Assembly: GCA_946415315.1 (NCBI GenBank)
Contig: CAMKRZ010000003.1
Span: 124,001 to 188,000, forward strand
Direction: 5' to 3'
Source of the DNA: an uncultured Lachnoclostridium sp.
Lineage (GTDB): Bacteria; Bacillota; Clostridia; Lachnospirales; Lachnospiraceae
DNA length: 64,000 bases
The first letter of the stretch is position 1. The number at the start of each line of letters is the position of its first letter. The position numbers and the translations under genes were made by a program. Shown piece by piece: positions 1 to 64,000 of this stretch. The notes under the pieces are model-generated. The model saw nothing but the letters and a program-made list of their open reading frames with translations, was not told the DNA's origin and did not search any database.

Positions 1-761
1 CTCAGTGTCACATCCGTATGTTTGTCCTTGTCCGCCCACTGCAGCATCTGTTTCAACTTGCCGTCGGCCGCGTTGTTGACGCGCACGTCAAAGCCGATCC
101 GCCGGTCGAAACGGCCGTTGACCGTCATCAGCGGGATCCGCACTTCCGCGTAGTAACCGTAGCCCGATCCGTCGCCGTACACGCTGCATTTGTAACCATC
201 ACCGGTCGCTCCCTGCCCGAGATATCCGTTGCCGTCACGGTCCACGATGTAGCATGCGTCACCGACCGAGTACACGCGGTTCTTCTTTCCGTCCTCATTG
301 ATGAAGAAAAATACACTGTCGCGGTTGTAAACCGAATCCGCAGAGGTGTCGTACGTGGCATCGATCACGTGGACGAGCACGTAGAGACAATCCTCGCCCC
401 ACAGCACCTTAAAGAGTGCGACCGTCCTGTCGGAATCGCCGGATACACTGTTCTCAATGCGGTATTCTTTCGCAAGGTTCCAGACTTTGCTGTAGTGCCC
501 GTCCAACTGCGGAACACCGCTTCCCGCGTAGCCGCTCACATCCGTGACCGTCGGATCTCGGAATCCGAGCGTCGGAGTCGGCTCTTCGCTCGGCGTCGGG
601 CTGTCTGTCGGAACCGTCGATTCCGTCGGCGTCCCGGACAGTTCTCCGCCATTCTCCGGCGTCTCGTTAGCAGCGGAACAGGCGCACAAAAAGACCGTGA
701 GCAGGCAGAGTAAAGCCGCACACAAAAGTCTCACTGCGATTTTCCTGTTCGTTCGGATCAT
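1..761 (-). CDS. Lipoprotein with CBM9-like carbohydrate-binding domain (C-terminus beyond window)
   Basis: Minus-strand frame open from the ATG at 761 to the window edge, so the C-terminus is missing. It starts with basic residues and a hydrophobic segment ending in the lipobox LCACS, which predicts a lipid-anchored surface protein. A low-complexity Pro/Thr/Ser/Glu linker follows, then a beta-rich domain containing VLWGEDCLYVLVHVID, SVYNRDSVFFFI and AEVRIPL. This pattern is typical of family 9 carbohydrate-binding modules found on xylanases and surface glycan-binding proteins. TTGGAGAGACC lies directly before the ATG. It follows the U32-family gene by 39 bases and may be the last gene of that operon. 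The ligand is unknown; a catalytic domain could lie beyond the edge. Confidence 0.75.
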   Translation of the reverse strand, partial: MIRTNRKIAVRLLCAALLCLLTVFLCACSAANETPENGGELSGTPTESTVPTDSPTPSEEPTPTLGFRDPTVTDVSGYAGSGVPQLDGHYSKVWNLAKEYRIENSVSGDSDRTVALFKVLWGEDCLYVLVHVIDATYDTSADSVYNRDSVFFFINEDGKKNRVYSVGDACYIVDRDGNGYLGQGATGDGYKCSVYGDGSGYGYYAEVRIPLMTVNGRFDRRIGFDVRVNNAADGKLKQMLQWADKDKHTDVTL

Positions 762-800
762 GGTCTCTCCAACAAAGTTAATCTGGTTTTTCGTAAAATG

Positions 801-2027
801 TTAATCGTCGTGATCCATCCGCATGATATCTCCGACCTCCGGCGTCACGCTCAGTTTCATGCGCACGATCCGGCTGGCATGCGGACACGACTCCATCGGT
901 TCCCCTTCCTCGTCCCACATGGCCAGCGCCTCGGCTGCGACATTGCGGCCGTCGGGCTTCATGACAAGGATGGTGTCGCCGACACAGAATTTGTTTTTCT
1001 GCAAAAATGTGACAGTTCCGTCCGGAAGAACCTCCGATACCGTTCCCAGGTATACCGACTCCCGCTCACCGGAACGTCCCTCATAATCCTGTGAGGTGTT
1101 GTCCGGTTTTCCGAAGAAGAAACCGGTCGTATATTCTCTCGCCGCGCTTCTGCGGATCTCCGAGAGATACCGCGGAATGGCTGCACGGTATTCCTCCGGG
1201 TCTCTCATGCATGTGTCGATCGCCTCGCGGTAGACGCGCGTGACAGTGGCAACATAGAGAGCTGTCTTCATGCGCCCTTCAATCTTGAAACTGTCGATCC
1301 CGGATGCAAGCAATTCCGGAATATGCTCGATCATGCACAGGTCTTTCGAGTTAAACAGGTACGTTCCGCCATCATCCTCGTACACCGGCATGTACTGCCC
1401 CGGACGCGACTCCTCCACGACGGCGTAACGCCAGCGGCAGGGGTGCGTGCAGGCTCCGAGATTTGCCTCACGACCGGTCATAAACGCCGACAGAAGGCAT
1501 CTTCCCGAATACGAGATGCACATGGCTCCGTGCACGAACGCCTCGATCTCCGCTCCCTCGGGAATGCGCCTGCGGATCGCTCGGATCTCCTCGAGGGAGA
1601 GCTCTCTTCCGCAGACGACGCGCTCCGCCCCCTGGGCATACCAGAAGCAGAAGGTCTCCGCGTTCACATTGTTCGCCTGTGTGCTGATATGGATGGCGAC
1701 CTCCGGCGGAAGCATTTCCTTCGCTACGGAAAATGCCCCCGGGTCCGCGACGATCACGGCATCCGGCCGGATCTCGCCGATCTTCTCCAGGTAACTGCGA
1801 AAAGCTTCCATTGAGCCCTCATGCGCGATCACATTGGTCGCAACATAGAGTTTTTTTCCGCGCTCATGACAGTAGGCAACCGCCTCCCGCAGTTCGTCAA
1901 ACGAGAGGTTTTTCGCTTTCGCGCGCAATCCGAACGCTTCGCCGCCGACATACACGGCGTCCGCTCCGTACCGCACCGCGGTTTTCACAACGTCCAGCGA
2001 TCCCGCAGGAATCAGCAGTTCGGGCAT
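801..2027 (-). CDS. trhP: U32-family tRNA hydroxylation protein (TrhP-like)
   Basis: 408-residue protein of the peptidase U32 family, from a start preceded by GGGAGGTGACT (a longer frame to 2042 is less likely). The U32 signature EAFVHGAMCISYSGRCLLS is at about 162-180, followed by the Cys pair of CTHPC. Established knowledge: in Bacillus subtilis U32 proteins (TrhP1/P2) make 5-hydroxyuridine at the tRNA wobble position using prephenate, and the next enzyme, TrmR, methylates it. The trmR homologue sits directly upstream here, which supports this role over proteolysis. Bacillus has two U32 genes at this locus; only one is present here. Confidence 0.85.
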   Translation of the reverse strand: MPELLIPAGSLDVVKTAVRYGADAVYVGGEAFGLRAKAKNLSFDELREAVAYCHERGKKLYVATNVIAHEGSMEAFRSYLEKIGEIRPDAVIVADPGAFSVAKEMLPPEVAIHISTQANNVNAETFCFWYAQGAERVVCGRELSLEEIRAIRRRIPEGAEIEAFVHGAMCISYSGRCLLSAFMTGREANLGACTHPCRWRYAVVEESRPGQYMPVYEDDGGTYLFNSKDLCMIEHIPELLASGIDSFKIEGRMKTALYVATVTRVYREAIDTCMRDPEEYRAAIPRYLSEIRRSAAREYTTGFFFGKPDNTSQDYEGRSGERESVYLGTVSEVLPDGTVTFLQKNKFCVGDTILVMKPDGRNVAAEALAMWDEEGEPMESCPHASRIVRMKLSVTPEVGDIMRMDHDD

Positions 2028-2138
2028 AGTCACCTCCCACAATTCTCATAACAACGATGCGTCCGGTCCGGCAAGCCAACTGCAACGTAACGCCGCCGTC
2101 GCATCCGTATTATCGCAAAAGCTCCTCAAGGGAGCACA

Positions 2139-2858
2139 TTATCGTTCGTGATACACGCTCACGGTCATCCCGTCGCCCACCGGCAAAAGCGTGCTGACAA
2201 CCGATTTCTCTCCGAACAGTTCCCGCACAAACTCCCGCATGCGAAGGTGGATCGTGCGGTCTCTGCGCTGCACGGTGAATTTGGATTCGGCGATGCTTCC
2301 CTCCTGCAGAACATTGTCCGCGACAAAGTACGCGCCGTCCGCAAGCAGCGGGCGGATCAGCTGCCAATAGATCGGATACTGAGCCTTCGCGGCATCGAGG
2401 AACACGAAATCAAACTTCCGTCCCTCCGCAGCGAGTTCCGCGAGCACTTCCGCCGCATCGCCCTCACGCAGCGTGATCGCGGCAAGTTCGCTTCTCTCCG
2501 TGAACAACCGCTTCGCCGCTTCGATCCGCGCTGGGACCTTCTCGATCGTGGTCAGCGGAACGCCGTAACCCACGCAATCTTCCATAAACGCAGCGGAAAA
2601 TCCGACTGCCGTCCCGACTTCCAGAATCGATTTCGGCTGTCGTGCAGACAACAAAAAGCGAAGAAGTCCCTGCGCTTCTTTACGAATAATAGGAACTTCC
2701 TCTCGTTTTGCCCTGCGTTCCGTGTCCGCAAGCCAATCCGGCAAATCCGGAACAAGAGAGCTGATGTATTCAGACGTTTTTTCGCCGTTCACCTGGCTCA
2801 CAGGCAGACGATCATCCGCGTCTGCCGGCGTTGATTCTTGTAACAATCTCTCTTTCAT
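2139..2858 (-). CDS. trmR: tRNA 5-hydroxyuridine methyltransferase (TrmR, O-methyltransferase family 3)
   Basis: 239-residue class I SAM-dependent O-methyltransferase. The SAM-binding loop ILEVGTAVGFSAA is at about 78-90 and the metal/substrate segment FVFLDAAKAQYP is around Asp155, as in the catechol-O-methyltransferase-like family. In Bacillus the homologue at the same position (YrrM) methylates 5-hydroxyuridine-34 in tRNA to 5-methoxyuridine. The gene begins 13 bases after the MltG-like gene and is followed by the U32 hydroxylation gene, so the two modification steps are encoded in tandem. GAGGGAT lies about 8 bases before the ATG, partly within the end of the preceding gene. Confidence 0.85.
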   Translation of the reverse strand: MKERLLQESTPADADDRLPVSQVNGEKTSEYISSLVPDLPDWLADTERRAKREEVPIIRKEAQGLLRFLLSARQPKSILEVGTAVGFSAAFMEDCVGYGVPLTTIEKVPARIEAAKRLFTERSELAAITLREGDAAEVLAELAAEGRKFDFVFLDAAKAQYPIYWQLIRPLLADGAYFVADNVLQEGSIAESKFTVQRRDRTIHLRMREFVRELFGEKSVVSTLLPVGDGMTVSVYHER

Positions 2859-2871
2859 TCTCCAGGATCCC

Positions 2872-3309
2872 TCATTCCAGATCTTCCAGACTCGGTTCGT
2901 CGCTCTCGAGTTTCTCGGTCGGAACCGAAATGATCTCCAGGATCTCGTTATAGTTCATGTCGGTCCGCAGTTTGTACGTTCCGGGCATGATGTTCAGCTT
3001 GTTGATCTTCACCTTGATGTAAAATGAAAGCTCGTTGACAATGATCCCCTCGCGCTCCAGACGTTTGCCGACGTCGCGCGTGGAATCGCCGAGTTCGATC
3101 AGAATGTCCTTCTCCTCGCCGTGTTCGAAATCCGCCACCTGCACGTTGCCGAACACCTGATAACAGAAGTTCTTGGCATACAGGCTCATTTTCACGACGG
3201 CAAATGCGATGAACGCATAGAAAAGGATATCGATGAAAAGCCGTGTGACATCACTCGACATCGATATGACGAACCGCCCTGCCTTCGATTTTTTTTTCTT
3301 CTTGGCCAT
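2872..3309 (-). CDS. Small MltG/YceG-like membrane protein lacking the transglycosylase domain
   Basis: 145-residue protein starting MAKKKKK after GTGAGGGGAGTT. A Lys-rich cytoplasmic tail, one membrane helix (about 22-42) and an extracellular portion containing STRDVGKRLEREGIIVN and LNIMPGTYKLRTDMNYNEIL match the LysM-like N-terminal module of endolytic transglycosylase MltG. The catalytic YceG region, roughly 200 further residues with its conserved Glu, is absent; the protein ends in acidic residues. Its operon position is that of mltG (yrrL) in Bacillus, so this is probably a reduced MltG relative that may bind peptidoglycan or division partners rather than cut glycan. Confidence 0.7.
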   Translation of the reverse strand: MAKKKKKSKAGRFVISMSSDVTRLFIDILFYAFIAFAVVKMSLYAKNFCYQVFGNVQVADFEHGEEKDILIELGDSTRDVGKRLEREGIIVNELSFYIKVKINKLNIMPGTYKLRTDMNYNEILEIISVPTEKLESDEPSLEDLE

Positions 3310-3331
3310 AACTCCCCTCACTGCTGTGAAA

Positions 3332-4993
3332 TCAATACGCCTCCGTAATGATCGGCAGGATCATCGGGCGACGATGGATTTCCTTCCAGATAAACTCACT
3401 GAGTTCGTTTCGGATCTCCGACTTCAGGCGGTTCACATCCCGTCCGTCGGACATCTCAAATTTCTCCATGCACTCCTGCACGATGAGCGACGCTCTCGCG
3501 ATCAGATGCTCCGCATCCTTCAGATACACGAAGCCCTTCGTCTCGATGACCGGAGTGCTCAGGAAGCGCTTGGAATCGTAGTCCAGGCACGTGGAAACGA
3601 TGAAAATGCCGTTTTCCGAAAGATACTGGCGGTCGCGCAGCACAATGTTGCCGACATCACCAATCCCGAGTCCGTCGACCAGAATTCCTCTCGCGGGCAC
3701 GGTCTCCGTGATCTCCGCCTTCTTGCTCGTGAGCGAAAGCACATCGCCCGACTTGAGGATCACGACATTGTCCTTGTTCCAGCCGAGCTCGAGGCAGAGG
3801 TTTCTCTGCGCGATGCGGTGGCGGTACTCGCCGTGGATCGGGATCGCGTACTTCGGCCGGATCAGGCTGTACAAAAACTTGATCTCGTCCTGGCAGGCAT
3901 GGCCGGACACGTGCGTATCCTGGAAGATAACGCGCGCCCCGAGCATGGACAGGTCGTTGATCAGACGGAACACGCTCTTCTCGTTGCCGGGGATCGGTGT
4001 CGAGCTGATAATGACGACATCGCCCGGGAAAATGTTGATCTTACGATGGGACGACGATGCGACTCTCGAGAGTGCCGCCATCGGTTCGCCCTGGCTTCCC
4101 GTCATGATCAGGACAGTCTGTTCCATCGGATACCGGTTGAGCTCCTCGATCGGGATCAGAATGTTGTCCGGCATCTGAATGTAGCCAAGCTCCACCGCGG
4201 TGTTGACGATGTTGACCATGCTCCGGCCGTCGATCGCCACCTTGCGCTTGTAACGGACCGCGCAGTCGATGATCTGCTGGATGCGGTCCACATTGGAGGC
4301 AAATGTCGCCACGATGATGCGGTGGCTTGTATTGTCCGCAAATATGTTGTCAAATGTCTTGCCGACGGTGCGTTCCGACATAGTAAGTCCCGGCTTGAGC
4401 GCGTTCGTCGAATCGCACAGAAGCGCCAGAACGCCCTTGCTGCCGAGAATTCCGAGTCGCTGCAGGTCGATCGTCTCGCCGTACACCGGCGTGAAATCGA
4501 TCTTGAAGTCGCCGGTGTGGATGATGGTGCCCGCTGGTGAATGGATCGCGAGAGCCGCCGAATCGGCGATGCTGTGGTTTGTGCGGATGTACTCCACGGA
4601 GAGGGCTCCGCAAGTCACCGTATCCCCGTAGGATACGACCTGAAGCGGCACGTCGACCGCCACTGTCGCCTCCTCCAGCTTGTTCGCGATGATCGCGAGT
4701 GTCAGCTGCGTTCCGTAGACCGGCACGGGAACTTCCCGCAGCACGTACGGCAGCGCGCCGATGTGATCCTCGTGTCCGTGCGTGATAAAGAATCCGCGAA
4801 CATGCTCGAGGTTCTCCTTCAAATACGTCACATCCGGGATCACCAGATCAATTCCCAGCATATCGTCGCTGGGGAACGCCAGTCCGCAGTCGACCACGAT
4901 AATATCGTCGCCGTAGCGGATGGCCGTGATGTTCATACCGATCTGCTCAAGACCGCCGAGCGGTATGATCTTAACAATTTTCTTCGAACTCAT
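3332..4993 (-). CDS. rnj: Ribonuclease J
   Basis: 553-residue metallo-beta-lactamase/beta-CASP ribonuclease. The zinc-binding motif THGHEDHIG is at about 71-79 and the N-terminal IIPLGGLEQIGMN is diagnostic of RNase J. The family has 5'-3' exonuclease and endonuclease activity and drives mRNA decay and rRNA maturation in Gram-positives. Length is normal for the family. It starts 15 bases after the DUF1292 gene and runs into the MltG-like gene after 22 bases, so it is in the same operon as ruvX and ireB. One copy is seen here; whether a second RNase J exists elsewhere cannot be told. Confidence 0.95.
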   Translation of the reverse strand: MSSKKIVKIIPLGGLEQIGMNITAIRYGDDIIVVDCGLAFPSDDMLGIDLVIPDVTYLKENLEHVRGFFITHGHEDHIGALPYVLREVPVPVYGTQLTLAIIANKLEEATVAVDVPLQVVSYGDTVTCGALSVEYIRTNHSIADSAALAIHSPAGTIIHTGDFKIDFTPVYGETIDLQRLGILGSKGVLALLCDSTNALKPGLTMSERTVGKTFDNIFADNTSHRIIVATFASNVDRIQQIIDCAVRYKRKVAIDGRSMVNIVNTAVELGYIQMPDNILIPIEELNRYPMEQTVLIMTGSQGEPMAALSRVASSSHRKINIFPGDVVIISSTPIPGNEKSVFRLINDLSMLGARVIFQDTHVSGHACQDEIKFLYSLIRPKYAIPIHGEYRHRIAQRNLCLELGWNKDNVVILKSGDVLSLTSKKAEITETVPARGILVDGLGIGDVGNIVLRDRQYLSENGIFIVSTCLDYDSKRFLSTPVIETKGFVYLKDAEHLIARASLIVQECMEKFEMSDGRDVNRLKSEIRNELSEFIWKEIHRRPMILPIITEAY

Positions 4994-5008
4994 AACATCC
5001 TTTCTGTC

Positions 5009-5281
5009 TTACTGCTCTGAGTCGAATTCGATGTCCACGTCCTCCATGAGCTCGTCAAACAGAACGCCGAGGCTGCGCAGTTCGGCATCCTCCGAGACCA
5101 TGCGGTACGTGACCGTCTCATCATCCTTGTAGGTGGCCTCCAGAATGTAGGCGAGATCATCCTCCGGATCGGCGACAAGAATGTATTCCTTCCCGTCCTT
5201 CGATGCCTGCGCGATCACCTCCATGGTGATCAGGTCGCCGTTCTCATCTTCAAAATTGACTGTGGTAATCGAATCGCTCAT
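5009..5281 (-). CDS. DUF1292 family protein (YrzB-like)
   Basis: 90-residue acidic protein beginning MSDSITTVNFEDENGD, followed by EYILVADPEDD, typical of DUF1292 (YrzB in Bacillus). AAAGGAATT lies about 8 bases before the ATG at 5281; a longer frame upstream lacks family similarity. The function is not established. Its conserved place between ruvX and the rnj/mltG-type genes is shared with many Firmicutes. No membrane segment or cysteine cluster is visible. Confidence 0.85.
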   Translation of the reverse strand: MSDSITTVNFEDENGDLITMEVIAQASKDGKEYILVADPEDDLAYILEATYKDDETVTYRMVSEDAELRSLGVLFDELMEDVDIEFDSEQ

Positions 5282-5384
5282 ATATGGTAATTCCTTTTTA
5301 TGTTCGTGTAAAATGCCGCAGAACCCGCGCGATCGCCGCACGATCAAAGCGTTCGCAAGGTTCTCCCCCAACTACTTCCCGCTC

Positions 5385-5864
5385 CTACCGGCTCTCCTCG
5401 ATCCGGGTAAGCAGGTTCTCTTTCTCCTCCGGGTGATTTCCCAGAAAATCCATGTAGGACTGCAAAATGATCGTCGCTGCCAGCTTATCCACAACAGCGT
5501 CCTTCTCCTCGCGTCTCGCGCCGCCCGCATCCAGAATGCGGTGCGCCTCCACCGTGGTAAATCGTTCGTCCCACAAAACAACGGGCAGCCCCGTACGTCG
5601 TTCCAGGTCTGCCGCAAATGCTTCCGTCTTCTCCGCACGGTCGCCGACGGAATTATCCAACCGCTTCGGCAAACCGAGTACAATCGCGTTCACGCCGCGC
5701 TCCGAAACTATCTCCTCAATCTGCTGATACGTCTGCCGCAGTTTCGTCTCATGCTTTCTGCGAATGACAGTGAGCGGCTGAGCGGTCAGAAACAAACCGT
5801 CACTGCACGCCACACCTACCGTGACAGAACCGTAATCAAGTCCGAGAAGCCTCAACTCTGACAT
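5385..5864 (-). CDS. ruvX: Holliday junction resolvase-like protein RuvX (YqgF family)
   Basis: 159-residue RNase H-fold protein. [19 protein letters not shown] at the N-terminus holds the first catalytic Asp, [12 protein letters not shown] the conserved Asp-Glu-Arg, and [10 protein letters not shown] the C-terminal Asp. Start chosen at 5864 because GGAGGTG lies 5 bases upstream; a frame reaching 5897 adds residues with no family match. The family resolves branched DNA and is implicated in 16S rRNA 5'-end processing. It lies between ireB and the DUF1292 gene, as in Bacillus. Confidence 0.92.
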
Positions 5865-5899
5865 CGAAACACCTCCGAATCGAGCTTTCGACCGCAAAC

Positions 5900-6160
5900 T
5901 TACTGCAGCTCGCTCAGATACAATCTCACGAGCTCCTCAATGATCTCATCGCGCTCCACCTTCGCAATCTGACTTCTTGCGTTCAGATAGCTGGTGATAT
6001 ACGTCGGATCGCCGCTCATCAGATAGCCGACCAGCTGTGAAGTAGGGTTGTATCCTTTCTCGCGCAGAGCGACATAAACATTCTTCAGGATCTCACGAAT
6101 GTTGTTCGTGTGCTCCGCAATCGGATAATGCATGGTGTTGTTCAGATCAATCGGTTTCAT
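5900..6160 (-). CDS. ireB: IreB family regulatory phosphoprotein
   Basis: 86-residue protein of the IreB/DUF965 family (YrzL in Bacillus), recognised by the stretch [20 protein letters not shown] and the C-terminal VRLYLSEL. In Enterococcus faecalis IreB is a Thr-phosphorylated target of the Ser/Thr kinase IreK and affects cephalosporin resistance. A Thr at position 9 is available near the N-terminus. First gene of the operon ireB-ruvX-DUF1292-rnj, downstream of a well-formed promoter at 6331-6359. Confidence 0.92.
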
Positions 6161-6330
6161 AGTCGTACCTCACTCTCTCCGTCTCTTCGGATCATTCCGA
6201 ACGCCCGACCGGACCGGCCTCCCCTGCCGTCCGAATACGCGCCGCAGTCGTCTCTTTCTTCTCTGATTACCGTTGACCGCGTGCCTCTTTTCACGCGGGC
6301 GCGCACACGTGCACGCAGACGACCATTCAT

Positions 6331-6359
6331 ATAATACCGCAACTTCCGTCAAATAGCAA
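6331..6359 (-). promoter_or_regulatory. Promoter of the ireB-ruvX-rnj operon
   Basis: TTGCTA (6354-6359), 17-base spacer, TATTAT (6331-6336) on the minus strand, leaving a leader of about 165 bases before ireB. The leader holds a CGCGTG/CACGCG inverted repeat and no reading frame that I can support. Confidence 0.7.
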
Positions 6360-6403
6360 CAGTTTTTGCCCTCAAACGTAATTTGTTCATGCCCGCCGGC
6401 GAA

Positions 6404-6448
6404 ATCCAAACGGCGCCGAGGGAGCATCCCTGTAACGCCCGGCGCCGT
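6404..6448 (-). terminator. Hairpin terminator after mtaB
   Basis: Reading minus, the mtaB stop is followed by GGAAAATG and then a long hairpin: arms ACGGCGCCG and CGGCGCCGT with an inner AGGGA/TCCCT stem, then TTTGGATTT. The stem is strong and the U-tract imperfect. Confidence 0.65.
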
Positions 6449-6456
6449 CATTTTCC

Positions 6457-7836
6457 TTACGCCAATTCCGCGAGAAGCGTCCCGTCCGCAAGCAATTTTA
6501 CGCCACTGACCGTTACCTCGCGGCCCGCAAGGTCACAGTCACTTCGGATCGCGTACGGAACATACTCCCGGCTGAATCCGACATAGTATTCCGTGCCTTC
6601 GATCTGAGCCGGTTCCTCGAAAAGCACCTCTGCCGCTTTGCCGAGCCTGCTCTCACGGTACGCGAGCATTGTCTCCTTCGCCGCTCCGATCAGGATCGCA
6701 GCGCGGCGCTTCTTCTCCGCCTCCGTGTGCTGCCCGCTCATGCGGTCCGCCACGGTACCTTTTCTGCGTGAATACGGAAACACATGCACCTGCGCGAACC
6801 CGATCTCGCGCACATACGCAACCGTCTCCGCAAACTGTTCCCCGGTCTCCTGCGGAAAGCCGGCGATGATGTCCGTCGTTACGGCACAATTCGGAAAATG
6901 CTCCCGCAGCCGCCGAACGACCTCCCGATACTCCGCCGTCGTGTACTTCCGGTTCATGGCCCGCAGTGTCTCATCGCAGCCGCTCTGCAGCGACAGGTGA
7001 AACTGCGGGCAAAGTTTCGTGATCTTCGCAAGTTCCGCGACAACGTCCTCCGTCATGATGCGCGGCTCCAGTGATCCCAGCCTCACCCGGGTGATCCCCT
7101 CCACGGCCGCCACATTCCGCACGAGCGACAGAAGCGGCAGATCGCCGCTGTTGACGCGAAGCTCCGCCTGCTCGGTCACGGAATACCGCTCCAGCCCGTA
7201 CGATGAAAGATGTATCCCGTTCAGGACAACCTCGCGGACGCCGGAAGCGGCAAGCGCCTTGACTTCCTCAACAACCTCCGCCTCATTTCGCGAGGAGATG
7301 CGCCCTCTCGCGAACGGGATGATGCAGTAGCTGCAGAACTGGTTGCAGCCGTCCTGAACCTTCACAAACGCCCGCGTGCGCTCCTGCGAGTGCGTCACGG
7401 GCAGTTCCTCGTATTCCCGGAGTTTCGCGTCCGCATCCACATAGAAAAACGGACCCTGTTCGCCGTTGTACCGCTTCCCGAAGACCTCGTTGAGGATCGC
7501 CGGGATCTCCCCTTTTCTGCGGTTTCCGACCATGATATCCACGCCCGTGTCGTCCGCGTGCTCCTCCGAGCGTTCCTGCACGTAGCAGCCCGTCGCAAGG
7601 ATCAGCCCGTCCGGCGACTGCGCCTTCGCGCGGTGCAGCATCTGGCGGGATTTGCGGTCCGCAATGTTGGTGACCGTGCAAGTGTTGACGATCACGATGT
7701 CGACCGCCTCCCCGAACGCGCGCTCACAGCATCCGCAGCCGCGCAGCATCTCCCGGATTGCCTCGGATTCACAGGCGTTTACCTTGCAGCCGAGCGTATG
7801 GATGGAAAATGTCTTATTTTGCAAATGATTGGTCAT
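6457..7836 (-). CDS. mtaB: tRNA N6-threonylcarbamoyladenosine methylthiotransferase MtaB
   Basis: 459-residue radical-SAM methylthiotransferase. The N-terminal UPF0004 domain has HTLGCKVNACE and VNTCTVTN for one iron-sulfur cluster, the radical-SAM motif is CNQFCSYC, and a C-terminal TRAM-like segment is present. The TLGCKVN form points to MtaB (YqeV), which converts t6A37 to ms2t6A37 in tRNA, rather than MiaB. GGAAGA precedes the chosen ATG at 7836; a start at 7857 with GGGAAAGA upstream is nearly as good and adds 7 residues. In Bacillus mtaB follows prmA-rsmE; here nifS-thiI and an HPr-like gene intervene. Confidence 0.92.
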   Translation of the reverse strand: MTNHLQNKTFSIHTLGCKVNACESEAIREMLRGCGCCERAFGEAVDIVIVNTCTVTNIADRKSRQMLHRAKAQSPDGLILATGCYVQERSEEHADDTGVDIMVGNRRKGEIPAILNEVFGKRYNGEQGPFFYVDADAKLREYEELPVTHSQERTRAFVKVQDGCNQFCSYCIIPFARGRISSRNEAEVVEEVKALAASGVREVVLNGIHLSSYGLERYSVTEQAELRVNSGDLPLLSLVRNVAAVEGITRVRLGSLEPRIMTEDVVAELAKITKLCPQFHLSLQSGCDETLRAMNRKYTTAEYREVVRRLREHFPNCAVTTDIIAGFPQETGEQFAETVAYVREIGFAQVHVFPYSRRKGTVADRMSGQHTEAEKKRRAAILIGAAKETMLAYRESRLGKAAEVLFEEPAQIEGTEYYVGFSREYVPYAIRSDCDLAGREVTVSGVKLLADGTLLAELA

Positions 7837-7898
7837 GTATTCTTCCGTAAATGCCATATTCTTTCCCACAAAAATGTCATATTCTTCCGGCTTGGCAA

Positions 7899-7927
7899 TT
7901 GACTTTTCCACACAGAAAAGGTACTAT
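7899..7927 (+). promoter_or_regulatory. Promoter of the HPr-like gene
   Basis: TTGACT (7899-7904), 17-base spacer, TACTAT (7922-7927) on the plus strand, about 100 bases before the HPr-like ATG, which has GAGGAGGG 6 bases upstream. Confidence 0.75.
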
Positions 7928-8029
7928 AGAAACAGTGGAACGCCGCATTCCTCGCGGATCCGGCATTTTCCCCGCAAGAACCCGGTTTGCGGCCGTGCCG
8001 CGTCGGGTTACGATTGAGGAGGGTCTTAC

Positions 8030-8263
8030 ATGAAAACTGTTACCATCACACTGAATTCGATCGACAAAGTTAAGAATTTTGTCAACGACATCACACGTTT
8101 CCGCTCGGATTTCGACCTCGTGTCCGGCCGCTATGTCATCGACGCCAAGTCCATCATGGGCATTTTCAGCCTGGATCTCTCGCGCCCGATCATGCTCAAC
8201 ATCCACAACGAGGATGAGATCGACACGATCCTTGAAGTTCTCAAGCCTTACATCGTTCAGTAA
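8030..8263 (+). CDS. HPr-like protein without the active-site histidine
   Basis: 77-residue protein of the PTS HPr fold. The regulatory-serine region is present (DAKSIMGIFSL, Ser41 aligning with HPr Ser46), but the N-terminal segment that should carry GxHARP reads TITLNSIDKVKNFVNDI and has no His. It therefore cannot accept phosphate from enzyme I; like Bacillus Crh it could only act through Ser phosphorylation, for example as a CcpA co-regulator. That role is inference. It is a single-gene plus-strand transcription unit with its own promoter and a downstream hairpin. Similar His-less HPr proteins are, to my knowledge, common in Lachnospiraceae. Confidence 0.85.
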   Translation: MKTVTITLNSIDKVKNFVNDITRFRSDFDLVSGRYVIDAKSIMGIFSLDLSRPIMLNIHNEDEIDTILEVLKPYIVQ

Positions 8264-8325
8264 GGAGTCGAGATCGCGCCTGCAGCCGCAGGCGAAACGG
8301 CATTCGAATACAGGTTTGCGTAACT

Positions 8326-8367
8326 ATGGTTCCGGCACTGCCTTCTGGGCGATCCCGGAACCATTTT
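8326..8367 (+). terminator. Terminator between the HPr-like gene and thiI
   Basis: ATGGTTCCGG (8326-8335) pairs perfectly with CCGGAACCAT (8355-8364), with a 19-base loop and TTTT at the 3' side on plus. It lies between convergent genes. Confidence 0.55.
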
Positions 8368-8376
8368 CATACTCTC

Positions 8377-9567
8377 TCATCCCTCCTGCGGCATGATCCG
8401 GATTACCTGCCGCGTGGACAGGGCTCTCTCCGTCATCTCGTCAATCTTCTCCGCGAGCAGTTTCTCCGACTTCTCCATCGCCTTCACGATCGGCTTCGTC
8501 ACGGGGTGCTTCGCGACATAGATCGTGCAGCAGTCCTCGTAGGGCAAAATGCTCGTCTCGTACGTTCCGATCTTCTTCGAGATCGCCACGATATCCTCTT
8601 TGTCAAACGCGATCAGCGGCCGGTACACCGGCAGCTCGCACACCGCGTTGGTGCAGACCAAGCTCTGCATCGTCTGGCTCGCGACCTGTCCGATACTCTC
8701 GCCGGTGACGAGCGCCAGACAATCGTGTTCCTTCGCGATCGTCTCGGCAATACGCATCATGTAGCGACGCATCAGGACCGTCAACTCATCATGCGGACAG
8801 GTGTCGTAAATATACATCTGGATCTCCGTAAAATTCACGACATTCAGGTGGATCGGTCCCGTGTATTTCGAGACGATCCGCGCCAGATCGATCACCTTCT
8901 GCAGCGCACGCTCGCTCGTGTAAGGCGGCGCGTGAAAATACGTTGCGTCGATGTAAACACCGCGCTTTGCGATCATATAACCGGCCACAGGGCTGTCAAT
9001 TCCGCCCGACAGCAAAAGCATCGCCTTGCCGTTGCAGCCGACCGGCATGCCACCGGGACCCGGATAGCTGTCCGTGTAAATGTAGACGCGCCCGCGCACC
9101 TCCACGGTAAACTTCAGCTTCGGATTGACCACGTCGACCTTCAGCTCCGGGAAGCACCGCAACAGATGCTCTCCGATGTCCGCGCAGATCTCCGGCGACT
9201 GCTTCGGATAGTTCTTGTCGCCGCGCTTGCAGAACACCTTGAACGTCGTGCTTTTGTCCTCAATATTGCGCTCCGCGTAGGATTTGCAGGCCTCGAGTAT
9301 ATCCTCCCACTCCGTGCTCTTGCAGATCTCCACGGGACAGTACTCCGCAACGCCGAACACGCGCGAGATCGCCTCGACGGTGTCGTCGTAATCATACCCC
9401 TCCGGGCACTCCACGAAAATGCGTCCGGGCTCCTTGCGTACCTGATAACTGTCGCCGACCTGACGCAGGCTGTAACGAACCTGTTTGACGAGACAGTCCT
9501 CAAAATACGAGCGATTGTTTCCTTTCAGCGCGATCTCCGCGTATTTGATCAAAAATGCCTGGTACAT
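8377..9567 (-). CDS. thiI: tRNA 4-thiouridine synthetase ThiI
   Basis: 396-residue enzyme with an N-terminal ferredoxin-like/THUMP region (about 1-165) and a PP-loop ATPase domain with LLLSGGIDSPVAGYM (SGGIDS at 187-192). It adenylates U8 of tRNA and inserts sulfur; in some organisms it also serves thiamine synthesis. There is no C-terminal rhodanese domain, as in Bacillus, so sulfur is probably delivered directly by the cysteine desulfurase encoded just upstream. CGGAGGC precedes the ATG. Last gene of the prmA-rsmE-nifS-thiI unit. Confidence 0.95.
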   Translation of the reverse strand: MYQAFLIKYAEIALKGNNRSYFEDCLVKQVRYSLRQVGDSYQVRKEPGRIFVECPEGYDYDDTVEAISRVFGVAEYCPVEICKSTEWEDILEACKSYAERNIEDKSTTFKVFCKRGDKNYPKQSPEICADIGEHLLRCFPELKVDVVNPKLKFTVEVRGRVYIYTDSYPGPGGMPVGCNGKAMLLLSGGIDSPVAGYMIAKRGVYIDATYFHAPPYTSERALQKVIDLARIVSKYTGPIHLNVVNFTEIQMYIYDTCPHDELTVLMRRYMMRIAETIAKEHDCLALVTGESIGQVASQTMQSLVCTNAVCELPVYRPLIAFDKEDIVAISKKIGTYETSILPYEDCCTIYVAKHPVTKPIVKAMEKSEKLLAEKIDEMTERALSTRQVIRIMPQEG

Positions 9568-9626
9568 AAATAAGCCTCCGAACCGGAAAATATGTATGTT
9601 TATTCGGTGTTATGCAGTCAAATATT

Positions 9627-9656
9627 TAAATAACGTAATATGTAATGCGTTATTTA
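9627..9656. repeat. Inverted repeat in the nifS-thiI spacer
   Basis: TAAATAACG (9627-9635) and CGTTATTTA (9648-9656) form a perfect 9-bp inverted repeat with a 12-base spacer inside an unusually AT-rich 110-base gap. It could be an operator for an internal promoter: TTGACT lies just downstream on the minus strand, with only a weak -10. Confidence 0.5.
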
Positions 9657-9676
9657 CATTGAAGTTATTGAGATCA

Positions 9677-10885
9677 TTACCCTCTCCGATACCGTCTCAG
9701 AACAGGGACAAGTTCCCTCAGCGCTGCCGCGGTCTCGTTGATCTCCTCTTCTGTTGTCTCGAATGAAAAGCTGAAACGAAGCGTCGAATCGAGAAGACTC
9801 TCCTTCACGCCGATCGCCTTGAGCGTGCCGCTGATCGCCGGATGGTTGGAGGAACATGCGGAGCCCGAGGAAACGTAGATTCCCTTCTCTTCCAGCGCGT
9901 GAAGAAGCACCTCGCTGCGCACGCCGGTAAAACTCACGCTGACGATGTGCGGCGCCGTGCGTTCGATCCGCTCACGCAGAAAATCGGACTCAGCATCCGC
10001 AGCACCTTCGGAACATGCGAAGACGCCGTTGACGACCGCTCCCGGAACATCGTCCATCGCGCGGACGAAACGCTCCTTCAGGTCGTACAAATGCTTTCGA
10101 TAGCCTTCCGCGCCCGCAAACCAGTGTTTGACGGCGACGCCGAGCCCCGCGATGCCGGGCACATTTTCCGTGCCGGAGCGAAGGTCCTTCTGCTGTCCGC
10201 CGCCGTAGATCAGAGGCTTGATGGCAAGCTTCTCTCGCACATACAGAAAGCCGGTGCCCTTTGGCGCGTGAAGCTTGTGACCGCTCACCGAAAGAAGGTC
10301 GATGCCCATGCGTTTCGGGTACAACGGGATCTTGCCGTACGCCTGGATCGCGTCGGTGTGGAACAGCGTCTGCGGATTGTGCTCATGCACGATCTTCGCC
10401 AGCTCGGCGATCGGTTCGACCGCGCCGATCTCGTTGTTGACCGCCATGATCGAGACCAGGATCGTTTCGTCCGTGAGCGCTTCCCGAAGTGTCTCCGGCC
10501 GGACAAGACCGTTCTCATCCACCGGGAGGAACGTGACACAGTATCCGAGCTCCTCAAGCCGAAGAACCGGCTGATAGACCGACGCATGCTCAATTCTCGT
10601 CGTGATAATATGGTTGCCCTGGCGCTTTCTCGCCTCCGCGCCGCACAGAAGAGCCATATTGTTCGATTCCGTGCCGCCGGACGTGAACACGATCGTCTCC
10701 TCCGCGACCTTCAGGCTTGCCGCAATGCTGCGTCTGGCTTCTTTCACGTACTGCTCCGCCTCAAAGCCCTTGTGGTGCAGCGAGGACGGATTGCCGTACG
10801 CTTCTCTCATCGCGCACGCAACGGTCTCAACCGCCTCGGGCAGAACCCGCGTCGTGGCGGCATTGTCCAGATAGATCTCCTTCAT
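9677..10885 (-). CDS. Cysteine desulfurase (NifS/IscS family)
   Basis: 402-residue PLP enzyme. YLDNAATT at the N-terminus, the PLP lysine in SVSGHKLHAPKG (Lys204) and the active-site Cys in SSGSACSS (Cys344) are all intact. It releases sulfur from cysteine as an enzyme-bound persulfide. The gene precedes thiI, the same pairing as nifZ-thiI in Bacillus, so its main client is probably ThiI. It starts 25 bases after rsmE. A wider role in iron-sulfur assembly cannot be excluded, but no scaffold gene is nearby. Confidence 0.93.
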   Translation of the reverse strand: MKEIYLDNAATTRVLPEAVETVACAMREAYGNPSSLHHKGFEAEQYVKEARRSIAASLKVAEETIVFTSGGTESNNMALLCGAEARKRQGNHIITTRIEHASVYQPVLRLEELGYCVTFLPVDENGLVRPETLREALTDETILVSIMAVNNEIGAVEPIAELAKIVHEHNPQTLFHTDAIQAYGKIPLYPKRMGIDLLSVSGHKLHAPKGTGFLYVREKLAIKPLIYGGGQQKDLRSGTENVPGIAGLGVAVKHWFAGAEGYRKHLYDLKERFVRAMDDVPGAVVNGVFACSEGAADAESDFLRERIERTAPHIVSVSFTGVRSEVLLHALEEKGIYVSSGSACSSNHPAISGTLKAIGVKESLLDSTLRFSFSFETTEEEINETAAALRELVPVLRRYRRG

Positions 10886-10910
10886 GCTTACAATAACTCC
10901 CGTAAAAATG

Positions 10911-11666
10911 TCAATCGCCGGAGCACAGTTCCGCCTGCAGCATCAGCGCCGAAAGCACCGTGATCCCGGCCGTCTCCGTCCGTAAAATTCTCCGTCCGAG
11001 GCTGATGATGTTCGCGCCGTTTTTCTCCGCGATCGCGATCTCCTCGCGTGCAAAGCCTCCTTCCGGGCCGATAAACACAGCGATCTTCCCGGCGGTCATC
11101 GCCCTGTCAAACGCTTCCTTCGTCGCCTTCATCCCGTCCGCGTTCTCGTACGGCACTAAGATGGCACAGCCCCGCTCCTTTGCGTCCGCGATCGCGTCCG
11201 CAAACTTCTTCGGATCCGCGATCTCAGGCAGGATCCCCCTGCCGCTCTGCTTTGCGGCGCTCTCGGAAATCGCGCGAAGGCGCTCCATTTTCCGCTGTTC
11301 CTTCTTCGGATCCTCGAGTTTCACGATCGTGCGCTCGCACAGCACCGGCATGATGCGCACTGCCCCGAGTTCAACGGCCTTCTGGATGATCAGCTCCATC
11401 TTGTCCTTCTTCGGAAGGCCCTGGTACAGCGTGATCTCGATCGGCAGTTCAACCGTCGACGGGATCCGCTCCTTCACCGTGAGAAGGCACTCGCCGTCGC
11501 TGTAACCGGCAACTTCGCAGTTGTACTCGCTGCCCTGCCCGTCGCAAACCGTGATCGATTCGCCGACGCGCATGCGCAACACGTTGCGGATATGATTGTA
11601 ATCGCCCTCGGTCACGGTAATGGTGTCCCCGCTTATATTCTCCGGGCTAACGAAAAATCTGGGCAT
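10911..11666 (-). CDS. rsmE: 16S rRNA m3U1498 methyltransferase RsmE
   Basis: 251-residue SPOUT-class methyltransferase with an N-terminal PUA-like domain (PRFFVSPENI, then DYNHIRNVLRMRVGE) and the C-terminal knot motifs GPEGGFAREE and SLGRRILRTETA. It methylates N3 of U1498 in 16S rRNA. It starts 9 bases after prmA, so the two ribosome-modification enzymes are co-transcribed, as in Bacillus (yqeT-yqeU). Confidence 0.95.
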   Translation of the reverse strand: MPRFFVSPENISGDTITVTEGDYNHIRNVLRMRVGESITVCDGQGSEYNCEVAGYSDGECLLTVKERIPSTVELPIEITLYQGLPKKDKMELIIQKAVELGAVRIMPVLCERTIVKLEDPKKEQRKMERLRAISESAAKQSGRGILPEIADPKKFADAIADAKERGCAILVPYENADGMKATKEAFDRAMTAGKIAVFIGPEGGFAREEIAIAEKNGANIISLGRRILRTETAGITVLSALMLQAELCSGD

Positions 11667-11675
11667 ATGAAACTC

Positions 11676-12659
11676 CTATAACTCTGCCGTGAGGCTCACC
11701 CAATCGTTGCGGTACCGACGCTCCGTCACGCGGTAACCGTTTCGCTCGAACTCCGCGACCATCTCATCCTCGCGCTCCTTCAGAATGCCCGAGGTGATAA
11801 AGCAGCCGCCCTTCGCAATGTAATCCTTCACGACAGGCATCATCGGCTTGATCACATCCGCGAGGATGTTGGCAACGACCACAGGGTACTTACCGAGCAC
11901 GCAGTCCTTCGCGAACGCTCTGTCGGAGATGACGTCTCCCGCGTAAAATGATACCGTCCCGTTGATGATCTCCGGCTTCGGCAGCGCGATCACCGTGAGA
12001 TCGTTCTGCATCGCGTTTTCTTTCGCGACATCCACAGCGATCGGGTCAATGTCGACGCCGATGCAGCAGCTTGCCCCGAGTTTCTTCGCTAAGATCGCGA
12101 GAATTCCGCTCCCGCAGCCGATGTCAAGCACTGTATCGCCCTGCTTCACATGCTCGCGGAGCGCCTCGATGCACAGCCACGTCGTCTCGTGCGAGCCGGT
12201 TCCGAACGCGGTTCCGGGATCGATCTGAATGACGAGATCCCCTTCTCTCACTTCCGTGTCCGTCTCCCAGGTCGGCTTGATCAGGATATCCTCGCCGATG
12301 CGGAACGAATGAAAATACTGTTTCCAGTTGTTGATCCAGTCGAGGTCCTCCGTCTCGGTCGTCTCGATGGCCGGCTCTCCGAGAGGCACAATATCGCGAT
12401 AGATTTCGATCGCCTCGCGGATTGCGGACACGCGCTCCTCGATGTCCTCCCCGACTTCCGCGTAACAGCGAACCTTCGACGTGCGGTCATTTTCATCGAG
12501 AACGGGCGGAATATCGATAAACTGCGCCGCCTCCTCTTCCTTCGAAAGAGGCACATTGTCGATGATCTCCACGCCCTCGTAGCCGAGCTCCGCCAGCGCG
12601 GCGCAGACGTAGTCCTCCGCCTCAACAGTTGTCGTTATGGTAAATACGGTCCATTTCAT
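11676..12659 (-). CDS. prmA: Ribosomal protein L11 methyltransferase PrmA
   Basis: 327-residue class I methyltransferase. An N-terminal substrate-recognition domain is followed by IDPGTAFGTGSHETT and the SAM loop VLDIGCGSGILAILAKKLGA, the PrmA signatures. It trimethylates ribosomal protein L11. First gene after the dnaJ terminator, with its own promoter at 12767-12795, so it is likely expressed independently of heat-shock control. Slightly longer than the usual 310 residues. Confidence 0.95.
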   Translation of the reverse strand: MKWTVFTITTTVEAEDYVCAALAELGYEGVEIIDNVPLSKEEEAAQFIDIPPVLDENDRTSKVRCYAEVGEDIEERVSAIREAIEIYRDIVPLGEPAIETTETEDLDWINNWKQYFHSFRIGEDILIKPTWETDTEVREGDLVIQIDPGTAFGTGSHETTWLCIEALREHVKQGDTVLDIGCGSGILAILAKKLGASCCIGVDIDPIAVDVAKENAMQNDLTVIALPKPEIINGTVSFYAGDVISDRAFAKDCVLGKYPVVVANILADVIKPMMPVVKDYIAKGGCFITSGILKEREDEMVAEFERNGYRVTERRYRNDWVSLTAEL

Positions 12660-12766
12660 GCAGTAATCCTCAATTGATCTGTCTTTTCACCGGATAGCTG
12701 TACCGGTTCTACGAGAACGAAGGCCAAATCCGCGTTTCCGCAAAAGCCTCCGAAACATACCCTCTA

Positions 12767-12795
12767 AGAATACCACAATCCTCTGTCATTCACAA
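12767..12795 (-). promoter_or_regulatory. Promoter of prmA-rsmE-nifS-thiI
   Basis: TTGTGA (12790-12795), 17-base spacer, TATTCT (12767-12772) on minus, immediately beyond the dnaJ terminator. Confidence 0.65.
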
Positions 12796-12797
12796 GT

Positions 12798-12845
12798 AAA
12801 AAAGTATGTGCCGAAGTCCACGGGAACGTGAACCACGGCACACAC
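12798..12845 (-). terminator. Terminator of the hrcA-grpE-dnaK-dnaJ operon
   Basis: On minus, GTGTGTGCCG pairs with CGGCACATAC around an inner GTTCACG/CGTGGAC stem, followed by TTTTTT. Confidence 0.85.
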
Positions 12846-12876
12846 GAATTGTTGGTTTTCTCACTGTTACAGCGGC

Positions 12877-14007
12877 TTATTTGCCGAAAAACTTGCTTTT
12901 CTTCTTCCCGTCGTCCCCGCCCGGCGTTCTGCCGTTCAGGGAGTCGTCAAATGCCTTCAGCAGTTCCTTCTGCTGGCTCGTCAGCTTCGTCGGCACCTGC
13001 ACGATCAGCGTGACATAGTGGTCGCCTCGCTGGCTCTCATGGTGCAGATACGGCACACCCTTGCCGCGGAGCCGCACCTTCGTGTCGGTCTGCGTGCCGG
13101 GCTTCAGGTCGTACAGCACATCGCCGTCGATCGTGTGAATGCGGATGTCACCGCCGAGTGCCGCCTGCGCGTACGAGATCGGCATCGTCGAGTACAGGTC
13201 GAAGTTGTCTCTCTGGAAGATCGGATGGCGCGAGATCTGCACGTCCACCAGCAGACTGCCGCGCTCACCGCCGTTTACGCCGGGCTCACCGAGGTCACGC
13301 ATGCGAATGCTCTGTCCCTCGTCGATACCCGCGGGGATCACGACCTTGATGTTCTTGCGCGTTGCGATGTAGCCGGTACCGTAGCAGTCCTTGCATTTTT
13401 CGCGGATGACCTTGCCGGTACCCTTACAGTCCGGGCAGGTCTTCTGGTTCTGGATCACGCCGAGGATCGTCTGCTGCGTGTAGATGATCGAGCCGCTTCC
13501 CTTACATTTGCTGCAGGTTTCCGCGCTCGTACCGGGCTTTGCGCCCGAGCCGTTACACGTCTTGCAGGTATCCTTGAAGCTCAGCTCCAGCTCTTTCTCG
13601 CAGCCGAAAACGGCCTCCTCAAAGGTGATCCGGATCGTCGCGCGAACACTTGCGCCGTTTCGGGCTGCGTTGCTGCGTCCCTGCGACCGGCGACCGCCTC
13701 CGAACATATCGCCGAATCCGAACATGTCGAAAATGTCGCTGAAGTCGCCCGTGAAGTCGTATCCGCCGCCTCCGCCCTGCTCAAACGCGGCGTGTCCGAA
13801 GCGGTCGTACTGGGCACGCTTCTCGGAATCGCTCAGCACGGAATACGCTTCGCTCGCCTCTTTAAACTTGGCTTCGGCTGTCTTGTCCCCGGGATTTACG
13901 TCGGGATGATACTTCTTCGCGAGGCTTCGGTACGCTTTCTTGATCTCGTCCTCCGACGCTGTCTTGGAGACGCCTAACACCTCATAGTAATCTCTCTTAT
14001 CAGCCAT
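12877..14007 (-). CDS. dnaJ: Chaperone DnaJ
   Basis: 376-residue type I J-protein. The J domain has the HPD motif ([12 protein letters not shown]), followed by a Gly-rich stretch and four zinc-binding motifs ([32 protein letters not shown]) and the substrate-binding C-terminal domains. It stimulates DnaK ATPase and delivers unfolded clients. Last gene of the CIRCE-controlled operon; a strong terminator follows. Confidence 0.98.
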
Positions 14008-14078
14008 ATACAGCTCCTGTTCGGTATGCCCTTACAGGCTCCCCGATTTTCTCTTTACATGCAACGATTGAACCGGTT

Positions 14079-14107
14079 CGGAAAATGCCGTTCGCCGGCA
14101 TTTTCCG
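14079..14107. repeat. Perfect hairpin in the dnaK-dnaJ spacer
   Basis: CGGAAAATGCCG (14079-14090) and CGGCATTTTCCG (14096-14107) form a 12-bp perfect stem with a 5-base loop and no U-tract on either strand. It is two facing copies of the over-represented GGAAAATG word. It could set the dnaK/dnaJ ratio by RNA processing. Confidence 0.8.
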
Positions 14108-14161
14108 TGCTCGATTCAACCGTTATCTCACTGAGTTCCGTGACTCAGTCATCGTACTTGC

Positions 14162-16153
<1,992 letters not shown>

Positions 16154-16188
16154 TCAAACGAATTCTCTTGTCATTGCCGGCGGCAAGA

Positions 16189-16923
16189 TCAGTTTGCCAC
16201 CTTCACCATGCTGTGCCGCAACACGCTGTCGCGGTACTTGTAGCCCTTCTGGAACTCCTCGACGACCACATTCTCGCCGACTGACTCGTCCTCCACATGC
16301 ATCACCGCGTTGTGAAGATCGGGATCAAACGGCTGTCCGACCGCTTCGATCGGTGTCACGCCGGCCTCGTTGAGCGCCGTCATCAGCTGCTTGTAGGTCT
16401 TGTCGATGCCAACTGCGAAAGGCTGCGCTTTCTCCTCCTCGGACAGTGTCGCAAGTCCCCGCTCGAAATTGTCGATCACCGGAAGGATCTTCTCGAACGC
16501 GCTCTTCGCGCCAACCTCGAACATCTGAGCCTTTTCCTTCTCGGTGCGGTTTCGGAAGTTGATGAACTCGGCCTGCTGCCGTAACAGCTTGTCACTGAGT
16601 TCCGCAATCTTCTCGTCGCGTTTGTCCTTCTTCGGTTCTTTCTTTTTGCCCTCTGCCCCGGAAGTTGCCGTTTCCCCGGCCGCCTCTTCGCTCTTCTGCT
16701 CCGTTTCCTCCGAAGCGTTTGCGCTTTCCGGTTCGTCCGTCTTTGCTTCCGCAGGCGCTTCCCCGGAGTTCTCCTCCGAAGCGGCATCTACGGCATCCGG
16801 AACCGTCTCTTCCGTGAGCTGATCATTTTCCGCGGATTGTTTCTCTCCGCGAAACAGATTCACTTTTTCTTCGGCCTCCGCAGCCGCAGCTGCGGCTCGC
16901 TTCTTCCTGTCTTCTCTGCCCAT
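16189..16923 (-). CDS. grpE: Nucleotide exchange factor GrpE
   Basis: 244-residue GrpE. A long acidic, low-complexity N-terminus (Glu/Ala-rich to about residue 100) precedes the coiled-coil dimerisation region and the conserved LPVIDNFERGL and VVVEEFQKGYKYRDSVLRHSMVKV. It exchanges ADP on DnaK and acts as a thermosensor. The N-terminal extension is longer than in E. coli. Second gene of the operon. Confidence 0.97.
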   Translation of the reverse strand: MGREDRKKRAAAAAAEAEEKVNLFRGEKQSAENDQLTEETVPDAVDAASEENSGEAPAEAKTDEPESANASEETEQKSEEAAGETATSGAEGKKKEPKKDKRDEKIAELSDKLLRQQAEFINFRNRTEKEKAQMFEVGAKSAFEKILPVIDNFERGLATLSEEEKAQPFAVGIDKTYKQLMTALNEAGVTPIEAVGQPFDPDLHNAVMHVEDESVGENVVVEEFQKGYKYRDSVLRHSMVKVAN

Positions 16924-16943
16924 GGCTGCCTCCGTTTATGTCA

Positions 16944-17963
16944 TTACTTCTTCTGAAAAATCTGATCGAGTTCCGACATCAGATTCCGCAATGTCCCCAC
17001 AACCTTCTCGTAATCCATTCGTCTCGGCCCGATGATACCGATCTTGCCGTACACGCCGTCCTCCAGATGGTAGGTGGCCGTCACGACCGAACAGTCTTTC
17101 GTTGCCTCGATCGGCGACTCATCGCCGATGTAAACCTGAATGCCGCGCTCCGAATCGCCCTCCTGGTACATCAGCTCGGTGAGCTGTTTCTTCTCCTCCA
17201 GGGCGTTCAGCAACGTGCTTGCCTTCGCGGAATCATTGAGCTCGGGGTATTTGAAAATGTTGGTCGAGCCGCTTGTGTACGCCTCAACCTCCTCGCTCTC
17301 CATGCTCGTGGCGATCACATCAAGGATGTCGGAGATCAGCGCCGAGTAGCCGCCGGACTCGTTCCGGATCCGCTGGATCACGCTCGCGTTGATCTCCTGC
17401 AGATCCAGTCCCTGCAGGAATGTGTTGAGCATCAGGTTCAGTTTCAGAAGCGTCTCCTGCGTGAGCTCCTCGTCCGTGTGGATCAGGTTGTTCTTGACGA
17501 TGTTGCCATCCAGGATGATGACCGTCAGAAGACTCTCGGGATCCACCTGCGTCAGCTGCAGGAATTTGATGCGGTGTTTGTGATACCGCGGAGCCGTGAT
17601 CATCGACGCATAGTTCGTGTTGACCGCGATCACCTTGGCCGCTTCCTTCAGAATGCTGTCCAGTTTCTCGGATTTGGCGTTCAGCTCCAGCTTCATGTTG
17701 TCCAGTTCCATCTGTTTGTCCTGCATCAGCATGTCGACGTACAGACGGTACCCTTTGTCCGTCGGGATGCGGCCCGCGGAGGTGTGCGGCTGCACAATGT
17801 AGCCCATCTCCTCAAGGTCGGACATCTCATTGCGGATGGTCGCGGAGCTTAGATTCAGATCCGTATACTTGGAGATTGTACGGGAACCGACCGGCTCGCC
17901 CGTTTCCAGGTAGTTCTGAATGATGGCCCGCAGAATCGTCATTTTCCGTTCGTCCAATTCCAC
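16944..17963 (-). CDS. hrcA: Heat-inducible transcription repressor HrcA
   Basis: 339-residue repressor from a GTG start (VELDERKMTILRAI), preceded by AAAGGCGGGAA; a longer frame to 17996 would run through the CIRCE operator. The N-terminal winged helix with LSSATIRNEMSDLEEMGYI is diagnostic. HrcA binds CIRCE and, with GroE as co-factor, represses the dnaK and groE operons. A perfect CIRCE lies 27 bases upstream, so the operon is autoregulated. Confidence 0.96.
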   Translation of the reverse strand: MELDERKMTILRAIIQNYLETGEPVGSRTISKYTDLNLSSATIRNEMSDLEEMGYIVQPHTSAGRIPTDKGYRLYVDMLMQDKQMELDNMKLELNAKSEKLDSILKEAAKVIAVNTNYASMITAPRYHKHRIKFLQLTQVDPESLLTVIILDGNIVKNNLIHTDEELTQETLLKLNLMLNTFLQGLDLQEINASVIQRIRNESGGYSALISDILDVIATSMESEEVEAYTSGSTNIFKYPELNDSAKASTLLNALEEKKQLTELMYQEGDSERGIQVYIGDESPIEATKDCSVVTATYHLEDGVYGKIGIIGPRRMDYEKVVGTLRNLMSELDQIFQKK

Positions 17964-17989
17964 GTTCGTTCCCGCCTTTCTGCATATTA

Positions 17990-18016
17990 TTAGCACTCAA
18001 ATTGTATGAGTGCTAA
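17990..18016 (-). promoter_or_regulatory. CIRCE operator
   Basis: TTAGCACTC, 9 bases, GAGTGCTAA: an exact match to the CIRCE consensus, lying between the promoter and the hrcA start. Confidence 0.98.
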
Positions 18017-18027
18017 CATCTACACGT

Positions 18028-18056
18028 AGAATACACCGCAGCAATGCTTTTGTCAA
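18028..18056 (-). promoter_or_regulatory. Promoter of the hrcA-grpE-dnaK-dnaJ operon
   Basis: TTGACA (18051-18056), 17-base spacer, TATTCT (18028-18033) on minus, directly upstream of CIRCE. Confidence 0.9.
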
Positions 18057-18117
18057 TACTTTCAAGTAAACTTTTTCGGAAAATGTACGTGAAATTTACG
18101 TGAACAAAACGCCTGTC

Positions 18118-18151
18118 AAAAAAGGCAGGTGCCGTATTCACGACACCCGCC
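18118..18151 (-). terminator. Terminator of the first Ig-repeat protein gene
   Basis: On minus, GGCGGGTGTCG pairs with CGGCACCTGCC (two wobbles), loop TGAATA, then TTTTTT. It lies beyond the repeat remnant at 18166-18214. Confidence 0.88.
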
Positions 18152-18165
18152 TGCAGTCTGTTCAA

Positions 18166-18214
18166 TTATTTAACCGTCAGCACAACACTGTCTGTATATG
18201 CCTTCCGGCTGTTG
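18166..18214 (-). pseudogene. Orphan C-terminal fragment of an Ig-like repeat
   Basis: Immediately after the stop of the upstream gene, in a shifted frame, minus-strand DNA encodes INSRKAYTDSVVLTVK and a stop. This aligns with the last residues of the real protein (GNGRKTYSSIVTLTVK and stop). It looks like the old C-terminus left behind when recombination pasted a different last repeat onto the gene. Confidence 0.7.
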
Positions 18215-18215
18215 A

Positions 18216-20588
18216 TCATTTCACCGTCAGCGTGACAATGCTTGAATATGTCTTCCGCCCGTTGCCATCCGTCACGATACAACGGAACTGGTAACCGTTC
18301 AGTCCCTTCGTTGCCGCCACCGAAAGCGTTGCGGTCTTGTTGCCGCTCTGTCCGGAACTTGCCCATTCACTCGAGGAATCCTTCCGGAACTGCCACTGGA
18401 ACTTCAGTGTGCTCTTGCCGGTCGCGACTATCGTAAACTCCGCTCTAGTGCCTGCTGTCACGCTCGTGTTCGTCGGTTGCGTTGTAATCCTCGGTTTCAG
18501 CGTCAGCGTAACCGTATTCGAGTAGGACTTCTGGCCGTTCCCGTCCGTCACAATACAGCGGAACTGATAGCCGTGAAGGCCTGCAGTGCAGGAAACCAGA
18601 AGCGTATCGGTCTTTGCTCCCTTCTGTCCGGAGTCTGCCCAGGAAGCATTTTCGTCCTTCCTGTACTGCCACTGATACTTCAGCGTTCCCTTACCGGTCG
18701 CTGCGATCGTAAACTTCGCCGTGGAGCCTACCAGCAGATCCTTATTTACCGGCTGGGTGGTGATCCTCGGCTTCAGGCTCAGTGTTGCAGCGCGTGTATA
18801 CGATTTCTGACCGTTCCCGTCCGTCACGACACAGCGAAACTGATAGCCGTGAAGTCCTGCAGTAGCGGAAACAAGAAGCGTATCGGTTTTTGCGCCCTGC
18901 TGTCCGGAGTTTGCCCAAGAGGACAACTCGTTCTTTCGGTACTGCCATTGATATGTTAGCGTTCCTTTGCCGGTCGCTGCAACCGTAAACTTCGCAGTAG
19001 AGTTCACCAGAAGGCTCTTATCTGCCGGCTGCGTCGTAATCTTCGGTCTCACCGTCAAAGTGGCGTAGTCGGAAACTGCCTGTCTTCCCTTGCTGTCATT
19101 GACAAGACAGCGGTACTGGTATCCGTGATAGTTTGTCGTCGGCGTCACCGAGAACGTCGGGTCCGTGCTGACCGCGCTGAACGAGATCCAATCGCTCGAA
19201 ATCGATTCTCTGCGCTGCCACTGATATGTAAGCGTTCCGTCACCTACAGCAACTACCGAAAATTCAGCCTTATTACCGACTGCCACGGAAGCATTTGCCG
19301 GCTGCGTATTGATATTCGGATACCCCGGTGCAGTAAGCTTCAGAGGCGTGCTCGCGTAATCTGTCTCGTAGATACCGTTGACATCCTCCGCAAGCAGATA
19401 CACATAGTACTTGCTGTTCCAGCCGCTTATGCTTAACCCGGACGGTAATGTAAATGTTCCGGTTCCGATTGTCATAAAGCCGCTCGAATAACCGGTATCC
19501 AACTTGCTGTAATACTTGATTTTTGCATTCGTGGTGTTGCCTGCGGTGTAAGGCTTGTCGAGGATCAGCACAGATACCTGCGTCGCCTTCGATGCATCAT
19601 TTCCCGTGATCGTATACGGCACGGTGATCTCGCTGCCCGATGCAGTCAGTGTCTTATCAGACTGGATGCCGATCTTCAGGTCGCTGTCCGCGAGGGTCAG
19701 CTTGTATTCGGCAAATTCCTGCCCCGCAGTTCCGGAGACGACCGAAGTAAAAATGACGGAGGACAGATTGATGTTAAATGCGGGACTCACACCGCACTCA
19801 TAATCTGGAATGATATAGTCTATGGTTCCGTCATAGTATATGTAAGCAGCCTCGCTGTCTTTATCTTCGATACACGCAGACCGTAACCACCAAAAATTAT
19901 AGTCACCTTGTTCATCTTTCTTAATTCGATTGTCAGTCTCGTACCAACCCGCGGAACTTGTTGCATTTGTCCAGCCATCAGCCGATGTATATCCGTATTT
20001 CGGATTCAATACATCCTCGACATCCAGAAGGAACACCTTTTCTCCGGTAAGGCCGATATAATCAACATACAGGTCGTCAACAAGATTACCCGTCTCCAGT
20101 TTATGACCGGATACCTTGCTTGCGGCAATCGCAGCTTTTTCAAGTGCAGTAAAGCCATTTGCCTTCGTCAGGAATTCGCTCCCGTTCATGCCCGCTCTCA
20201 CATCGCTGTATTTCCATTCGTCCGCCTTCTGCGCACCGCTGTTCGGCTTATTATCCGCGTCAAACTGCGCCCAATACAGGATGGTATCGCAATCCAGCAG
20301 CATCGTCGTACCTCCGTACGTCGTTGTCTTCGGCGCAAGTACGCGGTATCTCACAGGATTGCCATCGTATTTCCCGTACCATACGTAGCTGCCTTTCCAA
20401 GCCGCATTCTCATCGTACGGTGTCACCGGAGCTTTGATGATAGTAGTGCCGACGCCTGCAACAGTCTTCCACCAATCAGTGGAAGCCGCCTTTGCCTTGC
20501 CGCAGAACCCGGCGGAGTGCATCAGCGACACCACCATGACTACCGACAGAAGCATCGCCGACAACCGACGCAGTACATGTTTCTTCAT
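18216..20588 (-). CDS. Secreted DUF6273-like protein with four Ig-like repeats (paralogue 1)
   Basis: 790-residue exported protein. A Lys/Arg start and hydrophobic core ending GKAKAAS give a signal peptide (about 1-33). Residues about 35-260 resemble DUF6273, with YVWYGKYDGNPVRYRVL, TMLLDCD and the W-W-L-R-S motif. A linker domain (YKLTLADSDLKIGI.., YVYLLAEDVNGIYETDYAS) follows. From about 420 there are four Ig-like repeats of about 92 residues, each with ITTQP, LTYQWQ, GYQFRC and VTDGNG. There is no LPXTG, SLH or membrane anchor, so retention is unexplained. The start at 20588 has GAGGAAA upstream. It has its own promoter and terminator. Binding or adhesion is inferred only from the Ig-like domains. 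Confidence 0.85.
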   Translation of the reverse strand: MKKHVLRRLSAMLLSVVMVVSLMHSAGFCGKAKAASTDWWKTVAGVGTTIIKAPVTPYDENAAWKGSYVWYGKYDGNPVRYRVLAPKTTTYGGTTMLLDCDTILYWAQFDADNKPNSGAQKADEWKYSDVRAGMNGSEFLTKANGFTALEKAAIAASKVSGHKLETGNLVDDLYVDYIGLTGEKVFLLDVEDVLNPKYGYTSADGWTNATSSAGWYETDNRIKKDEQGDYNFWWLRSACIEDKDSEAAYIYYDGTIDYIIPDYECGVSPAFNINLSSVIFTSVVSGTAGQEFAEYKLTLADSDLKIGIQSDKTLTASGSEITVPYTITGNDASKATQVSVLILDKPYTAGNTTNAKIKYYSKLDTGYSSGFMTIGTGTFTLPSGLSISGWNSKYYVYLLAEDVNGIYETDYASTPLKLTAPGYPNINTQPANASVAVGNKAEFSVVAVGDGTLTYQWQRRESISSDWISFSAVSTDPTFSVTPTTNYHGYQYRCLVNDSKGRQAVSDYATLTVRPKITTQPADKSLLVNSTAKFTVAATGKGTLTYQWQYRKNELSSWANSGQQGAKTDTLLVSATAGLHGYQFRCVVTDGNGQKSYTRAATLSLKPRITTQPVNKDLLVGSTAKFTIAATGKGTLKYQWQYRKDENASWADSGQKGAKTDTLLVSCTAGLHGYQFRCIVTDGNGQKSYSNTVTLTLKPRITTQPTNTSVTAGTRAEFTIVATGKSTLKFQWQFRKDSSSEWASSGQSGNKTATLSVAATKGLNGYQFRCIVTDGNGRKTYSSIVTLTVK

Positions 20589-20690
20589 AACTTTTTCCTC
20601 GCTTCCCATGGGAGTCAATCCCATCGAATATGTTACGCATTTTTCTTCTGTAAATATGCACGTTAAGGAATATTTACAACAATCTTTTTC

Positions 20691-20734
20691 AGTATAACTG
20701 TTGTAAAAATGCCTGTCAAGGCATACTTATGGAC
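20691..20734 (-). promoter_or_regulatory. Promoter and palindromic operator of Ig-repeat paralogue 1
   Basis: TTGACA (20714-20719), 17-base spacer, TATACT (20691-20696) on minus. The -35 lies at the centre of an imperfect inverted repeat (AAGTATGCCT, TGAC, AGGCATTTTT) that is perfect in paralogue 3. Confidence 0.85.
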
Positions 20735-20763
20735 ATTGTGCTCAGTATATGTTGAGAATCTTC

Positions 20764-20804
20764 AAAGAAAAAGGAAGTGCCCCGAACCGCTTCGAGACAC
20801 CTCC
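20764..20804 (-). terminator. Terminator of Ig-repeat paralogue 2
   Basis: On minus, GGAGGTGTCTCGAA pairs with TTCGGGGCACTTCC (some wobbles) around a 4-base loop, followed by TTTTTCTTT. It lies 24 bases beyond the stop. Confidence 0.88.
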
Positions 20805-20827
20805 CTGATGATTTTGTTCTTATCGGA

Positions 20828-23203
20828 TCATTTCACTGTCAGTGTGACAATGCTCGAGTACGACTTCCTACCGTTGCCGTCCGTCACGATACAGCGGAAC
20901 TGATAGCCGTTGAGCGCTTTCGTTGTTGCCACCGAGAGGGTTGCAGTCTTGTTGCCGCTCTGTCCGGAGTCTGCCCATGCACTCGAGGAGTTCTTCCGAT
21001 ACTGCCACTGATAAGTGAGAGTTGCCTTGCCCGTTGCCGCAACCGTGAACTTCGCCTTGTTGCCGGCCGTTACGCTCTTGTCCGTCGGCTGAGTTGTGAT
21101 CCTCGGTTTCAGTGTAAGGGTAACTGTCTTCGAGTAGGACTTCTGTCCGTTCCCGTCTGTCACAATGCAGCGGAACTGATAACCGTGAATGGCGGCGGTT
21201 GTAGAGACGAGAAGCGTATCGGTCTTCGCTCCCTGCTGCCCTGAGTCTGCCCATTCTGCGGATTCGTTCTTCCGGTATTGCCACTGGTATTTCAGCGTTC
21301 CCTTGCCGGTCGCTGCGATCGTAAACTTCGCCGTGGAGCCTACCAACAGATCCTTATTTACCGGCTGGGTGGTGATCCTCGGCTTCAGGCTCAGTGTTGC
21401 AGCGCGTGTATACGATTTCTGTCCGTTTCCGTCCGTCACGACACAGCGGAACTGATAGCCATGAAGAGCTGCCGTTGTGGAAACAAGAAGCGTATCGGTC
21501 TTCGCCCCCTGCTGACCGGAGTCTGCCCATTCACTCGAAGAATTCTTTCGGTACTGCCACTGATACTTCAGTGTCGCCTTGCCCGTAGCTGCAACTGTAA
21601 ACTTCGCTGTAGATCCTACCAGCAGGCTCTTATCCACAGGCTGCGTGGTAATCCTCGGTTTCAGGGTCAGGGTTGCAGCATTGGAGTATGCCTTCCCTCC
21701 GGTGCTGTCGCTGACAACGCAGCGGAACTGGTATCCGTGCATACCTGCCGTTGTTGTCACCAGAAGCGTATTGGTCTTGTTGCCGCTCTGTGCGGAATCT
21801 GCCCAGGCGCTCGAGGAATTCTTGCGGAACTGCCACTGGTACTGTAACGTCCCGGTTCCGGTAGCTACCACTGTAAACTTCGCCTTTGAACCGACAAGCA
21901 GGCTCTTGTTTCCCGGCTGCGTGGTGATCTTCAGCGTTGAAGCCGGTGCCGCAAGTTTCTGCGGAATACTTGCATAGTCAGTCTCGTGAATGCTGTTCAC
22001 ATCTTCAGCAAGCAGATAGACATAGTAACTGCTGTTCCAACCGCTTAAGGAAAGGCCGGACGGTAGCGTGAACGTTCCTGTTCCGGTAGTTGCAAACGTG
22101 CCGCTTGTGGTTAATTTTCCGTAGTATTTAATCTTCGCGCTGTTCGTGTTGCCTGCCGTATAAGTCTTATCAAGGATCAACACCGATACCTGCGTAGCCT
22201 TCGATGCATCACTTCCCGTAATCGTGTAAGGCACGGTGATCTTGCTGCCCGAAGCTGTCACTGTTTTCCCTGACTGGATGCCGACCGTAAGGTTACTGTC
22301 TGCAAGAGTCAACTTATATTCGGCGTTGTCTTTGCCGGCAGTTCCCTTGACAACAGACGAAAAGATGATGGATGACAGATTGACGTTAAAGGCGGGGCTT
22401 ACACCGTTTGGACTCCCCTTATAACTGTAATCAAGCATGCCGGCTGGCTGAGTATGAATAGTGCCGGCGTATTGATAATAGGTACCATACTCCTCGGTCA
22501 TATTGGAACGCAACCACCAGTAGCCATAATAATCCTCCCCGAAAAACAACTTAGCTCTGCTGGTACTTTCCGTTGAACTTCTGTATCCATACGTCGGATT
22601 GGAGGCTTCTTCACAGTCCAGAAAAAAGATTTTCTCACCGGTAAGCGCTATATAATCACCAAAAACCTCTTTCCACTCTGCGGAAACACACCCCGCCGTA
22701 TTACCGGCAACCAGTCCGTGTGACGCCACTTTGCTTCCGATAATAGCGTTTCTCTCAATTGCAGAAAAGCCTTTTGCCTTGGTAAGAAACTCTCCCCCGT
22801 TAACGCCTGCTTTGACATCACTCTCCGCCCAAAAGCCGGGCGTTTCATCCGATGTTTCTTCTTCTGCAAACAGAGCCTCGTATAATACACTATCGCAATC
22901 GAGGAACAGAGTAGGCTTTTCTGCGTTGGAAAACAAGGAACATTTAGGATTCAGCACGCGATATTTCACCGGGGTGCCATCATATTTGCCGTACCATACG
23001 TAACTCCCGGTCCACGGCGTGCTCACATCGGCAGGCGCTGCCGGCGCCTTGATGACCGACGTACTAAGCCCTGCAACAGTCTTCGTCCAGGTATCCGTTG
23101 CCGCCTGTGCCCTGCTGACAAGATTGGCAAAGTTCAGCAACGATACCACCATGGCCACTGACAGAAGTGCTGCCAGCAACCGTCCCAATACATGTTTTTT
23201 CAT
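20828..23203 (-). CDS. Secreted DUF6273-like protein with four Ig-like repeats (paralogue 2)
   Basis: 791-residue paralogue of the neighbouring gene with the same plan. The signal peptide starts MKKHVLGRLLAALLSVAMVV and ends near SRAQAA. The DUF6273-like region has YVWYGKYDGTPVKYRVL and WWLRSNMTEE, then the linker domain, then four Ig-like repeats to a bare C-terminus (SIVTLTVK). ATG at 23203 is preceded by GAGGAAGG; an upstream in-frame extension to 23326 runs into the promoter and is rejected. Block similarity to paralogue 1 (116 bases, one mismatch) suggests recent recombination. No anchoring motif is visible. Confidence 0.85.
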   Translation of the reverse strand: MKKHVLGRLLAALLSVAMVVSLLNFANLVSRAQAATDTWTKTVAGLSTSVIKAPAAPADVSTPWTGSYVWYGKYDGTPVKYRVLNPKCSLFSNAEKPTLFLDCDSVLYEALFAEEETSDETPGFWAESDVKAGVNGGEFLTKAKGFSAIERNAIIGSKVASHGLVAGNTAGCVSAEWKEVFGDYIALTGEKIFFLDCEEASNPTYGYRSSTESTSRAKLFFGEDYYGYWWLRSNMTEEYGTYYQYAGTIHTQPAGMLDYSYKGSPNGVSPAFNVNLSSIIFSSVVKGTAGKDNAEYKLTLADSNLTVGIQSGKTVTASGSKITVPYTITGSDASKATQVSVLILDKTYTAGNTNSAKIKYYGKLTTSGTFATTGTGTFTLPSGLSLSGWNSSYYVYLLAEDVNSIHETDYASIPQKLAAPASTLKITTQPGNKSLLVGSKAKFTVVATGTGTLQYQWQFRKNSSSAWADSAQSGNKTNTLLVTTTAGMHGYQFRCVVSDSTGGKAYSNAATLTLKPRITTQPVDKSLLVGSTAKFTVAATGKATLKYQWQYRKNSSSEWADSGQQGAKTDTLLVSTTAALHGYQFRCVVTDGNGQKSYTRAATLSLKPRITTQPVNKDLLVGSTAKFTIAATGKGTLKYQWQYRKNESAEWADSGQQGAKTDTLLVSTTAAIHGYQFRCIVTDGNGQKSYSKTVTLTLKPRITTQPTDKSVTAGNKAKFTVAATGKATLTYQWQYRKNSSSAWADSGQSGNKTATLSVATTKALNGYQFRCIVTDGNGRKSYSSIVTLTVK
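21306..21421. repeat. Near-identical block shared with paralogue 1
   Basis: These 116 bases match 18694-18809 with a single difference (CAACAG versus CAGCAG), while flanking repeat DNA differs more. A mark of gene conversion or repeat shuffling between the two genes. Confidence 0.75.
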
Positions 23204-23297
23204 AAGCGCCTTCCTCTCTTCCCATGGGATAGCAATCCCAACCAACTTTTCTCCAAAATGGTCTTTTTGTGAGTGTATTCTCACAGCCGCTTTGTTC

Positions 23298-23341
23298 AGT
23301 ATAGCGGTTGCAAAAATGCCTGTCAAGGCATACTTACAGCC
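23298..23341 (-). promoter_or_regulatory. Promoter and palindromic operator of Ig-repeat paralogue 2
   Basis: TTGACA (23321-23326), 17-base spacer, TATACT (23298-23303) on minus, with GTAAGTATGCCT before TGAC and AGGCATTTTTGC after. Layout as in paralogue 1. TACTGAGC lies further upstream, as in the other two copies. Confidence 0.85.
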
Positions 23342-23413
23342 GATGAGCTCAGTAATAACTGCGCGCTTTCACTCTACACTTTTTTATACGGTGGAGAATC
23401 TTTAAAACCATAC

Positions 23414-23445
23414 AAAAAGCCATATCCCGTTTTGTGAGATATGGC
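23414..23445 (-). terminator. Terminator of the peptide-export operon
   Basis: On minus, GCCATATC and GATATGGC form an 8-bp perfect stem followed by TTTTTG, 55 bases after the HlyD-like stop. Confidence 0.85.
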
Positions 23446-23499
23446 AATTACCCGTGTAATGCTCGGAATCGAGATTAACAGGATTCTGACCAAGCAACT

Positions 23500-24276
23500 C
23501 TATCGTATGATCTCCCAGACGTACGTGAGCACCTTCTTCCGGTCGGTGATGATCCTCGCGCGGCAGTTCAGGCCGGTCTTTAGCGGTACTTCCCGGTTAT
23601 CGCCGTCGGTCAGTCCGTTTGCGTCAAGATCAACCCAGACTGCGCAGTAGGATGTCCCGCTCTGGGGATCGTACTGCACTTCCTCCGATATTTTCCGTAC
23701 GGTCCCCGTGATGGTCCCGTATTCCGAACTCGGGTAAACCGGGAAATCGATCCGGACCTGCTGTCCTTCCCGCACCTTTCCAATATCACTTCCAGTCGCG
23801 TAAAATAAGGCCTGGTACGTCTTCTGTCGGTCCGGGAAAATATATCCGACGAGGTTTCCCGACTGCAGAACGCTGCCGACCGCTTTATCCAGGCAGGTGT
23901 AGAAGTATCCGCTCTTCTCCGCTCGGATGACAAGCTTTCCGTCCAGGAGATCCTCCTCCTTAGGATCACTGTCGCTCCCCTGAGCTCTCGCCTCGTACAG
24001 CACGGTTCCCTCCGTGACATACTCACCGTCGCTCACGTTACTCTTTGTTATTCTGGCGCTGTAATCGCAGGTGACTTCCACGGCATCGTCTGTGTACGAA
24101 ACGGAACCCTCTGCTTCCGAAATAAGATCGATCTCGGACAGAGCCATCCAGGCCACGGCAATCACCAAAATTCCAAGCAGGATGTAAATAAATCCCACGA
24201 TCGCCGGATTCGGTTTCTTCTCATAGATCACAGTGCTTTCGGACATATCCTTCATTTCGATTGTGATCGGTTTCAT
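23500..24276 (-). CDS. HlyD-type membrane-fusion (adaptor) protein of a peptide exporter
   Basis: 258-residue protein with a short cytoplasmic N-terminus, one membrane helix (about 25-48) and an extracellular region with barrel-sandwich features (VSDGEYVTEGTVLYEA.., VREGQQVRIDFPVYPSSEYGTITGTV). This matches accessory proteins of bacteriocin and pheromone exporters. It is shorter than typical HlyD/MesE-type adaptors (about 400-450 residues) and lacks a long coiled coil. Its ATG overlaps the transporter stop (ATGA), so the two are translationally coupled and probably form one complex. Confidence 0.82.
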   Translation of the reverse strand: MKPITIEMKDMSESTVIYEKKPNPAIVGFIYILLGILVIAVAWMALSEIDLISEAEGSVSYTDDAVEVTCDYSARITKSNVSDGEYVTEGTVLYEARAQGSDSDPKEEDLLDGKLVIRAEKSGYFYTCLDKAVGSVLQSGNLVGYIFPDRQKTYQALFYATGSDIGKVREGQQVRIDFPVYPSSEYGTITGTVRKISEEVQYDPQSGTSYCAVWVDLDANGLTDGDNREVPLKTGLNCRARIITDRKKVLTYVWEIIR

Positions 24277-26483
24277 GACTTCGCCCCCTTCGTGTCACAC
24301 TCCTCCAGAGACTGCTGCCTCACGAGCTCGGCGTATCTGCCGTTTTGCCCGATCAGCTCTTTGTGCGTTCCCTCTTCGATTACAGCCCCCTTCTGCATGA
24401 CGAAAATCCTGTCGCAGTTCTTGATCGTGCTGAGCCGGTGCGCGATGAAGATCGTCGTGATGTCCTTCGCGTATTCGCGGATGGTGACATCCAGCGCCCG
24501 TTCCGTGATCGAATCCAGGTTGCTGGTCGCCTCGTCGAGAATCAGGATATCCGGCTTCTTCAGCATCGCTCTTGCGATTGCCAACCGCTGCCTCTGGCCG
24601 CCGGAAAGATTGGCTCCATTTTCCTCCAAAACGGTATCATACCGAAGCGGAAGTTCGCTGATGAACTCATGGGCCTGCGCCATTTTGGTCGCCTCTACCA
24701 CCGCTTCCATTGTCACGCCTTCCATGCCCAGAGTCAGGTTGTCGAAAATGCTTCCGCTGAACAGGAAGGTTTCCTGCGGGATGTATGCGATCTTATCCCG
24801 AAGGGCCTCGATCCGGATGTCCTCAATGTTGCGGTCTCCGAACAGGATCTCACCCTTCTCCGCTGCATACATGTGCAGTAGCAGCTTGGCCAGCGTCGTT
24901 TTGCCCGAACCGCTTTCTCCCACGAAAGCCACATGGCTGCCGCCCGGAATCTGCAGTGTGACATTTTCCAGAACGAGTTTTCTGGTACCGTACCGGAAAT
25001 CCAGGCTGCGGATGGTGATGTCCCCTCTGAGGCTTTCCGGGACAACCTTCCGCTGCTCCCGCTCGGTCTTCTCCGCCTCCAGATCGAGGATCTGCCCCAA
25101 ACGCTCCGCGGCGACCACAGCGGTCTGCATCTGCGGCTGCAGGTTAATCAGGTTCTTGATCGGATCGAGAAAATACACAAGCAGCGCGTTGAAGGTGATC
25201 AGTCCGCCGATCGTCATCTCCCCTCGAATGACGCTGATTCCTCCGATCCACAGGATCACCACCCCGCCGATCAGTTCTACGGTTCCTTTCAAACCTTCCT
25301 GGGCGTTGCTCACCCAGGTCAGTTTGAAAATGCTTTTGAGGAGCTTTACGAATTTCCGTTCCGTCTCCTGCTTGGTCTTGCGCTCCGCGTTGTACGCCTT
25401 CACCGTCTGAATTCCACTGAGGGACTCCACCATGTAGGACGTCAGCTGCGCGTTATTTTCCATCACGGCTTCATTCAGTTTCCGGTACGAATTCCGAAAA
25501 GCCATAACGATGATGCCGTAAAGCACTAGCATAAAGACCGCGATCAGAAACAGTTTCCCGTTCTGCGAGCACAGGATGATCGCGCCGAACACTGCCATCG
25601 CCGTGTCGATCATGATCGTCAGCGTCGCCCCGGAGATGGCGTCACGCACGCTCCCCGCATCTCCGAATCGGGAAATGATCTCACCGACTTTTCTCGTTCC
25701 GAAGAAATTCATGGGGAGATCCATGACATGACGATAGTAACCGAGCAACAGCGATATATCGAGTTTCTGACTCAGATACAGCATCATCTGCGACCGGATG
25801 ATGCTGAGCGCTATCCGGAAGAAGCACAGGATGATCATTCCGACGGAAAGCGTTGTCAGCGTTTTGGTGAGATTATTGGGCAGAACGGAGTCGATCAGGG
25901 CTTTGTAGTAGAAAGCCCCCAGCATTCCGAACAGCGTGAGGATCAGCGACGCGAAGAAGATATGCAGGATCAGGTTCTTCTGAGGCAAAAGCAGCGAGAA
26001 GAACCTGCCGAACAGCCCCTTGGTCTCCACGCCTTTTTTGAACGACGTATTTTTCGTGAGAAGGATCAACACTCCCGTCCAACGATACTCAGGAGCTTTT
26101 CCGTCGTCCGCCTCCCCGAAGAACTCCTCGGGCTTCAGTTTCACGACTCCCTTGGCAGGATCGGAGATCACGATCATTTTCCGTGTGATCTTCTGCACTA
26201 CTACATAGTGAACCAACTCGCCGTCGACGATCATATGGGCAATGCACGGAAGCGGAAACTCGGTGAACAGATCCTCCCGTTCACCCTGCACACATTTCGC
26301 CGTGAAGCCAAGCTGCTCCGCCGCCTGGACCATGCCGTACGCGTTGGTCCCCTGCGTGTCCGTACCCGCAGCCTCACGAATTTTCGTAATCCCGATCTTA
26401 TATCCGTTCTGTCTGCAGATCGTGGCCAGGCATGCCGCGCCGCAATCCGTCATGTCATATTGTTTCACACAATAGTATTTCAT
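24273..26483 (-). CDS. Peptidase-containing ABC transporter (C39 family) for a double-glycine-leader peptide
   Basis: 736-residue exporter. The N-terminal C39 peptidase has QYDMTDCGAACLATICR (catalytic Cys14) and the His/Asp segment HMIVDGELVHYVVV. A six-helix membrane domain spans about 165-440. The ATPase has GESGSGKTTLAK (Walker A), LSGGQRQRLAIARAML (signature) and ILILDEATS (Walker B). Such proteins cleave the leader after Gly-Gly and export the mature peptide. The obvious substrate is the peptide encoded just upstream (26589-26813). Confidence 0.95.
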   Translation of the reverse strand: MKYYCVKQYDMTDCGAACLATICRQNGYKIGITKIREAAGTDTQGTNAYGMVQAAEQLGFTAKCVQGEREDLFTEFPLPCIAHMIVDGELVHYVVVQKITRKMIVISDPAKGVVKLKPEEFFGEADDGKAPEYRWTGVLILLTKNTSFKKGVETKGLFGRFFSLLLPQKNLILHIFFASLILTLFGMLGAFYYKALIDSVLPNNLTKTLTTLSVGMIILCFFRIALSIIRSQMMLYLSQKLDISLLLGYYRHVMDLPMNFFGTRKVGEIISRFGDAGSVRDAISGATLTIMIDTAMAVFGAIILCSQNGKLFLIAVFMLVLYGIIVMAFRNSYRKLNEAVMENNAQLTSYMVESLSGIQTVKAYNAERKTKQETERKFVKLLKSIFKLTWVSNAQEGLKGTVELIGGVVILWIGGISVIRGEMTIGGLITFNALLVYFLDPIKNLINLQPQMQTAVVAAERLGQILDLEAEKTEREQRKVVPESLRGDITIRSLDFRYGTRKLVLENVTLQIPGGSHVAFVGESGSGKTTLAKLLLHMYAAEKGEILFGDRNIEDIRIEALRDKIAYIPQETFLFSGSIFDNLTLGMEGVTMEAVVEATKMAQAHEFISELPLRYDTVLEENGANLSGGQRQRLAIARAMLKKPDILILDEATSNLDSITERALDVTIREYAKDITTIFIAHRLSTIKNCDRIFVMQKGAVIEEGTHKELIGQNGRYAELVRQQSLEECDTKGAKS

Positions 26484-26522
26484 TATCGCCCGCTCCGAGT
26501 TGCCGTTATCGTTTCAATCCAA

Positions 26523-26559
26523 TGCGGGCCGAGTCATGCCGAAGCACGCTCAGCCCGCA
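26523..26559 (-). repeat. Hairpin between the peptide gene and its transporter
   Basis: TGCGGGCTGAG and CTCGGCCCGCA arms (one wobble) flank an inner CGTG/CATG stem. The 3' side on minus has only a poor U-tract. Such partial terminators or RNA-stability hairpins often let a peptide gene be expressed more than its exporter; that role is inferred. Confidence 0.65.
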
Positions 26560-26588
26560 CGAAAATTACTCTTGTGAGTTTTCAGCCA

Positions 26589-26813
26589 TTACACATACTT
26601 GTAGTACCACTTGGTACCTGCGTCGATCTTCTTTCTCGTATCGGTGTCAGCAACCCACTGCGTACCGATGCACTTGTATCCGTTGTACTCGGTCTTTACG
26701 GTATATCCGTTAGCCTTAAGGATGTATCTGGTGAAGCAGTCTGCGTAAACCGGAATATAGTGTCCGCCACCGTTGACGATCATCATCTCGTCCTGGTTCA
26801 TTGTCTTGAACAT
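26589..26813 (-). CDS. Double-glycine-leader peptide (bacteriocin or pheromone precursor)
   Basis: 74-residue precursor. The leader MFKTMNQDEMMIVNGG has the class II form: hydrophobic positions, Glu-Met-Met and Gly-Gly at 15-16, with a third Gly at 17. Cleavage would release a 57-58-residue cationic peptide with two Cys (26 and 48) that could form a disulfide, and an aromatic tail KWYYKYV. The start at 26813 has AAAGGAGAAAG upstream. The C39 transporter follows, and a LytTR-type promoter precedes it. I do not recognise the mature sequence. It could be a bacteriocin or the inducing signal of the adjacent AgrC-like kinase. Confidence 0.85.
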   Translation of the reverse strand: MFKTMNQDEMMIVNGGGHYIPVYADCFTRYILKANGYTVKTEYNGYKCIGTQWVADTDTRKKIDAGTKWYYKYV

Positions 26814-26951
26814 AATAGTCTTTCTCCTTTGTTTGTAAATGATTGGTTTCCGACTGCCTGCGCATAACAGAACGGAATGTGTTTGGTCATTTGTTAACAA
26901 AGCCAACCCCTGCAGGAAAAACCGATGCGGTTTCTTGATCCTGCAAGTATA

Positions 26952-26980
26952 TTATTACAATGCGCTTTCGGGGAAGTCAA
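26952..26980 (-). promoter_or_regulatory. Promoter of the peptide-transporter operon
   Basis: TTGACT (26975-26980), 17-base spacer, TAATAA (26952-26957) on minus, about 140 bases before the peptide start. Confidence 0.75.
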
Positions 26981-26988
26981 AGGGTTGT

Positions 26989-27017
26989 GGATGAACGGCA
27001 CTTTTTTTTGATGAACT
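26989..27017 (-). promoter_or_regulatory. Putative LytTR-binding direct repeats before the peptide operon
   Basis: On minus, GTTCATC occurs twice (27010-27016 and 26990-26996) with a 20-base period. The near copy, GTTCATCC (26989-26996), ends 8 bases before the -35. The same layout occurs before the regulator operon at 31785-31812. Spacing and position fit LytTR-family activators such as AgrA or PlnC. Confidence 0.7.
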
Positions 27018-27046
27018 ACACAAACGAGTCTGACAACGAGCCTCAT

Positions 27047-28357
27047 TCAGATACTCACATGCTCATCGTACCGTCGAACCACCGCATCCGTCATTACACG
27101 GAAAATGAGCGTCCCCGCGACAACGATCGCCGCCAGCAACCCGAAGTGAAACTCCGGCCGAAACTGAAGAACCCTCTCCACGAGGTACCGGAACACCAGG
27201 AAAAACAATAGCGTCAAGTACAACGCTGCCGCAAGTGCCCCCGCACCGAGGATCGCCAGTTCCCTGCGCCGCAGCCCCATTCGCTCGCTGCGCTCCATGC
27301 CGATACATTCCAACATCGTCATGTAGCGTTTGTTTCGCTGCAGATAGAACCAGAGGACGTAGAAAAGGGAAAGCATGATCAGCACGCAGATGCCCGTTCC
27401 GAGTCCAAGGAGGATGCGCCCGAATTTCGCGGTAAAAAAGGTCACAAGGCATATGGTCAAGCCCTTGTCCGTCAGGTTCAGCATCACATCCCCCGACGCG
27501 CTGTGAACCACCGTTCCTTCCCCCGGCTTTCCGGAAAATGTGAAATGGTCCGTGAAGGATCGCACCGTATCAAAATAGTATCGGATCGTGCCGCCACAGG
27601 GGACAAACCCTTCGCAGTCCTCCCCGCGGAGATGAACATAAAGGTGCTCGATGTGATAGTCGGAAAGTGTGTACTCATCGCTCTCGCGGTTTCTGAGAAG
27701 CGCCCGGTCGACCACCCCGGACACGACATAATCGGTCAGAATATCACGGTTCTTCACACGAATGGTGATTCGTTTTCCGACGATACTCTCCGGCTTTATT
27801 CCGAACACCGAAAGAAGGTAATTGTCCAGGAGGAGTTCACCCTCCCGATCCGGCCATGTTCCGCGGATCGGTTCCGCTGTGACATTTCCGCACCAGTCCC
27901 GTCGATCCGTGTACATGGCGATATCCAGCGAGGCCATGCCGGACGTAAGATTCTCATAGTACACCTTGCGCCCCAGACTGTACTGTTTTGTCGTCTCCGC
28001 TGTCCCATCGATCAACAGGGAAACATCCTTCATCAGCACAAGCTCCCCGTCCGCTGGGCGAAGCGCGATCATCTCCGCGCAGACATCGGCGCCGCATGCT
28101 TCCGCCCACGTTCTTTTTTCCGCAAGCTCCGTCTTCATCTCCGGAAAACTCCGTGCTCTCACATCCGTAAAGAAGTAGCATTGGCTGCGGTATTTTTCTT
28201 CAAACTCCCGGCAGTAATCACCGTAAAAACAACCGATGATCATCATGCAGAACAGAAGAAAGAAGCACAGCGCGAAACCGATGACGATCCTGATCCCGGT
28301 TTTCTTCCCCGCCGTCACATTGCGCAGGGCCGTAACCCATTTATCCTTCGCCGACAC
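27047..28357 (-). CDS. ABC transporter permease, FtsX-like (second subunit)
   Basis: 436-residue membrane protein from a GTG start with GGGGAG upstream. One N-terminal helix (about 25-47), a large extracellular region, and three C-terminal helices (about 290-425, including RRRELAILGAGALAAALYLTLL) give the FtsX/MacB permease topology. It overlaps the preceding permease gene by 17 bases. With the ATPase and the other permease it should form an exporter or peptide-resistance pump of the LolCDE/Bce type. Given its neighbours, self-protection against the encoded peptide is likely but not proven. Confidence 0.8.
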   Translation of the reverse strand: MSAKDKWVTALRNVTAGKKTGIRIVIGFALCFFLLFCMMIIGCFYGDYCREFEEKYRSQCYFFTDVRARSFPEMKTELAEKRTWAEACGADVCAEMIALRPADGELVLMKDVSLLIDGTAETTKQYSLGRKVYYENLTSGMASLDIAMYTDRRDWCGNVTAEPIRGTWPDREGELLLDNYLLSVFGIKPESIVGKRITIRVKNRDILTDYVVSGVVDRALLRNRESDEYTLSDYHIEHLYVHLRGEDCEGFVPCGGTIRYYFDTVRSFTDHFTFSGKPGEGTVVHSASGDVMLNLTDKGLTICLVTFFTAKFGRILLGLGTGICVLIMLSLFYVLWFYLQRNKRYMTMLECIGMERSERMGLRRRELAILGAGALAAALYLTLLFFLVFRYLVERVLQFRPEFHFGLLAAIVVAGTLIFRVMTDAVVRRYDEHVSI

Positions 28358-29117
28358 GTCCGTCTCCCCTCATTTTCAGACAACCGACTGTCAAAAACAC
28401 TACCGCCAGCACGGCAACTGCCGACACGGTCGGCAGGCTCATCTTCGGAAGGCGATACGTCACATTCATCGACGCTGTCACAAAGCGGTTCACCGTGAAG
28501 ATCACAAGCGCATTGACGCCGACAGCCAGCAGCAGGGCAAGCAGCTCCCGGAACACAAAATACAGAAAGTAGATTCCGGATATGGCTCCCCGGGACATTC
28601 CCAGACGATAATACATATCAATGCACGTCTTTCTCTCCGCCGCCTTCATTGCCCACGAATTGTACATCGTGTTCGCCCACACGACCCAGAGCACGATCGC
28701 CGTGATCGCGAACAGCAGATGCAAAAATAAAAGCACCGTCAACGCATCGTCCAGCTCGGCGCTCCAGATATCCTTTCCCACAAGGATCGCCTGAAACTTC
28801 GTCAGCCAGATCCGTCGCAGGGATGACACTTTTCCGTACGTCGGTATCCCGGCGTCGTCGTACACACTTACGGTAATCTCCCTCTCCCGAAGCCACTCCG
28901 TATCTTCACCTGAAAACCCCATCAGCTGAAAATCGTACGGAGCATTCATGCTCGCTCCCAGAAAGCTGTCGCCGATCCCGGAAATGTGCAGAAACATGGT
29001 GAATGAGAACAGCACCCCGACTAGCAGCATCGCATGGATCAGAACAGACAGGACGCATTCCCGTTTTCCGCCGGCAAACTCCCGATAGGCAAGTTTGAAC
29101 TCATCCGAGCATTTCAT
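28341..29117 (-). CDS. ABC transporter permease, FtsX-like (first subunit)
   Basis: 258-residue membrane protein: an N-terminal helix (about 22-45), an extracellular segment of about 80 residues, then three helices (about 125-147, 175-205, 222-245). This is a short FtsX-type permease and differs in length from its partner (436), so the transporter is probably a heterodimer. It overlaps the ATPase gene by 17 bases and the second permease by 17 bases, indicating tight translational coupling. Substrate unknown. Confidence 0.75.
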   Translation of the reverse strand: MKCSDEFKLAYREFAGGKRECVLSVLIHAMLLVGVLFSFTMFLHISGIGDSFLGASMNAPYDFQLMGFSGEDTEWLREREITVSVYDDAGIPTYGKVSSLRRIWLTKFQAILVGKDIWSAELDDALTVLLFLHLLFAITAIVLWVVWANTMYNSWAMKAAERKTCIDMYYRLGMSRGAISGIYFLYFVFRELLALLLAVGVNALVIFTVNRFVTASMNVTYRLPKMSLPTVSAVAVLAVVFLTVGCLKMRGDGRVGEG

Positions 29118-29778
29118 CCTTCACCACCGTCCCATCCATCAGCGTCACAATCCGATCGGCCACCTGCGCATCGTCGCGGTTATGGGTGATCAGAACCACG
29201 GTCTTCCCCTGTTTGCAGAGACCGCTGAGCAGTTTCATAATGTTGGCGCCGTTCTCGTAATCGAGATTCCCGCAAGGCTCGTCGGCAAATATCACCGATG
29301 GGTCGTTGACGATCGCTCTTGCGATGCTGACCCGCTGTTTCTCCCCTCCGGAGAGAACCCCGGCCTTGGTCGAGCGCTTATGCAGCAATCCCACCTGCGT
29401 TAGCGCCCGCGCGATCCTGTCCTCGCGCTCTTTCACGGCAATCCCGGCGATCATCAGCGCGATCTCGATGTTTTGCTCCACGGTATAGGCATCTTCCAAA
29501 AAGAAGTCCTGAAACACGAAGCCGACGTGTCTGCTACGGTAATTTGCGATCGCATGGTCCCGCATGGCGTAGAGGTCCTCCCCGTCGACCGACACGTTTC
29601 CCTCTGTCGGTTTCAGCAACCCGCCGAGCATCTTCAGCAATGTCGTCTTTCCGCTTCCGGACCGTCCGACTATGCTTACGAACTGCCCGTCCGGGATCAC
29701 CAGACTGACATTCTTTACGGGATAGATTTCCCCATCCCCATCACGAAAACGCTTACTCAGTTCATTTGCCGTAATCAT
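29101..29778 (-). CDS. ABC transporter ATPase (LolD/MacB type)
   Basis: 225-residue ATPase: VGRSGSGKTTLLKMLGG (Walker A), LSGGEKQRVSIARAI (signature), SVIFADEPCGNLD (Walker B), VVLITHNRDD (H-loop). This subfamily powers FtsX-type permeases in antimicrobial-peptide resistance and lipoprotein release. The start at 29778 follows GAGAGAT, and the preceding gene stops 4 bases upstream. Confidence 0.92.
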   Translation of the reverse strand: MITANELSKRFRDGDGEIYPVKNVSLVIPDGQFVSIVGRSGSGKTTLLKMLGGLLKPTEGNVSVDGEDLYAMRDHAIANYRSRHVGFVFQDFFLEDAYTVEQNIEIALMIAGIAVKEREDRIARALTQVGLLHKRSTKAGVLSGGEKQRVSIARAIVNDPSVIFADEPCGNLDYENGANIMKLLSGLCKQGKTVVLITHNRDDAQVADRIVTLMDGTVVKDEMLG

Positions 29779-29782
29779 CGCA

Positions 29783-30274
29783 CTATCTCTCAAAGTTCAG
29801 CTGAATGCCCATATTTTCCACGCAGATTGTTTTGTTCCACGAATCGTAGGTGAGAAACACGCCGAACAGATTTCCGGTGGACAGACAAGGGTACTCATAC
29901 TCGTAGGTTCCGGTCTTTTTCTGTAAGTCCGGATCGTATTCGTACGAGTTGTCAACAAACATGGCGTTCAGGTCGGCCGCAGCCCACAACTGCTCATCCG
30001 AAAGCCCTGTGGAAAAACCAAGCGCTTCACTGTTCTGCATCTTCACAATCCGATCGTACTGTTTCTGACGCCAATACGAATTCAGGTCGATATTGTATAA
30101 TTGTATGGTTTTCCCCTTTACCACGATATACGCATCAGGGAACTCCCCGTTACCGACAATATGGTAGGTCCCGTCACTGATATTTCCGTTGCCGAGTTTT
30201 AAGTATAATACAATCGCGATCGGGATTACTGCAATCACGATCAACGCGATGATGAGTTTCATTTTCTTTTTCAT
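29783..30274 (-). CDS. Small membrane-anchored protein of the exporter operon, unknown function
   Basis: 163-residue protein: a Lys-rich start, one hydrophobic helix (about 7-25, IIALIVIAVIPIAIVLYL) and an extracellular domain with YHIVGNGEFPDAYIVVKGKTIQLYNI. There is no lipobox. The N-terminus resembles that of the next upstream lipoprotein. I do not recognise the family. Its position next to the ATPase gene suggests an accessory or immunity role, an inference from context only. The DNA is visibly richer in A+T than the housekeeping genes. Confidence 0.7.
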   Translation of the reverse strand: MKKKMKLIIALIVIAVIPIAIVLYLKLGNGNISDGTYHIVGNGEFPDAYIVVKGKTIQLYNIDLNSYWRQKQYDRIVKMQNSEALGFSTGLSDEQLWAAADLNAMFVDNSYEYDPDLQKKTGTYEYEYPCLSTGNLFGVFLTYDSWNKTICVENMGIQLNFER

Positions 30275-30357
30275 TTGTTTCCATCCTCCTGCTCATGGTG
30301 GCAGATTGCAGAAGTCTTTGCTGTTCGATCAAAACCCGCCTGTACGAAACGACACGA

Positions 30358-30732
30358 TCAATCCTTGCGCTCGTAGATATCCCAGGAATCACACTTCTGA
30401 GACTTGTACAGTTTCATTGTGTCCGGAAGATCACTCAGCACATGATCCGTTTTCAGGACATACATTCCGTTTTTATCAACGATAAACAGATAGCACGAGT
30501 TATACGAATTCGACATGACATCATATGTTCCGGTACGCGTATAGACTCCCTCCGGATATTCGTTATCAATATCATTGAAATTATAAAAAACCACGTTCTT
30601 AAGCTCGGCCTGATCCTTCAAATAATTCACATAAATGCTCTTGTTTGATGATTTGCCGTTATACTGTTTCCCACAACCGGTAACCATAATTACCATTACC
30701 GCAATTACAATCAATGCTACTTTCTTTTTCAT
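30358..30732 (-). CDS. Small lipoprotein of the exporter operon, unknown function
   Basis: 124-residue protein with signal sequence MKKKVALIVIAVMVIMVTGC; the lipobox VTGC predicts a lipid-anchored surface protein. The remainder is hydrophilic and Tyr/Asp-rich (YVNYLKDQAELKNVVFYNF..) with no family I recognise. ATG at 30732 is 6 bases after AAAGGAG. It lies beyond the terminator of the regulator gene and heads the exporter operon. Small lipoproteins here commonly give immunity to an encoded peptide; this is inference. The sequence is AT-rich. Confidence 0.7.
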   Translation of the reverse strand: MKKKVALIVIAVMVIMVTGCGKQYNGKSSNKSIYVNYLKDQAELKNVVFYNFNDIDNEYPEGVYTRTGTYDVMSNSYNSCYLFIVDKNGMYVLKTDHVLSDLPDTMKLYKSQKCDSWDIYERKD

Positions 30733-30801
30733 TTTCTTCTCCTTTTTTGTCTGCAATTCTGCCACCACCGCATTTTCCGTCCGAAAAGGACGATATATTG
30801 C

Positions 30802-30831
30802 AAAAACCGTCGGCTTTGCAGCTGACGGTTT
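30802..30831 (-). terminator. Terminator of the LytTR regulator gene
   Basis: On minus, AAACCGTC and GACGGTTT form an 8-bp perfect stem with the 3' arm running into TTTTTG. Confidence 0.75.
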
Positions 30832-30887
30832 GAGCACAAAAACTATACTATTGTGAACAAAGCGCTTGATCGTTACCAAGCGAAGCG

Positions 30888-31607
30888 CTATCGAACCCTG
30901 TCAATCGTGACACTCTTAATGAACGCGGTATATGCCTCTTTCACGGAAGGCAGATACTTCCTTCCAATGGGAACCACCGTTCCGTTCGTCATCAGCAAAC
31001 CGTCGCCGTTCACCCTCTTGACATACTGGAGATTTGCCAGATAGGACTTGTGCGTCCGTATCATCGTCGTCCCCCGGGTCTGTCCCTCAATGGTTTTTAT
31101 GCTGTCATATCCCGGGACCTCGTCCTGCTCGAAGCAGATGTTCACGTAATTCCCCCTGGCCTGAACAGAAACAATCCGATCCAGCCGGATATGATCCGTA
31201 CCCTGGAATGTCTTGTAGGAAATGTCGATATTATCACGGTTTTCCCGGATGACGGTCCGGATGCAGGTTTCCACTCCGACCCGGTCAAGCGGTTTCTCCA
31301 GAAATGCCAGTGTCTTCAGGTCAATGGTCTCCCACTTGAGCTCCTTATGGCTTGTCACAAAGACAATCCGCCAGATCCGCTCGTTCCTGCGAACCTTCCC
31401 GAGGACTTCAAGTCCATCAATGCCGGGCATCTCGATATCGAGGAACAACAAATGGATTTTCTCGCCCTGATAAGCCAGAACATCCTCTCCGGAGGCAAAC
31501 TCGACGAACCCGTACTCCTGATTTTGCGCATCAAAAAAAGCGCTGCAAAGATCCCTGATCTGTGCGCGAAATACTTCTTCGTCATCGCAAATGCCAATGA
31601 GTATCAT
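30888..31607 (-). CDS. LytTR-family response regulator (AgrA-like)
   Basis: 239-residue regulator. The receiver domain has CDDEE, the phosphoacceptor in LLFLDIEMPGIDG (Asp57) and the Lys in LEKPLD. A LytTR DNA-binding domain (about 135-235) contains VSVQARGNYVNICF, MIRTHKSYLANLQYVKRVNG and GRKYLPSVKEAY. LytTR proteins bind paired direct repeats upstream of -35 elements, and two such sites lie in this locus. GGAGGGG is 5 bases before the ATG. Its probable partner is the kinase at 31829-33115. Confidence 0.93.
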   Translation of the reverse strand: MILIGICDDEEVFRAQIRDLCSAFFDAQNQEYGFVEFASGEDVLAYQGEKIHLLFLDIEMPGIDGLEVLGKVRRNERIWRIVFVTSHKELKWETIDLKTLAFLEKPLDRVGVETCIRTVIRENRDNIDISYKTFQGTDHIRLDRIVSVQARGNYVNICFEQDEVPGYDSIKTIEGQTRGTTMIRTHKSYLANLQYVKRVNGDGLLMTNGTVVPIGRKYLPSVKEAYTAFIKSVTIDRVR

Positions 31608-31640
31608 CGTACCCCTCCGGGTCTCGAGAGCGAAACGCGT

Positions 31641-31718
31641 TTAGTCGTTGTCGATCCCCAGGATATGGCAAAGCCAATCCCAAAAATCATACTCTCGTAA
31701 AATAATATCATTCATCAT
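31641..31718 (-). CDS. 25-residue ORF ahead of the LytTR regulator (candidate signal peptide)
   Basis: Starts at tandem ATG codons (31718 or 31715), with AAGGGGGTG and AGGAA upstream, and ends 33 bases before the regulator gene. The product begins MMNDIILREYDFWDW and continues with Leu-Cys-His-Ile-Leu-Gly and an acidic end, Ile-Asp-Asn-Asp. It is aromatic-rich with one Cys (17) and a net negative charge. It lies directly downstream of the LytTR-type promoter, so it would be the first product of the autoinduced operon. It is much shorter than AgrD, and no AgrB-like gene is present. It may be a small signal, a leader peptide, or an untranslated segment. Confidence 0.5.
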   Translation of the reverse strand: MMNDIILREYDFWDWLCHILGIDND

Positions 31719-31747
31719 TTCCTGCTGCACCCCCTTTTTTGTATTTC

Positions 31748-31776
31748 ATTATGGAAACCTTCCGGGGAAAAAGCAA
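31748..31776 (-). promoter_or_regulatory. Promoter of the 25-residue ORF and LytTR regulator
   Basis: TTGCTT (31771-31776), 17-base spacer, CATAAT (31748-31753) on minus. The -35 is weak, as expected for an activator-dependent promoter. Confidence 0.65.
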
Positions 31777-31784
31777 TCACTTTT

Positions 31785-31815
31785 GGATGAACGACGTGTT
31801 TTTTGGATGAACGAC
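31785..31815 (-). promoter_or_regulatory. Putative LytTR-binding direct repeats before the regulator operon
   Basis: GTCGTTCATCC occurs twice (31805-31815 and 31785-31795), 11 of 11 bases identical, with a 20-base period; the near copy ends 8 bases before the -35. Geometry is identical to the site at 26989-27016. Confidence 0.75.
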
Positions 31816-31828
31816 ATAGTTGCCGCTG

Positions 31829-33115
31829 TTACACGATAATTTCCGCGGTAAAAATGCCCGGTTCCTCCCGGATCTCAAATTCACCGTTTGCATTCGTGAC
31901 CGTATTGCGGATATTGACCAGTCCGAATCCATGATTCTTATGATCGCTCTTTGTAGTGCCGTGCCTGGTCCGGTTTCCGGGGTTAATCCGGCATGTGTTG
32001 GAAACCCGGATACAGATCCGCTCGCGGAACGTACCGCAGGAGATACTGATTTTCCGTTCTCTTCCTTCCTCCACCTGTTCCGCCGCCTCAACCGCGTTGC
32101 TTAAGAGGTTGGAGAAAACTACACAGAGGTCGAACACCTCCATTTCCGTCGGTCCGAGCATTCCGTCCCATTCCCAGGTAATACCCGCATTTTCCGCTTT
32201 CTGATACCATTCACTGACAATGGCATCCACAACGCCGATCCCGGTAAACTTCCGCACCTCAAGCTTCCGTGTTTCCGCGCGCATCCGCTCCACATAGGAT
32301 TTCAGCTGCTGCAGATCATTCGTCTGCAGACATTGCTCAAGCGCCGTGAGGTGGGCATTCACATCGTGTCGGAATCGCCGGATCTTCTGGTCATTCTCGA
32401 CGATCTCCCGGATATGCGTCTCCTGCCGTTTCAGGCACAACTGGTAGTATTCATTTTCCATCTTGTACTGCAGCGCCTTTTTTTCAATCTGCGACTGCCA
32501 CAATATGAGCGCCACGAATATGATCCCGACAATCACAAGACAAACGGAAAGCGGTCGGATCCAATCCGCCAATTCCGTTTTTTCCTCCATAATTCCCTGG
32601 GACACACTGATCACGAAGAACAGGCACACAGATCCCAAGAGGGCGATCATATACTGAGGGACGCTGAGCACCACCGTCTCCCTCTCTTCCCGCAGTCTTT
32701 TGAAAATGAAGAAGAATACGAAAAACAGAAGCGGGAACACAGCCTCCGCCGCAATCCCCCACCATTTGGAACGGATCAGAACAATATATCGGATTCCTGT
32801 TACAAACGAGAACAAATAGGTCACCAGAATCGAGAAGCTTCCTGTAGCGAAAAATGCGATCGGGAAAATCGACAGTACCCGGAGACGCTCTCCCTCCACG
32901 AGGACAAACAATGCCAGCAGCGCAGCTAAGGAAATGATAAATCTGTCATACCCGAAATCGAAGGCTTTACACAGCCCGACAGCCATCGGAGCAAGAACAA
33001 TTGCCGCGCCGAGGTTCAGCAGGACTTTTTTACGAAACGGCACGCAGATAATCCATCGGTAAACGATGTAATAACTGAGAAAATTGATCAGATAATCTGC
33101 CATACAAACAACCAT
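31829..33115 (-). CDS. AgrC-like sensor histidine kinase (GHKL type)
   Basis: 428-residue kinase. About six membrane helices fill residues 7-207 with little extracellular loop, the form of peptide-pheromone receptors such as AgrC and ComD. The phosphoacceptor region is KIRRFRHDVNAHL (His250) and the ATPase region has VVFSNLLSNAVEAAE and the G-box HGFGLVNIR. It should sense a peptide and phosphorylate the adjacent LytTR regulator. AGAGGCGG precedes the ATG. It has its own promoter at 33200-33228 without LytTR repeats, so receptor expression may be constitutive while the regulator is induced. Confidence 0.9.
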   Translation of the reverse strand: MVVCMADYLINFLSYYIVYRWIICVPFRKKVLLNLGAAIVLAPMAVGLCKAFDFGYDRFIISLAALLALFVLVEGERLRVLSIFPIAFFATGSFSILVTYLFSFVTGIRYIVLIRSKWWGIAAEAVFPLLFFVFFFIFKRLREERETVVLSVPQYMIALLGSVCLFFVISVSQGIMEEKTELADWIRPLSVCLVIVGIIFVALILWQSQIEKKALQYKMENEYYQLCLKRQETHIREIVENDQKIRRFRHDVNAHLTALEQCLQTNDLQQLKSYVERMRAETRKLEVRKFTGIGVVDAIVSEWYQKAENAGITWEWDGMLGPTEMEVFDLCVVFSNLLSNAVEAAEQVEEGRERKISISCGTFRERICIRVSNTCRINPGNRTRHGTTKSDHKNHGFGLVNIRNTVTNANGEFEIREEPGIFTAEIIV

Positions 33116-33199
33116 GATCCGCCTCTTTCATAAACCTGCAAGCCCGCCGCCGGGTACTATTCTGATTCATGTTAATCGTAGATAACATGTTTTCCATAG

Positions 33200-33228
33200 A
33201 TTATTCCATATTTTCCCCGATACGTCAA
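33200..33228 (-). promoter_or_regulatory. Promoter of the AgrC-like kinase gene
   Basis: TTGACG (33223-33228), 17-base spacer, AATAAT (33200-33205) on minus, about 85 bases before the ATG. Confidence 0.65.
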
Positions 33229-33260
33229 TATCGACGAGGGCAAAACAGGCGTTTTACATA

Positions 33261-33292
33261 AGAGAAAGCGGGTGCCATATCATGACACCCGC
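33261..33292 (-). terminator. Terminator of Ig-repeat paralogue 3
   Basis: On minus, GCGGGTG and CACCCGC form a perfect stem with an inner CAT/ATG pairing, then TTTCTCTT. A further hairpin (GTTTTTTCG/CGAAAAAAC with GTTTC/GAAAC) lies at 33331-33369, between the stop and this terminator. Confidence 0.75.
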
Positions 33293-33383
33293 CTGCCGAA
33301 CGTATTTAATTTGCTTTCTTGTATCTGCTTGTTTTTTCGTTGTTTCGTCATTGAAACGCCCGAAAAAACGCATTCTCCGTCGG

Positions 33384-35771
33384 TCACTTCACCGTCATCG
33401 TAACAGTGTTCGAGTATGACTTCTGTCCGTTTCCGTCCGTCACGATGCAGCGGAACTGGTAACCGTTAAGCGATTTCGTGCTTGCCACAGAGAGCGTGGC
33501 AGTCTTGTTGCCGCTCTGCCCGGAGTTCGCCCATTCACTCGAAGCGTTCTTCCGATACTGCCACTGGTATGTCAGAGTCGCCTTGCCGGTCGCTGCCACG
33601 GTGAACTTCGCTGTAGATCCTGCGGTCACGCTCTTGTCTGAAGGCTGCGTCGTGATCCTCGGTTTCAGCGTCAACGTAACGGTCTTCGAATACGACTTCT
33701 GCCCGTTTCCGTCCGTCACAATACAGCGGAACTGATAGCCGTGAAGAGCTGCCGTGGTGGAAACAAGAAGTGTATCGGTCTTCGCGCCTGTCTGTCCGGA
33801 ATTCGCCCAGTCGGACGTTTCGTTCTTCCGATACTGCCACTGGTACGTAAGGGTTGCCTTGCCGGTCGCTGCCACCGTAAATTTCGCAGTGGAGCCGACA
33901 AGCAGGCTCTTATCTACCGGCTGTGTCGTGATCCGCGGTTTGAGTGTCAGAGTAACAGTCTTCGAATAGGACTTCTTGCCATTCCCGTCCGTCACGATGC
34001 ATCGGAACTGATATCCGTGAAGCGCTTCCGTGGTGGAAACTAACAAAGTATCGGTCTTCGCGCCCTGCTGTCCGGAATTTGCCCAGGAAGCAGACGAATT
34101 CTTACGGTACTGCCACTGATACGTAAGGGTTCCCTTGCCTGTCGCTGTCACCGTGAACTTCGCCGTGGATCCCACGAGAAGGCTCTTGTCTACCGGCTGC
34201 GTGGTGATCTTCGGTTTCATCGTAAGCGTTGCTGCCTGGGAGATTGCCTGGTTACCGTAACTGTCCTTCACGATGCATCGGAACTGATAGCCGTTGAGAC
34301 TTGCCGTTGTCGACACTTTAAGGGTTGCGGTCGTATTGCCGTTCTGTGCGGAATTCGCCCACGATGCCGAGGAGTTCTTGCGGTACTGCCACTGATATGT
34401 AAGAGTCCCGTATCCTGCTGCTGCAACGCTGAATGTTGCCTTGTCTCCTACATATGCGGTAGTTGATGACGGCTGGGTTGTGATCGTCAGTGATGTAACG
34501 GTGCTGCCGCTTTTCGTCAGTTTCACAGGCGTACTCGCATAGTCGGTCTCATGCATGCCGTTCTCGATCTCCGCGAGAAGGTATACGTAGTATGAGGAGC
34601 CCCAGCCGCTTGCGGTCAGTCCCGAAGGAAGCGTGAAGGTGCCCGTCCCGTTCAGAGGCGAAGTACCTGTGCTCTGAACGTTCAGTTTCCCATAATACTT
34701 GATCGTTGCATTGTTCGTGTTTCCGGACTTGTATTCCTTGTCCAGGATCAGCACGGAGACCCGGGTAGCCTGCTTAGCGTCTGCTCCGCTGATGACATAG
34801 GGGATCGTCACCTTGCTGCCGGAGATCGAACCGGTCTTGCCGTTGGCGATGCCTACGGTCAGGTTACTGTCTGCAAGGGTAAGTTTGTATTCCGCATTGT
34901 CTTCTCCGGCATACCCCGCAACAACGGAGGAGAAAATAACCGAGGACAGGTTGATATTAAAAGAGGGGCTCACACCACCGACGTGGTAGACGTACTTGCT
35001 TTCGAACATGCCCTCGCTGTCCACGCTGCCGACGTGGAGATCGTTGACATGGGGGTCGTGGATATTACTGGCAGAGCGCAAATACCACCAGGCGGCGTCG
35101 CCGCCTGAATTCTTCTTGACCCTACACGTCACCAGAAAGTCATCATAGAAATATCCGTATAAACTGTTCGAAACATCCTCACCGTCCAGCAGGAAGATCT
35201 TCTCCCCGGAAAGAGCGACATAGTTTACATATGCGCCTTTCGTCCAGAAAGCGACCTGCCCTGCGGCTGTTCCCTCAACAAGCGCATGCGAAGCGATCGT
35301 ACTCTTTGCAATGGCATTTTTCTCGATCGTCGTGAATCCGTTTTCCTTCGCAAGAAATGCGCTTCCGTTCAGACCGGCCTTTACATCGCTGTACTTCCAT
35401 TCATTCGGTTTCTGCGCACCTGTATTGGCCACCGCATCAGCGTCGAACGGTGCAGTATACAGAATGCTGTCACAATCCAACAGCATCGTTGTCCCGCCGT
35501 AGATCGTAGTCTTCGGTGCGAGCACACGGTACTTGATCGGCGTGCCGTCGTACTTACCGTACCATACATAGCTGCCGGTCCAAGCATCGTTCTCGCTACT
35601 CGGAGCCTTCGGCGCCTTGATTGCCGACGTGCTGAGCCCGGCAACGGTTTTATCCGCTGCGACAGCCGCCTTCGCAGTTCCGCCCGATCCCATCATCGGA
35701 AGCATTGTCGCTGCCATGACTACCGACAATGCTAACGCCAGAAGCCTTCTGACAACATTGCTTCGTTTCAT
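33384..35771 (-). CDS. Secreted DUF6273-like protein with four Ig-like repeats (paralogue 3)
   Basis: 795-residue paralogue. A signal peptide (MKRSNVVRRLLALALSVVMA.., ending near TAKAA) precedes a DUF6273-like region with YVWYGKYDGTPIKYRVL, TMLLDCD and the variant W-W-Y-L-R-S. The linker domain (YKLTLADSNLTVGI) and four Ig-like repeats (ITTQP, LTYQWQYRKN, GYQFRC) run to a bare C-terminus ending TVTMTVK. GAGAGGAA lies 8 bases before the ATG. It is closer to the two genes at 18-23 kb in its repeats than in its N-terminal half. No surface-anchoring motif is visible. Confidence 0.85.
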   Translation of the reverse strand: MKRSNVVRRLLALALSVVMAATMLPMMGSGGTAKAAVAADKTVAGLSTSAIKAPKAPSSENDAWTGSYVWYGKYDGTPIKYRVLAPKTTIYGGTTMLLDCDSILYTAPFDADAVANTGAQKPNEWKYSDVKAGLNGSAFLAKENGFTTIEKNAIAKSTIASHALVEGTAAGQVAFWTKGAYVNYVALSGEKIFLLDGEDVSNSLYGYFYDDFLVTCRVKKNSGGDAAWWYLRSASNIHDPHVNDLHVGSVDSEGMFESKYVYHVGGVSPSFNINLSSVIFSSVVAGYAGEDNAEYKLTLADSNLTVGIANGKTGSISGSKVTIPYVISGADAKQATRVSVLILDKEYKSGNTNNATIKYYGKLNVQSTGTSPLNGTGTFTLPSGLTASGWGSSYYVYLLAEIENGMHETDYASTPVKLTKSGSTVTSLTITTQPSSTTAYVGDKATFSVAAAGYGTLTYQWQYRKNSSASWANSAQNGNTTATLKVSTTASLNGYQFRCIVKDSYGNQAISQAATLTMKPKITTQPVDKSLLVGSTAKFTVTATGKGTLTYQWQYRKNSSASWANSGQQGAKTDTLLVSTTEALHGYQFRCIVTDGNGKKSYSKTVTLTLKPRITTQPVDKSLLVGSTAKFTVAATGKATLTYQWQYRKNETSDWANSGQTGAKTDTLLVSTTAALHGYQFRCIVTDGNGQKSYSKTVTLTLKPRITTQPSDKSVTAGSTAKFTVAATGKATLTYQWQYRKNASSEWANSGQSGNKTATLSVASTKSLNGYQFRCIVTDGNGQKSYSNTVTMTVK

Positions 35772-35875
35772 GTGTGATTCCTCTCTTCTTTCATAGTTCT
35801 ACTCTGGTAACTTCGCCACCTCCGATTCAACCGCATCGCGTATGCTCTGCAGTTTTTTATCATGAAGATGGTTTA

Positions 35876-35907
35876 CTGTAAGTATGCCTGTCAAGGCATA
35901 CTTACAG
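35876..35907. repeat. Perfect operator palindrome, promoterless copy
   Basis: CTGTAAGTATGCCT and its exact reverse complement flank a 4-base centre that reads TGAC on the minus strand: a 14-bp perfect inverted repeat. It contains a TTGACA but no -10 follows on the minus strand, so it looks like a downstream extra operator. Confidence 0.9.
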
Positions 35908-35918
35908 TCGTTGTGCTC

Positions 35919-35960
35919 AGTATAATGGCTGTAAGTATACCTGTCAAGGCATACTTACAG
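35919..35960 (-). promoter_or_regulatory. Promoter and palindromic operator of Ig-repeat paralogue 3
   Basis: TTGACA (35942-35947), 17-base spacer, TATACT (35919-35924) on minus; the -35 sits at the centre of the palindrome 35929-35960. A second TATACT lies exactly 53 bases upstream (35972-35977), part of a tandem duplication of the promoter unit. Confidence 0.88.
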
Positions 35961-36045
35961 CCGTTGTGCTCAGTATAATGGCTCGCCGCAACTCACATAA
36001 CTCTACGGCAAAAAAGGAAGAGAGGCTGCTGCCTCTCTCCGTTTG

Positions 36046-37170
36046 TTATTCTTCTAACAGTTCTGCAATAACCGCATTGCTGACCAGCATGCCGTGCACG
36101 GTCAGGCCATACCGGTCTCCGTCCTTCCGGGCAAGCCCCTGCGCGGCAAACGCATCCATTTTCCGCGCTACTTCCGCTGCATATTCACTACTGAAAGTCT
36201 CCTGCAACAGGGGAATGCTCACCCCCTCGTTCATGCGGAGCCCTAGCATCACCGTTTCGTTGCGGATATCGCGCTTTGTGAGCGTTTCCGTCGGCTCGTA
36301 GGAAAGCTCGACAAGATAGTTTTCCAGGTCCGGCATCACGCGGTACCGGCGATCACCGATCAGACTCGCCGCGCCGATCCCGATGCCGAGGTACTCCGCT
36401 CTTCGCCAGTATCCGATATTGTGCCGGCACTCGTACCCCGGTTTCGCAAAATTCGATATCTCGTACTGGCCGTATCCGGCTTCCGCCAGCAACCGCACCG
36501 CATTTTCGTATGTCTCAGCGGCTGCATCTTCATCGGGCAACAATTCCGGATGATCGGCATACCGTCCGTAAAACGGTGTCCCCTCCTCGATGATCAGGCT
36601 GTACGCGGAGATGTGTTCCGGCTTCAGTTCCAGCGCTTTCGCGATCGTCTCCGAAAACTGTTCCTTCGTCTGCCCCGGCAGGTTCATCATCAGATCAATG
36701 CTTACGTTGTCGAACCCTGCCTCCCGCGCCATGCGAACGGTCTCCACGCAATCCTTCCACTTGTGGATCCTTCCGAGCAGCTTAAGCTCGCCGTCATCCG
36801 CCGATTGCATGCCGAAGCTGATCCGATTGATCCCGGCACGGCGGTATTCCGACAGCCTCGCGGGAGTCACCGTGCCCGGGTTGCACTCGATCGTAATCTC
36901 CGCATCCGACGTCAAAGAGTAGTTCTTCCGGATCTCGCCAAACAATTTTACGTAAAATCCTTCCGGCATCAGCGAAGGCGTCCCTCCACCGATGTAAACC
37001 GAACTCACAGTGACATTGCCGCTTTGGGGCAGTATCCCGCCGCGGTTACGCACATCGCGGATCAGTGCTTCCCCGTACCGTACCATGCAGGCTTCTTTCC
37101 CTGCAAACGAAAGGAAATCACAGTAGGCACATTTTCTGACGCAGAACGGTGTATGAATGTACAATTCCAT
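36046..37170 (-). CDS. hemW: Radical SAM heme chaperone HemW
   Basis: 374-residue radical-SAM protein: YIHTPFCVRKCAYCDFLSF holds the CxxxCxxC cluster ligands and YIGGGTPSLM follows. The CYCDF-type motif without the extra residues of true HemN marks HemW, a heme-binding chaperone rather than coproporphyrinogen oxidase. ATG at 37170 has TAGGAG upstream. It follows lepA by 76 bases, the usual lepA-hemW order; the next gene in most relatives, hrcA, is 18 kb away here because of the island. Confidence 0.9.
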   Translation of the reverse strand: MELYIHTPFCVRKCAYCDFLSFAGKEACMVRYGEALIRDVRNRGGILPQSGNVTVSSVYIGGGTPSLMPEGFYVKLFGEIRKNYSLTSDAEITIECNPGTVTPARLSEYRRAGINRISFGMQSADDGELKLLGRIHKWKDCVETVRMAREAGFDNVSIDLMMNLPGQTKEQFSETIAKALELKPEHISAYSLIIEEGTPFYGRYADHPELLPDEDAAAETYENAVRLLAEAGYGQYEISNFAKPGYECRHNIGYWRRAEYLGIGIGAASLIGDRRYRVMPDLENYLVELSYEPTETLTKRDIRNETVMLGLRMNEGVSIPLLQETFSSEYAAEVARKMDAFAAQGLARKDGDRYGLTVHGMLVSNAVIAELLEE

Positions 37171-37246
37171 CACATGCTCCTATTACAACAGAAACGCCGG
37201 TTGTTCCTGACAAAATGTCGTTCACAAACAGCGTTTCCTTGCTTCA

Positions 37247-39064
37247 TCAGTCATCCTCATCCAACTTCAGCACGCTCATGAAGGCCGCCTGCGGGATTTC
37301 GACGTTGCCGACCTGCCTCATGCGCTTCTTGCCTTCCTTCTGCTTCTCGAGCAGCTTCTTCTTTCGGGTGATGTCACCGCCGTAGCACTTCGCAAGCACG
37401 TCCTTGCGCATTGCACGCACGGTCTCGCGGGCGATGATCTTGCTTCCGACAGCCGCCTGGATCGGAATCTCAAAGAGTTGTCTCGGAATCTCCTCCTTCA
37501 ACTTCTCGCACATGCGCCGTCCGCGGTCGTAGGCAGTCGCCTCGTGCACGATAAATGAGAGCGCGTCGACCTCCTCATGGTTGACGAGGATATCGAGCTT
37601 CGCGAGTTTCGAGGGAACGTATTCCTTGAATTCATAGTCAAATGATGCATACCCCTTCGAGCGCGATTTGAGCGCATCAAAGAAATCGTAGATGATCTCA
37701 TTTAACGGAAGATCGTACTTGAGGAGCGCGCGCGTCTGCTCGAGGTACTCCATTCCGAGATACACGCCGCGGCGGTCCTGGCAAAGTTTCATGATCGATC
37801 CGACAAACTCGGTCGTCACCATGATCTCCGCCTTCACAAACGGCTCTTCCATATGGTCGATCTCCGACGGATCCGGCAGGTTCGCCGGGTTGGAAATATC
37901 CAGCACGGTACCGTCGGTCTTATACACTTTGTAAATAACGCTGGGCGCCGTGGTCACGAGGTCGAGGTTGTACTCTCTCTCCAGGCGCTCCTGAATGATT
38001 TCGAGATGAAGAAGCCCGAGGAATCCGCAACGGAAACCAAAGCCCAGCGCGATCGATGTCTCCGGCTCAAACTGTAATGATGCGTCGTTGAGCTGCAGTT
38101 TCTCAAGCGCATCTCTGAGGTCAGGATATTTCGCGCCGTCCGCGGGGTACATACCGCAGTACACCATCGGATTGACTTTCTTGTAGCCGGGCAGCGCCTC
38201 CTCCGCGGGACGGTTCGCATCCGTCACCGTATCGCCCACTCGCGTGTCCTTCACGTTCTTAAGGCTCGCCGTGACGTAACCGACCATTCCGGCGGACAGC
38301 TCTTCACACGGGATGAATTTGCCGGGACCGAGCGTTCCGATCTCCACGACGTCCGCCTCCGCGCCCGTCGCCATCATGCGGATCCGCGTATTTTTCGAAA
38401 TGGTGCCCTCCTTGATCCTGCAGAAAATGATGACACCCTTGTAGGAATCGTACACCGAGTCGAAGATCAGCGCCTGCAGCGGTGCCTCGGGATCTCCCTC
38501 CGGTGCCGGGATCTTCGTCGTAATCTGCTCGAGCACTTCCTCGATGTTGATGCCCATTTTCGCTGAGATCAGCGGCGCGTCATGGGCTTCAAGTCCGATG
38601 ACATCCTCAATCTCATGGATCACGCGGTCCGGCTCTGCGCTCGGAAGGTCGATCTTGTTGATGACCGGCATGATCTCAAGGTTATGGTCGAGTGCAAGGT
38701 AGACGTTGGCAAGTGTCTGCGCCTCGATGCCCTGCGCCGCATCCACCACGAGGATTGCGCCCTCGCAGGCCGCGAGCGACCGCGATACCTCATAGTTAAA
38801 GTCCACATGGCCGGGCGTATCGATCAGGTTGAAAATGTACTCCTCCCCGTTCTTCGCCTTGTAGACCGTGCGGATTGTCTGCGCTTTGATGGTGATTCCG
38901 CGCTCGCGCTCCAGGTCCATGTTGTCAAGCACCTGCTCCTGCATCTCACGCAAAGTGAGCAGACCGGTCTTCTCAATGATCCGGTCCGCCAGCGTGGATT
39001 TGCCGTGGTCAATATGTGCAATGATACAGAAATTCCGTATTTTGCTCTGATCAGCGTTCGCCAT
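37247..39064 (-). CDS. lepA: Elongation factor 4 (LepA)
   Basis: 605-residue translational GTPase: [15 protein letters not shown] (G1), DTPGHVDF (G3), NKIDLPSA (G4), and the LepA-specific C-terminal region with [20 protein letters not shown]. It acts on ribosomes to promote back-translocation or initiation. The start at 39064 ([11 protein letters not shown]) has GAGGGGATC upstream. Co-oriented with hemW. Confidence 0.97.
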
Positions 39065-39193
39065 CGTGTTTGATCCCCTCACTGTATATTGTTCGCATCG
39101 TCGCCTTTGAGACGCGGTCTCTCTCCCTCTGTGTTATCATCCGGACAGGAGCCGCCGCACTTTAGGCATCGCGTAATTGTCAAAAGTTACCCC

Positions 39194-39222
39194 TTGCCAA
39201 ATCGAAGGGAGTATAGTATAAT
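39194..39222 (+). promoter_or_regulatory. Promoter of tRNA-Ser
   Basis: TTGCCA (39194-39199), 17-base spacer, TATAAT (39217-39222) on plus, ending 14 bases before the mature tRNA. Confidence 0.85.
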
Positions 39223-39236
39223 ACAGCCGTTGCTTT

Positions 39237-39325
39237 GGAGGAGTACCCAAGTGGCTGAAGGGTCTGGCTTCGAACACCAGTAGGTCGGTAACACCGGCGC
39301 AAGGGTTCAAATCCCTTCTCCTCCG
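39237..39325 (+). tRNA. tRNA-Ser (anticodon CGA)
   Basis: GGAGGAG acceptor pairs with CTCCTCC. The T arm is AAGGG-TTCAAAT-CCCTT. The anticodon loop TTCGAAC gives CGA, and a long variable arm typical of tRNA-Ser is present. The 31-39 pair of the anticodon stem is a C-A mismatch. CCA is not encoded. In relatives gpr often occupies this spot between rpsT and lepA. Confidence 0.92.
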
Positions 39326-39335
39326 TAACATTTCG

Positions 39336-39370
39336 GCGGCGCATTCGTGCGCCGCTTTCTTTGTTTTTGA
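39336..39370 (+). terminator. Terminator of tRNA-Ser
   Basis: GCGGCGCA, TTCG loop, TGCGCCGC, then TTTCTTTGTTTTT on plus. Confidence 0.9.
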
Positions 39371-39397
39371 CATCACATATCAAGTTGTTTAACTAGT

Positions 39398-39428
39398 AAA
39401 AGGGCGGGCCAGATTTCTCTGTCCCGCC
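39398..39428 (-). terminator. Terminator of rpsT
   Basis: On minus, GGCGGG and CCCGCC enclose an inner CAGA/TCTG stem, followed by CTTTT. Confidence 0.8.
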
Positions 39429-39441
39429 GTTAGATTCAAGC

Positions 39442-39705
39442 TTAAGCCATCTTGTTGACTGCACGCTGAAGTCTGGAGACTTTTCTCGCAGCATTGTTTT
39501 TATGGAAAATGCCCTTCGCAGCAGCCTTGTCGATCGCAACGATCGCCGTTGTCAGATTGTTCTGAGCAAGTGTCTTATCGCCGGCAGCCACGGCAGCATC
39601 CACTTTCTTCGTCAATGTCTTGACCTTCGACTTAATGATCCTGTTGCGCAAGGTTTTCGTCTCAATCACAAGAATTCTCTTCTTTGCGGACTTGATATTC
39701 GCCAT
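39442..39705 (-). CDS. rpsT: 30S ribosomal protein S20
   Basis: 87-residue basic protein starting MANIKSAKKRILVIETKTLRN, with the S20 pattern of Lys/Arg-rich helices and AAAKGIFHKNNAARKVSRL. It binds 16S rRNA early in 30S assembly. GGGAGGTG lies 5 bases before the ATG. A leader of about 80 bases with a TCAGA/TCTGA-type hairpin could serve autoregulation. Confidence 0.97.
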   Translation of the reverse strand: MANIKSAKKRILVIETKTLRNRIIKSKVKTLTKKVDAAVAAGDKTLAQNNLTTAIVAIDKAAAKGIFHKNNAARKVSRLQRAVNKMA

Positions 39706-39789
39706 CTTCACACCTCCCGTAAATAATCTGGTTTTCGCATGAAATTGCGCTCAGATCCGGACACGGACGCTCTGAACACATACGCACGC

Positions 39790-39818
39790 ATTGTATTACA
39801 CAATTCCGCGTATGTCAA
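39790..39818 (-). promoter_or_regulatory. Promoter of rpsT
   Basis: TTGACA (39813-39818), 17-base spacer, TACAAT (39790-39795) on minus. Confidence 0.88.
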
Positions 39819-39840
39819 GAGCAAAACGCAAAAAGTTGTA

Positions 39841-40821
39841 TTAACTTGCCATAAGAAGTTTGGTTAAGAACATCTCGACCGCCACACGGTCCTGCAGATC
39901 ACCGTTTTTTACCTTCGACTCGAGGTTTCGTCCGTACTCCACCGCCGCAGTCACACGTTCGATGGACGCACCTCTCGCCGCCTTCAGGAAGCGGCTCACC
40001 GCCCCGGACGGCAGCCTCGCCTGCTGTCCGATCTCAAACGCGGACAGTCCCTTGCGGCTCAGCCGCATCACCATCGAGAAATTATAAAAATTGTTGATGA
40101 GATTTCGTAAAATGACGACCGCCGGCGTCTGGTCCAGCAGCAGATCCCGGTACAATGACATCGCCTGTCTGCGGTTGCCGGCAACGATCGCATCGATCAT
40201 GCGGAACATTTGCCCCTGCGAAAGCGTCGGTGTCAACGCACGGATATCCTCCGCCGTGACCGCCTCTCTGCCGTCACAGTACGAAGCGATCTTATCCAGT
40301 TCGTTGGCCAGTGCCGTGAGGTCATTTCCGCACTGTTCCACCAGAAACTTCGCATCCGCCTCGGAGATCCGCAAACCGTATCTCTGCAGCCGGTTCGCAA
40401 TAAAACTCACCGTGTCGGTGTCACGCAGAGGCTCAAAGTTCGCAACGTGGCCTTCCTTCTCAACATACTTGAAAAGCTTGTTGCGCGAATCGCATTCCTT
40501 CTCGAAGAAAAGCACATACGTCGTCTCCGGAAACTCCGCGATCCGGTCGGCGATCAGATTCGAAGATTTCAAAAAGCCGGTGTCACTGAGGATGATCAAT
40601 CGCCGCTCCCCGAGAAACGGCGCGGACATCGCGGCATCGACAACCTCGACCGGATCCGTCTGCTTCCCGTCGAAGATCACGCGGTTCATCGAGTTCTCCT
40701 CGGGGACAAGAGCCTGCGACAATTTGCCGAGATAGAGTCTCCGAAGATAATCCTCCGTTCCGGTCAGCGCGTAAAACCGCCTCAAATTGCCGGTTTTGAG
40801 GTCGTTCCGTATCGTATTCAT
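39841..40821 (-). CDS. holA: DNA polymerase III subunit delta
   Basis: 326-residue AAA-fold clamp-loader subunit: RRFYALTGTEDYLRRLYLGKL at the N-terminus, LIILSDTGFLKSS and YVLFFEKE in the core, and ALANELDKIASYCDG typical of HolA. It opens the sliding clamp in the clamp-loader complex. It lies before rpsT, as in Bacillus (yqeN-rpsT). Confidence 0.92.
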   Translation of the reverse strand: MNTIRNDLKTGNLRRFYALTGTEDYLRRLYLGKLSQALVPEENSMNRVIFDGKQTDPVEVVDAAMSAPFLGERRLIILSDTGFLKSSNLIADRIAEFPETTYVLFFEKECDSRNKLFKYVEKEGHVANFEPLRDTDTVSFIANRLQRYGLRISEADAKFLVEQCGNDLTALANELDKIASYCDGREAVTAEDIRALTPTLSQGQMFRMIDAIVAGNRRQAMSLYRDLLLDQTPAVVILRNLINNFYNFSMVMRLSRKGLSAFEIGQQARLPSGAVSRFLKAARGASIERVTAAVEYGRNLESKVKNGDLQDRVAVEMFLTKLLMAS

Positions 40822-40871
40822 TGATCAAATCCCTCCGATGCGCTCTTCTTACAACCGTCACTCCTCGGAGC

Positions 40872-41846
40872 TTATAAGGTACCGATGCGCTCTCCCATTT
40901 TCACGATCGTCTCAAATCCTGCCTCCGTATTGGCAAGCAGGCGCTCCTCGGGAACGTAACTTCCGCCCGGCACAAGCACGAGGATCGTGGAACCGCCGAA
41001 CTCGAAATGTCCCTGCTCCTCTCCCTGGACAACCACAGCCGCATCCGTGTTATCGTTGGCGATCTTGCCGACTCCGAGCGCGCCGACCTGCATGACGAGC
41101 ACGCAATTGCCGGCAGGGGTCGTGACCGTACAGAACTGGCGGGCATTTTCCCGATAGACCGCGCAATACTTGTGGATCAGCGGATGCACGGTGTAAAGCT
41201 TGCCGGGGATCACCATGTCCTCCGACTTGTCGCCGGACACCGGATACATGTAGTGATGGTAATCATCCAGGCTCAGGCGAAGCAAGAACAGATAGCCGTC
41301 GCGGTACAGCGACGCGAGAGACTTCGGTTCTTCAACGTCACGTGCCGCATCGCCGCAGTTTTCCGTCGCTTCGCACACTTCGTTTCCTTCCTTCCTTCCC
41401 GCTTCGCCGAGAAGTTCCTCCACCGTGTACGGCACGCCCTTGATGGCAAAGCACGAATCGTCCGCGATCCGATACACGCTCGCCTTGCAGTCGCACGGCG
41501 AAAGCAGCGCGTTCTCATCGACCGTATAGGGTCGGCTCTCCGGCTTGATCTCGCGCTTGAAGAAATCGTGGAAGGACGTGTACTTCTTCTTTTTGTACTC
41601 GCGAAGGCAAATCCCGTTCTGACGCACGAACTTCGTGATCCAGAACGTAGAGACAAACGAGCTCATGACCGCACGCTGAAGATTCGCGTACCACGGGGCC
41701 GACACCATTTTCATAATGCCCCGCGTCATCGTGTGCGCGAACATTTTCTCAATCAGCGCATTATTGGAAACCGGGATGGGCACCTGATTGCCATCCCGGT
41801 CGATGTAGTACTGTTCACTGATGTCTTTGTTAACCAATTCCGTCAT
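40872..41846 (-). CDS. psd: Phosphatidylserine decarboxylase
   Basis: 324-residue proenzyme. The C-terminal FGGST is the self-cleavage site whose Ser becomes the pyruvoyl group; SLDDYHHYMYPVSG holds the conserved His. It makes phosphatidylethanolamine from phosphatidylserine at the membrane. The ATG at 41846 overlaps the pssA stop (ATGA), so synthesis and decarboxylation of phosphatidylserine are translationally coupled. A 36-base in-frame extension upstream lies within pssA and lacks a ribosome site. Confidence 0.93.
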   Translation of the reverse strand: MTELVNKDISEQYYIDRDGNQVPIPVSNNALIEKMFAHTMTRGIMKMVSAPWYANLQRAVMSSFVSTFWITKFVRQNGICLREYKKKKYTSFHDFFKREIKPESRPYTVDENALLSPCDCKASVYRIADDSCFAIKGVPYTVEELLGEAGRKEGNEVCEATENCGDAARDVEEPKSLASLYRDGYLFLLRLSLDDYHHYMYPVSGDKSEDMVIPGKLYTVHPLIHKYCAVYRENARQFCTVTTPAGNCVLVMQVGALGVGKIANDNTDAAVVVQGEEQGHFEFGGSTILVLVPGGSYVPEERLLANTEAGFETIVKMGERIGTL

Positions 41847-42505
41847 ACCAGCAACACTCCTGCAAATAGTGCAAGGCAGCATACGATCATGATGATCATG
41901 CCCCTCTTGTGCGGCTTGCGCACCGGAAAATTATACACATACAAGAAAGCGACAAAAAGCATGAACCCGCTGAAGAATACCGGCAGGATTCTCGACATTC
42001 CGAAAATGAGCGCGAGCAGGTTACCGACGATATAAGCCACGGGGACTCCGATTGCCGATGCGGTGATCGGCATGCCCTGATAGTAATCCCTGCGCTCGGA
42101 AGTCTGCGCCTGGCGCTCCTCCTCGGTTACGTTGAAGTACGCAAGGCGGATCAGTCCGCAGAGCGTGAGCACGAAACCTGCGATCAGGCCGAACACACGC
42201 GCGGAATCGCCGTCGTAGATCATGTACGCGATCGTAGCCGGCGTCACGCCGAAGCATACGATGTCGCACAGCGAATCCAGCTGAATGCCGAACTTCTTCT
42301 CCTGCTCATTGCGCTTCACCCTGCGAGCGACCGTTCCGTCGAACATGTCGCAGAGTCCGGCGAGCATCAGGCAGAAGATCGACCAGCGCATATCACCGCC
42401 GCTCGACTCCCAGGCCAGGAACATGCTGATAAAAGCGCATGTCAGGCCGCAGTATGTCAATATTACGGAAGGGTTGTAAAACCCCACAAATCGTTGTTCT
42501 TTCAT
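41843..42505 (-). CDS. pssA: CDP-diacylglycerol-serine O-phosphatidyltransferase
   Basis: 220-residue membrane enzyme of the CDP-alcohol phosphatidyltransferase family: DGTVARRVKRN and FGIQLDSLCDIVCFG give the catalytic DG..AR..G...D...D pattern, and there are several hydrophobic helices. It forms phosphatidylserine for the Psd encoded next. The spacing between AR and G is longer than the family consensus. AAGGTG lies about 10 bases before the ATG. Confidence 0.92.
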   Translation of the reverse strand: MKEQRFVGFYNPSVILTYCGLTCAFISMFLAWESSGGDMRWSIFCLMLAGLCDMFDGTVARRVKRNEQEKKFGIQLDSLCDIVCFGVTPATIAYMIYDGDSARVFGLIAGFVLTLCGLIRLAYFNVTEEERQAQTSERRDYYQGMPITASAIGVPVAYIVGNLLALIFGMSRILPVFFSGFMLFVAFLYVYNFPVRKPHKRGMIIMIVCCLALFAGVLLV

Positions 42506-42688
42506 ATCCAACCGACACCTTTACAGAAGCTTTGTCCTGCTTTCCGTGACCGCACCGATCATCCCCCGCGTATCACGTAAACAGCATATCAATTTTATCA
42601 TCAGTTCACCGAAAATGCAAGTGTGCTTCCGTAACATGGTTCGTCTTGGTGAAATCGGACTGCCCTGTCGTCATCCGAGGCATTTTCC

Positions 42689-42720
42689 CACGAAGGAAGG
42701 CGAGGATTCCTTCCCTCGTG
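42689..42720. repeat. Inverted repeat between comEC and pssA
   Basis: CACGAAGGAAGG and CCTTCCCTCGTG pair over 12 bases with one wobble and an 8-base loop; no U-tract on either strand. A GGAAAATG word (42681-42688) directly abuts the stem. Confidence 0.7.
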
Positions 42721-42779
42721 TGCGGACTCTGCCGAACCGCCTCCGTTTTCTCACTGTATTAGTTTTTCGATATAACGCA

Positions 42780-45017
42780 TCAGTTCCCGAGCTCGTCAAA
42801 AAATGTCTTCACATAGATTCCCTTCTTGCCGAACCGCGTCGTAACCTGCCCTGCAGTTCGCGTCACATACACAGACGCGCCGGCCTTCTCAGCCATCTCG
42901 ATGGTTACCGGCGAGGGATGTCCGTAATTGTTCGCTCCTACGGAGATGACGGCAACTGCCGGGTGTATGACCTCGTAAAATGAGTCCTCTGCCGAGTGTA
43001 CCGACCCATGGTGCGCTACCTTCAGGTAGTCACTGTCTGCGACCGCCGTTGTGTTGCGCAGGACGATCCCGGCCAGCGTTTCGTTCCCGCAGTCTCCCGT
43101 AAACAACGCAGAGTATCGACCGTCCGAGACACTCACGACAAGGCAGGTTTCATTCTTATCATTGTCGCTCGAGACAGCACTTTCAGCAGGATGCAGCGCC
43201 ATGATCTTCAAGTCATCCGCAAGCACTCCGCAGGAAACACGAATCGTATCCCCGTCGGAGAGAAAACGGAGCCGGTCTGTCGCAGTCGCGCTGATCAGTC
43301 CGGCATACTCTCCGTTCCGCTCGGTTGCCGGAAGCGCCACCGTGACATCTCTCCACTCTTCCTGCAGCAGTTCCGTCAAACCGTTCACGTGATCTTCATC
43401 CGTGTGGGAAATGATCATCAGCGTCGGTTTTCCGAACCCGTGGTACATCAGAAACGGCTGCAGTATCCGCTTTCCCACGGAAGTTTTGCCCTGCGCGCCG
43501 CAGTCGATCACCACGCAGGTACTTCCCCGCAGGATCACGCAGCAATCCCCCTGTCCCACAGAGAGATTACAGACACGCATATCGCTGCTGCGGATCGGAA
43601 GAAAGCACAGAAATGCCAACGCTGAGATCACCGTTGCGATCCGCATATGCTTTCTTCGCAGCAACGTAACCCCAACAAGCAGTACGCCAAAAGCCAGGTA
43701 GTTCCAAAGGCATGGTTTTCCGGCGACGATCACAGAACAGGGGATTTTCCGAAGTAGCTTCGAAACCAAGTCGATCAGCGAAAAGCCGTAGTGCGGCAGT
43801 CCGGCCGCAAGCCTCCCGAGAAGGACCCACACGAAGGAGAGCCCGACCGACAGCGCGGCCGCAGGCAGCAACAGTCCCATAAGGGGAAGAACCAATGCGT
43901 TCAGGAGGGGCGCAAACGGGGACACCGTATAGAAAAATGTCACCTGCAGCGGAAGCAGAAACAACGTGAGACGGATGCCCATGCGGATCCCCTTCTTCTC
44001 CTCGTGTTCGACCGAGATCCACAGCAGTATGTAGGCGCACGCAAACGAAAGAACGAACCCCTGCTGCAGGATCAGAACCGGCCTGCACAGCAAAAAGACG
44101 GCTGCCGTGAAGGTAATATTTGTCAATTGATCCGGTGTCCGACCGCATACACGGCCGAGTCCCGAGAGCAACGTCATGAACACTGCCCTCGCACAGGAAA
44201 CCGGAAAGCCCGTGATCGCGCCGTAGCCAAACAGCACAACTGCCGCGGCCGCCTCCGCGCAGGGGCGACGCATCACCAGAAGAAACAGAGCTGTCAAAAA
44301 ACCGCCGAACACAGACACATGAAGTCCGCTGACCGCGAGAATATGCGCGATCCCGAGCTGCCGAAATCGCTCCGACACATCCGGTTCCAGCTCACTCTTC
44401 TCGCAATACAGAACGGCCTTGACCATCGCCGCCGTGTCCTTCGGGTAGAGTGTGTCAATCCTCTCAGAAAATGCTTCCCGCAGCCGGTAAAAGCGCATGC
44501 GAAGTGTAAGCTCCCCGTGACAGATCAGCTTCCACGCGGATGCGGCGCCGAGATAACGATGGGAACGATAGTATAATTCGGCGTCCCACTCCCCCTCATT
44601 GGACGCGGCGGGCAAATCCTGCAGCGGTCCCTCGACAGCTATACAATCCCCGATCTCCGGCAGTTCTTCACGGGAATACACGAGAATTTGAAAGCTGTTG
44701 TACGCATCCTTCTCCGGCACTGCGGTAAAGCTTGTCTCTTTCACTTCCGTGACGATACACCGGATTTCGCGCATAGCAAACAAAGCCTCCGAGCAGTTTT
44801 TCTCTTTTCGCAGATACAGCGAACAGAGCAACACTCCGAGGAGTGCGCCGACAGGCAGAACAATTGCGATTCGCGGAACCTTGCGGCCGACGATCAGAAC
44901 AATGACCGCAACAAGGGACAGTACGATGACCGACACGACCGGTACCCTCTTTTCGGACAGTACGACCAACGTGCCGGCAATCGAACCGAGAGACGCCCAG
45001 AACAGCGGGCGTTTCAT
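42780..45017 (-). CDS. comEC: DNA internalisation protein ComEC/Rec2 family
   Basis: 745-residue protein: several N-terminal helices with a DUF4131-type region, a central competence domain (MVKAVLYCEKSELEPDVSE, LGIAHILAVSGLHVSVFGG) and a C-terminal metallo-beta-lactamase domain (VGQGDCCVILRG, ISHTDEDHVNGL). ComEC forms the membrane channel for single-stranded DNA uptake, and the lactamase domain is proposed to degrade the other strand. It ends the comEA-regulator-kinase-GerMN-comEC set. Full length suggests a functional gene, though no pilus genes are in view. Confidence 0.93.
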   Translation of the reverse strand: MKRPLFWASLGSIAGTLVVLSEKRVPVVSVIVLSLVAVIVLIVGRKVPRIAIVLPVGALLGVLLCSLYLRKEKNCSEALFAMREIRCIVTEVKETSFTAVPEKDAYNSFQILVYSREELPEIGDCIAVEGPLQDLPAASNEGEWDAELYYRSHRYLGAASAWKLICHGELTLRMRFYRLREAFSERIDTLYPKDTAAMVKAVLYCEKSELEPDVSERFRQLGIAHILAVSGLHVSVFGGFLTALFLLVMRRPCAEAAAAVVLFGYGAITGFPVSCARAVFMTLLSGLGRVCGRTPDQLTNITFTAAVFLLCRPVLILQQGFVLSFACAYILLWISVEHEEKKGIRMGIRLTLFLLPLQVTFFYTVSPFAPLLNALVLPLMGLLLPAAALSVGLSFVWVLLGRLAAGLPHYGFSLIDLVSKLLRKIPCSVIVAGKPCLWNYLAFGVLLVGVTLLRRKHMRIATVISALAFLCFLPIRSSDMRVCNLSVGQGDCCVILRGSTCVVIDCGAQGKTSVGKRILQPFLMYHGFGKPTLMIISHTDEDHVNGLTELLQEEWRDVTVALPATERNGEYAGLISATATDRLRFLSDGDTIRVSCGVLADDLKIMALHPAESAVSSDNDKNETCLVVSVSDGRYSALFTGDCGNETLAGIVLRNTTAVADSDYLKVAHHGSVHSAEDSFYEVIHPAVAVISVGANNYGHPSPVTIEMAEKAGASVYVTRTAGQVTTRFGKKGIYVKTFFDELGN

Positions 45018-45102
45018 AGAATTACTCCTGAAAGATCGGGAAAAAGCCGCTCAAGCAGGCATTCCCTTAGATGCTGCGTCACGGATTAACGTGACGCGCA
45101 AT

Positions 45103-46164
45103 TTACTGAGCTAAAACATCCGCACTGCGGAAGATTGCGGGAACTTCTTCCCCTCTGTAGGTGGTCAGCGTTTTCCCTTCCACCGTGATCACGACAGCGT
45201 CGATATAATCAAAATTGTGAAGCAGCGTGTCGGCAACAGAATGCAGGATCAGCATGGGCGGGATCGTGCGCTCGCTCTCCAGAAATTCCGAAGAGAAATC
45301 GACATAGCAGGTGGATTTCTTCGTGGAAATGCTCAGAATCTTCGTCTTGGCAGGGATCGCTGCAACCGGCTTCTGGTCAACCGGCTCGATCGATGTCACC
45401 TCCGAAGCCGTCGGACCCGAGATCAGATACTCCAGAAGGTACTGCTCCGGCATCTCATAGTCGTCCGGGAACACAAGGCGGCTGATCGGCGCCAGACCGT
45501 AATTGCCGCTGTTGACAAAATACAGTCTTACCTCGATCACATCCGTGGGCTCCCCGATATGGTTGGCAAACATGGTGGCGGTCATCGGTCCGACCGGCTC
45601 CTGTCGCTGCATCAGAGGCTCCCCGTTTACGATAAACGAGACGCTGCACACAGTATCGATCTGCGTCATTGTCAGAACAAGACCGGCCTTGAGAACCGCT
45701 TCCCTCGCGTAGGACAGTTCGCCGTATTCTCCGGTGAAGAAAATGCTGAGCTCGCCCTCCTCGGAAATGTCCCATTTTTCGACATGTATCTTGTCCGGGA
45801 TCACCGGATATCGATTCTCCTCCGCATCCGATTCCGCCAGTTTCTGCAGAAGCTCCGCGATATGGCCGTCCGTGGAATTCGAACGGAATTCGTACTCCAC
45901 CCGGAACATAGAGGTTGCGTTCTTATTGACTGCATAGTAGAACAACGGAAAATTCTCATCGACACCGGGCGTCCGGTCCACGGACTGCGAGCAGCCGCAA
46001 AGTCCGCACATGACGAAAAGAAGAAGCGCCAGACACGCCAGACGAAGCACACGGCAGCGGGACTCCAAAAGCCCTGAAAATGCGCGCACTTTTCCGCCGA
46101 CGTTCGTACCGCTATGCCGTACCGGCGCCGTCTCGCAAATTCGATTGTTCGGATGATCCCTCAT
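45103..46164 (-). CDS. GerMN-domain lipoprotein
   Basis: 353-residue protein with an unusually long charged N-terminus (about 40 residues) before the hydrophobic signal and lipobox (LCGCS), then two GerMN-like domains (about 80-200 and 210-340), the second ending in ITVEGKTLTTYRGEEVP. GerMN occurs in spore GerM and in LpqB, the lipoprotein encoded after the MtrAB two-component system of actinobacteria. It lies 50 bases after the kinase gene, so an LpqB-like influence on the kinase is a reasonable inference. GGAGAG lies 6 bases before the ATG. Confidence 0.85.
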   Translation of the reverse strand: MRDHPNNRICETAPVRHSGTNVGGKVRAFSGLLESRCRVLRLACLALLLFVMCGLCGCSQSVDRTPGVDENFPLFYYAVNKNATSMFRVEYEFRSNSTDGHIAELLQKLAESDAEENRYPVIPDKIHVEKWDISEEGELSIFFTGEYGELSYAREAVLKAGLVLTMTQIDTVCSVSFIVNGEPLMQRQEPVGPMTATMFANHIGEPTDVIEVRLYFVNSGNYGLAPISRLVFPDDYEMPEQYLLEYLISGPTASEVTSIEPVDQKPVAAIPAKTKILSISTKKSTCYVDFSSEFLESERTIPPMLILHSVADTLLHNFDYIDAVVITVEGKTLTTYRGEEVPAIFRSADVLAQ

Positions 46165-46214
46165 CTCGACTCTCCGTTTCTTCGATGTTTTACTCCGCTT
46201 GTATTCCGTGACGT

Positions 46215-47648
46215 TTACGCCTTTCCGCTGCTTCTCACCGGCTTCGCAAGCGGTATTCTCACACTGAAGGTCGTGCCTTCGTTGATCTTGCTGTAAACCT
46301 TGATCATGCCGCCGTGGGCATTGACGATCTCCTTCGTGATGGCAAGACCGAGGCCTGTTCCTCCGGTCTCTCGCGAACGATCCTTGTCAACACGGTAGAA
46401 TCGCTCGAAAATGTGCGCGATCTCCGACTCCGCGATACCGAAACCGGTATCCCGTACCGTCACGAAGAAATGGCTCATATTGGCATTCAGCGTGACATAC
46501 ACGCTTCCTTCCGGACGATTGTAAAGAATTGCATTTTCAATAATGTTGGTGAGCGCCGTGATGATCTTCGGCTCGTCAACCTCCGCATAGATGTCGCGGT
46601 AACTCTCACAGACAACCTCAACCGATTTCGACTCCGCAAGCGGCGCAACACGGTTCAGGATCACATCGAGCGTATCGTTGATGTGCGTCCTCTCGTAGTG
46701 GATCGTGTCCGTCTTGCGGTCCATGCGCGCCAGCGCAAGAAGGTCCGAAATGATATGGTTCTCGCGGTCGATCTCCGAGTTGATGTCGGTCAGGAATTCG
46801 TGCACGGTCGGCGGCATTTCCTCCCCGGACATCAGCAGCGCATCCGCGAGAATTTTCATGGAAGTCATCGGCGTCTTCAGCTCATGCGACACGTCCGACA
46901 CGAAATTCTGCCGGTTCTCCTCCATCTCGTGAGCCCGCTCCAGAATGTGGTTGATGGAATCCGATATATCGGCGACCTGGCGGTTGCTCCGCACCTGAAC
47001 ACGCTCATCGAGTTTGCCGTTGCCGATCACCGTGAGCTCCCGGTTGATGCGCCGAAGCGGACGTGTGAACACGACCGAAAGAACGATCGCCAGCGTGAAA
47101 ATGATGATGCTCAGACAAAGCGCGATCATCATGATGTAGCGCTGACTCGTCCTGTACTGGTTCAGTTCGTTGCTCACATCGTAACGGATATAGAAGATCA
47201 CGGGCTCCTTCGATCCGGACAGCGATGTCACAACGCAGGAATACGTCGCCGTCTTGGCTTTCTCGTCGTACGAAAAATGAGATTTCTTCTGGCTGGCTTC
47301 CAGGATCTCCGGCGCAACGATGGTCTTTTCGTTCTTCGTCCGGTAGGAATCAAAGATGACGCGAAGCGAACTGTCGGTGAGCAGAACTCTTCCGCTGTAA
47401 TTTTCCGCAAGAAGAAAAAGCTCTTCTGCCACGGTATTGTCAGTACCGGAAGGAAAGCCCGAGCGCTCGATATCGTAGGAAAGGCCCTCGATGAAGTCCG
47501 TAAGGCGGTTTTTCCCCGCGTCAAACAGATGGCGCGTGTTGTAAGAGATCAGAATATAAGAAAGAATGACACACGAAGCAATTCCACAGAATGCAATTCC
47601 GAGGAACAGTGTGAAAGACATGCTGATTTTACTCTTCAGTTTACTCAT
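46215..47648 (-). CDS. Sensor histidine kinase with HAMP domain
   Basis: 477-residue kinase: helix (about 12-34), an extracellular sensor of about 130 residues, a second helix (about 172-195), HAMP (about 196-245), HisKA with FVSDVSHELKTPMTSMK (His255), and the ATPase N-box (NIIENAILYN), G1 (DTGFGI) and G2 (GGTGLGLAI). It resembles WalK/PhoR/MtrB-type kinases. Its start overlaps the regulator stop by 8 bases. The signal is unknown. Confidence 0.93.
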   Translation of the reverse strand: MSKLKSKISMSFTLFLGIAFCGIASCVILSYILISYNTRHLFDAGKNRLTDFIEGLSYDIERSGFPSGTDNTVAEELFLLAENYSGRVLLTDSSLRVIFDSYRTKNEKTIVAPEILEASQKKSHFSYDEKAKTATYSCVVTSLSGSKEPVIFYIRYDVSNELNQYRTSQRYIMMIALCLSIIIFTLAIVLSVVFTRPLRRINRELTVIGNGKLDERVQVRSNRQVADISDSINHILERAHEMEENRQNFVSDVSHELKTPMTSMKILADALLMSGEEMPPTVHEFLTDINSEIDRENHIISDLLALARMDRKTDTIHYERTHINDTLDVILNRVAPLAESKSVEVVCESYRDIYAEVDEPKIITALTNIIENAILYNRPEGSVYVTLNANMSHFFVTVRDTGFGIAESEIAHIFERFYRVDKDRSRETGGTGLGLAITKEIVNAHGGMIKVYSKINEGTTFSVRIPLAKPVRSSGKA

Positions 47649-48342
47649 GATCCGAAAAATAATACCCTACGCCCCACTTAGTCTGCACATAGATCGGCTC
47701 ACCGGCATCGGGTTCAATCTTCTCACGAAGGCGTCGCACATGGACATCCACCGTGCGGGCATCCTTCAGATAATCATATCCCCATACGATATTCATAAGG
47801 CTCTCGCGGGAATACACTTTGTTCGGATGGGTCAGCAGGAGCTCGAGAACATCGTACTCCTTGACCGTCAGACGGATCTCACGGTCATCGACGAATACCT
47901 GGCGGCTCTCCGGGATCAGACGGAGTCCTTTGAACCGGATCTCACGGCTTACCGGTTTTGCAACCTCCGCGGGAGCAGACTCACTGCGTCTGAAGATCGC
48001 CTTGATGCGAGCCTTCACCTCAAGGATGTTGAACGGTTTCGTGATGTAGTCGTCGGCGCCGTACTCAAGGCCGAGGATCTTGTCCATGTCATCGCCCTTG
48101 GCGGTCAGCATGATGATCGGAATGGTGGAAAACTCGCGAACACGGGTGCAAACCTCGTATCCGTTGAGCTTCGGAAGCATAACGTCAAGAAGGATCAGGT
48201 CAAAATGGGACTCCTGTACTTTGGAGACCGCCTCCTCACCGTCATACGCGCAATCCACGGAAAATCCTTCCGCTTCCAGACTGAACTTGATTCCCTTGAC
48301 AATCAGTTTCTCATCGTCGACAACCAGAATCCTCTTACCCAT
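47641..48342 (-). CDS. OmpR-family response regulator
   Basis: 233-residue regulator: receiver with VVDDEK, phosphoacceptor in LILLDVMLPKLNG (Asp53) and KPFNILE, followed by a winged-helix domain (LTVKEYDVLELLLTHPNKVYSRE.., DVHVRRLREKIE). It pairs with the overlapping kinase gene. It starts 19 bases after comEA, so it is co-transcribed with a competence gene. GGGGG lies about 10 bases before the ATG. Targets unknown. Confidence 0.95.
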   Translation of the reverse strand: MGKRILVVDDEKLIVKGIKFSLEAEGFSVDCAYDGEEAVSKVQESHFDLILLDVMLPKLNGYEVCTRVREFSTIPIIMLTAKGDDMDKILGLEYGADDYITKPFNILEVKARIKAIFRRSESAPAEVAKPVSREIRFKGLRLIPESRQVFVDDREIRLTVKEYDVLELLLTHPNKVYSRESLMNIVWGYDYLKDARTVDVHVRRLREKIEPDAGEPIYVQTKWGVGYYFSDHE

Positions 48343-48361
48343 CGTTACTTAACCCCCAAAA

Positions 48362-49030
48362 CTACCGGACACAGATCCGGTCTTTCATTCGTTCAAACAT
48401 GGCTTCCTTGATCCCGCTCACCTTCATGATGTCCGAAATCTCGGAAAACTCTCCGTGCTTCTCGCGCCACGCGATTATGTCGCCCGCACGCGCCTCACCG
48501 ATTCCCGGCAGCGTCATCAGCTGCTGACGGTCCGCGGTGTTGATATTGATCTTTCCGCTGTCCGTACCGCCCTGCAGGACCGTTCCCTGCGCAGGCGTCA
48601 GCGGCACGCGCCCCTCCTCGACCTCGGAAAGCGAGGGCACATACACTTTCCTGCCGTCCGTGAGCCGTTCCGCAAGGTTCAGGTACGAAGTCGCAGCGTC
48701 GTCGGAAAATCCTCCGGCCGCCGCGATGGCATCCGCTACGCGCGCATCGATGCTTACGTAGTAGACTCCTTCTTGTCGAACCGATCCACACACATAGACG
48801 CAAACGGAAGGATCTTCAGTACCAGAAGGAATAACTTCCCCGTCTTCGTCACGAGTTTGACGATCAGTCGGAAAATTCTCCGGGGAACGGACACCTTCTT
48901 CTTGTTCGTTTGTTTTTTGTTCGAAGACAAGGTCCCCCTCCTTCCCGTGACGCAGCACATAGATTGTGCCGGCCGTGAAAGCAGCCAGCACAAGCAGCGC
49001 GATCGGAAGCCATTTGTGAATCTTACGCAT
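48362..49030 (-). CDS. comEA: ComEA-type DNA-binding protein (SLBB plus helix-hairpin-helix)
   Basis: 222-residue membrane-anchored protein: helix (about 8-25), a charged linker, an SLBB domain (VYVCGSVRQEGVYYV.., VADAIAAAGGF) and a C-terminal helix-hairpin-helix pair (ININTADRQQLMTLPGIGE). ComEA binds incoming double-stranded DNA at the cell surface. It is the first gene of an operon with its own promoter; comEB, usual in Bacillus, is replaced here by a two-component system and a lipoprotein. AAAGGAT lies before the ATG. Confidence 0.93.
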   Translation of the reverse strand: MRKIHKWLPIALLVLAAFTAGTIYVLRHGKEGDLVFEQKTNEQEEGVRSPENFPTDRQTRDEDGEVIPSGTEDPSVCVYVCGSVRQEGVYYVSIDARVADAIAAAGGFSDDAATSYLNLAERLTDGRKVYVPSLSEVEEGRVPLTPAQGTVLQGGTDSGKININTADRQQLMTLPGIGEARAGDIIAWREKHGEFSEISDIMKVSGIKEAMFERMKDRICVR

Positions 49031-49067
49031 AACCGATCCTTTCCGACGCGCTCCACACAGCAGATTT

Positions 49068-49096
49068 ATTATATCTCAAAAAGCCTTTTGAAACAA
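49068..49096 (-). promoter_or_regulatory. Promoter of the comEA operon
   Basis: TTGTTT (49091-49096), 17-base spacer, TATAAT (49068-49073) on minus, directly after the argD terminator. Confidence 0.7.
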
Positions 49097-49099
49097 CAG

Positions 49100-49133
49100 A
49101 AAAAAGCACGGAAAATGCAACAAATTCCGTGCT
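49100..49133 (-). terminator. Terminator of the maf-argCJBD operon
   Basis: On minus, AGCACGGAA and TTCCGTGCT form a 9-bp stem, then TTTTTT. The loop side contains a GGAAAATG word on plus. Confidence 0.85.
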
Positions 49134-49175
49134 TCATTTTCTACATATCCGTCAGAAGACCTTCGATCTTTCGAG

Positions 49176-50381
49176 TCACTTCCGATTCTCGCTCACCTCG
49201 CGGATCGACTCCCACAGGATCTGCGCCATCTCGTCAATCTGCGCTTTCTCCACGATCAACGGCGGGATGAAACGGATCACGTTGGAGGAGGCCGCGATCA
49301 GGATCAGGCCTCTTTTCAGCGCCGCTTTTACAATATCTCCGGGCGCGAACATGAACTGCAGGCCCTGCATCAGGCCGAGTCCGCGGTGCGCGATAACGCA
49401 CGGGAACTCCTCCGCGATCTTGTCGAGCGTCTCCCAAAGATACGGTGCTACCTCGTTGACATGGTCGAGCAGGTTCATTTTCGTAAACAGGGAAAATACG
49501 GTCGCCGCTGCCGCGCACACGAACGGATTGCCGCCGTATGTCGAGCCGTGATCGCCGGGCACAAGCGCCTCCGCAGCCTTTCCCTTCGCGGCGAACGCTC
49601 CCACGGGAACACCGCAGCCGAGCGCCTTCGCGAGCGTCACCACGTCGGGCGTAACCCCGTACTTCTGATAAGCGAACATCGCGCCGCTTCTTCCCATACC
49701 GCACTGGATCTCATCGAGGATCAGGAGCGCGTCGTGCTCGTCACAGAGTTTCCGGACTCCCTTGATGAACTCCGGATCCGCCGGGAAGATACCGCCCTCG
49801 CCCTGCAGCGTCTCCATGATCACCGCTGCCGTCGTATCGTCGAACAGCGCCTCCACGGAAGCTAAGTCGTTGAACTCCGCGAACTTCACGCCGCCGATCA
49901 GCGGCTCAAACGGCTCGCGGTACGCAGCCTTGCCGGTCACGGCTACCGCGCCGAGCGTACGTCCGTGGAACGAATGGTCCATTGCGATGATCGTGCTGTT
50001 CGCCTTGCCGGTCTTGTTGTAGTAATATTTGCGCGCGATCTTGATCGCACCCTCGACAGCCTCCGCGCCGCTGTTCGTGAAGAACACGCGGTCCATGCCG
50101 GTTACGTCGCACACCGCTTTCGCCGCCGCAAGCGCCGGCTCGTTGTAGAACAGATTGGAGGTGTGAAGAAGCTTGTCGATCTGCGCCTTCAGCGCGTCAT
50201 TGTACTCCTTGTTGCCGTACCCGAGCGCGTACACGCCGATGCCCGAACCGAAGTCCAGATACTTCGTGCCGTCCGTCTCATAGAGGTACATTCCCTCGCC
50301 GTGATCCAGCACCATCGGAAAACGGTTGTAGGTGTGCATCAGCTTGGATTCCGCCTCTTTGATAAACTCGTCTTTACCCAT
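49176..50381 (-). CDS. argD: Acetylornithine aminotransferase
   Basis: 401-residue class III PLP aminotransferase: [48 protein letters not shown] and the PLP lysine in [15 protein letters not shown]. It converts N-acetylglutamate semialdehyde to N-acetylornithine. The start at 50381 has GGGAGAT upstream; an 11-residue upstream extension is not used. Last gene of maf-argC-argJ-argB-argD. Confidence 0.95.
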
Positions 50382-50442
50382 ATTATCTCCCTGATACCGC
50401 GAAAAATGCGGCATCTCTCAGTCATCATTTTGCGTCAAATGA

Positions 50443-51342
50443 TCAGATCTCGCTCTGCCATCCCTCTCTCACGTCATCGATGATCGCGGTTCCGACGCCT
50501 CGCTCGGTGAAGAACTCAAGAAGCAGGCAATGCGGTCTGCGGCCGTCGAGAATATGGACGCGGGACACGCCGCAGTTCACGGCGTCGATGCAGTTCTTGA
50601 GCTTCGGAAGCATGCCGCCGCCGATATAACCGTCGGCGATCAGCGCCTCCGCGTCGGACAATGTCAGCACGGACATGAGCGTCGAAGGATCCTTCGGGTC
50701 CTTGTAGACGCCCTCGATATCCGTAAGGAATGCAAGTTTCTCGGCGCCGAGCGCCTCCGCGATCGCGCAGGCTGCGTCGTCCGCATTGATGTTGTACGTC
50801 TGGAAATCATCATCCATACCGATCGGCGCGATCACCGGCACATAGCCGTTCTTCACGAGCGTGTTGATCAGGTTGGCATTGACTTCCTTGACCTCGCCGA
50901 CAAAACCGATGTCCTGGCCGTCCACCGTCTTGCGGCGCACCGTCAGCATGTTGCCGTCCTTGCCGCTGATGCCGGCAGCCTTGACACCGTTGGCCTCAAG
51001 AAGCTGCACAAGGCTCTTGTTGACCTTGTTGAGCACCATTTCAGCGACTTCCATCGTCTCCGAATCGGTCACGCGAAGACCGCTCACAAACTGCGGCTCC
51101 TTGCCCATGAGGCTGACCCATTTGCTGATCTCCTTGCCGCCGCCGTGAACGATTACGGGGTGCATGCCGACCAGTTTCAGAAGCGCGATATCCTGGCTCA
51201 CCTTCTTCTTCAGATCCTCGTCGAGCATCGCGCTGCCGCCGTATTTTACGACTACTGTTTTGTTGCTGAACTCGCGGATATAGGGAAGTGCCTCGATCAG
51301 GGTTTGAGCCTTTCCCATCATTTCATCAATTGCGTCTGCCAT
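50443..51342 (-). CDS. argB: Acetylglutamate kinase
   Basis: 299-residue amino acid kinase: [21 protein letters not shown] and the C-terminal [20 protein letters not shown] match ArgB. It phosphorylates N-acetylglutamate and is the usual point of arginine feedback in organisms with the cyclic pathway, which the presence of ArgJ implies. AAGGAGG lies 5 bases before the ATG. 36 bases after argJ. Confidence 0.96.
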
Positions 51343-51378
51343 GTGGCCTCCTTACACGAAATCAAATACTCACACTCA

Positions 51379-52605
51379 TTATGAACGGTAGTCACCGTTG
51401 ATCTTAACATAGTCGTATGTCAGGTCGCATCCCCACGCGGTTGCCTTCTCGTAACCGTCGTTGCAGTTGATGCGGAAGGTCATCATCGGCTTCGAAAGAA
51501 GCTCCGTCGCCTTCTTCTCGGAGTAGTCGATCGCCATGCCGTTCTTCACGAGCAGATAGCGGTCGTCGCCGTCCTGCAGGTAGATGTCCACCTTGTCGGG
51601 ATCGAACTCGCCGCCGGAATAGCCCATCGCGCAGAGCACACGTCCCCAGTTCGCGTCGCTTCCGTAAAATGCCGCCTTCACGAGGTTGGAGGAAATGACC
51701 GCCTTCGCGATCTTCACGGCATCCTCGTGCGTGCGCGCATGACGCACCTTGACCTCGAGAAGCTTCGTCGCGCCCTCGCCGTCGCCGGCCATTTTCATCG
51801 CCAGATCCTTGCATACGATAAACAGGGCAAGCACGAAATCCTCGTAGACCTTATTTTTCTTCGTGATCTTCTCGTTGCCGGCGAGTCCGTTCGCGAGCAC
51901 GATGAAGGTGTCGTTAGTCGAGGTGTCGCGGTCGACGGAGATCATGTTGAAGGTGTCCGCCACGACCGTCGAGACTGCTTCCTGCAGAAGCTCCTCGGAG
52001 ATATTGACGTCGGTCGTCACGACCGAGAGCATCGTCGCCATGTTCGGGTGGATCATGCCGGAGCCCTTGCTCATGCCGCCGAGCGTTACCTCGATGTCAT
52101 CCTCCGCCGTGAACTGGCACGCAACGGTCTTCGAGATCGTGTCGGTCGTCATGATCGCCTCCGCGGCTTCCTGTCCGTCGCGCTCGGTGTTTCCGAGGCG
52201 TCTCGCAGCATCCTCAATGCCCGGTACGATCACGTCCATCGGCATCGGTTGTCCGATGACACCCGTCGAGGCCGTGAACACCTGCTCCGGATGGCACGCC
52301 AGAGCAAGCGCTGCCGCGGATGCCATTTCATAGTTATCCTCGACGCCCTGCTTGCCCATGCAGGCATTGGCGATTCCCGAATTGAGCACAACCGCGTGCT
52401 TCGGCTTGCCGTTCTTGAGGATCTCCATGTCCCAGACAACCGGCGCTGCCTTCACTTTGTTCGTCGTAAATGTCGCGCCCGCCACGCAAGGTGTCTCGCT
52501 GTACACAAGCGCGATATCTTTTTTCAGTTTCTTGCGGATCCCCGCCATCACTCCCGCTGCGGAAAATCCCTTCGGTGTAGTTACGTTTCCTTTGAATTTT
52601 CTCAT
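51379..52605 (-). CDS. argJ: Glutamate N-acetyltransferase / amino-acid acetyltransferase ArgJ
   Basis: 408-residue self-cleaving enzyme: GSGMIHPNMATMLSVVTTD contains the cleavage/nucleophile Thr (Ala-Thr-Met-Leu), and RDTSTNDTFIVLANG follows. ArgJ transfers acetyl from acetylornithine to glutamate, recycling the acetyl group. Start at 52605 after GAGGTGAT; a longer frame to 52668 has no ribosome site. It has an extra internal promoter at 52725-52753. Confidence 0.96.
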   Translation of the reverse strand: MRKFKGNVTTPKGFSAAGVMAGIRKKLKKDIALVYSETPCVAGATFTTNKVKAAPVVWDMEILKNGKPKHAVVLNSGIANACMGKQGVEDNYEMASAAALALACHPEQVFTASTGVIGQPMPMDVIVPGIEDAARRLGNTERDGQEAAEAIMTTDTISKTVACQFTAEDDIEVTLGGMSKGSGMIHPNMATMLSVVTTDVNISEELLQEAVSTVVADTFNMISVDRDTSTNDTFIVLANGLAGNEKITKKNKVYEDFVLALFIVCKDLAMKMAGDGEGATKLLEVKVRHARTHEDAVKIAKAVISSNLVKAAFYGSDANWGRVLCAMGYSGGEFDPDKVDIYLQDGDDRYLLVKNGMAIDYSEKKATELLSKPMMTFRINCNDGYEKATAWGCDLTYDYVKINGDYRS

Positions 52606-52724
52606 ACATATCACCTCGATCTGTATATGATTGATTTTGTGTATATCTCTTCTTTTACTTCCGCGCAAATTCGCTCTTGCGAATGCTGACGATCCGTTTC
52701 TACATTCGGTTATGTCAAATAAAT

Positions 52725-52753
52725 ATTATACTCCGGCCACCTTGAAACTTCAA
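52725..52753 (-). promoter_or_regulatory. Internal promoter before argJ
   Basis: TTGAAG (52748-52753), 17-base spacer, TATAAT (52725-52730) on minus in the 155-base argC-argJ gap. Confidence 0.6.
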
Positions 52754-52760
52754 CTCCGCA

Positions 52761-53705
52761 TTACAGGTTCAAGCCCTTGGCCTCGTCACATCCGAGAACG
52801 ATATTCATGCACTGAATGGCGGCGCCGGAAGCGCCTTTTCCGAGGTTATCGAAGCGTGTCGCAACGACAATTCTCTCACTGTTTCCGGTCACGAGGATCT
52901 CCATGCCGTCCCAGCCCGCGCATGCGTCGGAAAATAACGCTCCGCCCGCTTCGACATCGGCTCCGTACGGAAGAACCCGGATGAATTTTTCACCCTTATA
53001 GTACTCAGCAAAAAGATCTCGCAGCTCTTCCGGTGTCACATGTTTCGCAAGTCTGTCAACGAACAAAGGTACCTGGACGACCATGCCGCTGTGGTAATTC
53101 GTTGTCATCGGGCAGAACAACGGCTCCGCTGCAAGCCCGGTGATCTTCTTCATTTCCTTGAGATGCTTATGACTCTGTCCCCAGGCATACATCCTGGCTG
53201 AATCAAATTTCTGATCACGGCCTTCCTCTTCGTACGCGGCGATCAGCTTTTTTCCGCCTCCGCTGTATCCGGAAACCGCGAATACGGAGACCGGGTAGTC
53301 CTCCGGGAGAATTCCCATTTTGACAAGCGGGTATCCAATCCCGATGAAACCGGATGCGTAACATCCGGGGACAGCGATCCTCCTGCCGTTTCGAACCGCG
53401 TTCCGATGCTCCGCCGAGAGTTCCGGAAATCCGTATGCCCAGCCTTCTTCGGTCCTGTGAGCAGTCGATGTGTCGATGATCACCACATCGTCCTTCGCCA
53501 TGGCTGCAGCTTCGACGGCTGCCGCATCCGGAAGACAGAGAAAGGTAATATCCGATGCGTTAATGAACTGTTCGATCGTCGCCGGATCCTTACGAAGCTC
53601 AGTAGGGATTTTCAACAGTTCAATATCATCTCTTCCCTCAAATCGTTCGAATATCCGAAGCCCCGTTGTTCCTTCACTTCCGTCGATGAAAACCTTTGTC
53701 TTCAT
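52761..53705 (-). CDS. argC: N-acetyl-gamma-glutamyl-phosphate reductase (type 2, short form)
   Basis: 314-residue reductase: KVFIDGSEGTTGLRIFERF (NADP loop), the active-site Cys in VPGCYASGFIG and FLCLPDAAAVEAA. The short length and DGSEGTTG start mark the ArgC type 2 group rather than the 340-residue type. It reduces acetylglutamyl phosphate to the semialdehyde. CGAGGT lies 8 bases before the ATG. It follows maf by 27 bases. Confidence 0.93.
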   Translation of the reverse strand: MKTKVFIDGSEGTTGLRIFERFEGRDDIELLKIPTELRKDPATIEQFINASDITFLCLPDAAAVEAAAMAKDDVVIIDTSTAHRTEEGWAYGFPELSAEHRNAVRNGRRIAVPGCYASGFIGIGYPLVKMGILPEDYPVSVFAVSGYSGGGKKLIAAYEEEGRDQKFDSARMYAWGQSHKHLKEMKKITGLAAEPLFCPMTTNYHSGMVVQVPLFVDRLAKHVTPEELRDLFAEYYKGEKFIRVLPYGADVEAGGALFSDACAGWDGMEILVTGNSERIVVATRFDNLGKGASGAAIQCMNIVLGCDEAKGLNL

Positions 53706-53732
53706 AATAATTACCTCGTATTTACATTCGAC

Positions 53733-54335
53733 TTATCGTTTCTCCTGCACGAGAACGCCGATCTCACGAATTTTTTCATACAGACTGCACATCGGCAGTC
53801 CCATCACCGTGTAATAGTCACCCCGGATCGCTTTCACGAATCTTCCGCCGAGGCCCTGGATCGCATAGGCTCCCGCCTTGTCTCTCGATTCACCGGTGGA
53901 GACATACCAGTCAACCTCGTCCTCGGACATCGGAGCAAACTCAACATCCGCGGCGTCCGCAAATCGCGTCTCGGTGATCTCTCCGTTCCGGCATCGGGCA
54001 AGACAAACTCCCGTGTATACGGTATGAACATCTCCTTCAAGGCTTTGGATCATTCGTTTGGCTTCCTCATCATCCGCCGGCTTGCCTAACGCCTTACCGT
54101 CCTTCCAGACAATCGTGTCACTCCCGATCACCAGACAATCCTCGTCAGCGTGGTGTAACGCCACTGCCATCGCCTTGCGGCCGGCAAGCGTCTTCACGAT
54201 CTCCTCCGGCACATCGGAATCGATTGACTCATCTGCCTCCGAAACCTCAACGGTGAATGCAAGGCCAAGCATGGAAAGGATCTCGCGTCGTCGGGGGGAT
54301 GCGCTGGCAAGATAGATCGGTACTGTCTGCTTCAT
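53733..54335 (-). CDS. maf: Maf-like nucleotide pyrophosphatase
   Basis: 200-residue protein: YLASASPRRREILSMLG at the N-terminus, VIGSDTIVWKDGKALGKP and YAIQGLGGRFVKAIRGDYYTVMGLP are Maf signatures. Maf proteins hydrolyse non-canonical or pyrimidine NTPs and affect division. It is the first gene of an arginine operon, an unusual place; the transcript starts at the promoter 54374-54402. A Gly-rich ribosome site (GGGAGGGGGG) is rather far, 12-14 bases, from the ATG. Confidence 0.92.
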   Translation of the reverse strand: MKQTVPIYLASASPRRREILSMLGLAFTVEVSEADESIDSDVPEEIVKTLAGRKAMAVALHHADEDCLVIGSDTIVWKDGKALGKPADDEEAKRMIQSLEGDVHTVYTGVCLARCRNGEITETRFADAADVEFAPMSEDEVDWYVSTGESRDKAGAYAIQGLGGRFVKAIRGDYYTVMGLPMCSLYEKIREIGVLVQEKR

Positions 54336-54373
54336 ATGTATATACGACCCCCCTCCCGAAGAATGTTGGTGCT

Positions 54374-54402
54374 ATTCTATACCCGAAGAATCGAATTTGC
54401 AA
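54374..54402 (-). promoter_or_regulatory. Promoter of maf-argCJBD
   Basis: TTGCAA (54397-54402), 17-base spacer, TAGAAT (54374-54379) on minus. Confidence 0.75.
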
Positions 54403-54421
54403 CCACATTTTTATGAAATTG

Positions 54422-54435
54422 TGTAATTTTATGCA
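54422..54435 (-). promoter_or_regulatory. Putative arginine-repressor box, maf-arg side
   Basis: TGCATAAAATTACA on minus, 20 bases upstream of the maf -35. It fits 13 or so of the 18 ARG-box positions loosely; the same pattern stands before argG. Confidence 0.45.
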
Positions 54436-54573
54436 AAATGATACGTTTTTCTGTATTTCTTTCGCCGCGAGTGTGCATTTCGCAGAAAACAGATGACACA
54501 CATAAAAAACACTTGCATTTCTCGAATGTTTGATGTACCTTAATGTACAGCGACGGAGCGGCATCCGTTTTCA

Positions 54574-54587
54574 TGCATATTTTTACA
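54574..54587 (+). promoter_or_regulatory. Putative arginine-repressor box, argG side
   Basis: TGCATATTTTTACA on plus, followed by a related element, about 75 bases before the argG start. Confidence 0.45.
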
Positions 54588-54661
54588 TGTTTTTACGCAT
54601 ACTTGATGAAACATGCATCCCGGCCGCTTCCGGATTATAAACGATCAGGAGGAACTTACCC

Positions 54662-55882
54662 ATGAAAGAAAAAGTCATTCTCGCCTACTCCGGCGGTCTT
54701 GACACCACTGCGATCATCCCGTGGCTCAAGGAAAACTATGATTATGAAGTTATCTGCTGCTGCATCGACTGCGGTCAGGAGAGCGAACTCGACGGTCTCG
54801 AGGAACGCGCAAAATACTGCGGCGCAGAGAAATTATACATTCTCGATGTAAACGATGAGTTTGCCGAGGAATACATCGTTCCCTGCGTACAGGCGAACAC
54901 CGTTTACGAGAACAAGTACCTTCTCGGTACCTCGATGGCTCGTCCGCTGATCGCGAAGAAGCTCGTCGAGATTGCTCGCAAGGAAGGCGCTTCCGCAATC
55001 TGCCACGGCGCTACCGGCAAGGGCAACGACCAGGTTCGTTTCGAGCTCGGCATCAAGGCTCTCGCTCCGGATCTCAAGATCATCGCTGCATGGAGAAGCC
55101 CTTACTGGACCATGAACTCCCGCGAGGAAGAGATCGAGTACTGCAAGCAGCACGGCATTGATCTTCCGTTCAGCGCCGACAACTCCTACTCCCGCGACCG
55201 CAACCTGTGGCACATCAGCCACGAGGGTCTCGAGCTCGAGGATCCGGCAAATGCTCCGAACTATGATCACCTTCTTGTTCTCGGTGTTTCTCCCGAGAAG
55301 GCTCCCGATGAGGGCGAGACCGTATCCATCTCCTTCGAAAAGGGCGTTCCGGTAGCCATCAACGGCGAGAAGAAGAAAGTCGCTGACATCATCCGCGACC
55401 TCAACAAACTCGGCGGCAAGCACGGCGTCGGCATCATCGATATCGTTGAGAACCGTGTCGTCGGTATGAAGTCCCGCGGTGTCTATGAGACGCCCGGCGG
55501 AACGATCCTCATGGAAGCTCATCAGCAGCTTGAGGAGCTCATCGCAGACCGCGACATGATGGCGTTCAAGAAGAACATCAGCAACCGCTTCGCAGACCTT
55601 GTTTACGAAGGAAAATGGTTCACTCCTCTCCGCGAGTGCCTTCAGGCCTTCATCGAGAAATCTCAGGAGTTCGTCACCGGCGAGGTGAAGCTGAAGCTCT
55701 ACAAGGGCAACATCATCAAGCAGGGCACGACGTCTCCGTACAGCCTCTACAACGAGAGCATCGCTTCCTTCACGACCGGCGACCTGTACAACCACAAGGA
55801 TGCCGAGGGCTTCATCAACCTCTTCGGTCTGTCCCTCAAGGTTCGTGCCATGAAGCAGGCCGAGTTGAACAAGAAGAACTGA
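54662..55882 (+). CDS. argG: Argininosuccinate synthase
   Basis: 406-residue enzyme: [18 protein letters not shown] is the ATP pyrophosphatase P-loop, [17 protein letters not shown] and [20 protein letters not shown] are ArgG signatures. It joins citrulline and aspartate. GGAGGAAC precedes the ATG. Monocistronic on plus with a strong terminator; argH and argF are not in the window. Its regular codon use suggests high expression. Confidence 0.97.
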
Positions 55883-55907
55883 TCAATTCAATATGCGGAT
55901 CAACACA

Positions 55908-55943
55908 AAATCCCTGTCGCCGAAAAGCGACAGGGATTTTTTT
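55908..55943 (+). terminator. Terminator of argG
   Basis: AAATCCCTGTCGC and GCGACAGGGATTT, 13-bp perfect stem with loop CGAAAA and TTTTTTT on plus. Probably also serves the convergent phosphopantetheinyl transferase gene. Confidence 0.95.
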
Positions 55944-55948
55944 ACTTG

Positions 55949-56545
55949 TCAGCGATACTGTGCGGTCGTGATCACGTACTCCGTTCCATCAAACTCTCTC
56001 AGTATTGTGTGCAGCCGGTACTCTCCAGCCTCGATCGTCCGGAAATCCATTCCGATTCCCTTGCCGATCAGCTTCGCGATGCTCTCCTTCTCCGTCCACC
56101 GCACAGTAAAGTAGCGCTGCGCCTCGACCTCCGTCTTCTCCTCCGCAACCTGCCGATACCCCGCAAGTTCGGATTCCGTCAGAACCCTCTTCGGAAGTCT
56201 CTCAGGCAGCTTCTTCACCACCTGGATGTCCGCGCCGATCGGTTCATCGTCAACTGCGCATATCACAATATTACCGCTGTGGGACAGGCTGAAGCACGGC
56301 GCGCCGGGCTGTCCGTTTCCGCACAATCCGGGCTTTCCATTCTCATCATACACAAGCTGTAACGGCTCCTCACCGACCGGATAACCGTAGTCAGCCAGCG
56401 CTTCGCGCAACAGCATTCCGGCCGCGATGCACTCTGCGCGCACCTTCGGATTGCGAAGCCGCGCAAGCCGGGTGCGGCGCGCCTCCTCAAGAAGACTCAC
56501 GTCCGCATCGTCATAGTCTTCGATTGTCCGAATATATAACTTCAT
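55949..56545 (-). CDS. 4'-phosphopantetheinyl transferase (Sfp family)
   Basis: 198-residue protein: CFSLSHSGN, PIGADIQVV (magnesium Asp) and RWTEKESIAKLIGKGIG are the three Sfp motifs. It transfers phosphopantetheine from CoA to carrier proteins. It could serve a secondary-metabolite synthase or fatty-acid carrier protein; no such gene is nearby. It is the last gene of the minus-strand run from iorA. Confidence 0.92.
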   Translation of the reverse strand: MKLYIRTIEDYDDADVSLLEEARRTRLARLRNPKVRAECIAAGMLLREALADYGYPVGEEPLQLVYDENGKPGLCGNGQPGAPCFSLSHSGNIVICAVDDEPIGADIQVVKKLPERLPKRVLTESELAGYRQVAEEKTEVEAQRYFTVRWTEKESIAKLIGKGIGMDFRTIEAGEYRLHTILREFDGTEYVITTAQYR

Positions 56546-56560
56546 CGATCTCTTCGCCTT

Positions 56561-56642
56561 CCCGAATTGCCGGCTGACTCTCTGCCCGCTGTCTCAAGTT
56601 CTCCCGAATTGCCGGTTGAAACGCTTTCTGCTGTCTCAGTGC
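56561..56642. repeat. Two-copy 42-base tandem repeat
   Basis: CCCGAATTGCCGG at 56561 and 56603, and GCTGTCTCA at 56588 and 56630, are each 42 bases apart: an imperfect tandem duplication in the spacer between nfo and the transferase gene, with a degenerate third start near 56645. Confidence 0.75.
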
Positions 56643-56666
56643 CTCCGGATTACCACTGCACTCTTC

Positions 56667-57572
56667 CTACTTCTTCTGCGTTTCCGCGACCGTTTTCCAC
56701 AGTTCCGGATTGAACACGCCCTCGCGCAGCATCTCGATCTCCGCCTTGTACGGAGGTAATGAGCGGTCCTTGCCGCCCTCCTCTGTGCTCATGTACGGCG
56801 TCTCCAGAATGATCGGCGTGTTCGCGAACTCCGGCATCCGCGTGATCGCGCACAGCCGCTCAAATCCGATGGTGCCGAAGCCGATATTCTCATGGCGGTC
56901 CTTTGCGGCACCCTGCTCATTTTTCGAGTCATTCAGATGAATGCACGCGACCTGGTTGATCGGAAAATACCGCTCCATCTCCGCGAGCACTCCCTCAAAA
57001 TCGCCCTTCACGTTATAGCCGGCGTCGTTCAGATGGCACGTGTCCAGGCAAAGACGAAGCTTATTGTTGTGGATGACGCCGTCGTAAATGCGGGCAAGCT
57101 GCTCAAAACTCTTTCCGAGTTCGCTGCCCTTGCCTGCCATCGTCTCCAGCGCAATATGTGCCTCCGTGTCCGCGTCCAGTGTCTCGTTGATCCCGCGGAT
57201 GATCTGCATGATCCCGGCGTCCTCGCCCTCGCCCACATGAGATCCGGGATGCAGCACGAGCGTGCGGCTCCCCATCTCCGTAGTCCTGTGCAGTTCTTCG
57301 CGAAGGAAATCCACGGAAAATTTGAACTGGTCGGGCTTCAGCGTATTTCCGAGGTTGATGATATACGGCGCATGGACGACAAATTCCGTGATCCCGTTTT
57401 CCGCCATCAGCGCCTTTGCCTCAGGAATCCGCATATCGCACAGATTCCTGCGAAGCGTATTCTGCGGCGCGCCGGTGTACACCATAAACGTGTCGGCGCC
57501 GTACGACAGCGCCTCCTTCACAGACCCTAAGAATTGTTCTTTACCGCTGAGTCCGACATGGGAACCAAGCAT
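56667..57572 (-). CDS. nfo: Endonuclease IV (AP endonuclease)
   Basis: 301-residue TIM-barrel enzyme: LGSHVGLSG, VVHAPYIINLG, LVLHPGSHVGEG, CLDTCHLNDAGY, HLNDSKNEQGAAKDRHENIGFG and ILETPY supply the zinc ligands of Nfo. It cuts at abasic sites in base-excision repair. AAAGGAG lies before the ATG. It starts 16 bases after the methyltransferase gene, so the two are probably co-transcribed. Confidence 0.96.
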   Translation of the reverse strand: MLGSHVGLSGKEQFLGSVKEALSYGADTFMVYTGAPQNTLRRNLCDMRIPEAKALMAENGITEFVVHAPYIINLGNTLKPDQFKFSVDFLREELHRTTEMGSRTLVLHPGSHVGEGEDAGIMQIIRGINETLDADTEAHIALETMAGKGSELGKSFEQLARIYDGVIHNNKLRLCLDTCHLNDAGYNVKGDFEGVLAEMERYFPINQVACIHLNDSKNEQGAAKDRHENIGFGTIGFERLCAITRMPEFANTPIILETPYMSTEEGGKDRSLPPYKAEIEMLREGVFNPELWKTVAETQKK

Positions 57573-57588
57573 AGTTTACTCCTTTCTC

Positions 57589-59127
57589 TCAGGCAAGGCC
57601 TCGAAACTGAATGATATATGCTGCCATACCGCCTTTCTCGCGCATCGGGATTTTCCGAACGATCGTCATGTCGGACGGCACCGAAGACTCCGCCAGTTTC
57701 GGGTCATGCGATACCATCAACAGCGTTCCATTCTCCCTAAGATGCTCCGGCAGTTTGCGGAAGAACCTGCGGTACAACTGCGCGATCTCCTCACCGCCGT
57801 CCTCGCGGAACGGCATGTTCGTGATGATCTCGTCAAACATGTGATCCTGCTTGTAGTCAAAGAAATCGCGATGGATGAACCACACATGATCGGAGGTCAC
57901 GTTGATCCTGGCCTTCTCGATCGCCGGGCCGTACGTGTCGACGCCGAACGCCGTGCGGATCTTCCCCGCCTGCATCCGTTCCGCGATCATCGTGCCGGCG
58001 CCGCAGAACGGGTCAAGCACCTGCGCTTCGTCCGTAAAATACGGTTTCGCCGCGGCGATCACGGCTGCCGCGTCCGTCGGATGAATACTTCCGGCGACCG
58101 CTTCCTTCCGGTAGTCAAAACGATTGTCGCGAAGTCCTGCAAACAGAACGCCGAACCGGTAGGAATCCCCTTCCGTCTCGGAGATTCGGAATGTTATCTC
58201 ATAGTCTCCGGGCGCGTTCGACAGGCGTCCTCCGGCCAACCGGTCCGTCTCCTGTGAAATCCGTTTCACATAGCGATTTTTTGAGTCTTCGTCGCGGCAC
58301 CGAAAATCGATGCGGTAGCGGATCACACTGCCCGTTGAGGTATCCCCGGCAGTATTCTTCCTGAGCCTTGCTCGAAGATAAGTTTCCACCGCGTCCCCCG
58401 CAAGAATCTGCGCCGCTTCGTACGGATCCTTCGCGATCGTCAGTGCCTCGGGAATTCGGAACACTGCCTCGCGCCAAATGCGGTTTGGCAGGATCTCCGA
58501 CAGTTTCGCAGTCCTGACGACAACTCCGCCGCTCACGATCTTCTTGCGCATTCCGCCGAGACTCTCCGCGAACAGCTCCCGATAGCATGGATTGACTACG
58601 AACAGGATCGTGTTATCCTCGTTGTAACCGACGAAACGATGCGAGGAACTCTCATTTTCCGAAAGATCAAGAAGTTTCCGTAGCGCCGCCGTCTCCTCGT
58701 TGACATGCTTGCGGTTTTCTTCCGTCACCGTAGTCTCCTGAAGCTCCGCGAGACGTTTCTCCAGATACTCCCGGCACGCGGAGATATCCTGCCCGGCCAA
58801 TGCCTCCAGGTACGCGCTCTTCACAAACCGTGTCTGCTCCTCGCGGTATGCCTCGAGCAGGCAGTTTACCGTATCAGCCTCGCCGTTACGGATGATCTCC
58901 TCCGCCTTTCCCTGCTTCGTCTGACTCAGCAGACCGAGCAGTTTTGCGGCATTTTTCCGAACCTTCGGATCGTCCGCCCCGAGCAGATTTCTTCCGTTTA
59001 CGACAAGAGCTTCCGCCTCCTCCGCAGTGAGAACGATCCCACCGGAAGTACGCAGAAGCCCGCACAATGACGCGAGGCTCTCCCGAACCTCGCGCCCGTT
59101 TTTCAGATTATCCAGATACTGTTTCAT
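57589..59127 (-). CDS. Methyltransferase with N-terminal helical (HEAT/ARM-like) region
   Basis: 512-residue protein. The N-terminal 150 residues are helical, with repeated KNAAKLLGLL / VKSAYLEALAG units resembling HEAT/ARM repeats. The middle contains YRIDFRCRDEDSKNRYVKRISQ, possibly THUMP-like. The C-terminus is a class I methyltransferase with QVLDPFCGAGTMIAERM and the catalytic-type TNMPF, as in the Trm11/RlmL/TrmN (UPF0020) group that makes N2-methylguanine in RNA. The helical extension is not usual for that group. Start at 59127 after GGGAGC. The RNA target is unknown. Confidence 0.8.
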   Translation of the reverse strand: MKQYLDNLKNGREVRESLASLCGLLRTSGGIVLTAEEAEALVVNGRNLLGADDPKVRKNAAKLLGLLSQTKQGKAEEIIRNGEADTVNCLLEAYREEQTRFVKSAYLEALAGQDISACREYLEKRLAELQETTVTEENRKHVNEETAALRKLLDLSENESSSHRFVGYNEDNTILFVVNPCYRELFAESLGGMRKKIVSGGVVVRTAKLSEILPNRIWREAVFRIPEALTIAKDPYEAAQILAGDAVETYLRARLRKNTAGDTSTGSVIRYRIDFRCRDEDSKNRYVKRISQETDRLAGGRLSNAPGDYEITFRISETEGDSYRFGVLFAGLRDNRFDYRKEAVAGSIHPTDAAAVIAAAKPYFTDEAQVLDPFCGAGTMIAERMQAGKIRTAFGVDTYGPAIEKARINVTSDHVWFIHRDFFDYKQDHMFDEIITNMPFREDGGEEIAQLYRRFFRKLPEHLRENGTLLMVSHDPKLAESSVPSDMTIVRKIPMREKGGMAAYIIQFRGLA

Positions 59128-59219
59128 ACTCAGCTCCCGACGTTGCAGTCTATTCTTCGCCAATCACGACGCCTCTATACGCCATCATCAAGTACACTCT
59201 GTAACTCCGATCGACGCGG

Positions 59220-60020
59220 TCACTGCCGCCCCTCGCGGATCCTCTTCGCCGCCGCATCAGCGAAAGCTTTCATCTCCGCCTTTTGCCGCTCGATCATCTC
59301 GAAAAACTCCGGTCCGGGCGGAACATTTTTCTTCTTCTCCGGATGATGGATCTCGATCAGCTCATACGGTTCGCGGTTGCGGATCATATTGATGTAATCC
59401 TCGATCGTGTTGATCGGATGCGGAGCTAAAATGCCGCCCCCGACATGGTCGATCCCGTGGATGTCCGAGCCTGCCGTCATCGGCTTGTCGAACTGCTTCG
59501 CGTACCAGATCGCGCGCTCGTTCATCGCCTTCGTCTGCGCCGCGTTGATGCCCTCAACGGCGTCCGTGTACATCGGGTAAAGCCCGAAGCCGCGGAGATA
59601 CGACGCCTCGCGGAACGGATGCGCCTGCACCATGTAACCGCCGTCCCCATGCACGTGCTCGTACTCCTCCCAGGGAGTCCAGGTGCGCATATCGGGGTGC
59701 TTCAGAAGCCAGTCCTTGTCAAGGCCGTAGATCAGAAACTCCGACCCCTGATAATTGTCCTCAAGCCCGAACAAGACCGTCAGACCGATCTCGTCGCCGC
59801 GCGCTTTCGCGTGCTCGTAGCCGGAACAGAACTGCTCAATGTACTCCTCCCAGGGGAGGCTACGCTCCGGTCTTGTGTTGCCGCGGAAGAAGTGGTCCGT
59901 CACGATGATCGTGCTGTATCCTTCCATCAACCGCGCTTCCGCCTGCTCACATCCGGTTGCCCAGCCGCATTTGCTTCCCTCCGCGGTGTGCAGGTGTGTC
60001 TCAATCTTGTACTGCGCCAT
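59220..60020 (-). CDS. PHP-domain metal-dependent hydrolase
   Basis: 266-residue protein: KIETHLHTAEGS, VTDHFF, VQAHPFR and GSDIHGIDH carry the metal-binding His/Asp set of PHP phosphoesterases. Related proteins hydrolyse histidinol phosphate or nucleotides or belong to DNA polymerases; this one stands alone. AAGGAG lies 12 bases before the ATG at 60020 (a TTG at 60029 is an alternative). It starts 16 bases after iorB. Substrate unknown. Confidence 0.85.
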   Translation of the reverse strand: MAQYKIETHLHTAEGSKCGWATGCEQAEARLMEGYSTIIVTDHFFRGNTRPERSLPWEEYIEQFCSGYEHAKARGDEIGLTVLFGLEDNYQGSEFLIYGLDKDWLLKHPDMRTWTPWEEYEHVHGDGGYMVQAHPFREASYLRGFGLYPMYTDAVEGINAAQTKAMNERAIWYAKQFDKPMTAGSDIHGIDHVGGGILAPHPINTIEDYINMIRNREPYELIEIHHPEKKKNVPPGPEFFEMIERQKAEMKAFADAAAKRIREGRQ

Positions 60021-60036
60021 AAAAAACAATTACTCC

Positions 60037-60606
60037 TTACAGCTCGTATCCTACAAGAAATGCCTTCTTGTTCAGGTCGATCGTCTTCGGCGGAACGGTA
60101 TGCTCGATCACCGTAAGCCATGCTTCCTTCGGAAAATCCATGTGCTTTGCGGCCATGCCGAGAACGATCGTGTTGAACGCTCTCGCGTTGCCGAGCTTCT
60201 TCGCCTCGCTCATCGCATCGATCTTGAGGACTTTGTACTTCTTCTCAAGGTTCTCGAGAATGTTCTCCGGATACTCGGCTGCGCCGATCACGACAGGCAT
60301 CGGATCAATGCGCTGGTCGTTTGCGATCAGCACGCCGTCCTTCTTCAGAAAATGAGCATACCGAAGTGCTTCCAGGCGCTCGAACGCGATCAGCACGTCC
60401 GCGCAGCCTTCCTCCACGATCGGCTCCGCAACGCTCTCGCCGTAACGAACGAACGTGACCACGCTGCCGCCTCTCTGCGCCATACCGTGAACCTCGGAGA
60501 GTTTCACATCATATCCCGCCTCCCGCGCGATACCGCCGAGGATACGGGACGTAAGCAATGTTCCCTGACCGCCGACACCGACGATCATGATATTTTTCGT
60601 AGCCAT
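60037..60606 (-). CDS. iorB: Indolepyruvate:ferredoxin oxidoreductase beta subunit
   Basis: 189-residue gamma-type subunit: NIMIVGVGGQGTLLTSRILG and VKLSEVHGMAQRGGSVVTFVRYG are typical of IorB. It pairs with IorA to oxidise aryl pyruvates (from Trp, Phe, Tyr) to aryl-acetyl-CoA with reduced ferredoxin, an anaerobic trait. The start overlaps the iorA stop (TGATG). Confidence 0.94.
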   Translation of the reverse strand: MATKNIMIVGVGGQGTLLTSRILGGIAREAGYDVKLSEVHGMAQRGGSVVTFVRYGESVAEPIVEEGCADVLIAFERLEALRYAHFLKKDGVLIANDQRIDPMPVVIGAAEYPENILENLEKKYKVLKIDAMSEAKKLGNARAFNTIVLGMAAKHMDFPKEAWLTVIEHTVPPKTIDLNKKAFLVGYEL

Positions 60607-62348
60607 CATTGCACCTCGACTTTCTCGATCGCGCCGAACGGACAGAGCTGAGCGCACAGTCCGCAGCCGTTGCACATCGTATCGTTGATCACGACCTTGC
60701 CGCCTTCGCCTCTGGTCATCGCAGGGCAGCCGGGCTTCATGCAGGAGCCGCAGGCACGACAGGTGTCGGGGTTAACCTTGTACTGCGTAGTGATCTTTGC
60801 CTTGTTGAGAAGCGCGCACGGCGCCTTCACGATGATGACGGAAAGCTCGTCCTTCGCAACCTCCTCGCGGATCGTCTTCGTGAGTTCCTTGACATCGAAC
60901 GCATTGACGGTCTTCACGTTCGGCACGCCGATCGCCTCACAGAGCTTCGTGACGCTGATCGCGTTCACGATGTCGCCCTTTAAGGTCTTGCCGGTGCCGG
61001 CGTGATCCTGGTGACCGGTCATTCCTGTCGTCGAGTTGTCGAGGATCAGGACCGTTCCGGTCGCCTGGTTGTAAACCATATTCATAAGGGAGTTGACACC
61101 GGTGTGCATAAATGTCGAGTCACCGATCGTCGCTACCCAATCCTTCACATACTCCTTGCCGCGTGCCTTCTCCATACCGTGAAGCGTGCTGATGCTCGAT
61201 CCCATGCACACGGTCGTGTCGACAACGGAAAGCGGTGCCACCGCGCCGAGCGTGTAGCATCCGATGTCGCCGGCAGCATGAAGGCCAAGCTTCTGCAGCG
61301 TGTAGAACGTCGAGCGGTGCGGGCAGCCCGGGCACAGGATCGGAGGTCTCTGCGGTGCTTCTGCGGGAGCCGCAAGCTCCAGCGTCTGACCGAGGATCTT
61401 CTCGCGAAGCATGTTCGCGCTGTACTCACCCTGAACCGTCAGGAGTTCCTTGCCCTTGCACGCAACGCCCCAGGACTTCACCTGCTCCTCGATGATCGGA
61501 TCCAGCTCCTCGACGATGTAAAGCGTGTCCACCTTCGCTGCGAACTCAAGGATCAGCTTCTTCGGAAGCGGATTCACCAGACCGAGCTTGAGAACGGACG
61601 CATCCGGCATCGCCTCACGCACATACTGGTAAGGAATACCCGAGGTGATCACACCGACCTTCGTATCGCGCATCTCCACGCGGTTGATCGGAAAATCATA
61701 CGCGTCCTCGGCCATCTGCTTCTCACGTGCCTCCACGTGCAGATGACGGAACTTCGCATTGCCGGGCATCATAACATTCTTGCGGAAATTCTTGACATAC
61801 GGCTTCGGCTCAAGCTCCACACGGTCCTCGAGATTGACAAGGCCCTGGGAGTGAGAAAGACGCGTCGTCGTGCGAAGCATCACGGGTGTGTCGTATTTTT
61901 CACTCAGGTCGTATGCGAATTTGATAAACTCCTTCGCCTCACCGCTGTCCGAAGGCTCGATCACGGGCACCTTCGATGCGCGTGCAACCGCACGGCTGTC
62001 CTGCTCGTTCTGGCTCGAGTACAGACCCGGGTCATCCGCAGCGACAAGCACCAAACCGCCGTTCACACCGATGTACGACACCGTATAGAGCGGGTCGGAT
62101 GCCACGTTGACGCCGACATGCTTCATCGAAGCAAGCGCGCGTGCACCGGCCATCGAAGCGCCAATGGCAACTTCCATCGCCACCTTCTCATTCGGCGACC
62201 ACTCCGCATACACCTCATCATATTTGACAATCGATTCACTGATCTCGGTACTCGGGGTTCCCGGGTACGCTGCGCTCACCGTAACGCCGGCTTCCCACGC
62301 GCCGCGCGCGATCGCCTCGTTACCGAGCATGATTTTCGTCTCAGCCAT
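60606..62348 (-). CDS. iorA: Indolepyruvate:ferredoxin oxidoreductase alpha subunit
   Basis: 580-residue thiamine-diphosphate enzyme: MLGNEAIARGAWEAGVTV and YPGTPSTEI at the N-terminus, the ThDP region with GDSTFMHTGVNSLMNMVYN, and a C-terminal ferredoxin domain (CRACGSCMKPGCP, CNGCGLCAQLCPFGAI) for two [4Fe-4S] clusters. CGGAGG precedes the ATG at 62348. First gene of a run through iorB, the PHP gene, the methyltransferase and nfo. Confidence 0.96.
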   Translation of the reverse strand: MAETKIMLGNEAIARGAWEAGVTVSAAYPGTPSTEISESIVKYDEVYAEWSPNEKVAMEVAIGASMAGARALASMKHVGVNVASDPLYTVSYIGVNGGLVLVAADDPGLYSSQNEQDSRAVARASKVPVIEPSDSGEAKEFIKFAYDLSEKYDTPVMLRTTTRLSHSQGLVNLEDRVELEPKPYVKNFRKNVMMPGNAKFRHLHVEAREKQMAEDAYDFPINRVEMRDTKVGVITSGIPYQYVREAMPDASVLKLGLVNPLPKKLILEFAAKVDTLYIVEELDPIIEEQVKSWGVACKGKELLTVQGEYSANMLREKILGQTLELAAPAEAPQRPPILCPGCPHRSTFYTLQKLGLHAAGDIGCYTLGAVAPLSVVDTTVCMGSSISTLHGMEKARGKEYVKDWVATIGDSTFMHTGVNSLMNMVYNQATGTVLILDNSTTGMTGHQDHAGTGKTLKGDIVNAISVTKLCEAIGVPNVKTVNAFDVKELTKTIREEVAKDELSVIIVKAPCALLNKAKITTQYKVNPDTCRACGSCMKPGCPAMTRGEGGKVVINDTMCNGCGLCAQLCPFGAIEKVEVQ

Positions 62349-62423
62349 ATGTCCTCCGTATTCATCCTGATCTGTCTTAAAACAATTGCCACCCGCATCA
62401 GCAGGCGATACAACCAATGTAAA

Positions 62424-62452
62424 AATATAATCTATTTAACATGTATTGTCAA
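62424..62452 (-). promoter_or_regulatory. Promoter of iorAB
   Basis: TTGACA (62447-62452), 17-base spacer, TATATT (62424-62429) on minus. Confidence 0.88.
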
Positions 62453-62503
62453 ATCAATGTTCGTCTTAATTCGCATGACTTTCTCAATTGATTCTCACTG
62501 TGA

Positions 62504-64000
62504 TCATTTCGCCTGCACGGTTAGCGTCGCGGCATTTGACACGGTCTGAACTCTGTTGCCGTCCTTTACAACGCAACGGAACTGATAGCCGTCGAGGCCG
62601 TTGGTCGTCGCTACTGACAGCGTTGCAGTTTTGTAGCCGCTCTGTCCGGATGTTGTCCACGATGCGGATTCGTTCTTTCGGAACTGCCACAGATACGTCA
62701 ACGTTCCGGTACCGGTCGCCGTCACGGAGAATGTCGCCGTGCTTCCCGCAGACGCGCTCGCATCTTTCGGCTGCGACGTGATCCTCGGACTGATCGTAAG
62801 AGTTGCCGCTTTCGTGTACGTCTTCTGCTTGTTACCGTCCGTGATCACGCAACGGAACTGATAGCCGTCGAGTCCGTTGGTCGTCGCTACCGACAGCGTT
62901 GCGGTTTTATTGCCGCTCTGTGCGGAAGCCTTCCACGAATCTGTATCGTTTTTCCGGTACTGCCACTGATACGTCAGCGTTCCCTCACCTGTCACAGTCA
63001 CGGTAAAGGTCGCCGTACTTCCCGCGATCACGCTTGTATCTTTCGGCTGTAACGTGATCTTTGGACTGATCGTAAGAGTTGCCGCTTTCGTGTACGTCTT
63101 CTGCTTGTTACCGTCCGTGATCACGCAACGGAACTGATAGCCGTCGAGTCCGTTGGTCGTCGCTACCGACAGCGTTGCGGTTTTATTGCCGCTCTGTGCG
63201 GAAGCCTTCCACGAATCTGTATCGTTTTTCCGGTACTGCCACTGATACGTCAGCGTTCCCTCACCTGTCACAGTCACGGTAAAGGTCGCCGTACTTCCCG
63301 CGATCACGCTTGTATCTTTCGGCTGTAACGTGATCTTTGGACTGATTCGTAGCGTAGCAGGTTCCGAGCACATCTGTTGATTGAGGCAGTCCGTAACGAC
63401 ACAGCGGAACTGGTATCCATCTATGCCATTGGTCGCGGCAACCGACAGCGTCGCTGTCTTGTTGCCACTCTGTGCCGATGCCTTCCATGTATCCTCATTG
63501 TTTTTCCGATACTGCCACTGATACGTAAACGGCCCGTTCCCGGCTGCTGTTATAGTAAATGTCGCCGTGGTTCCCGCAAGTGCACTTGCATTCTCAGGCT
63601 GTTCTGTGATCACCAACATCAGACTCGGATCAACAGGCTTCCGGATCCGTACTGGTGCACTTGCATAGTCCGTCTCGTATACACCGTTTTCATCCTCGGC
63701 AAGCAGGTACACATAGTACGAAGTCCCCCAATCCTCCCAGGACAACTCGTCCGGTAGAGCAAACGTGCCGGTTCCGGTCAGCGAAAATGTCCTGCCTGTG
63801 TTCAGTTTGCCGTAATAAAGGATTTCTTCTTCACCGCTCTGATACTCCGAATCCAGGATCAAAACCGAGACCTGCGTTGCATTCGAAGCGTTTGCTCCGC
63901 TGATCATATACGGAACAGTCACAACTCCTTCGGAGATGGATGGCATCTCCCCGGAAGCGATGCCAACGTTCAGATCCTGATCTGCCAGTGTAAGTTTGTA
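62504..64000 (-). CDS. Ig-repeat surface protein of the DUF6273-like family (paralogue 4, N-terminus beyond window)
   Basis: C-terminal 498 residues of a protein whose start lies past the window edge; the frame is open to base 64000. It begins inside the linker domain (YKLTLADQDLNVGIASG, YVYLLAEDENGVYETDYAS) shared with the three island paralogues. Four Ig-like repeats of about 92 residues follow, with ITxQP, LTYQWQYRKN and GYQFRC, ending AATLTVQAK. Repeats two and three are identical at the DNA level. The repeats are clearly a different subgroup (KDTSVIAGSTATF) from the island genes. The N-terminal DUF6273-like region is presumed, not seen. Confidence 0.82.
   Translation of the reverse strand, partial: YKLTLADQDLNVGIASGEMPSISEGVVTVPYMISGANASNATQVSVLILDSEYQSGEEEILYYGKLNTGRTFSLTGTGTFALPDELSWEDWGTSYYVYLLAEDENGVYETDYASAPVRIRKPVDPSLMLVITEQPENASALAGTTATFTITAAGNGPFTYQWQYRKNNEDTWKASAQSGNKTATLSVAATNGIDGYQFRCVVTDCLNQQMCSEPATLRISPKITLQPKDTSVIAGSTATFTVTVTGEGTLTYQWQYRKNDTDSWKASAQSGNKTATLSVATTNGLDGYQFRCVITDGNKQKTYTKAATLTISPKITLQPKDTSVIAGSTATFTVTVTGEGTLTYQWQYRKNDTDSWKASAQSGNKTATLSVATTNGLDGYQFRCVITDGNKQKTYTKAATLTISPRITSQPKDASASAGSTATFSVTATGTGTLTYLWQFRKNESASWTTSGQSGYKTATLSVATTNGLDGYQFRCVVKDGNRVQTVSNAATLTVQAK
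62787..63347. repeat. Perfect tandem duplication of a 276-base Ig-repeat unit
   Basis: The block from 62787 recurs exactly 276 bases later (63063), with no difference found by eye across the whole unit, and the identity runs on a few bases into the next unit. It encodes Ig-like repeats two and three of paralogue 4. Confidence 0.88.

Follow-up and report, generated by a model that had tools for sequence, protein, structure and literature searches.

The window, i.e., the whole stretch of 64,000 nucleotides that was analyzed, encodes on its minus strand a LytTR response regulator, a GHKL histidine kinase, an ORF of only 25 residues and an operon for a GG-leader peptide, an ABC exporter with C39 peptidase and an HlyD-type accessory protein (Table 1). 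In the regulator both the receiver and the LytTR domain score above the Pfam cut-off. A GHKL kinase with several membrane helices, as predicted here, is typical of GG-pheromone systems. The predicted model of the kinase (mean pLDDT 75, pTM 0.44) shows about seven N-terminal helices and in a PDB search with this model the cytoplasmic structures of AgrC ranked first, at a TM-score by query length of 0.27. Together with the LytTR domain of the regulator this resembles Agr; no AgrB was found among the 10 window proteins scanned. The leader of the GG peptide is weakly similar to TIGR03949 (E 0.0043, below cut-off). The ABC ATPase encoded nearby is accompanied by two permeases with FtsX matches (27047-28357, E 5e-6; 28341-29117, E 0.00033, below its cut-off) and might, as a guess, serve immunity or export. 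In an Rfam scan of positions 18000-40000 of the window the sole match was a tRNA at 39237.

Table 1. Genes and regulatory features of the locus, in window positions.
Feature	Position	Strand	Evidence or description
HlyD-type accessory protein	23500..24276	(-)	HlyD_3 E 6.8e-10
ABC exporter with C39 peptidase	24273..26483	(-)	TIGR01193 693.7 bits, cut-off 523.85
GG-leader peptide, 74 residues, MFKTMNQDEMMIVNGG/GHYIPVY...	26589..26813	(-)	ORF list
Promoter of GG-peptide operon, TTGACT-18-AATAAT or -17-TAATAA	26951..26980	(-)	Consensus scan
Operator of GG-peptide operon	26989..27019	(-)	2 mismatches to full pattern
ABC ATPase and two FtsX-type permeases	27047..29793	(-)	ABC_tran E 1.8e-36
163-aa ORF	29783..30274	(-)	No family found in Pfam and NCBIfam profile scans
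Small lipoprotein-like ORF behind regulator	30358..30732	(-)	Profile matches all weak and below cut-off
LytTR response regulator, 239 aa	30888..31607	(-)	LytTR E 9.5e-15, Response_reg E 7.6e-14
25-residue ORF MMNDIILREYDFWDWLCHILGIDND, candidate autoinducer	31641..31718	(-)	In 11/11 genus genomes with regulator
Promoter TTGCTT-17-CATAAT behind small-ORF/regulator operator	31748..31776	(-)	Read from sequence
Operator of small-ORF/regulator promoter	31785..31815	(-)	Two GTCGTTCATCC half-sites, period 20; 0 mismatches to full pattern
GHKL histidine kinase, multi-helix N-terminal domain	31829..33115	(-)	HATPase_c_5 E 2.2e-21
Promoter-like site of kinase gene, TTGACG-17-AATAAT, without repeats	33200..33228	(-)	Consensus match only

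A shared operator at two promoters

The original prediction had placed two repeat pairs with a 20-base period in front of the GG-peptide operon and of the small-ORF/regulator promoter, each pair ending 8 bases before the -35 element. Re-reading of the sequence confirmed both: on the minus strand 27016-26989 reads GTTCATCA...GTTCATCC and 31812-31785 reads GTTCATCC...GTTCATCC, with a period of 20 and with 8 bases from GTTCATCC to the TTG of the -35. A scan of the 2.93 Mb genome for GTTCATC-N13-GTTCATC returned exactly two exact pairs, and these are the two at the locus. Looser matches carry no meaning, because pairs with up to two mismatches occur 45 times in the genome and pairs with up to three occur 12 times in the window vs. 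8.7 expected. The conserved half-site is longer than was first given, TGTCGTTCATC occurring twice with an A-rich stretch between. With a 9-bp half-site the period of 20 is composed of 9 + 11, within the range of two 9–11 bp repeats and an 11–13 bp spacer that PMC4847170 gives for sites of the LytTR class (AlgR/AgrA/LytR). The usual repeat period is 21, composed of 9 + 12 or, for SilA, of 10 + 11 bp (PMC2766830).

The 17-base promoter spacer proposed for both sites was found at the small-ORF/regulator promoter, while the GG-peptide promoter has a spacer of 18 with the -10 element AATAAT and of 17 only if this is read as TAATAA. Among 54 genus sites with TTG the spacer is 17 in 30, 18 in 16, 16 in four and unclear in four. 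For the kinase gene a promoter of its own, free of repeats, had been described, and TTGACG-17-AATAAT was indeed found behind a terminator-like hairpin (33294-33266); it is a consensus match only, and promoter-like sites over the stretch as a whole show no excess (8 found vs. 7.5 expected).

Across the genus, 13 of 22 genomes contain the full operator, with a total of 58 sites and one to 10 per genome, and the reversed-pattern control yielded none. When gaps of 3–25 were permitted, pairs of exact half-sites had a period of 20 in 43 of 43 cases, and TTG stands at offset 9 in 54 of 57 sites. By this comparison the repeats are strongly supported as real. The operator is present in all 11 genomes that carry the LytTR regulator and in two of the 11 that do not (Fisher p = 1.1e-4, shared ancestry ignored), and a same-strand operator lies upstream of the regulator in each of the former. 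Regarding the latter two, G021 is a 79% complete genome with a kinase fragment, and G019 has no match for kinase, regulator or small ORF. The fixed geometry and the co-occurrence with the regulator bear out the claim that one LytTR-type operator is common to both promoters, and the neighboring LytTR regulator would be the protein that binds it. Transcription of the kinase gene from a separate start is supported as well. In an IMG/VR search for the operator 0 exact matches were found. A shortened pattern with a period of 19 was seen at one site, in G010, with one mismatch.

The 25-residue ORF and its relatives

The small ORF was found in the same 11 genus genomes as the regulator, all of which also have the kinase (split into two pieces in G002). 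Its pN/pS is 0.23 in frame vs. 0.87 and 1.83 in the other frames and by this measure it is under purifying selection, amino acids besides Trp being conserved as well. A W-x-W motif is present in all 11 genus members and in two of five further orthologues, which are diverged W-rich peptides behind an operator and of which the remaining three have WW; among seven peptides from other genera three have W-x-W and one lacks any W, giving 16 of the 23 collected peptides. As Cys is found in only eight of the 11 genus members, a conserved thiolactone, and with it an Agr-type peptide, is unlikely, a difference from Agr. The ORF shows neither a signal peptide nor a GG leader, and no exporter dedicated to it was seen. 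Scans of the 11 members gave no match in NCBIfam and nothing above cut-off in Pfam, where a viral membrane-anchor profile matched five of them weakly (best E 0.0028, below cut-off); this sub-threshold match was taken as chance or convergence. An amphipathic helix was not supported, the hydrophobic moments being equalled by a fraction of 0.09 to 0.86 of shuffles.

In other Lachnospiraceae, small ORFs adjoin kinase genes in G299 (three copies), G378, G445, G022 and L183. CGTTYRTTC half-sites with a period of 20 stand in front in G445 and L183, and G022 (locus L045) has one clear half-site. G299 has an inverted repeat in place of direct repeats and its tandem small-ORF copies have variant ends; in G378, where the small ORF lies upstream of a kinase gene truncated at the end of the contig, no operator was recognized. 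Repeats without an intact W-rich ORF are present in L171 and L179, and L176 has an ORF without W. When 50 loci from the profile searches (from one of these, the best matches only) were checked for a kinase neighbor, only G299, G378 and G445 had one, the match of G378 being weak and partial, and profile matches beyond the genus are mostly noise. G445 (profile E 0.028) was accepted only because of its kinase neighbor and repeats. L045 and L183 were picked up when 29 loci were scanned with a loose motif, which also gave many chance matches, and have no independent profile support; they were accepted because they lie behind a kinase, L183 with repeats and L045 with one half-site. Additional loci screened after the motif scan contained no further pair of small ORF and kinase.

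These loci bear on two readings of the ORF. It may be a leader peptide only, attenuating the regulator gene by its Trp codons and a downstream hairpin. A hairpin between ORF and regulator is conserved in seven genus relatives, with 98.9% of cells paired and a covariation score of 0.190, values that 26 of 500 shuffles attained in either case, and with two two-sided pairs, a number reached by 146 of 500; an uncalibrated scan indicated terminator-like hairpins after the ORF in five further loci. However, no regulator gene follows the ORF in G001, G445, G022 and L183, G001 having the ORF under an operator of its own apart from that of the regulator. In the window the regulator gene starts 33 nt after the ORF and the same uncalibrated scan found no hairpin in this gap. 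With the conservation of residues other than Trp, attenuation alone is an extremely improbable account. Alternatively, the ORF might be merely another regulon member whose product is secreted as an effector, either a leaderless bacteriocin or a surfactant-like peptide. It is small and operator-linked and the tandem copies of G299, with their variant ends, would fit, but the ORF directly adjoins kinase genes in other genera and stays with kinase and regulator even in G016, whose genome has a single operator, so that this reading is very improbable.

Co-variation with the kinase

The mean identity of the kinases is 49% in the N-terminus and 75% in the C-terminus. Given the regulator distance, peptide distance correlates with kinase N-terminal distance over 15 loci (partial r 0.63, p 2e-4), a value that exceeds all 81 control windows; the peptide also tracks the kinase C-terminus (partial r 0.36, p 8e-4, 15 loci). 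If only the genus is considered, the correlation with the N-terminus is weak (r 0.42, p 0.06), and 10 of the 81 control windows attain it. The analysis excluded G002, in which the kinase is divided between two frames.

Small proteins such as MgrB and SafA are examples of modulators of kinases, and the ORF product might likewise stay inside the cell or in the membrane and exert feedback on the kinase instead of serving as an extracellular signal. Its pairing with the kinase, its co-variation with the kinase N-terminal domain, its aromatic, hydrophobic core without a visible export signal and the sub-threshold membrane-anchor match would agree with this. The core is, however, rather short to cross a membrane completely and lacks clear amphipathicity, and RtgS, which is also small, carries a W motif and has no GG leader, can act from outside (PMC7018657). 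Such a modulator is quite unlikely.

The candidate signal and known peptide circuits

In three-component GG-pheromone systems of the ComCDE/Blp/Pln/Sil type a GG-leader peptide and a C39 exporter accompany kinase and regulator. Applied to the present locus, the C39 exporter would secrete the processed GG peptide, which would be the ligand, and the 25-residue ORF would be accessory. In agreement with this, GG peptide, exporter and HlyD protein stand behind the operator, and an orthologous exporter is found in G343, G344, G349, G351 and G347 (there with an internal stop) and, within the genus, in 10 of the 11 genomes that carry the regulator. The gallocin system, as described in PMC8545106, offers a precedent in which a bacteriocin is controlled by a secreted peptide, a kinase and a LytTR regulator. 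The exception within the genus is G016, which like the related lineages G345 and G346 lacks an orthologous exporter, yet kinase, regulator, operator and small ORF are kept in all three. G022 has regulator, kinase and small ORF, and in its 16 kb contig none of the listed ORFs was recognizable as an exporter. The number of GG peptides, one to five per locus, is also more output-like. A classical circuit of this kind is unlikely. The GG-leader peptide, originally proposed as the signal, is doubtful in this role, and kinase and regulator are constantly accompanied by the 25-residue ORF, in 11 of 11 genus genomes.

We propose, at about even chances, an autoinduced three-component circuit of a leaderless W-motif peptide, an AgrC-like kinase and a LytTR regulator with the GG peptides as output. 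The kinase, expressed from its own promoter, would activate the regulator, which would bind the two TGTCGTTCATC half-sites, 20 bp apart, immediately upstream of the -35. The bound regulator would switch on the gene of the approximately 25-residue W-motif peptide, here together with its own gene, as well as, for output, the operon of GG peptide and C39 exporter. The loop would be closed by the W-motif peptide, whole or as a fragment, acting as ligand of the kinase. Comparison of sequences supplies the operator with its fixed geometry and regulator co-occurrence, the selection on the small ORF and its pairing with the kinase; we infer the DNA binding of the regulator, activation instead of repression, and the export of the peptide and its binding to the kinase.

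The proposed circuit shares with SilAB and BlpRH the GHKL kinase, the LytTR regulator, a pair of direct repeats immediately before the -35, a regulator operon behind its own operator, and GG peptides and a C39 exporter in the regulon. PlnCD and ComDE are further LytTR/GHKL-kinase regulators of bacteriocins or pheromones. The proposed circuit differs in the period, which is 20 here and 21 in SilAB and BlpRH (PMC2766830), and in having a leaderless W-motif peptide as constant partner of the kinase, while the GG exporter can be absent. In pneumococcal rtg, according to PMC7018657, a small Trp-X-Trp pheromone, RtgS, controls a peptidase-containing ABC exporter (RtgAB) and several GG peptides; the regulator RtgR is of the Rgg type and RtgS needs PptAB and Ami. 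A small W-x-W peptide is likewise found here alongside a peptidase-containing exporter and GG peptides, a likeness by motif alone, but it adjoins a GHKL membrane kinase and a LytTR regulator instead of an Rgg-type receptor.

In the titles and abstract starts of the open-access papers that the literature searches listed, no description of the small ORF, the operator or the locus was found, and little on peptide signaling in rumen Lachnospiraceae. The locus likely represents a peptide-signaling circuit in rumen bacteria, in which a tiny tryptophan-rich peptide may be the cell-to-cell signal. Slightly short of even is the chance that it belongs to a new class of leaderless tryptophan-motif pheromones with AgrC-like kinases and LytTR regulators, spread over several Lachnospiraceae genera, with the GG bacteriocin-like peptides as dispensable output. 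If so, GG peptides near a LytTR system need not be its signal, and a signal type of streptococcal Rgg systems would be joined to a receptor type of Agr/Com systems. The 16 orthologous peptides and the seven more from five other lineages would then form a list of testable signals, with an operator that reads them out and marks candidate regulons of one to 10 sites per genome.

The operator in the window and across the genus

The host of the window is very probably an uncultured rumen member of the Lachnospiraceae; the MAGs RUG14385, RGIG8119 and Lachnoclostridium sp. UBA1175 are among the nearest relatives, and its own genome is in 42 contigs. Re-reading of the window sequence confirmed the two LytTR-type repeat pairs where the original prediction had placed them, and these are the sole exact pairs in the 2.93 Mb searched genome-wide. 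Matches with up to 3 mismatches number 12 in the window, near the 8.7 expected, and therefore carry no weight.

A regulator orthologue is present in 11 of the 22 genus genomes, the other ten being 72-83% identical to that of the window, and the operator lies upstream of it in all 11. The genus operator pattern, GTCGTTCATC-NANAA-N5-GTCGTTCATC with at most 3 mismatches, gave 58 sites spread over 13 of the 22 genomes, and the reversed pattern, used as control, gave 0 sites in the same set. Where the regulator found no match (11 genomes), sites occur in two: G021, which is 79% complete and has part of a kinase gene at the end of a contig, and G019, whose single site is unexplained. The kinase, the regulator and the small ORF found no matches in G019.

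In a search permitting gaps of 3-25 bases, every one of the 43 exact half-site pairs showed the identical gap; one near-exact pair at period 19 occurs in G010. TTG stands at a single offset in 54 of the 57 sites having enough sequence, and since the promoter was not part of the search criteria, this offset emerged unasked. Outside the genus the half-sites can drift jointly, reading GTAGTTCATC twice in locus L172 and GTCGTTCGTC twice in L179. In the passages of PMC2766830 on binding sites, LytTR sites usually comprise 9-bp repeats and a 12-bp spacer, a period of 21 as against 20 here, and SilA sites are 10+11, with activity abolished when one base is added or removed; the corresponding passage of PMC4847170 gives repeats of 9-11 and a spacer of 11-13. 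In loci L168 and L169, back-to-back operators adjoin a regulator paralogue with 57 and 56% identity, and no kinase similar to that of the window was found within either locus.

Coordinates of features in the window and in loci cut from other genomes
Feature	Sequence	Position	Strand
Operator, GG-peptide operon	window	26989-27019	-
Operator, regulator promoter	window	31785-31815	-
C39 peptidase-containing ABC exporter	window	24273-26483	-
GG-leader peptide	window	26589-26813	-
LytTR response regulator	window	30888-31607	-
25-residue ORF	window	31641-31718	-
GHKL histidine kinase	window	31829-33115	-
Three large similar ORFs (802, 832, 795 aa) with repeated segments	window	18216-23326, 33384-35771	
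Operator, small ORF, VanZ-like membrane protein (PF04892, E 1.8e-23)	L093 (G001:C14)	10204-11000	
Operator before 98-residue ORF	L094 (G019:C35:47000-52500)		
Operator, 71-residue Cys/Gly-rich peptide, radical-SAM protein, 338-aa ORF	L095 (G001:C9)	704-3559	
Back-to-back operators	L168	932-951	
Back-to-back operators	L169	7402-7421	
Two short Cys-rich ORFs behind period-20 repeat, downstream of kinase	L176	12130-12480	
Three tandem small-ORF units	L264 (G299:C150)	850-3720	
Reverse transcriptase ORF upstream of small ORF and kinase	L265 (G378)	1916-3307	

The small ORF and the GG peptides as candidate signals

Behind the regulator-preceding operator, 10 of the 11 genus genomes carry a 24- to 36-residue ORF; in the eleventh, G001, it stands behind its own operator ahead of a VanZ-like gene, and the regulator has a separate operator. 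The consensus is MNDxxxILxEYDFWEWLCxILGIPxx. Judging from a core pN/pS of 0.23 in frame, where the two alternative frames give 0.87 and 1.83, and from a core amino-acid identity exceeding all 2000 column shuffles, the small ORF is very probably translated and under selection. A profile built from the 11 ORFs recovers those 11 and, up to an E value of 0.01, has no match in the remaining 11 genomes of the genus. In five distant loci (L163, L164, L166, L167, L172; regulator identity 63-70%) a diverged W-rich ORF stands behind the operator, with a terminator-like hairpin 3' of it, and seven genus relatives have a conserved hairpin between small ORF and regulator, so that in these loci the ORF is possibly transcribed separately as a short RNA. 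The ORF-regulator gap is just 33 nt in the window's species.

It was originally predicted that both promoters form one autoinduced peptide circuit with the GG-leader peptide as signal. The GG-peptide/exporter operon is indeed preceded by the operator in all 10 genus genomes having the C39 exporter, and 10 of the 11 genomes with the regulator have the exporter. Regulator and small ORF occur in the identical set of 11 genus genomes, all with the kinase (in two pieces in G002). An orthologous exporter (70-82% identical) was found in five of ten genomes searched (G343, G344, G349, G351 and G347, there interrupted by an internal stop); in the other five (G016, G345, G346, G348, G350) the best matches reached 28-33%. 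Of the latter five, G016 (98% complete), G345 (L166) and G346 (L167) retain kinase, regulator, operator and small ORF; the W-rich ORF is absent from the locus in G348 and G350. The retention of this core where the orthologous exporter is absent argues for GG peptides as putative output. The reading as an autoinduced circuit holds in outline, but the 25-residue ORF, with an even chance of being the signal, is a more likely candidate than the GG peptide, for which this role is improbable.

The kinase and small ORFs in other genera

Over 15 loci, mean kinase identity is 49% in the N-terminal half versus 75% in the C-terminal half. Given regulator distance, peptide distance tracks N-terminal distance (partial r 0.63, p 2e-4, above all 81 control windows) and also C-terminal distance (partial r 0.36, p 8e-4). 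Restricted to the genus, the N-terminal trend falls short of significance (p 0.06; 10 of 81 control windows equally high) and the C-terminal trend is absent (p 0.69). When a structure predicted from 20 kinase sequences (pLDDT 75, pTM 0.44) was compared with the PDB, AgrC cytoplasmic structures took the top rank (E 4.7e-9; TM-score 0.27, by query length).

Family profile searches (299 genomes, then 397 in two later rounds), a scan of 29 loci and neighbour inspection revealed small ORFs adjoining kinases similar to that of the window in G299 (a tandem array of three, MVFYICDLTDWLKWILGIHK plus two variants, of which the third copy lacks W), G378 (MMDYRDFWEWLRRLIGGK, preceding a kinase truncated by the contig end), G445 (MWLNGDLSFWEWMKKLLGGK), L183 (MMLSNGYIFWHWFRKFWK) and G022 (MMTFSGLYRDIWEYIFKLLGK). 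In G445 and L183 the DNA separating kinase and ORF carries CGTTYRTTC half-sites with a period of 20. All non-genus matches of the last round with E at most 1e-3 (G299, G378, G445, G022) adjoin a kinase, the profile already including these sequences. Independent E values are 0.016 for G299, 0.0017 for G378 and 0.028 for G445, with none for G022 and L183; as hundreds of genomes were searched, they are insufficient without the kinase neighbourhood. Counter-cases, read by eye, are L176 (period-20 repeats behind the kinase, yet a 17-residue ORF without W), L179 (ORF broken at the fourth codon) and L171 (nine-codon ORF only).

Each tandem unit of L264 has promoter-like DNA, an inverted repeat, which reads GTCATTTGCATGAAATGAC in the second and third units, and a small ORF whose C-terminus varies; kinase-tail remnants precede the later units. 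The reverse transcriptase of L265, judged from its sequence, is probably of group II intron type. The Cys-rich ORFs of L176 read MRYIRRPENVYVVGECYNCPCNKNCTNNH and MKYLVKPADKYVYGYCYSCRCNSKCTCNGGSSYFF.

W-x-W is present in 16 of 23 collected peptides. In function, the closest parallel is the rtg locus of pneumococci, whose Trp-X-Trp pheromone controls GG peptides and exporter, although control there runs through an Rgg-type regulator, according to the description of that locus in PMC7018657. Searches of an open-access literature collection listed no paper that describes a peptide of this kind together with a LytTR kinase system; the system is a variant of LytTR peptide signalling not reported before in the literature found, and the small ORFs possibly form a new peptide class.

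Further genes behind the operator

Operators are most numerous in G007 (10), G010 (9), G001 (8) and G003 (7), and the GG-peptide/exporter operon has five GG peptides in G001 and three in G007. Further operators in these genomes precede ORFs that, judged by eye, resemble secreted, lipoprotein-like or ABC-type proteins. The RiPP-like operon of L095 possibly belongs to the regulon. In the window, the three large ORFs flanking the locus appear by eye to be secreted.
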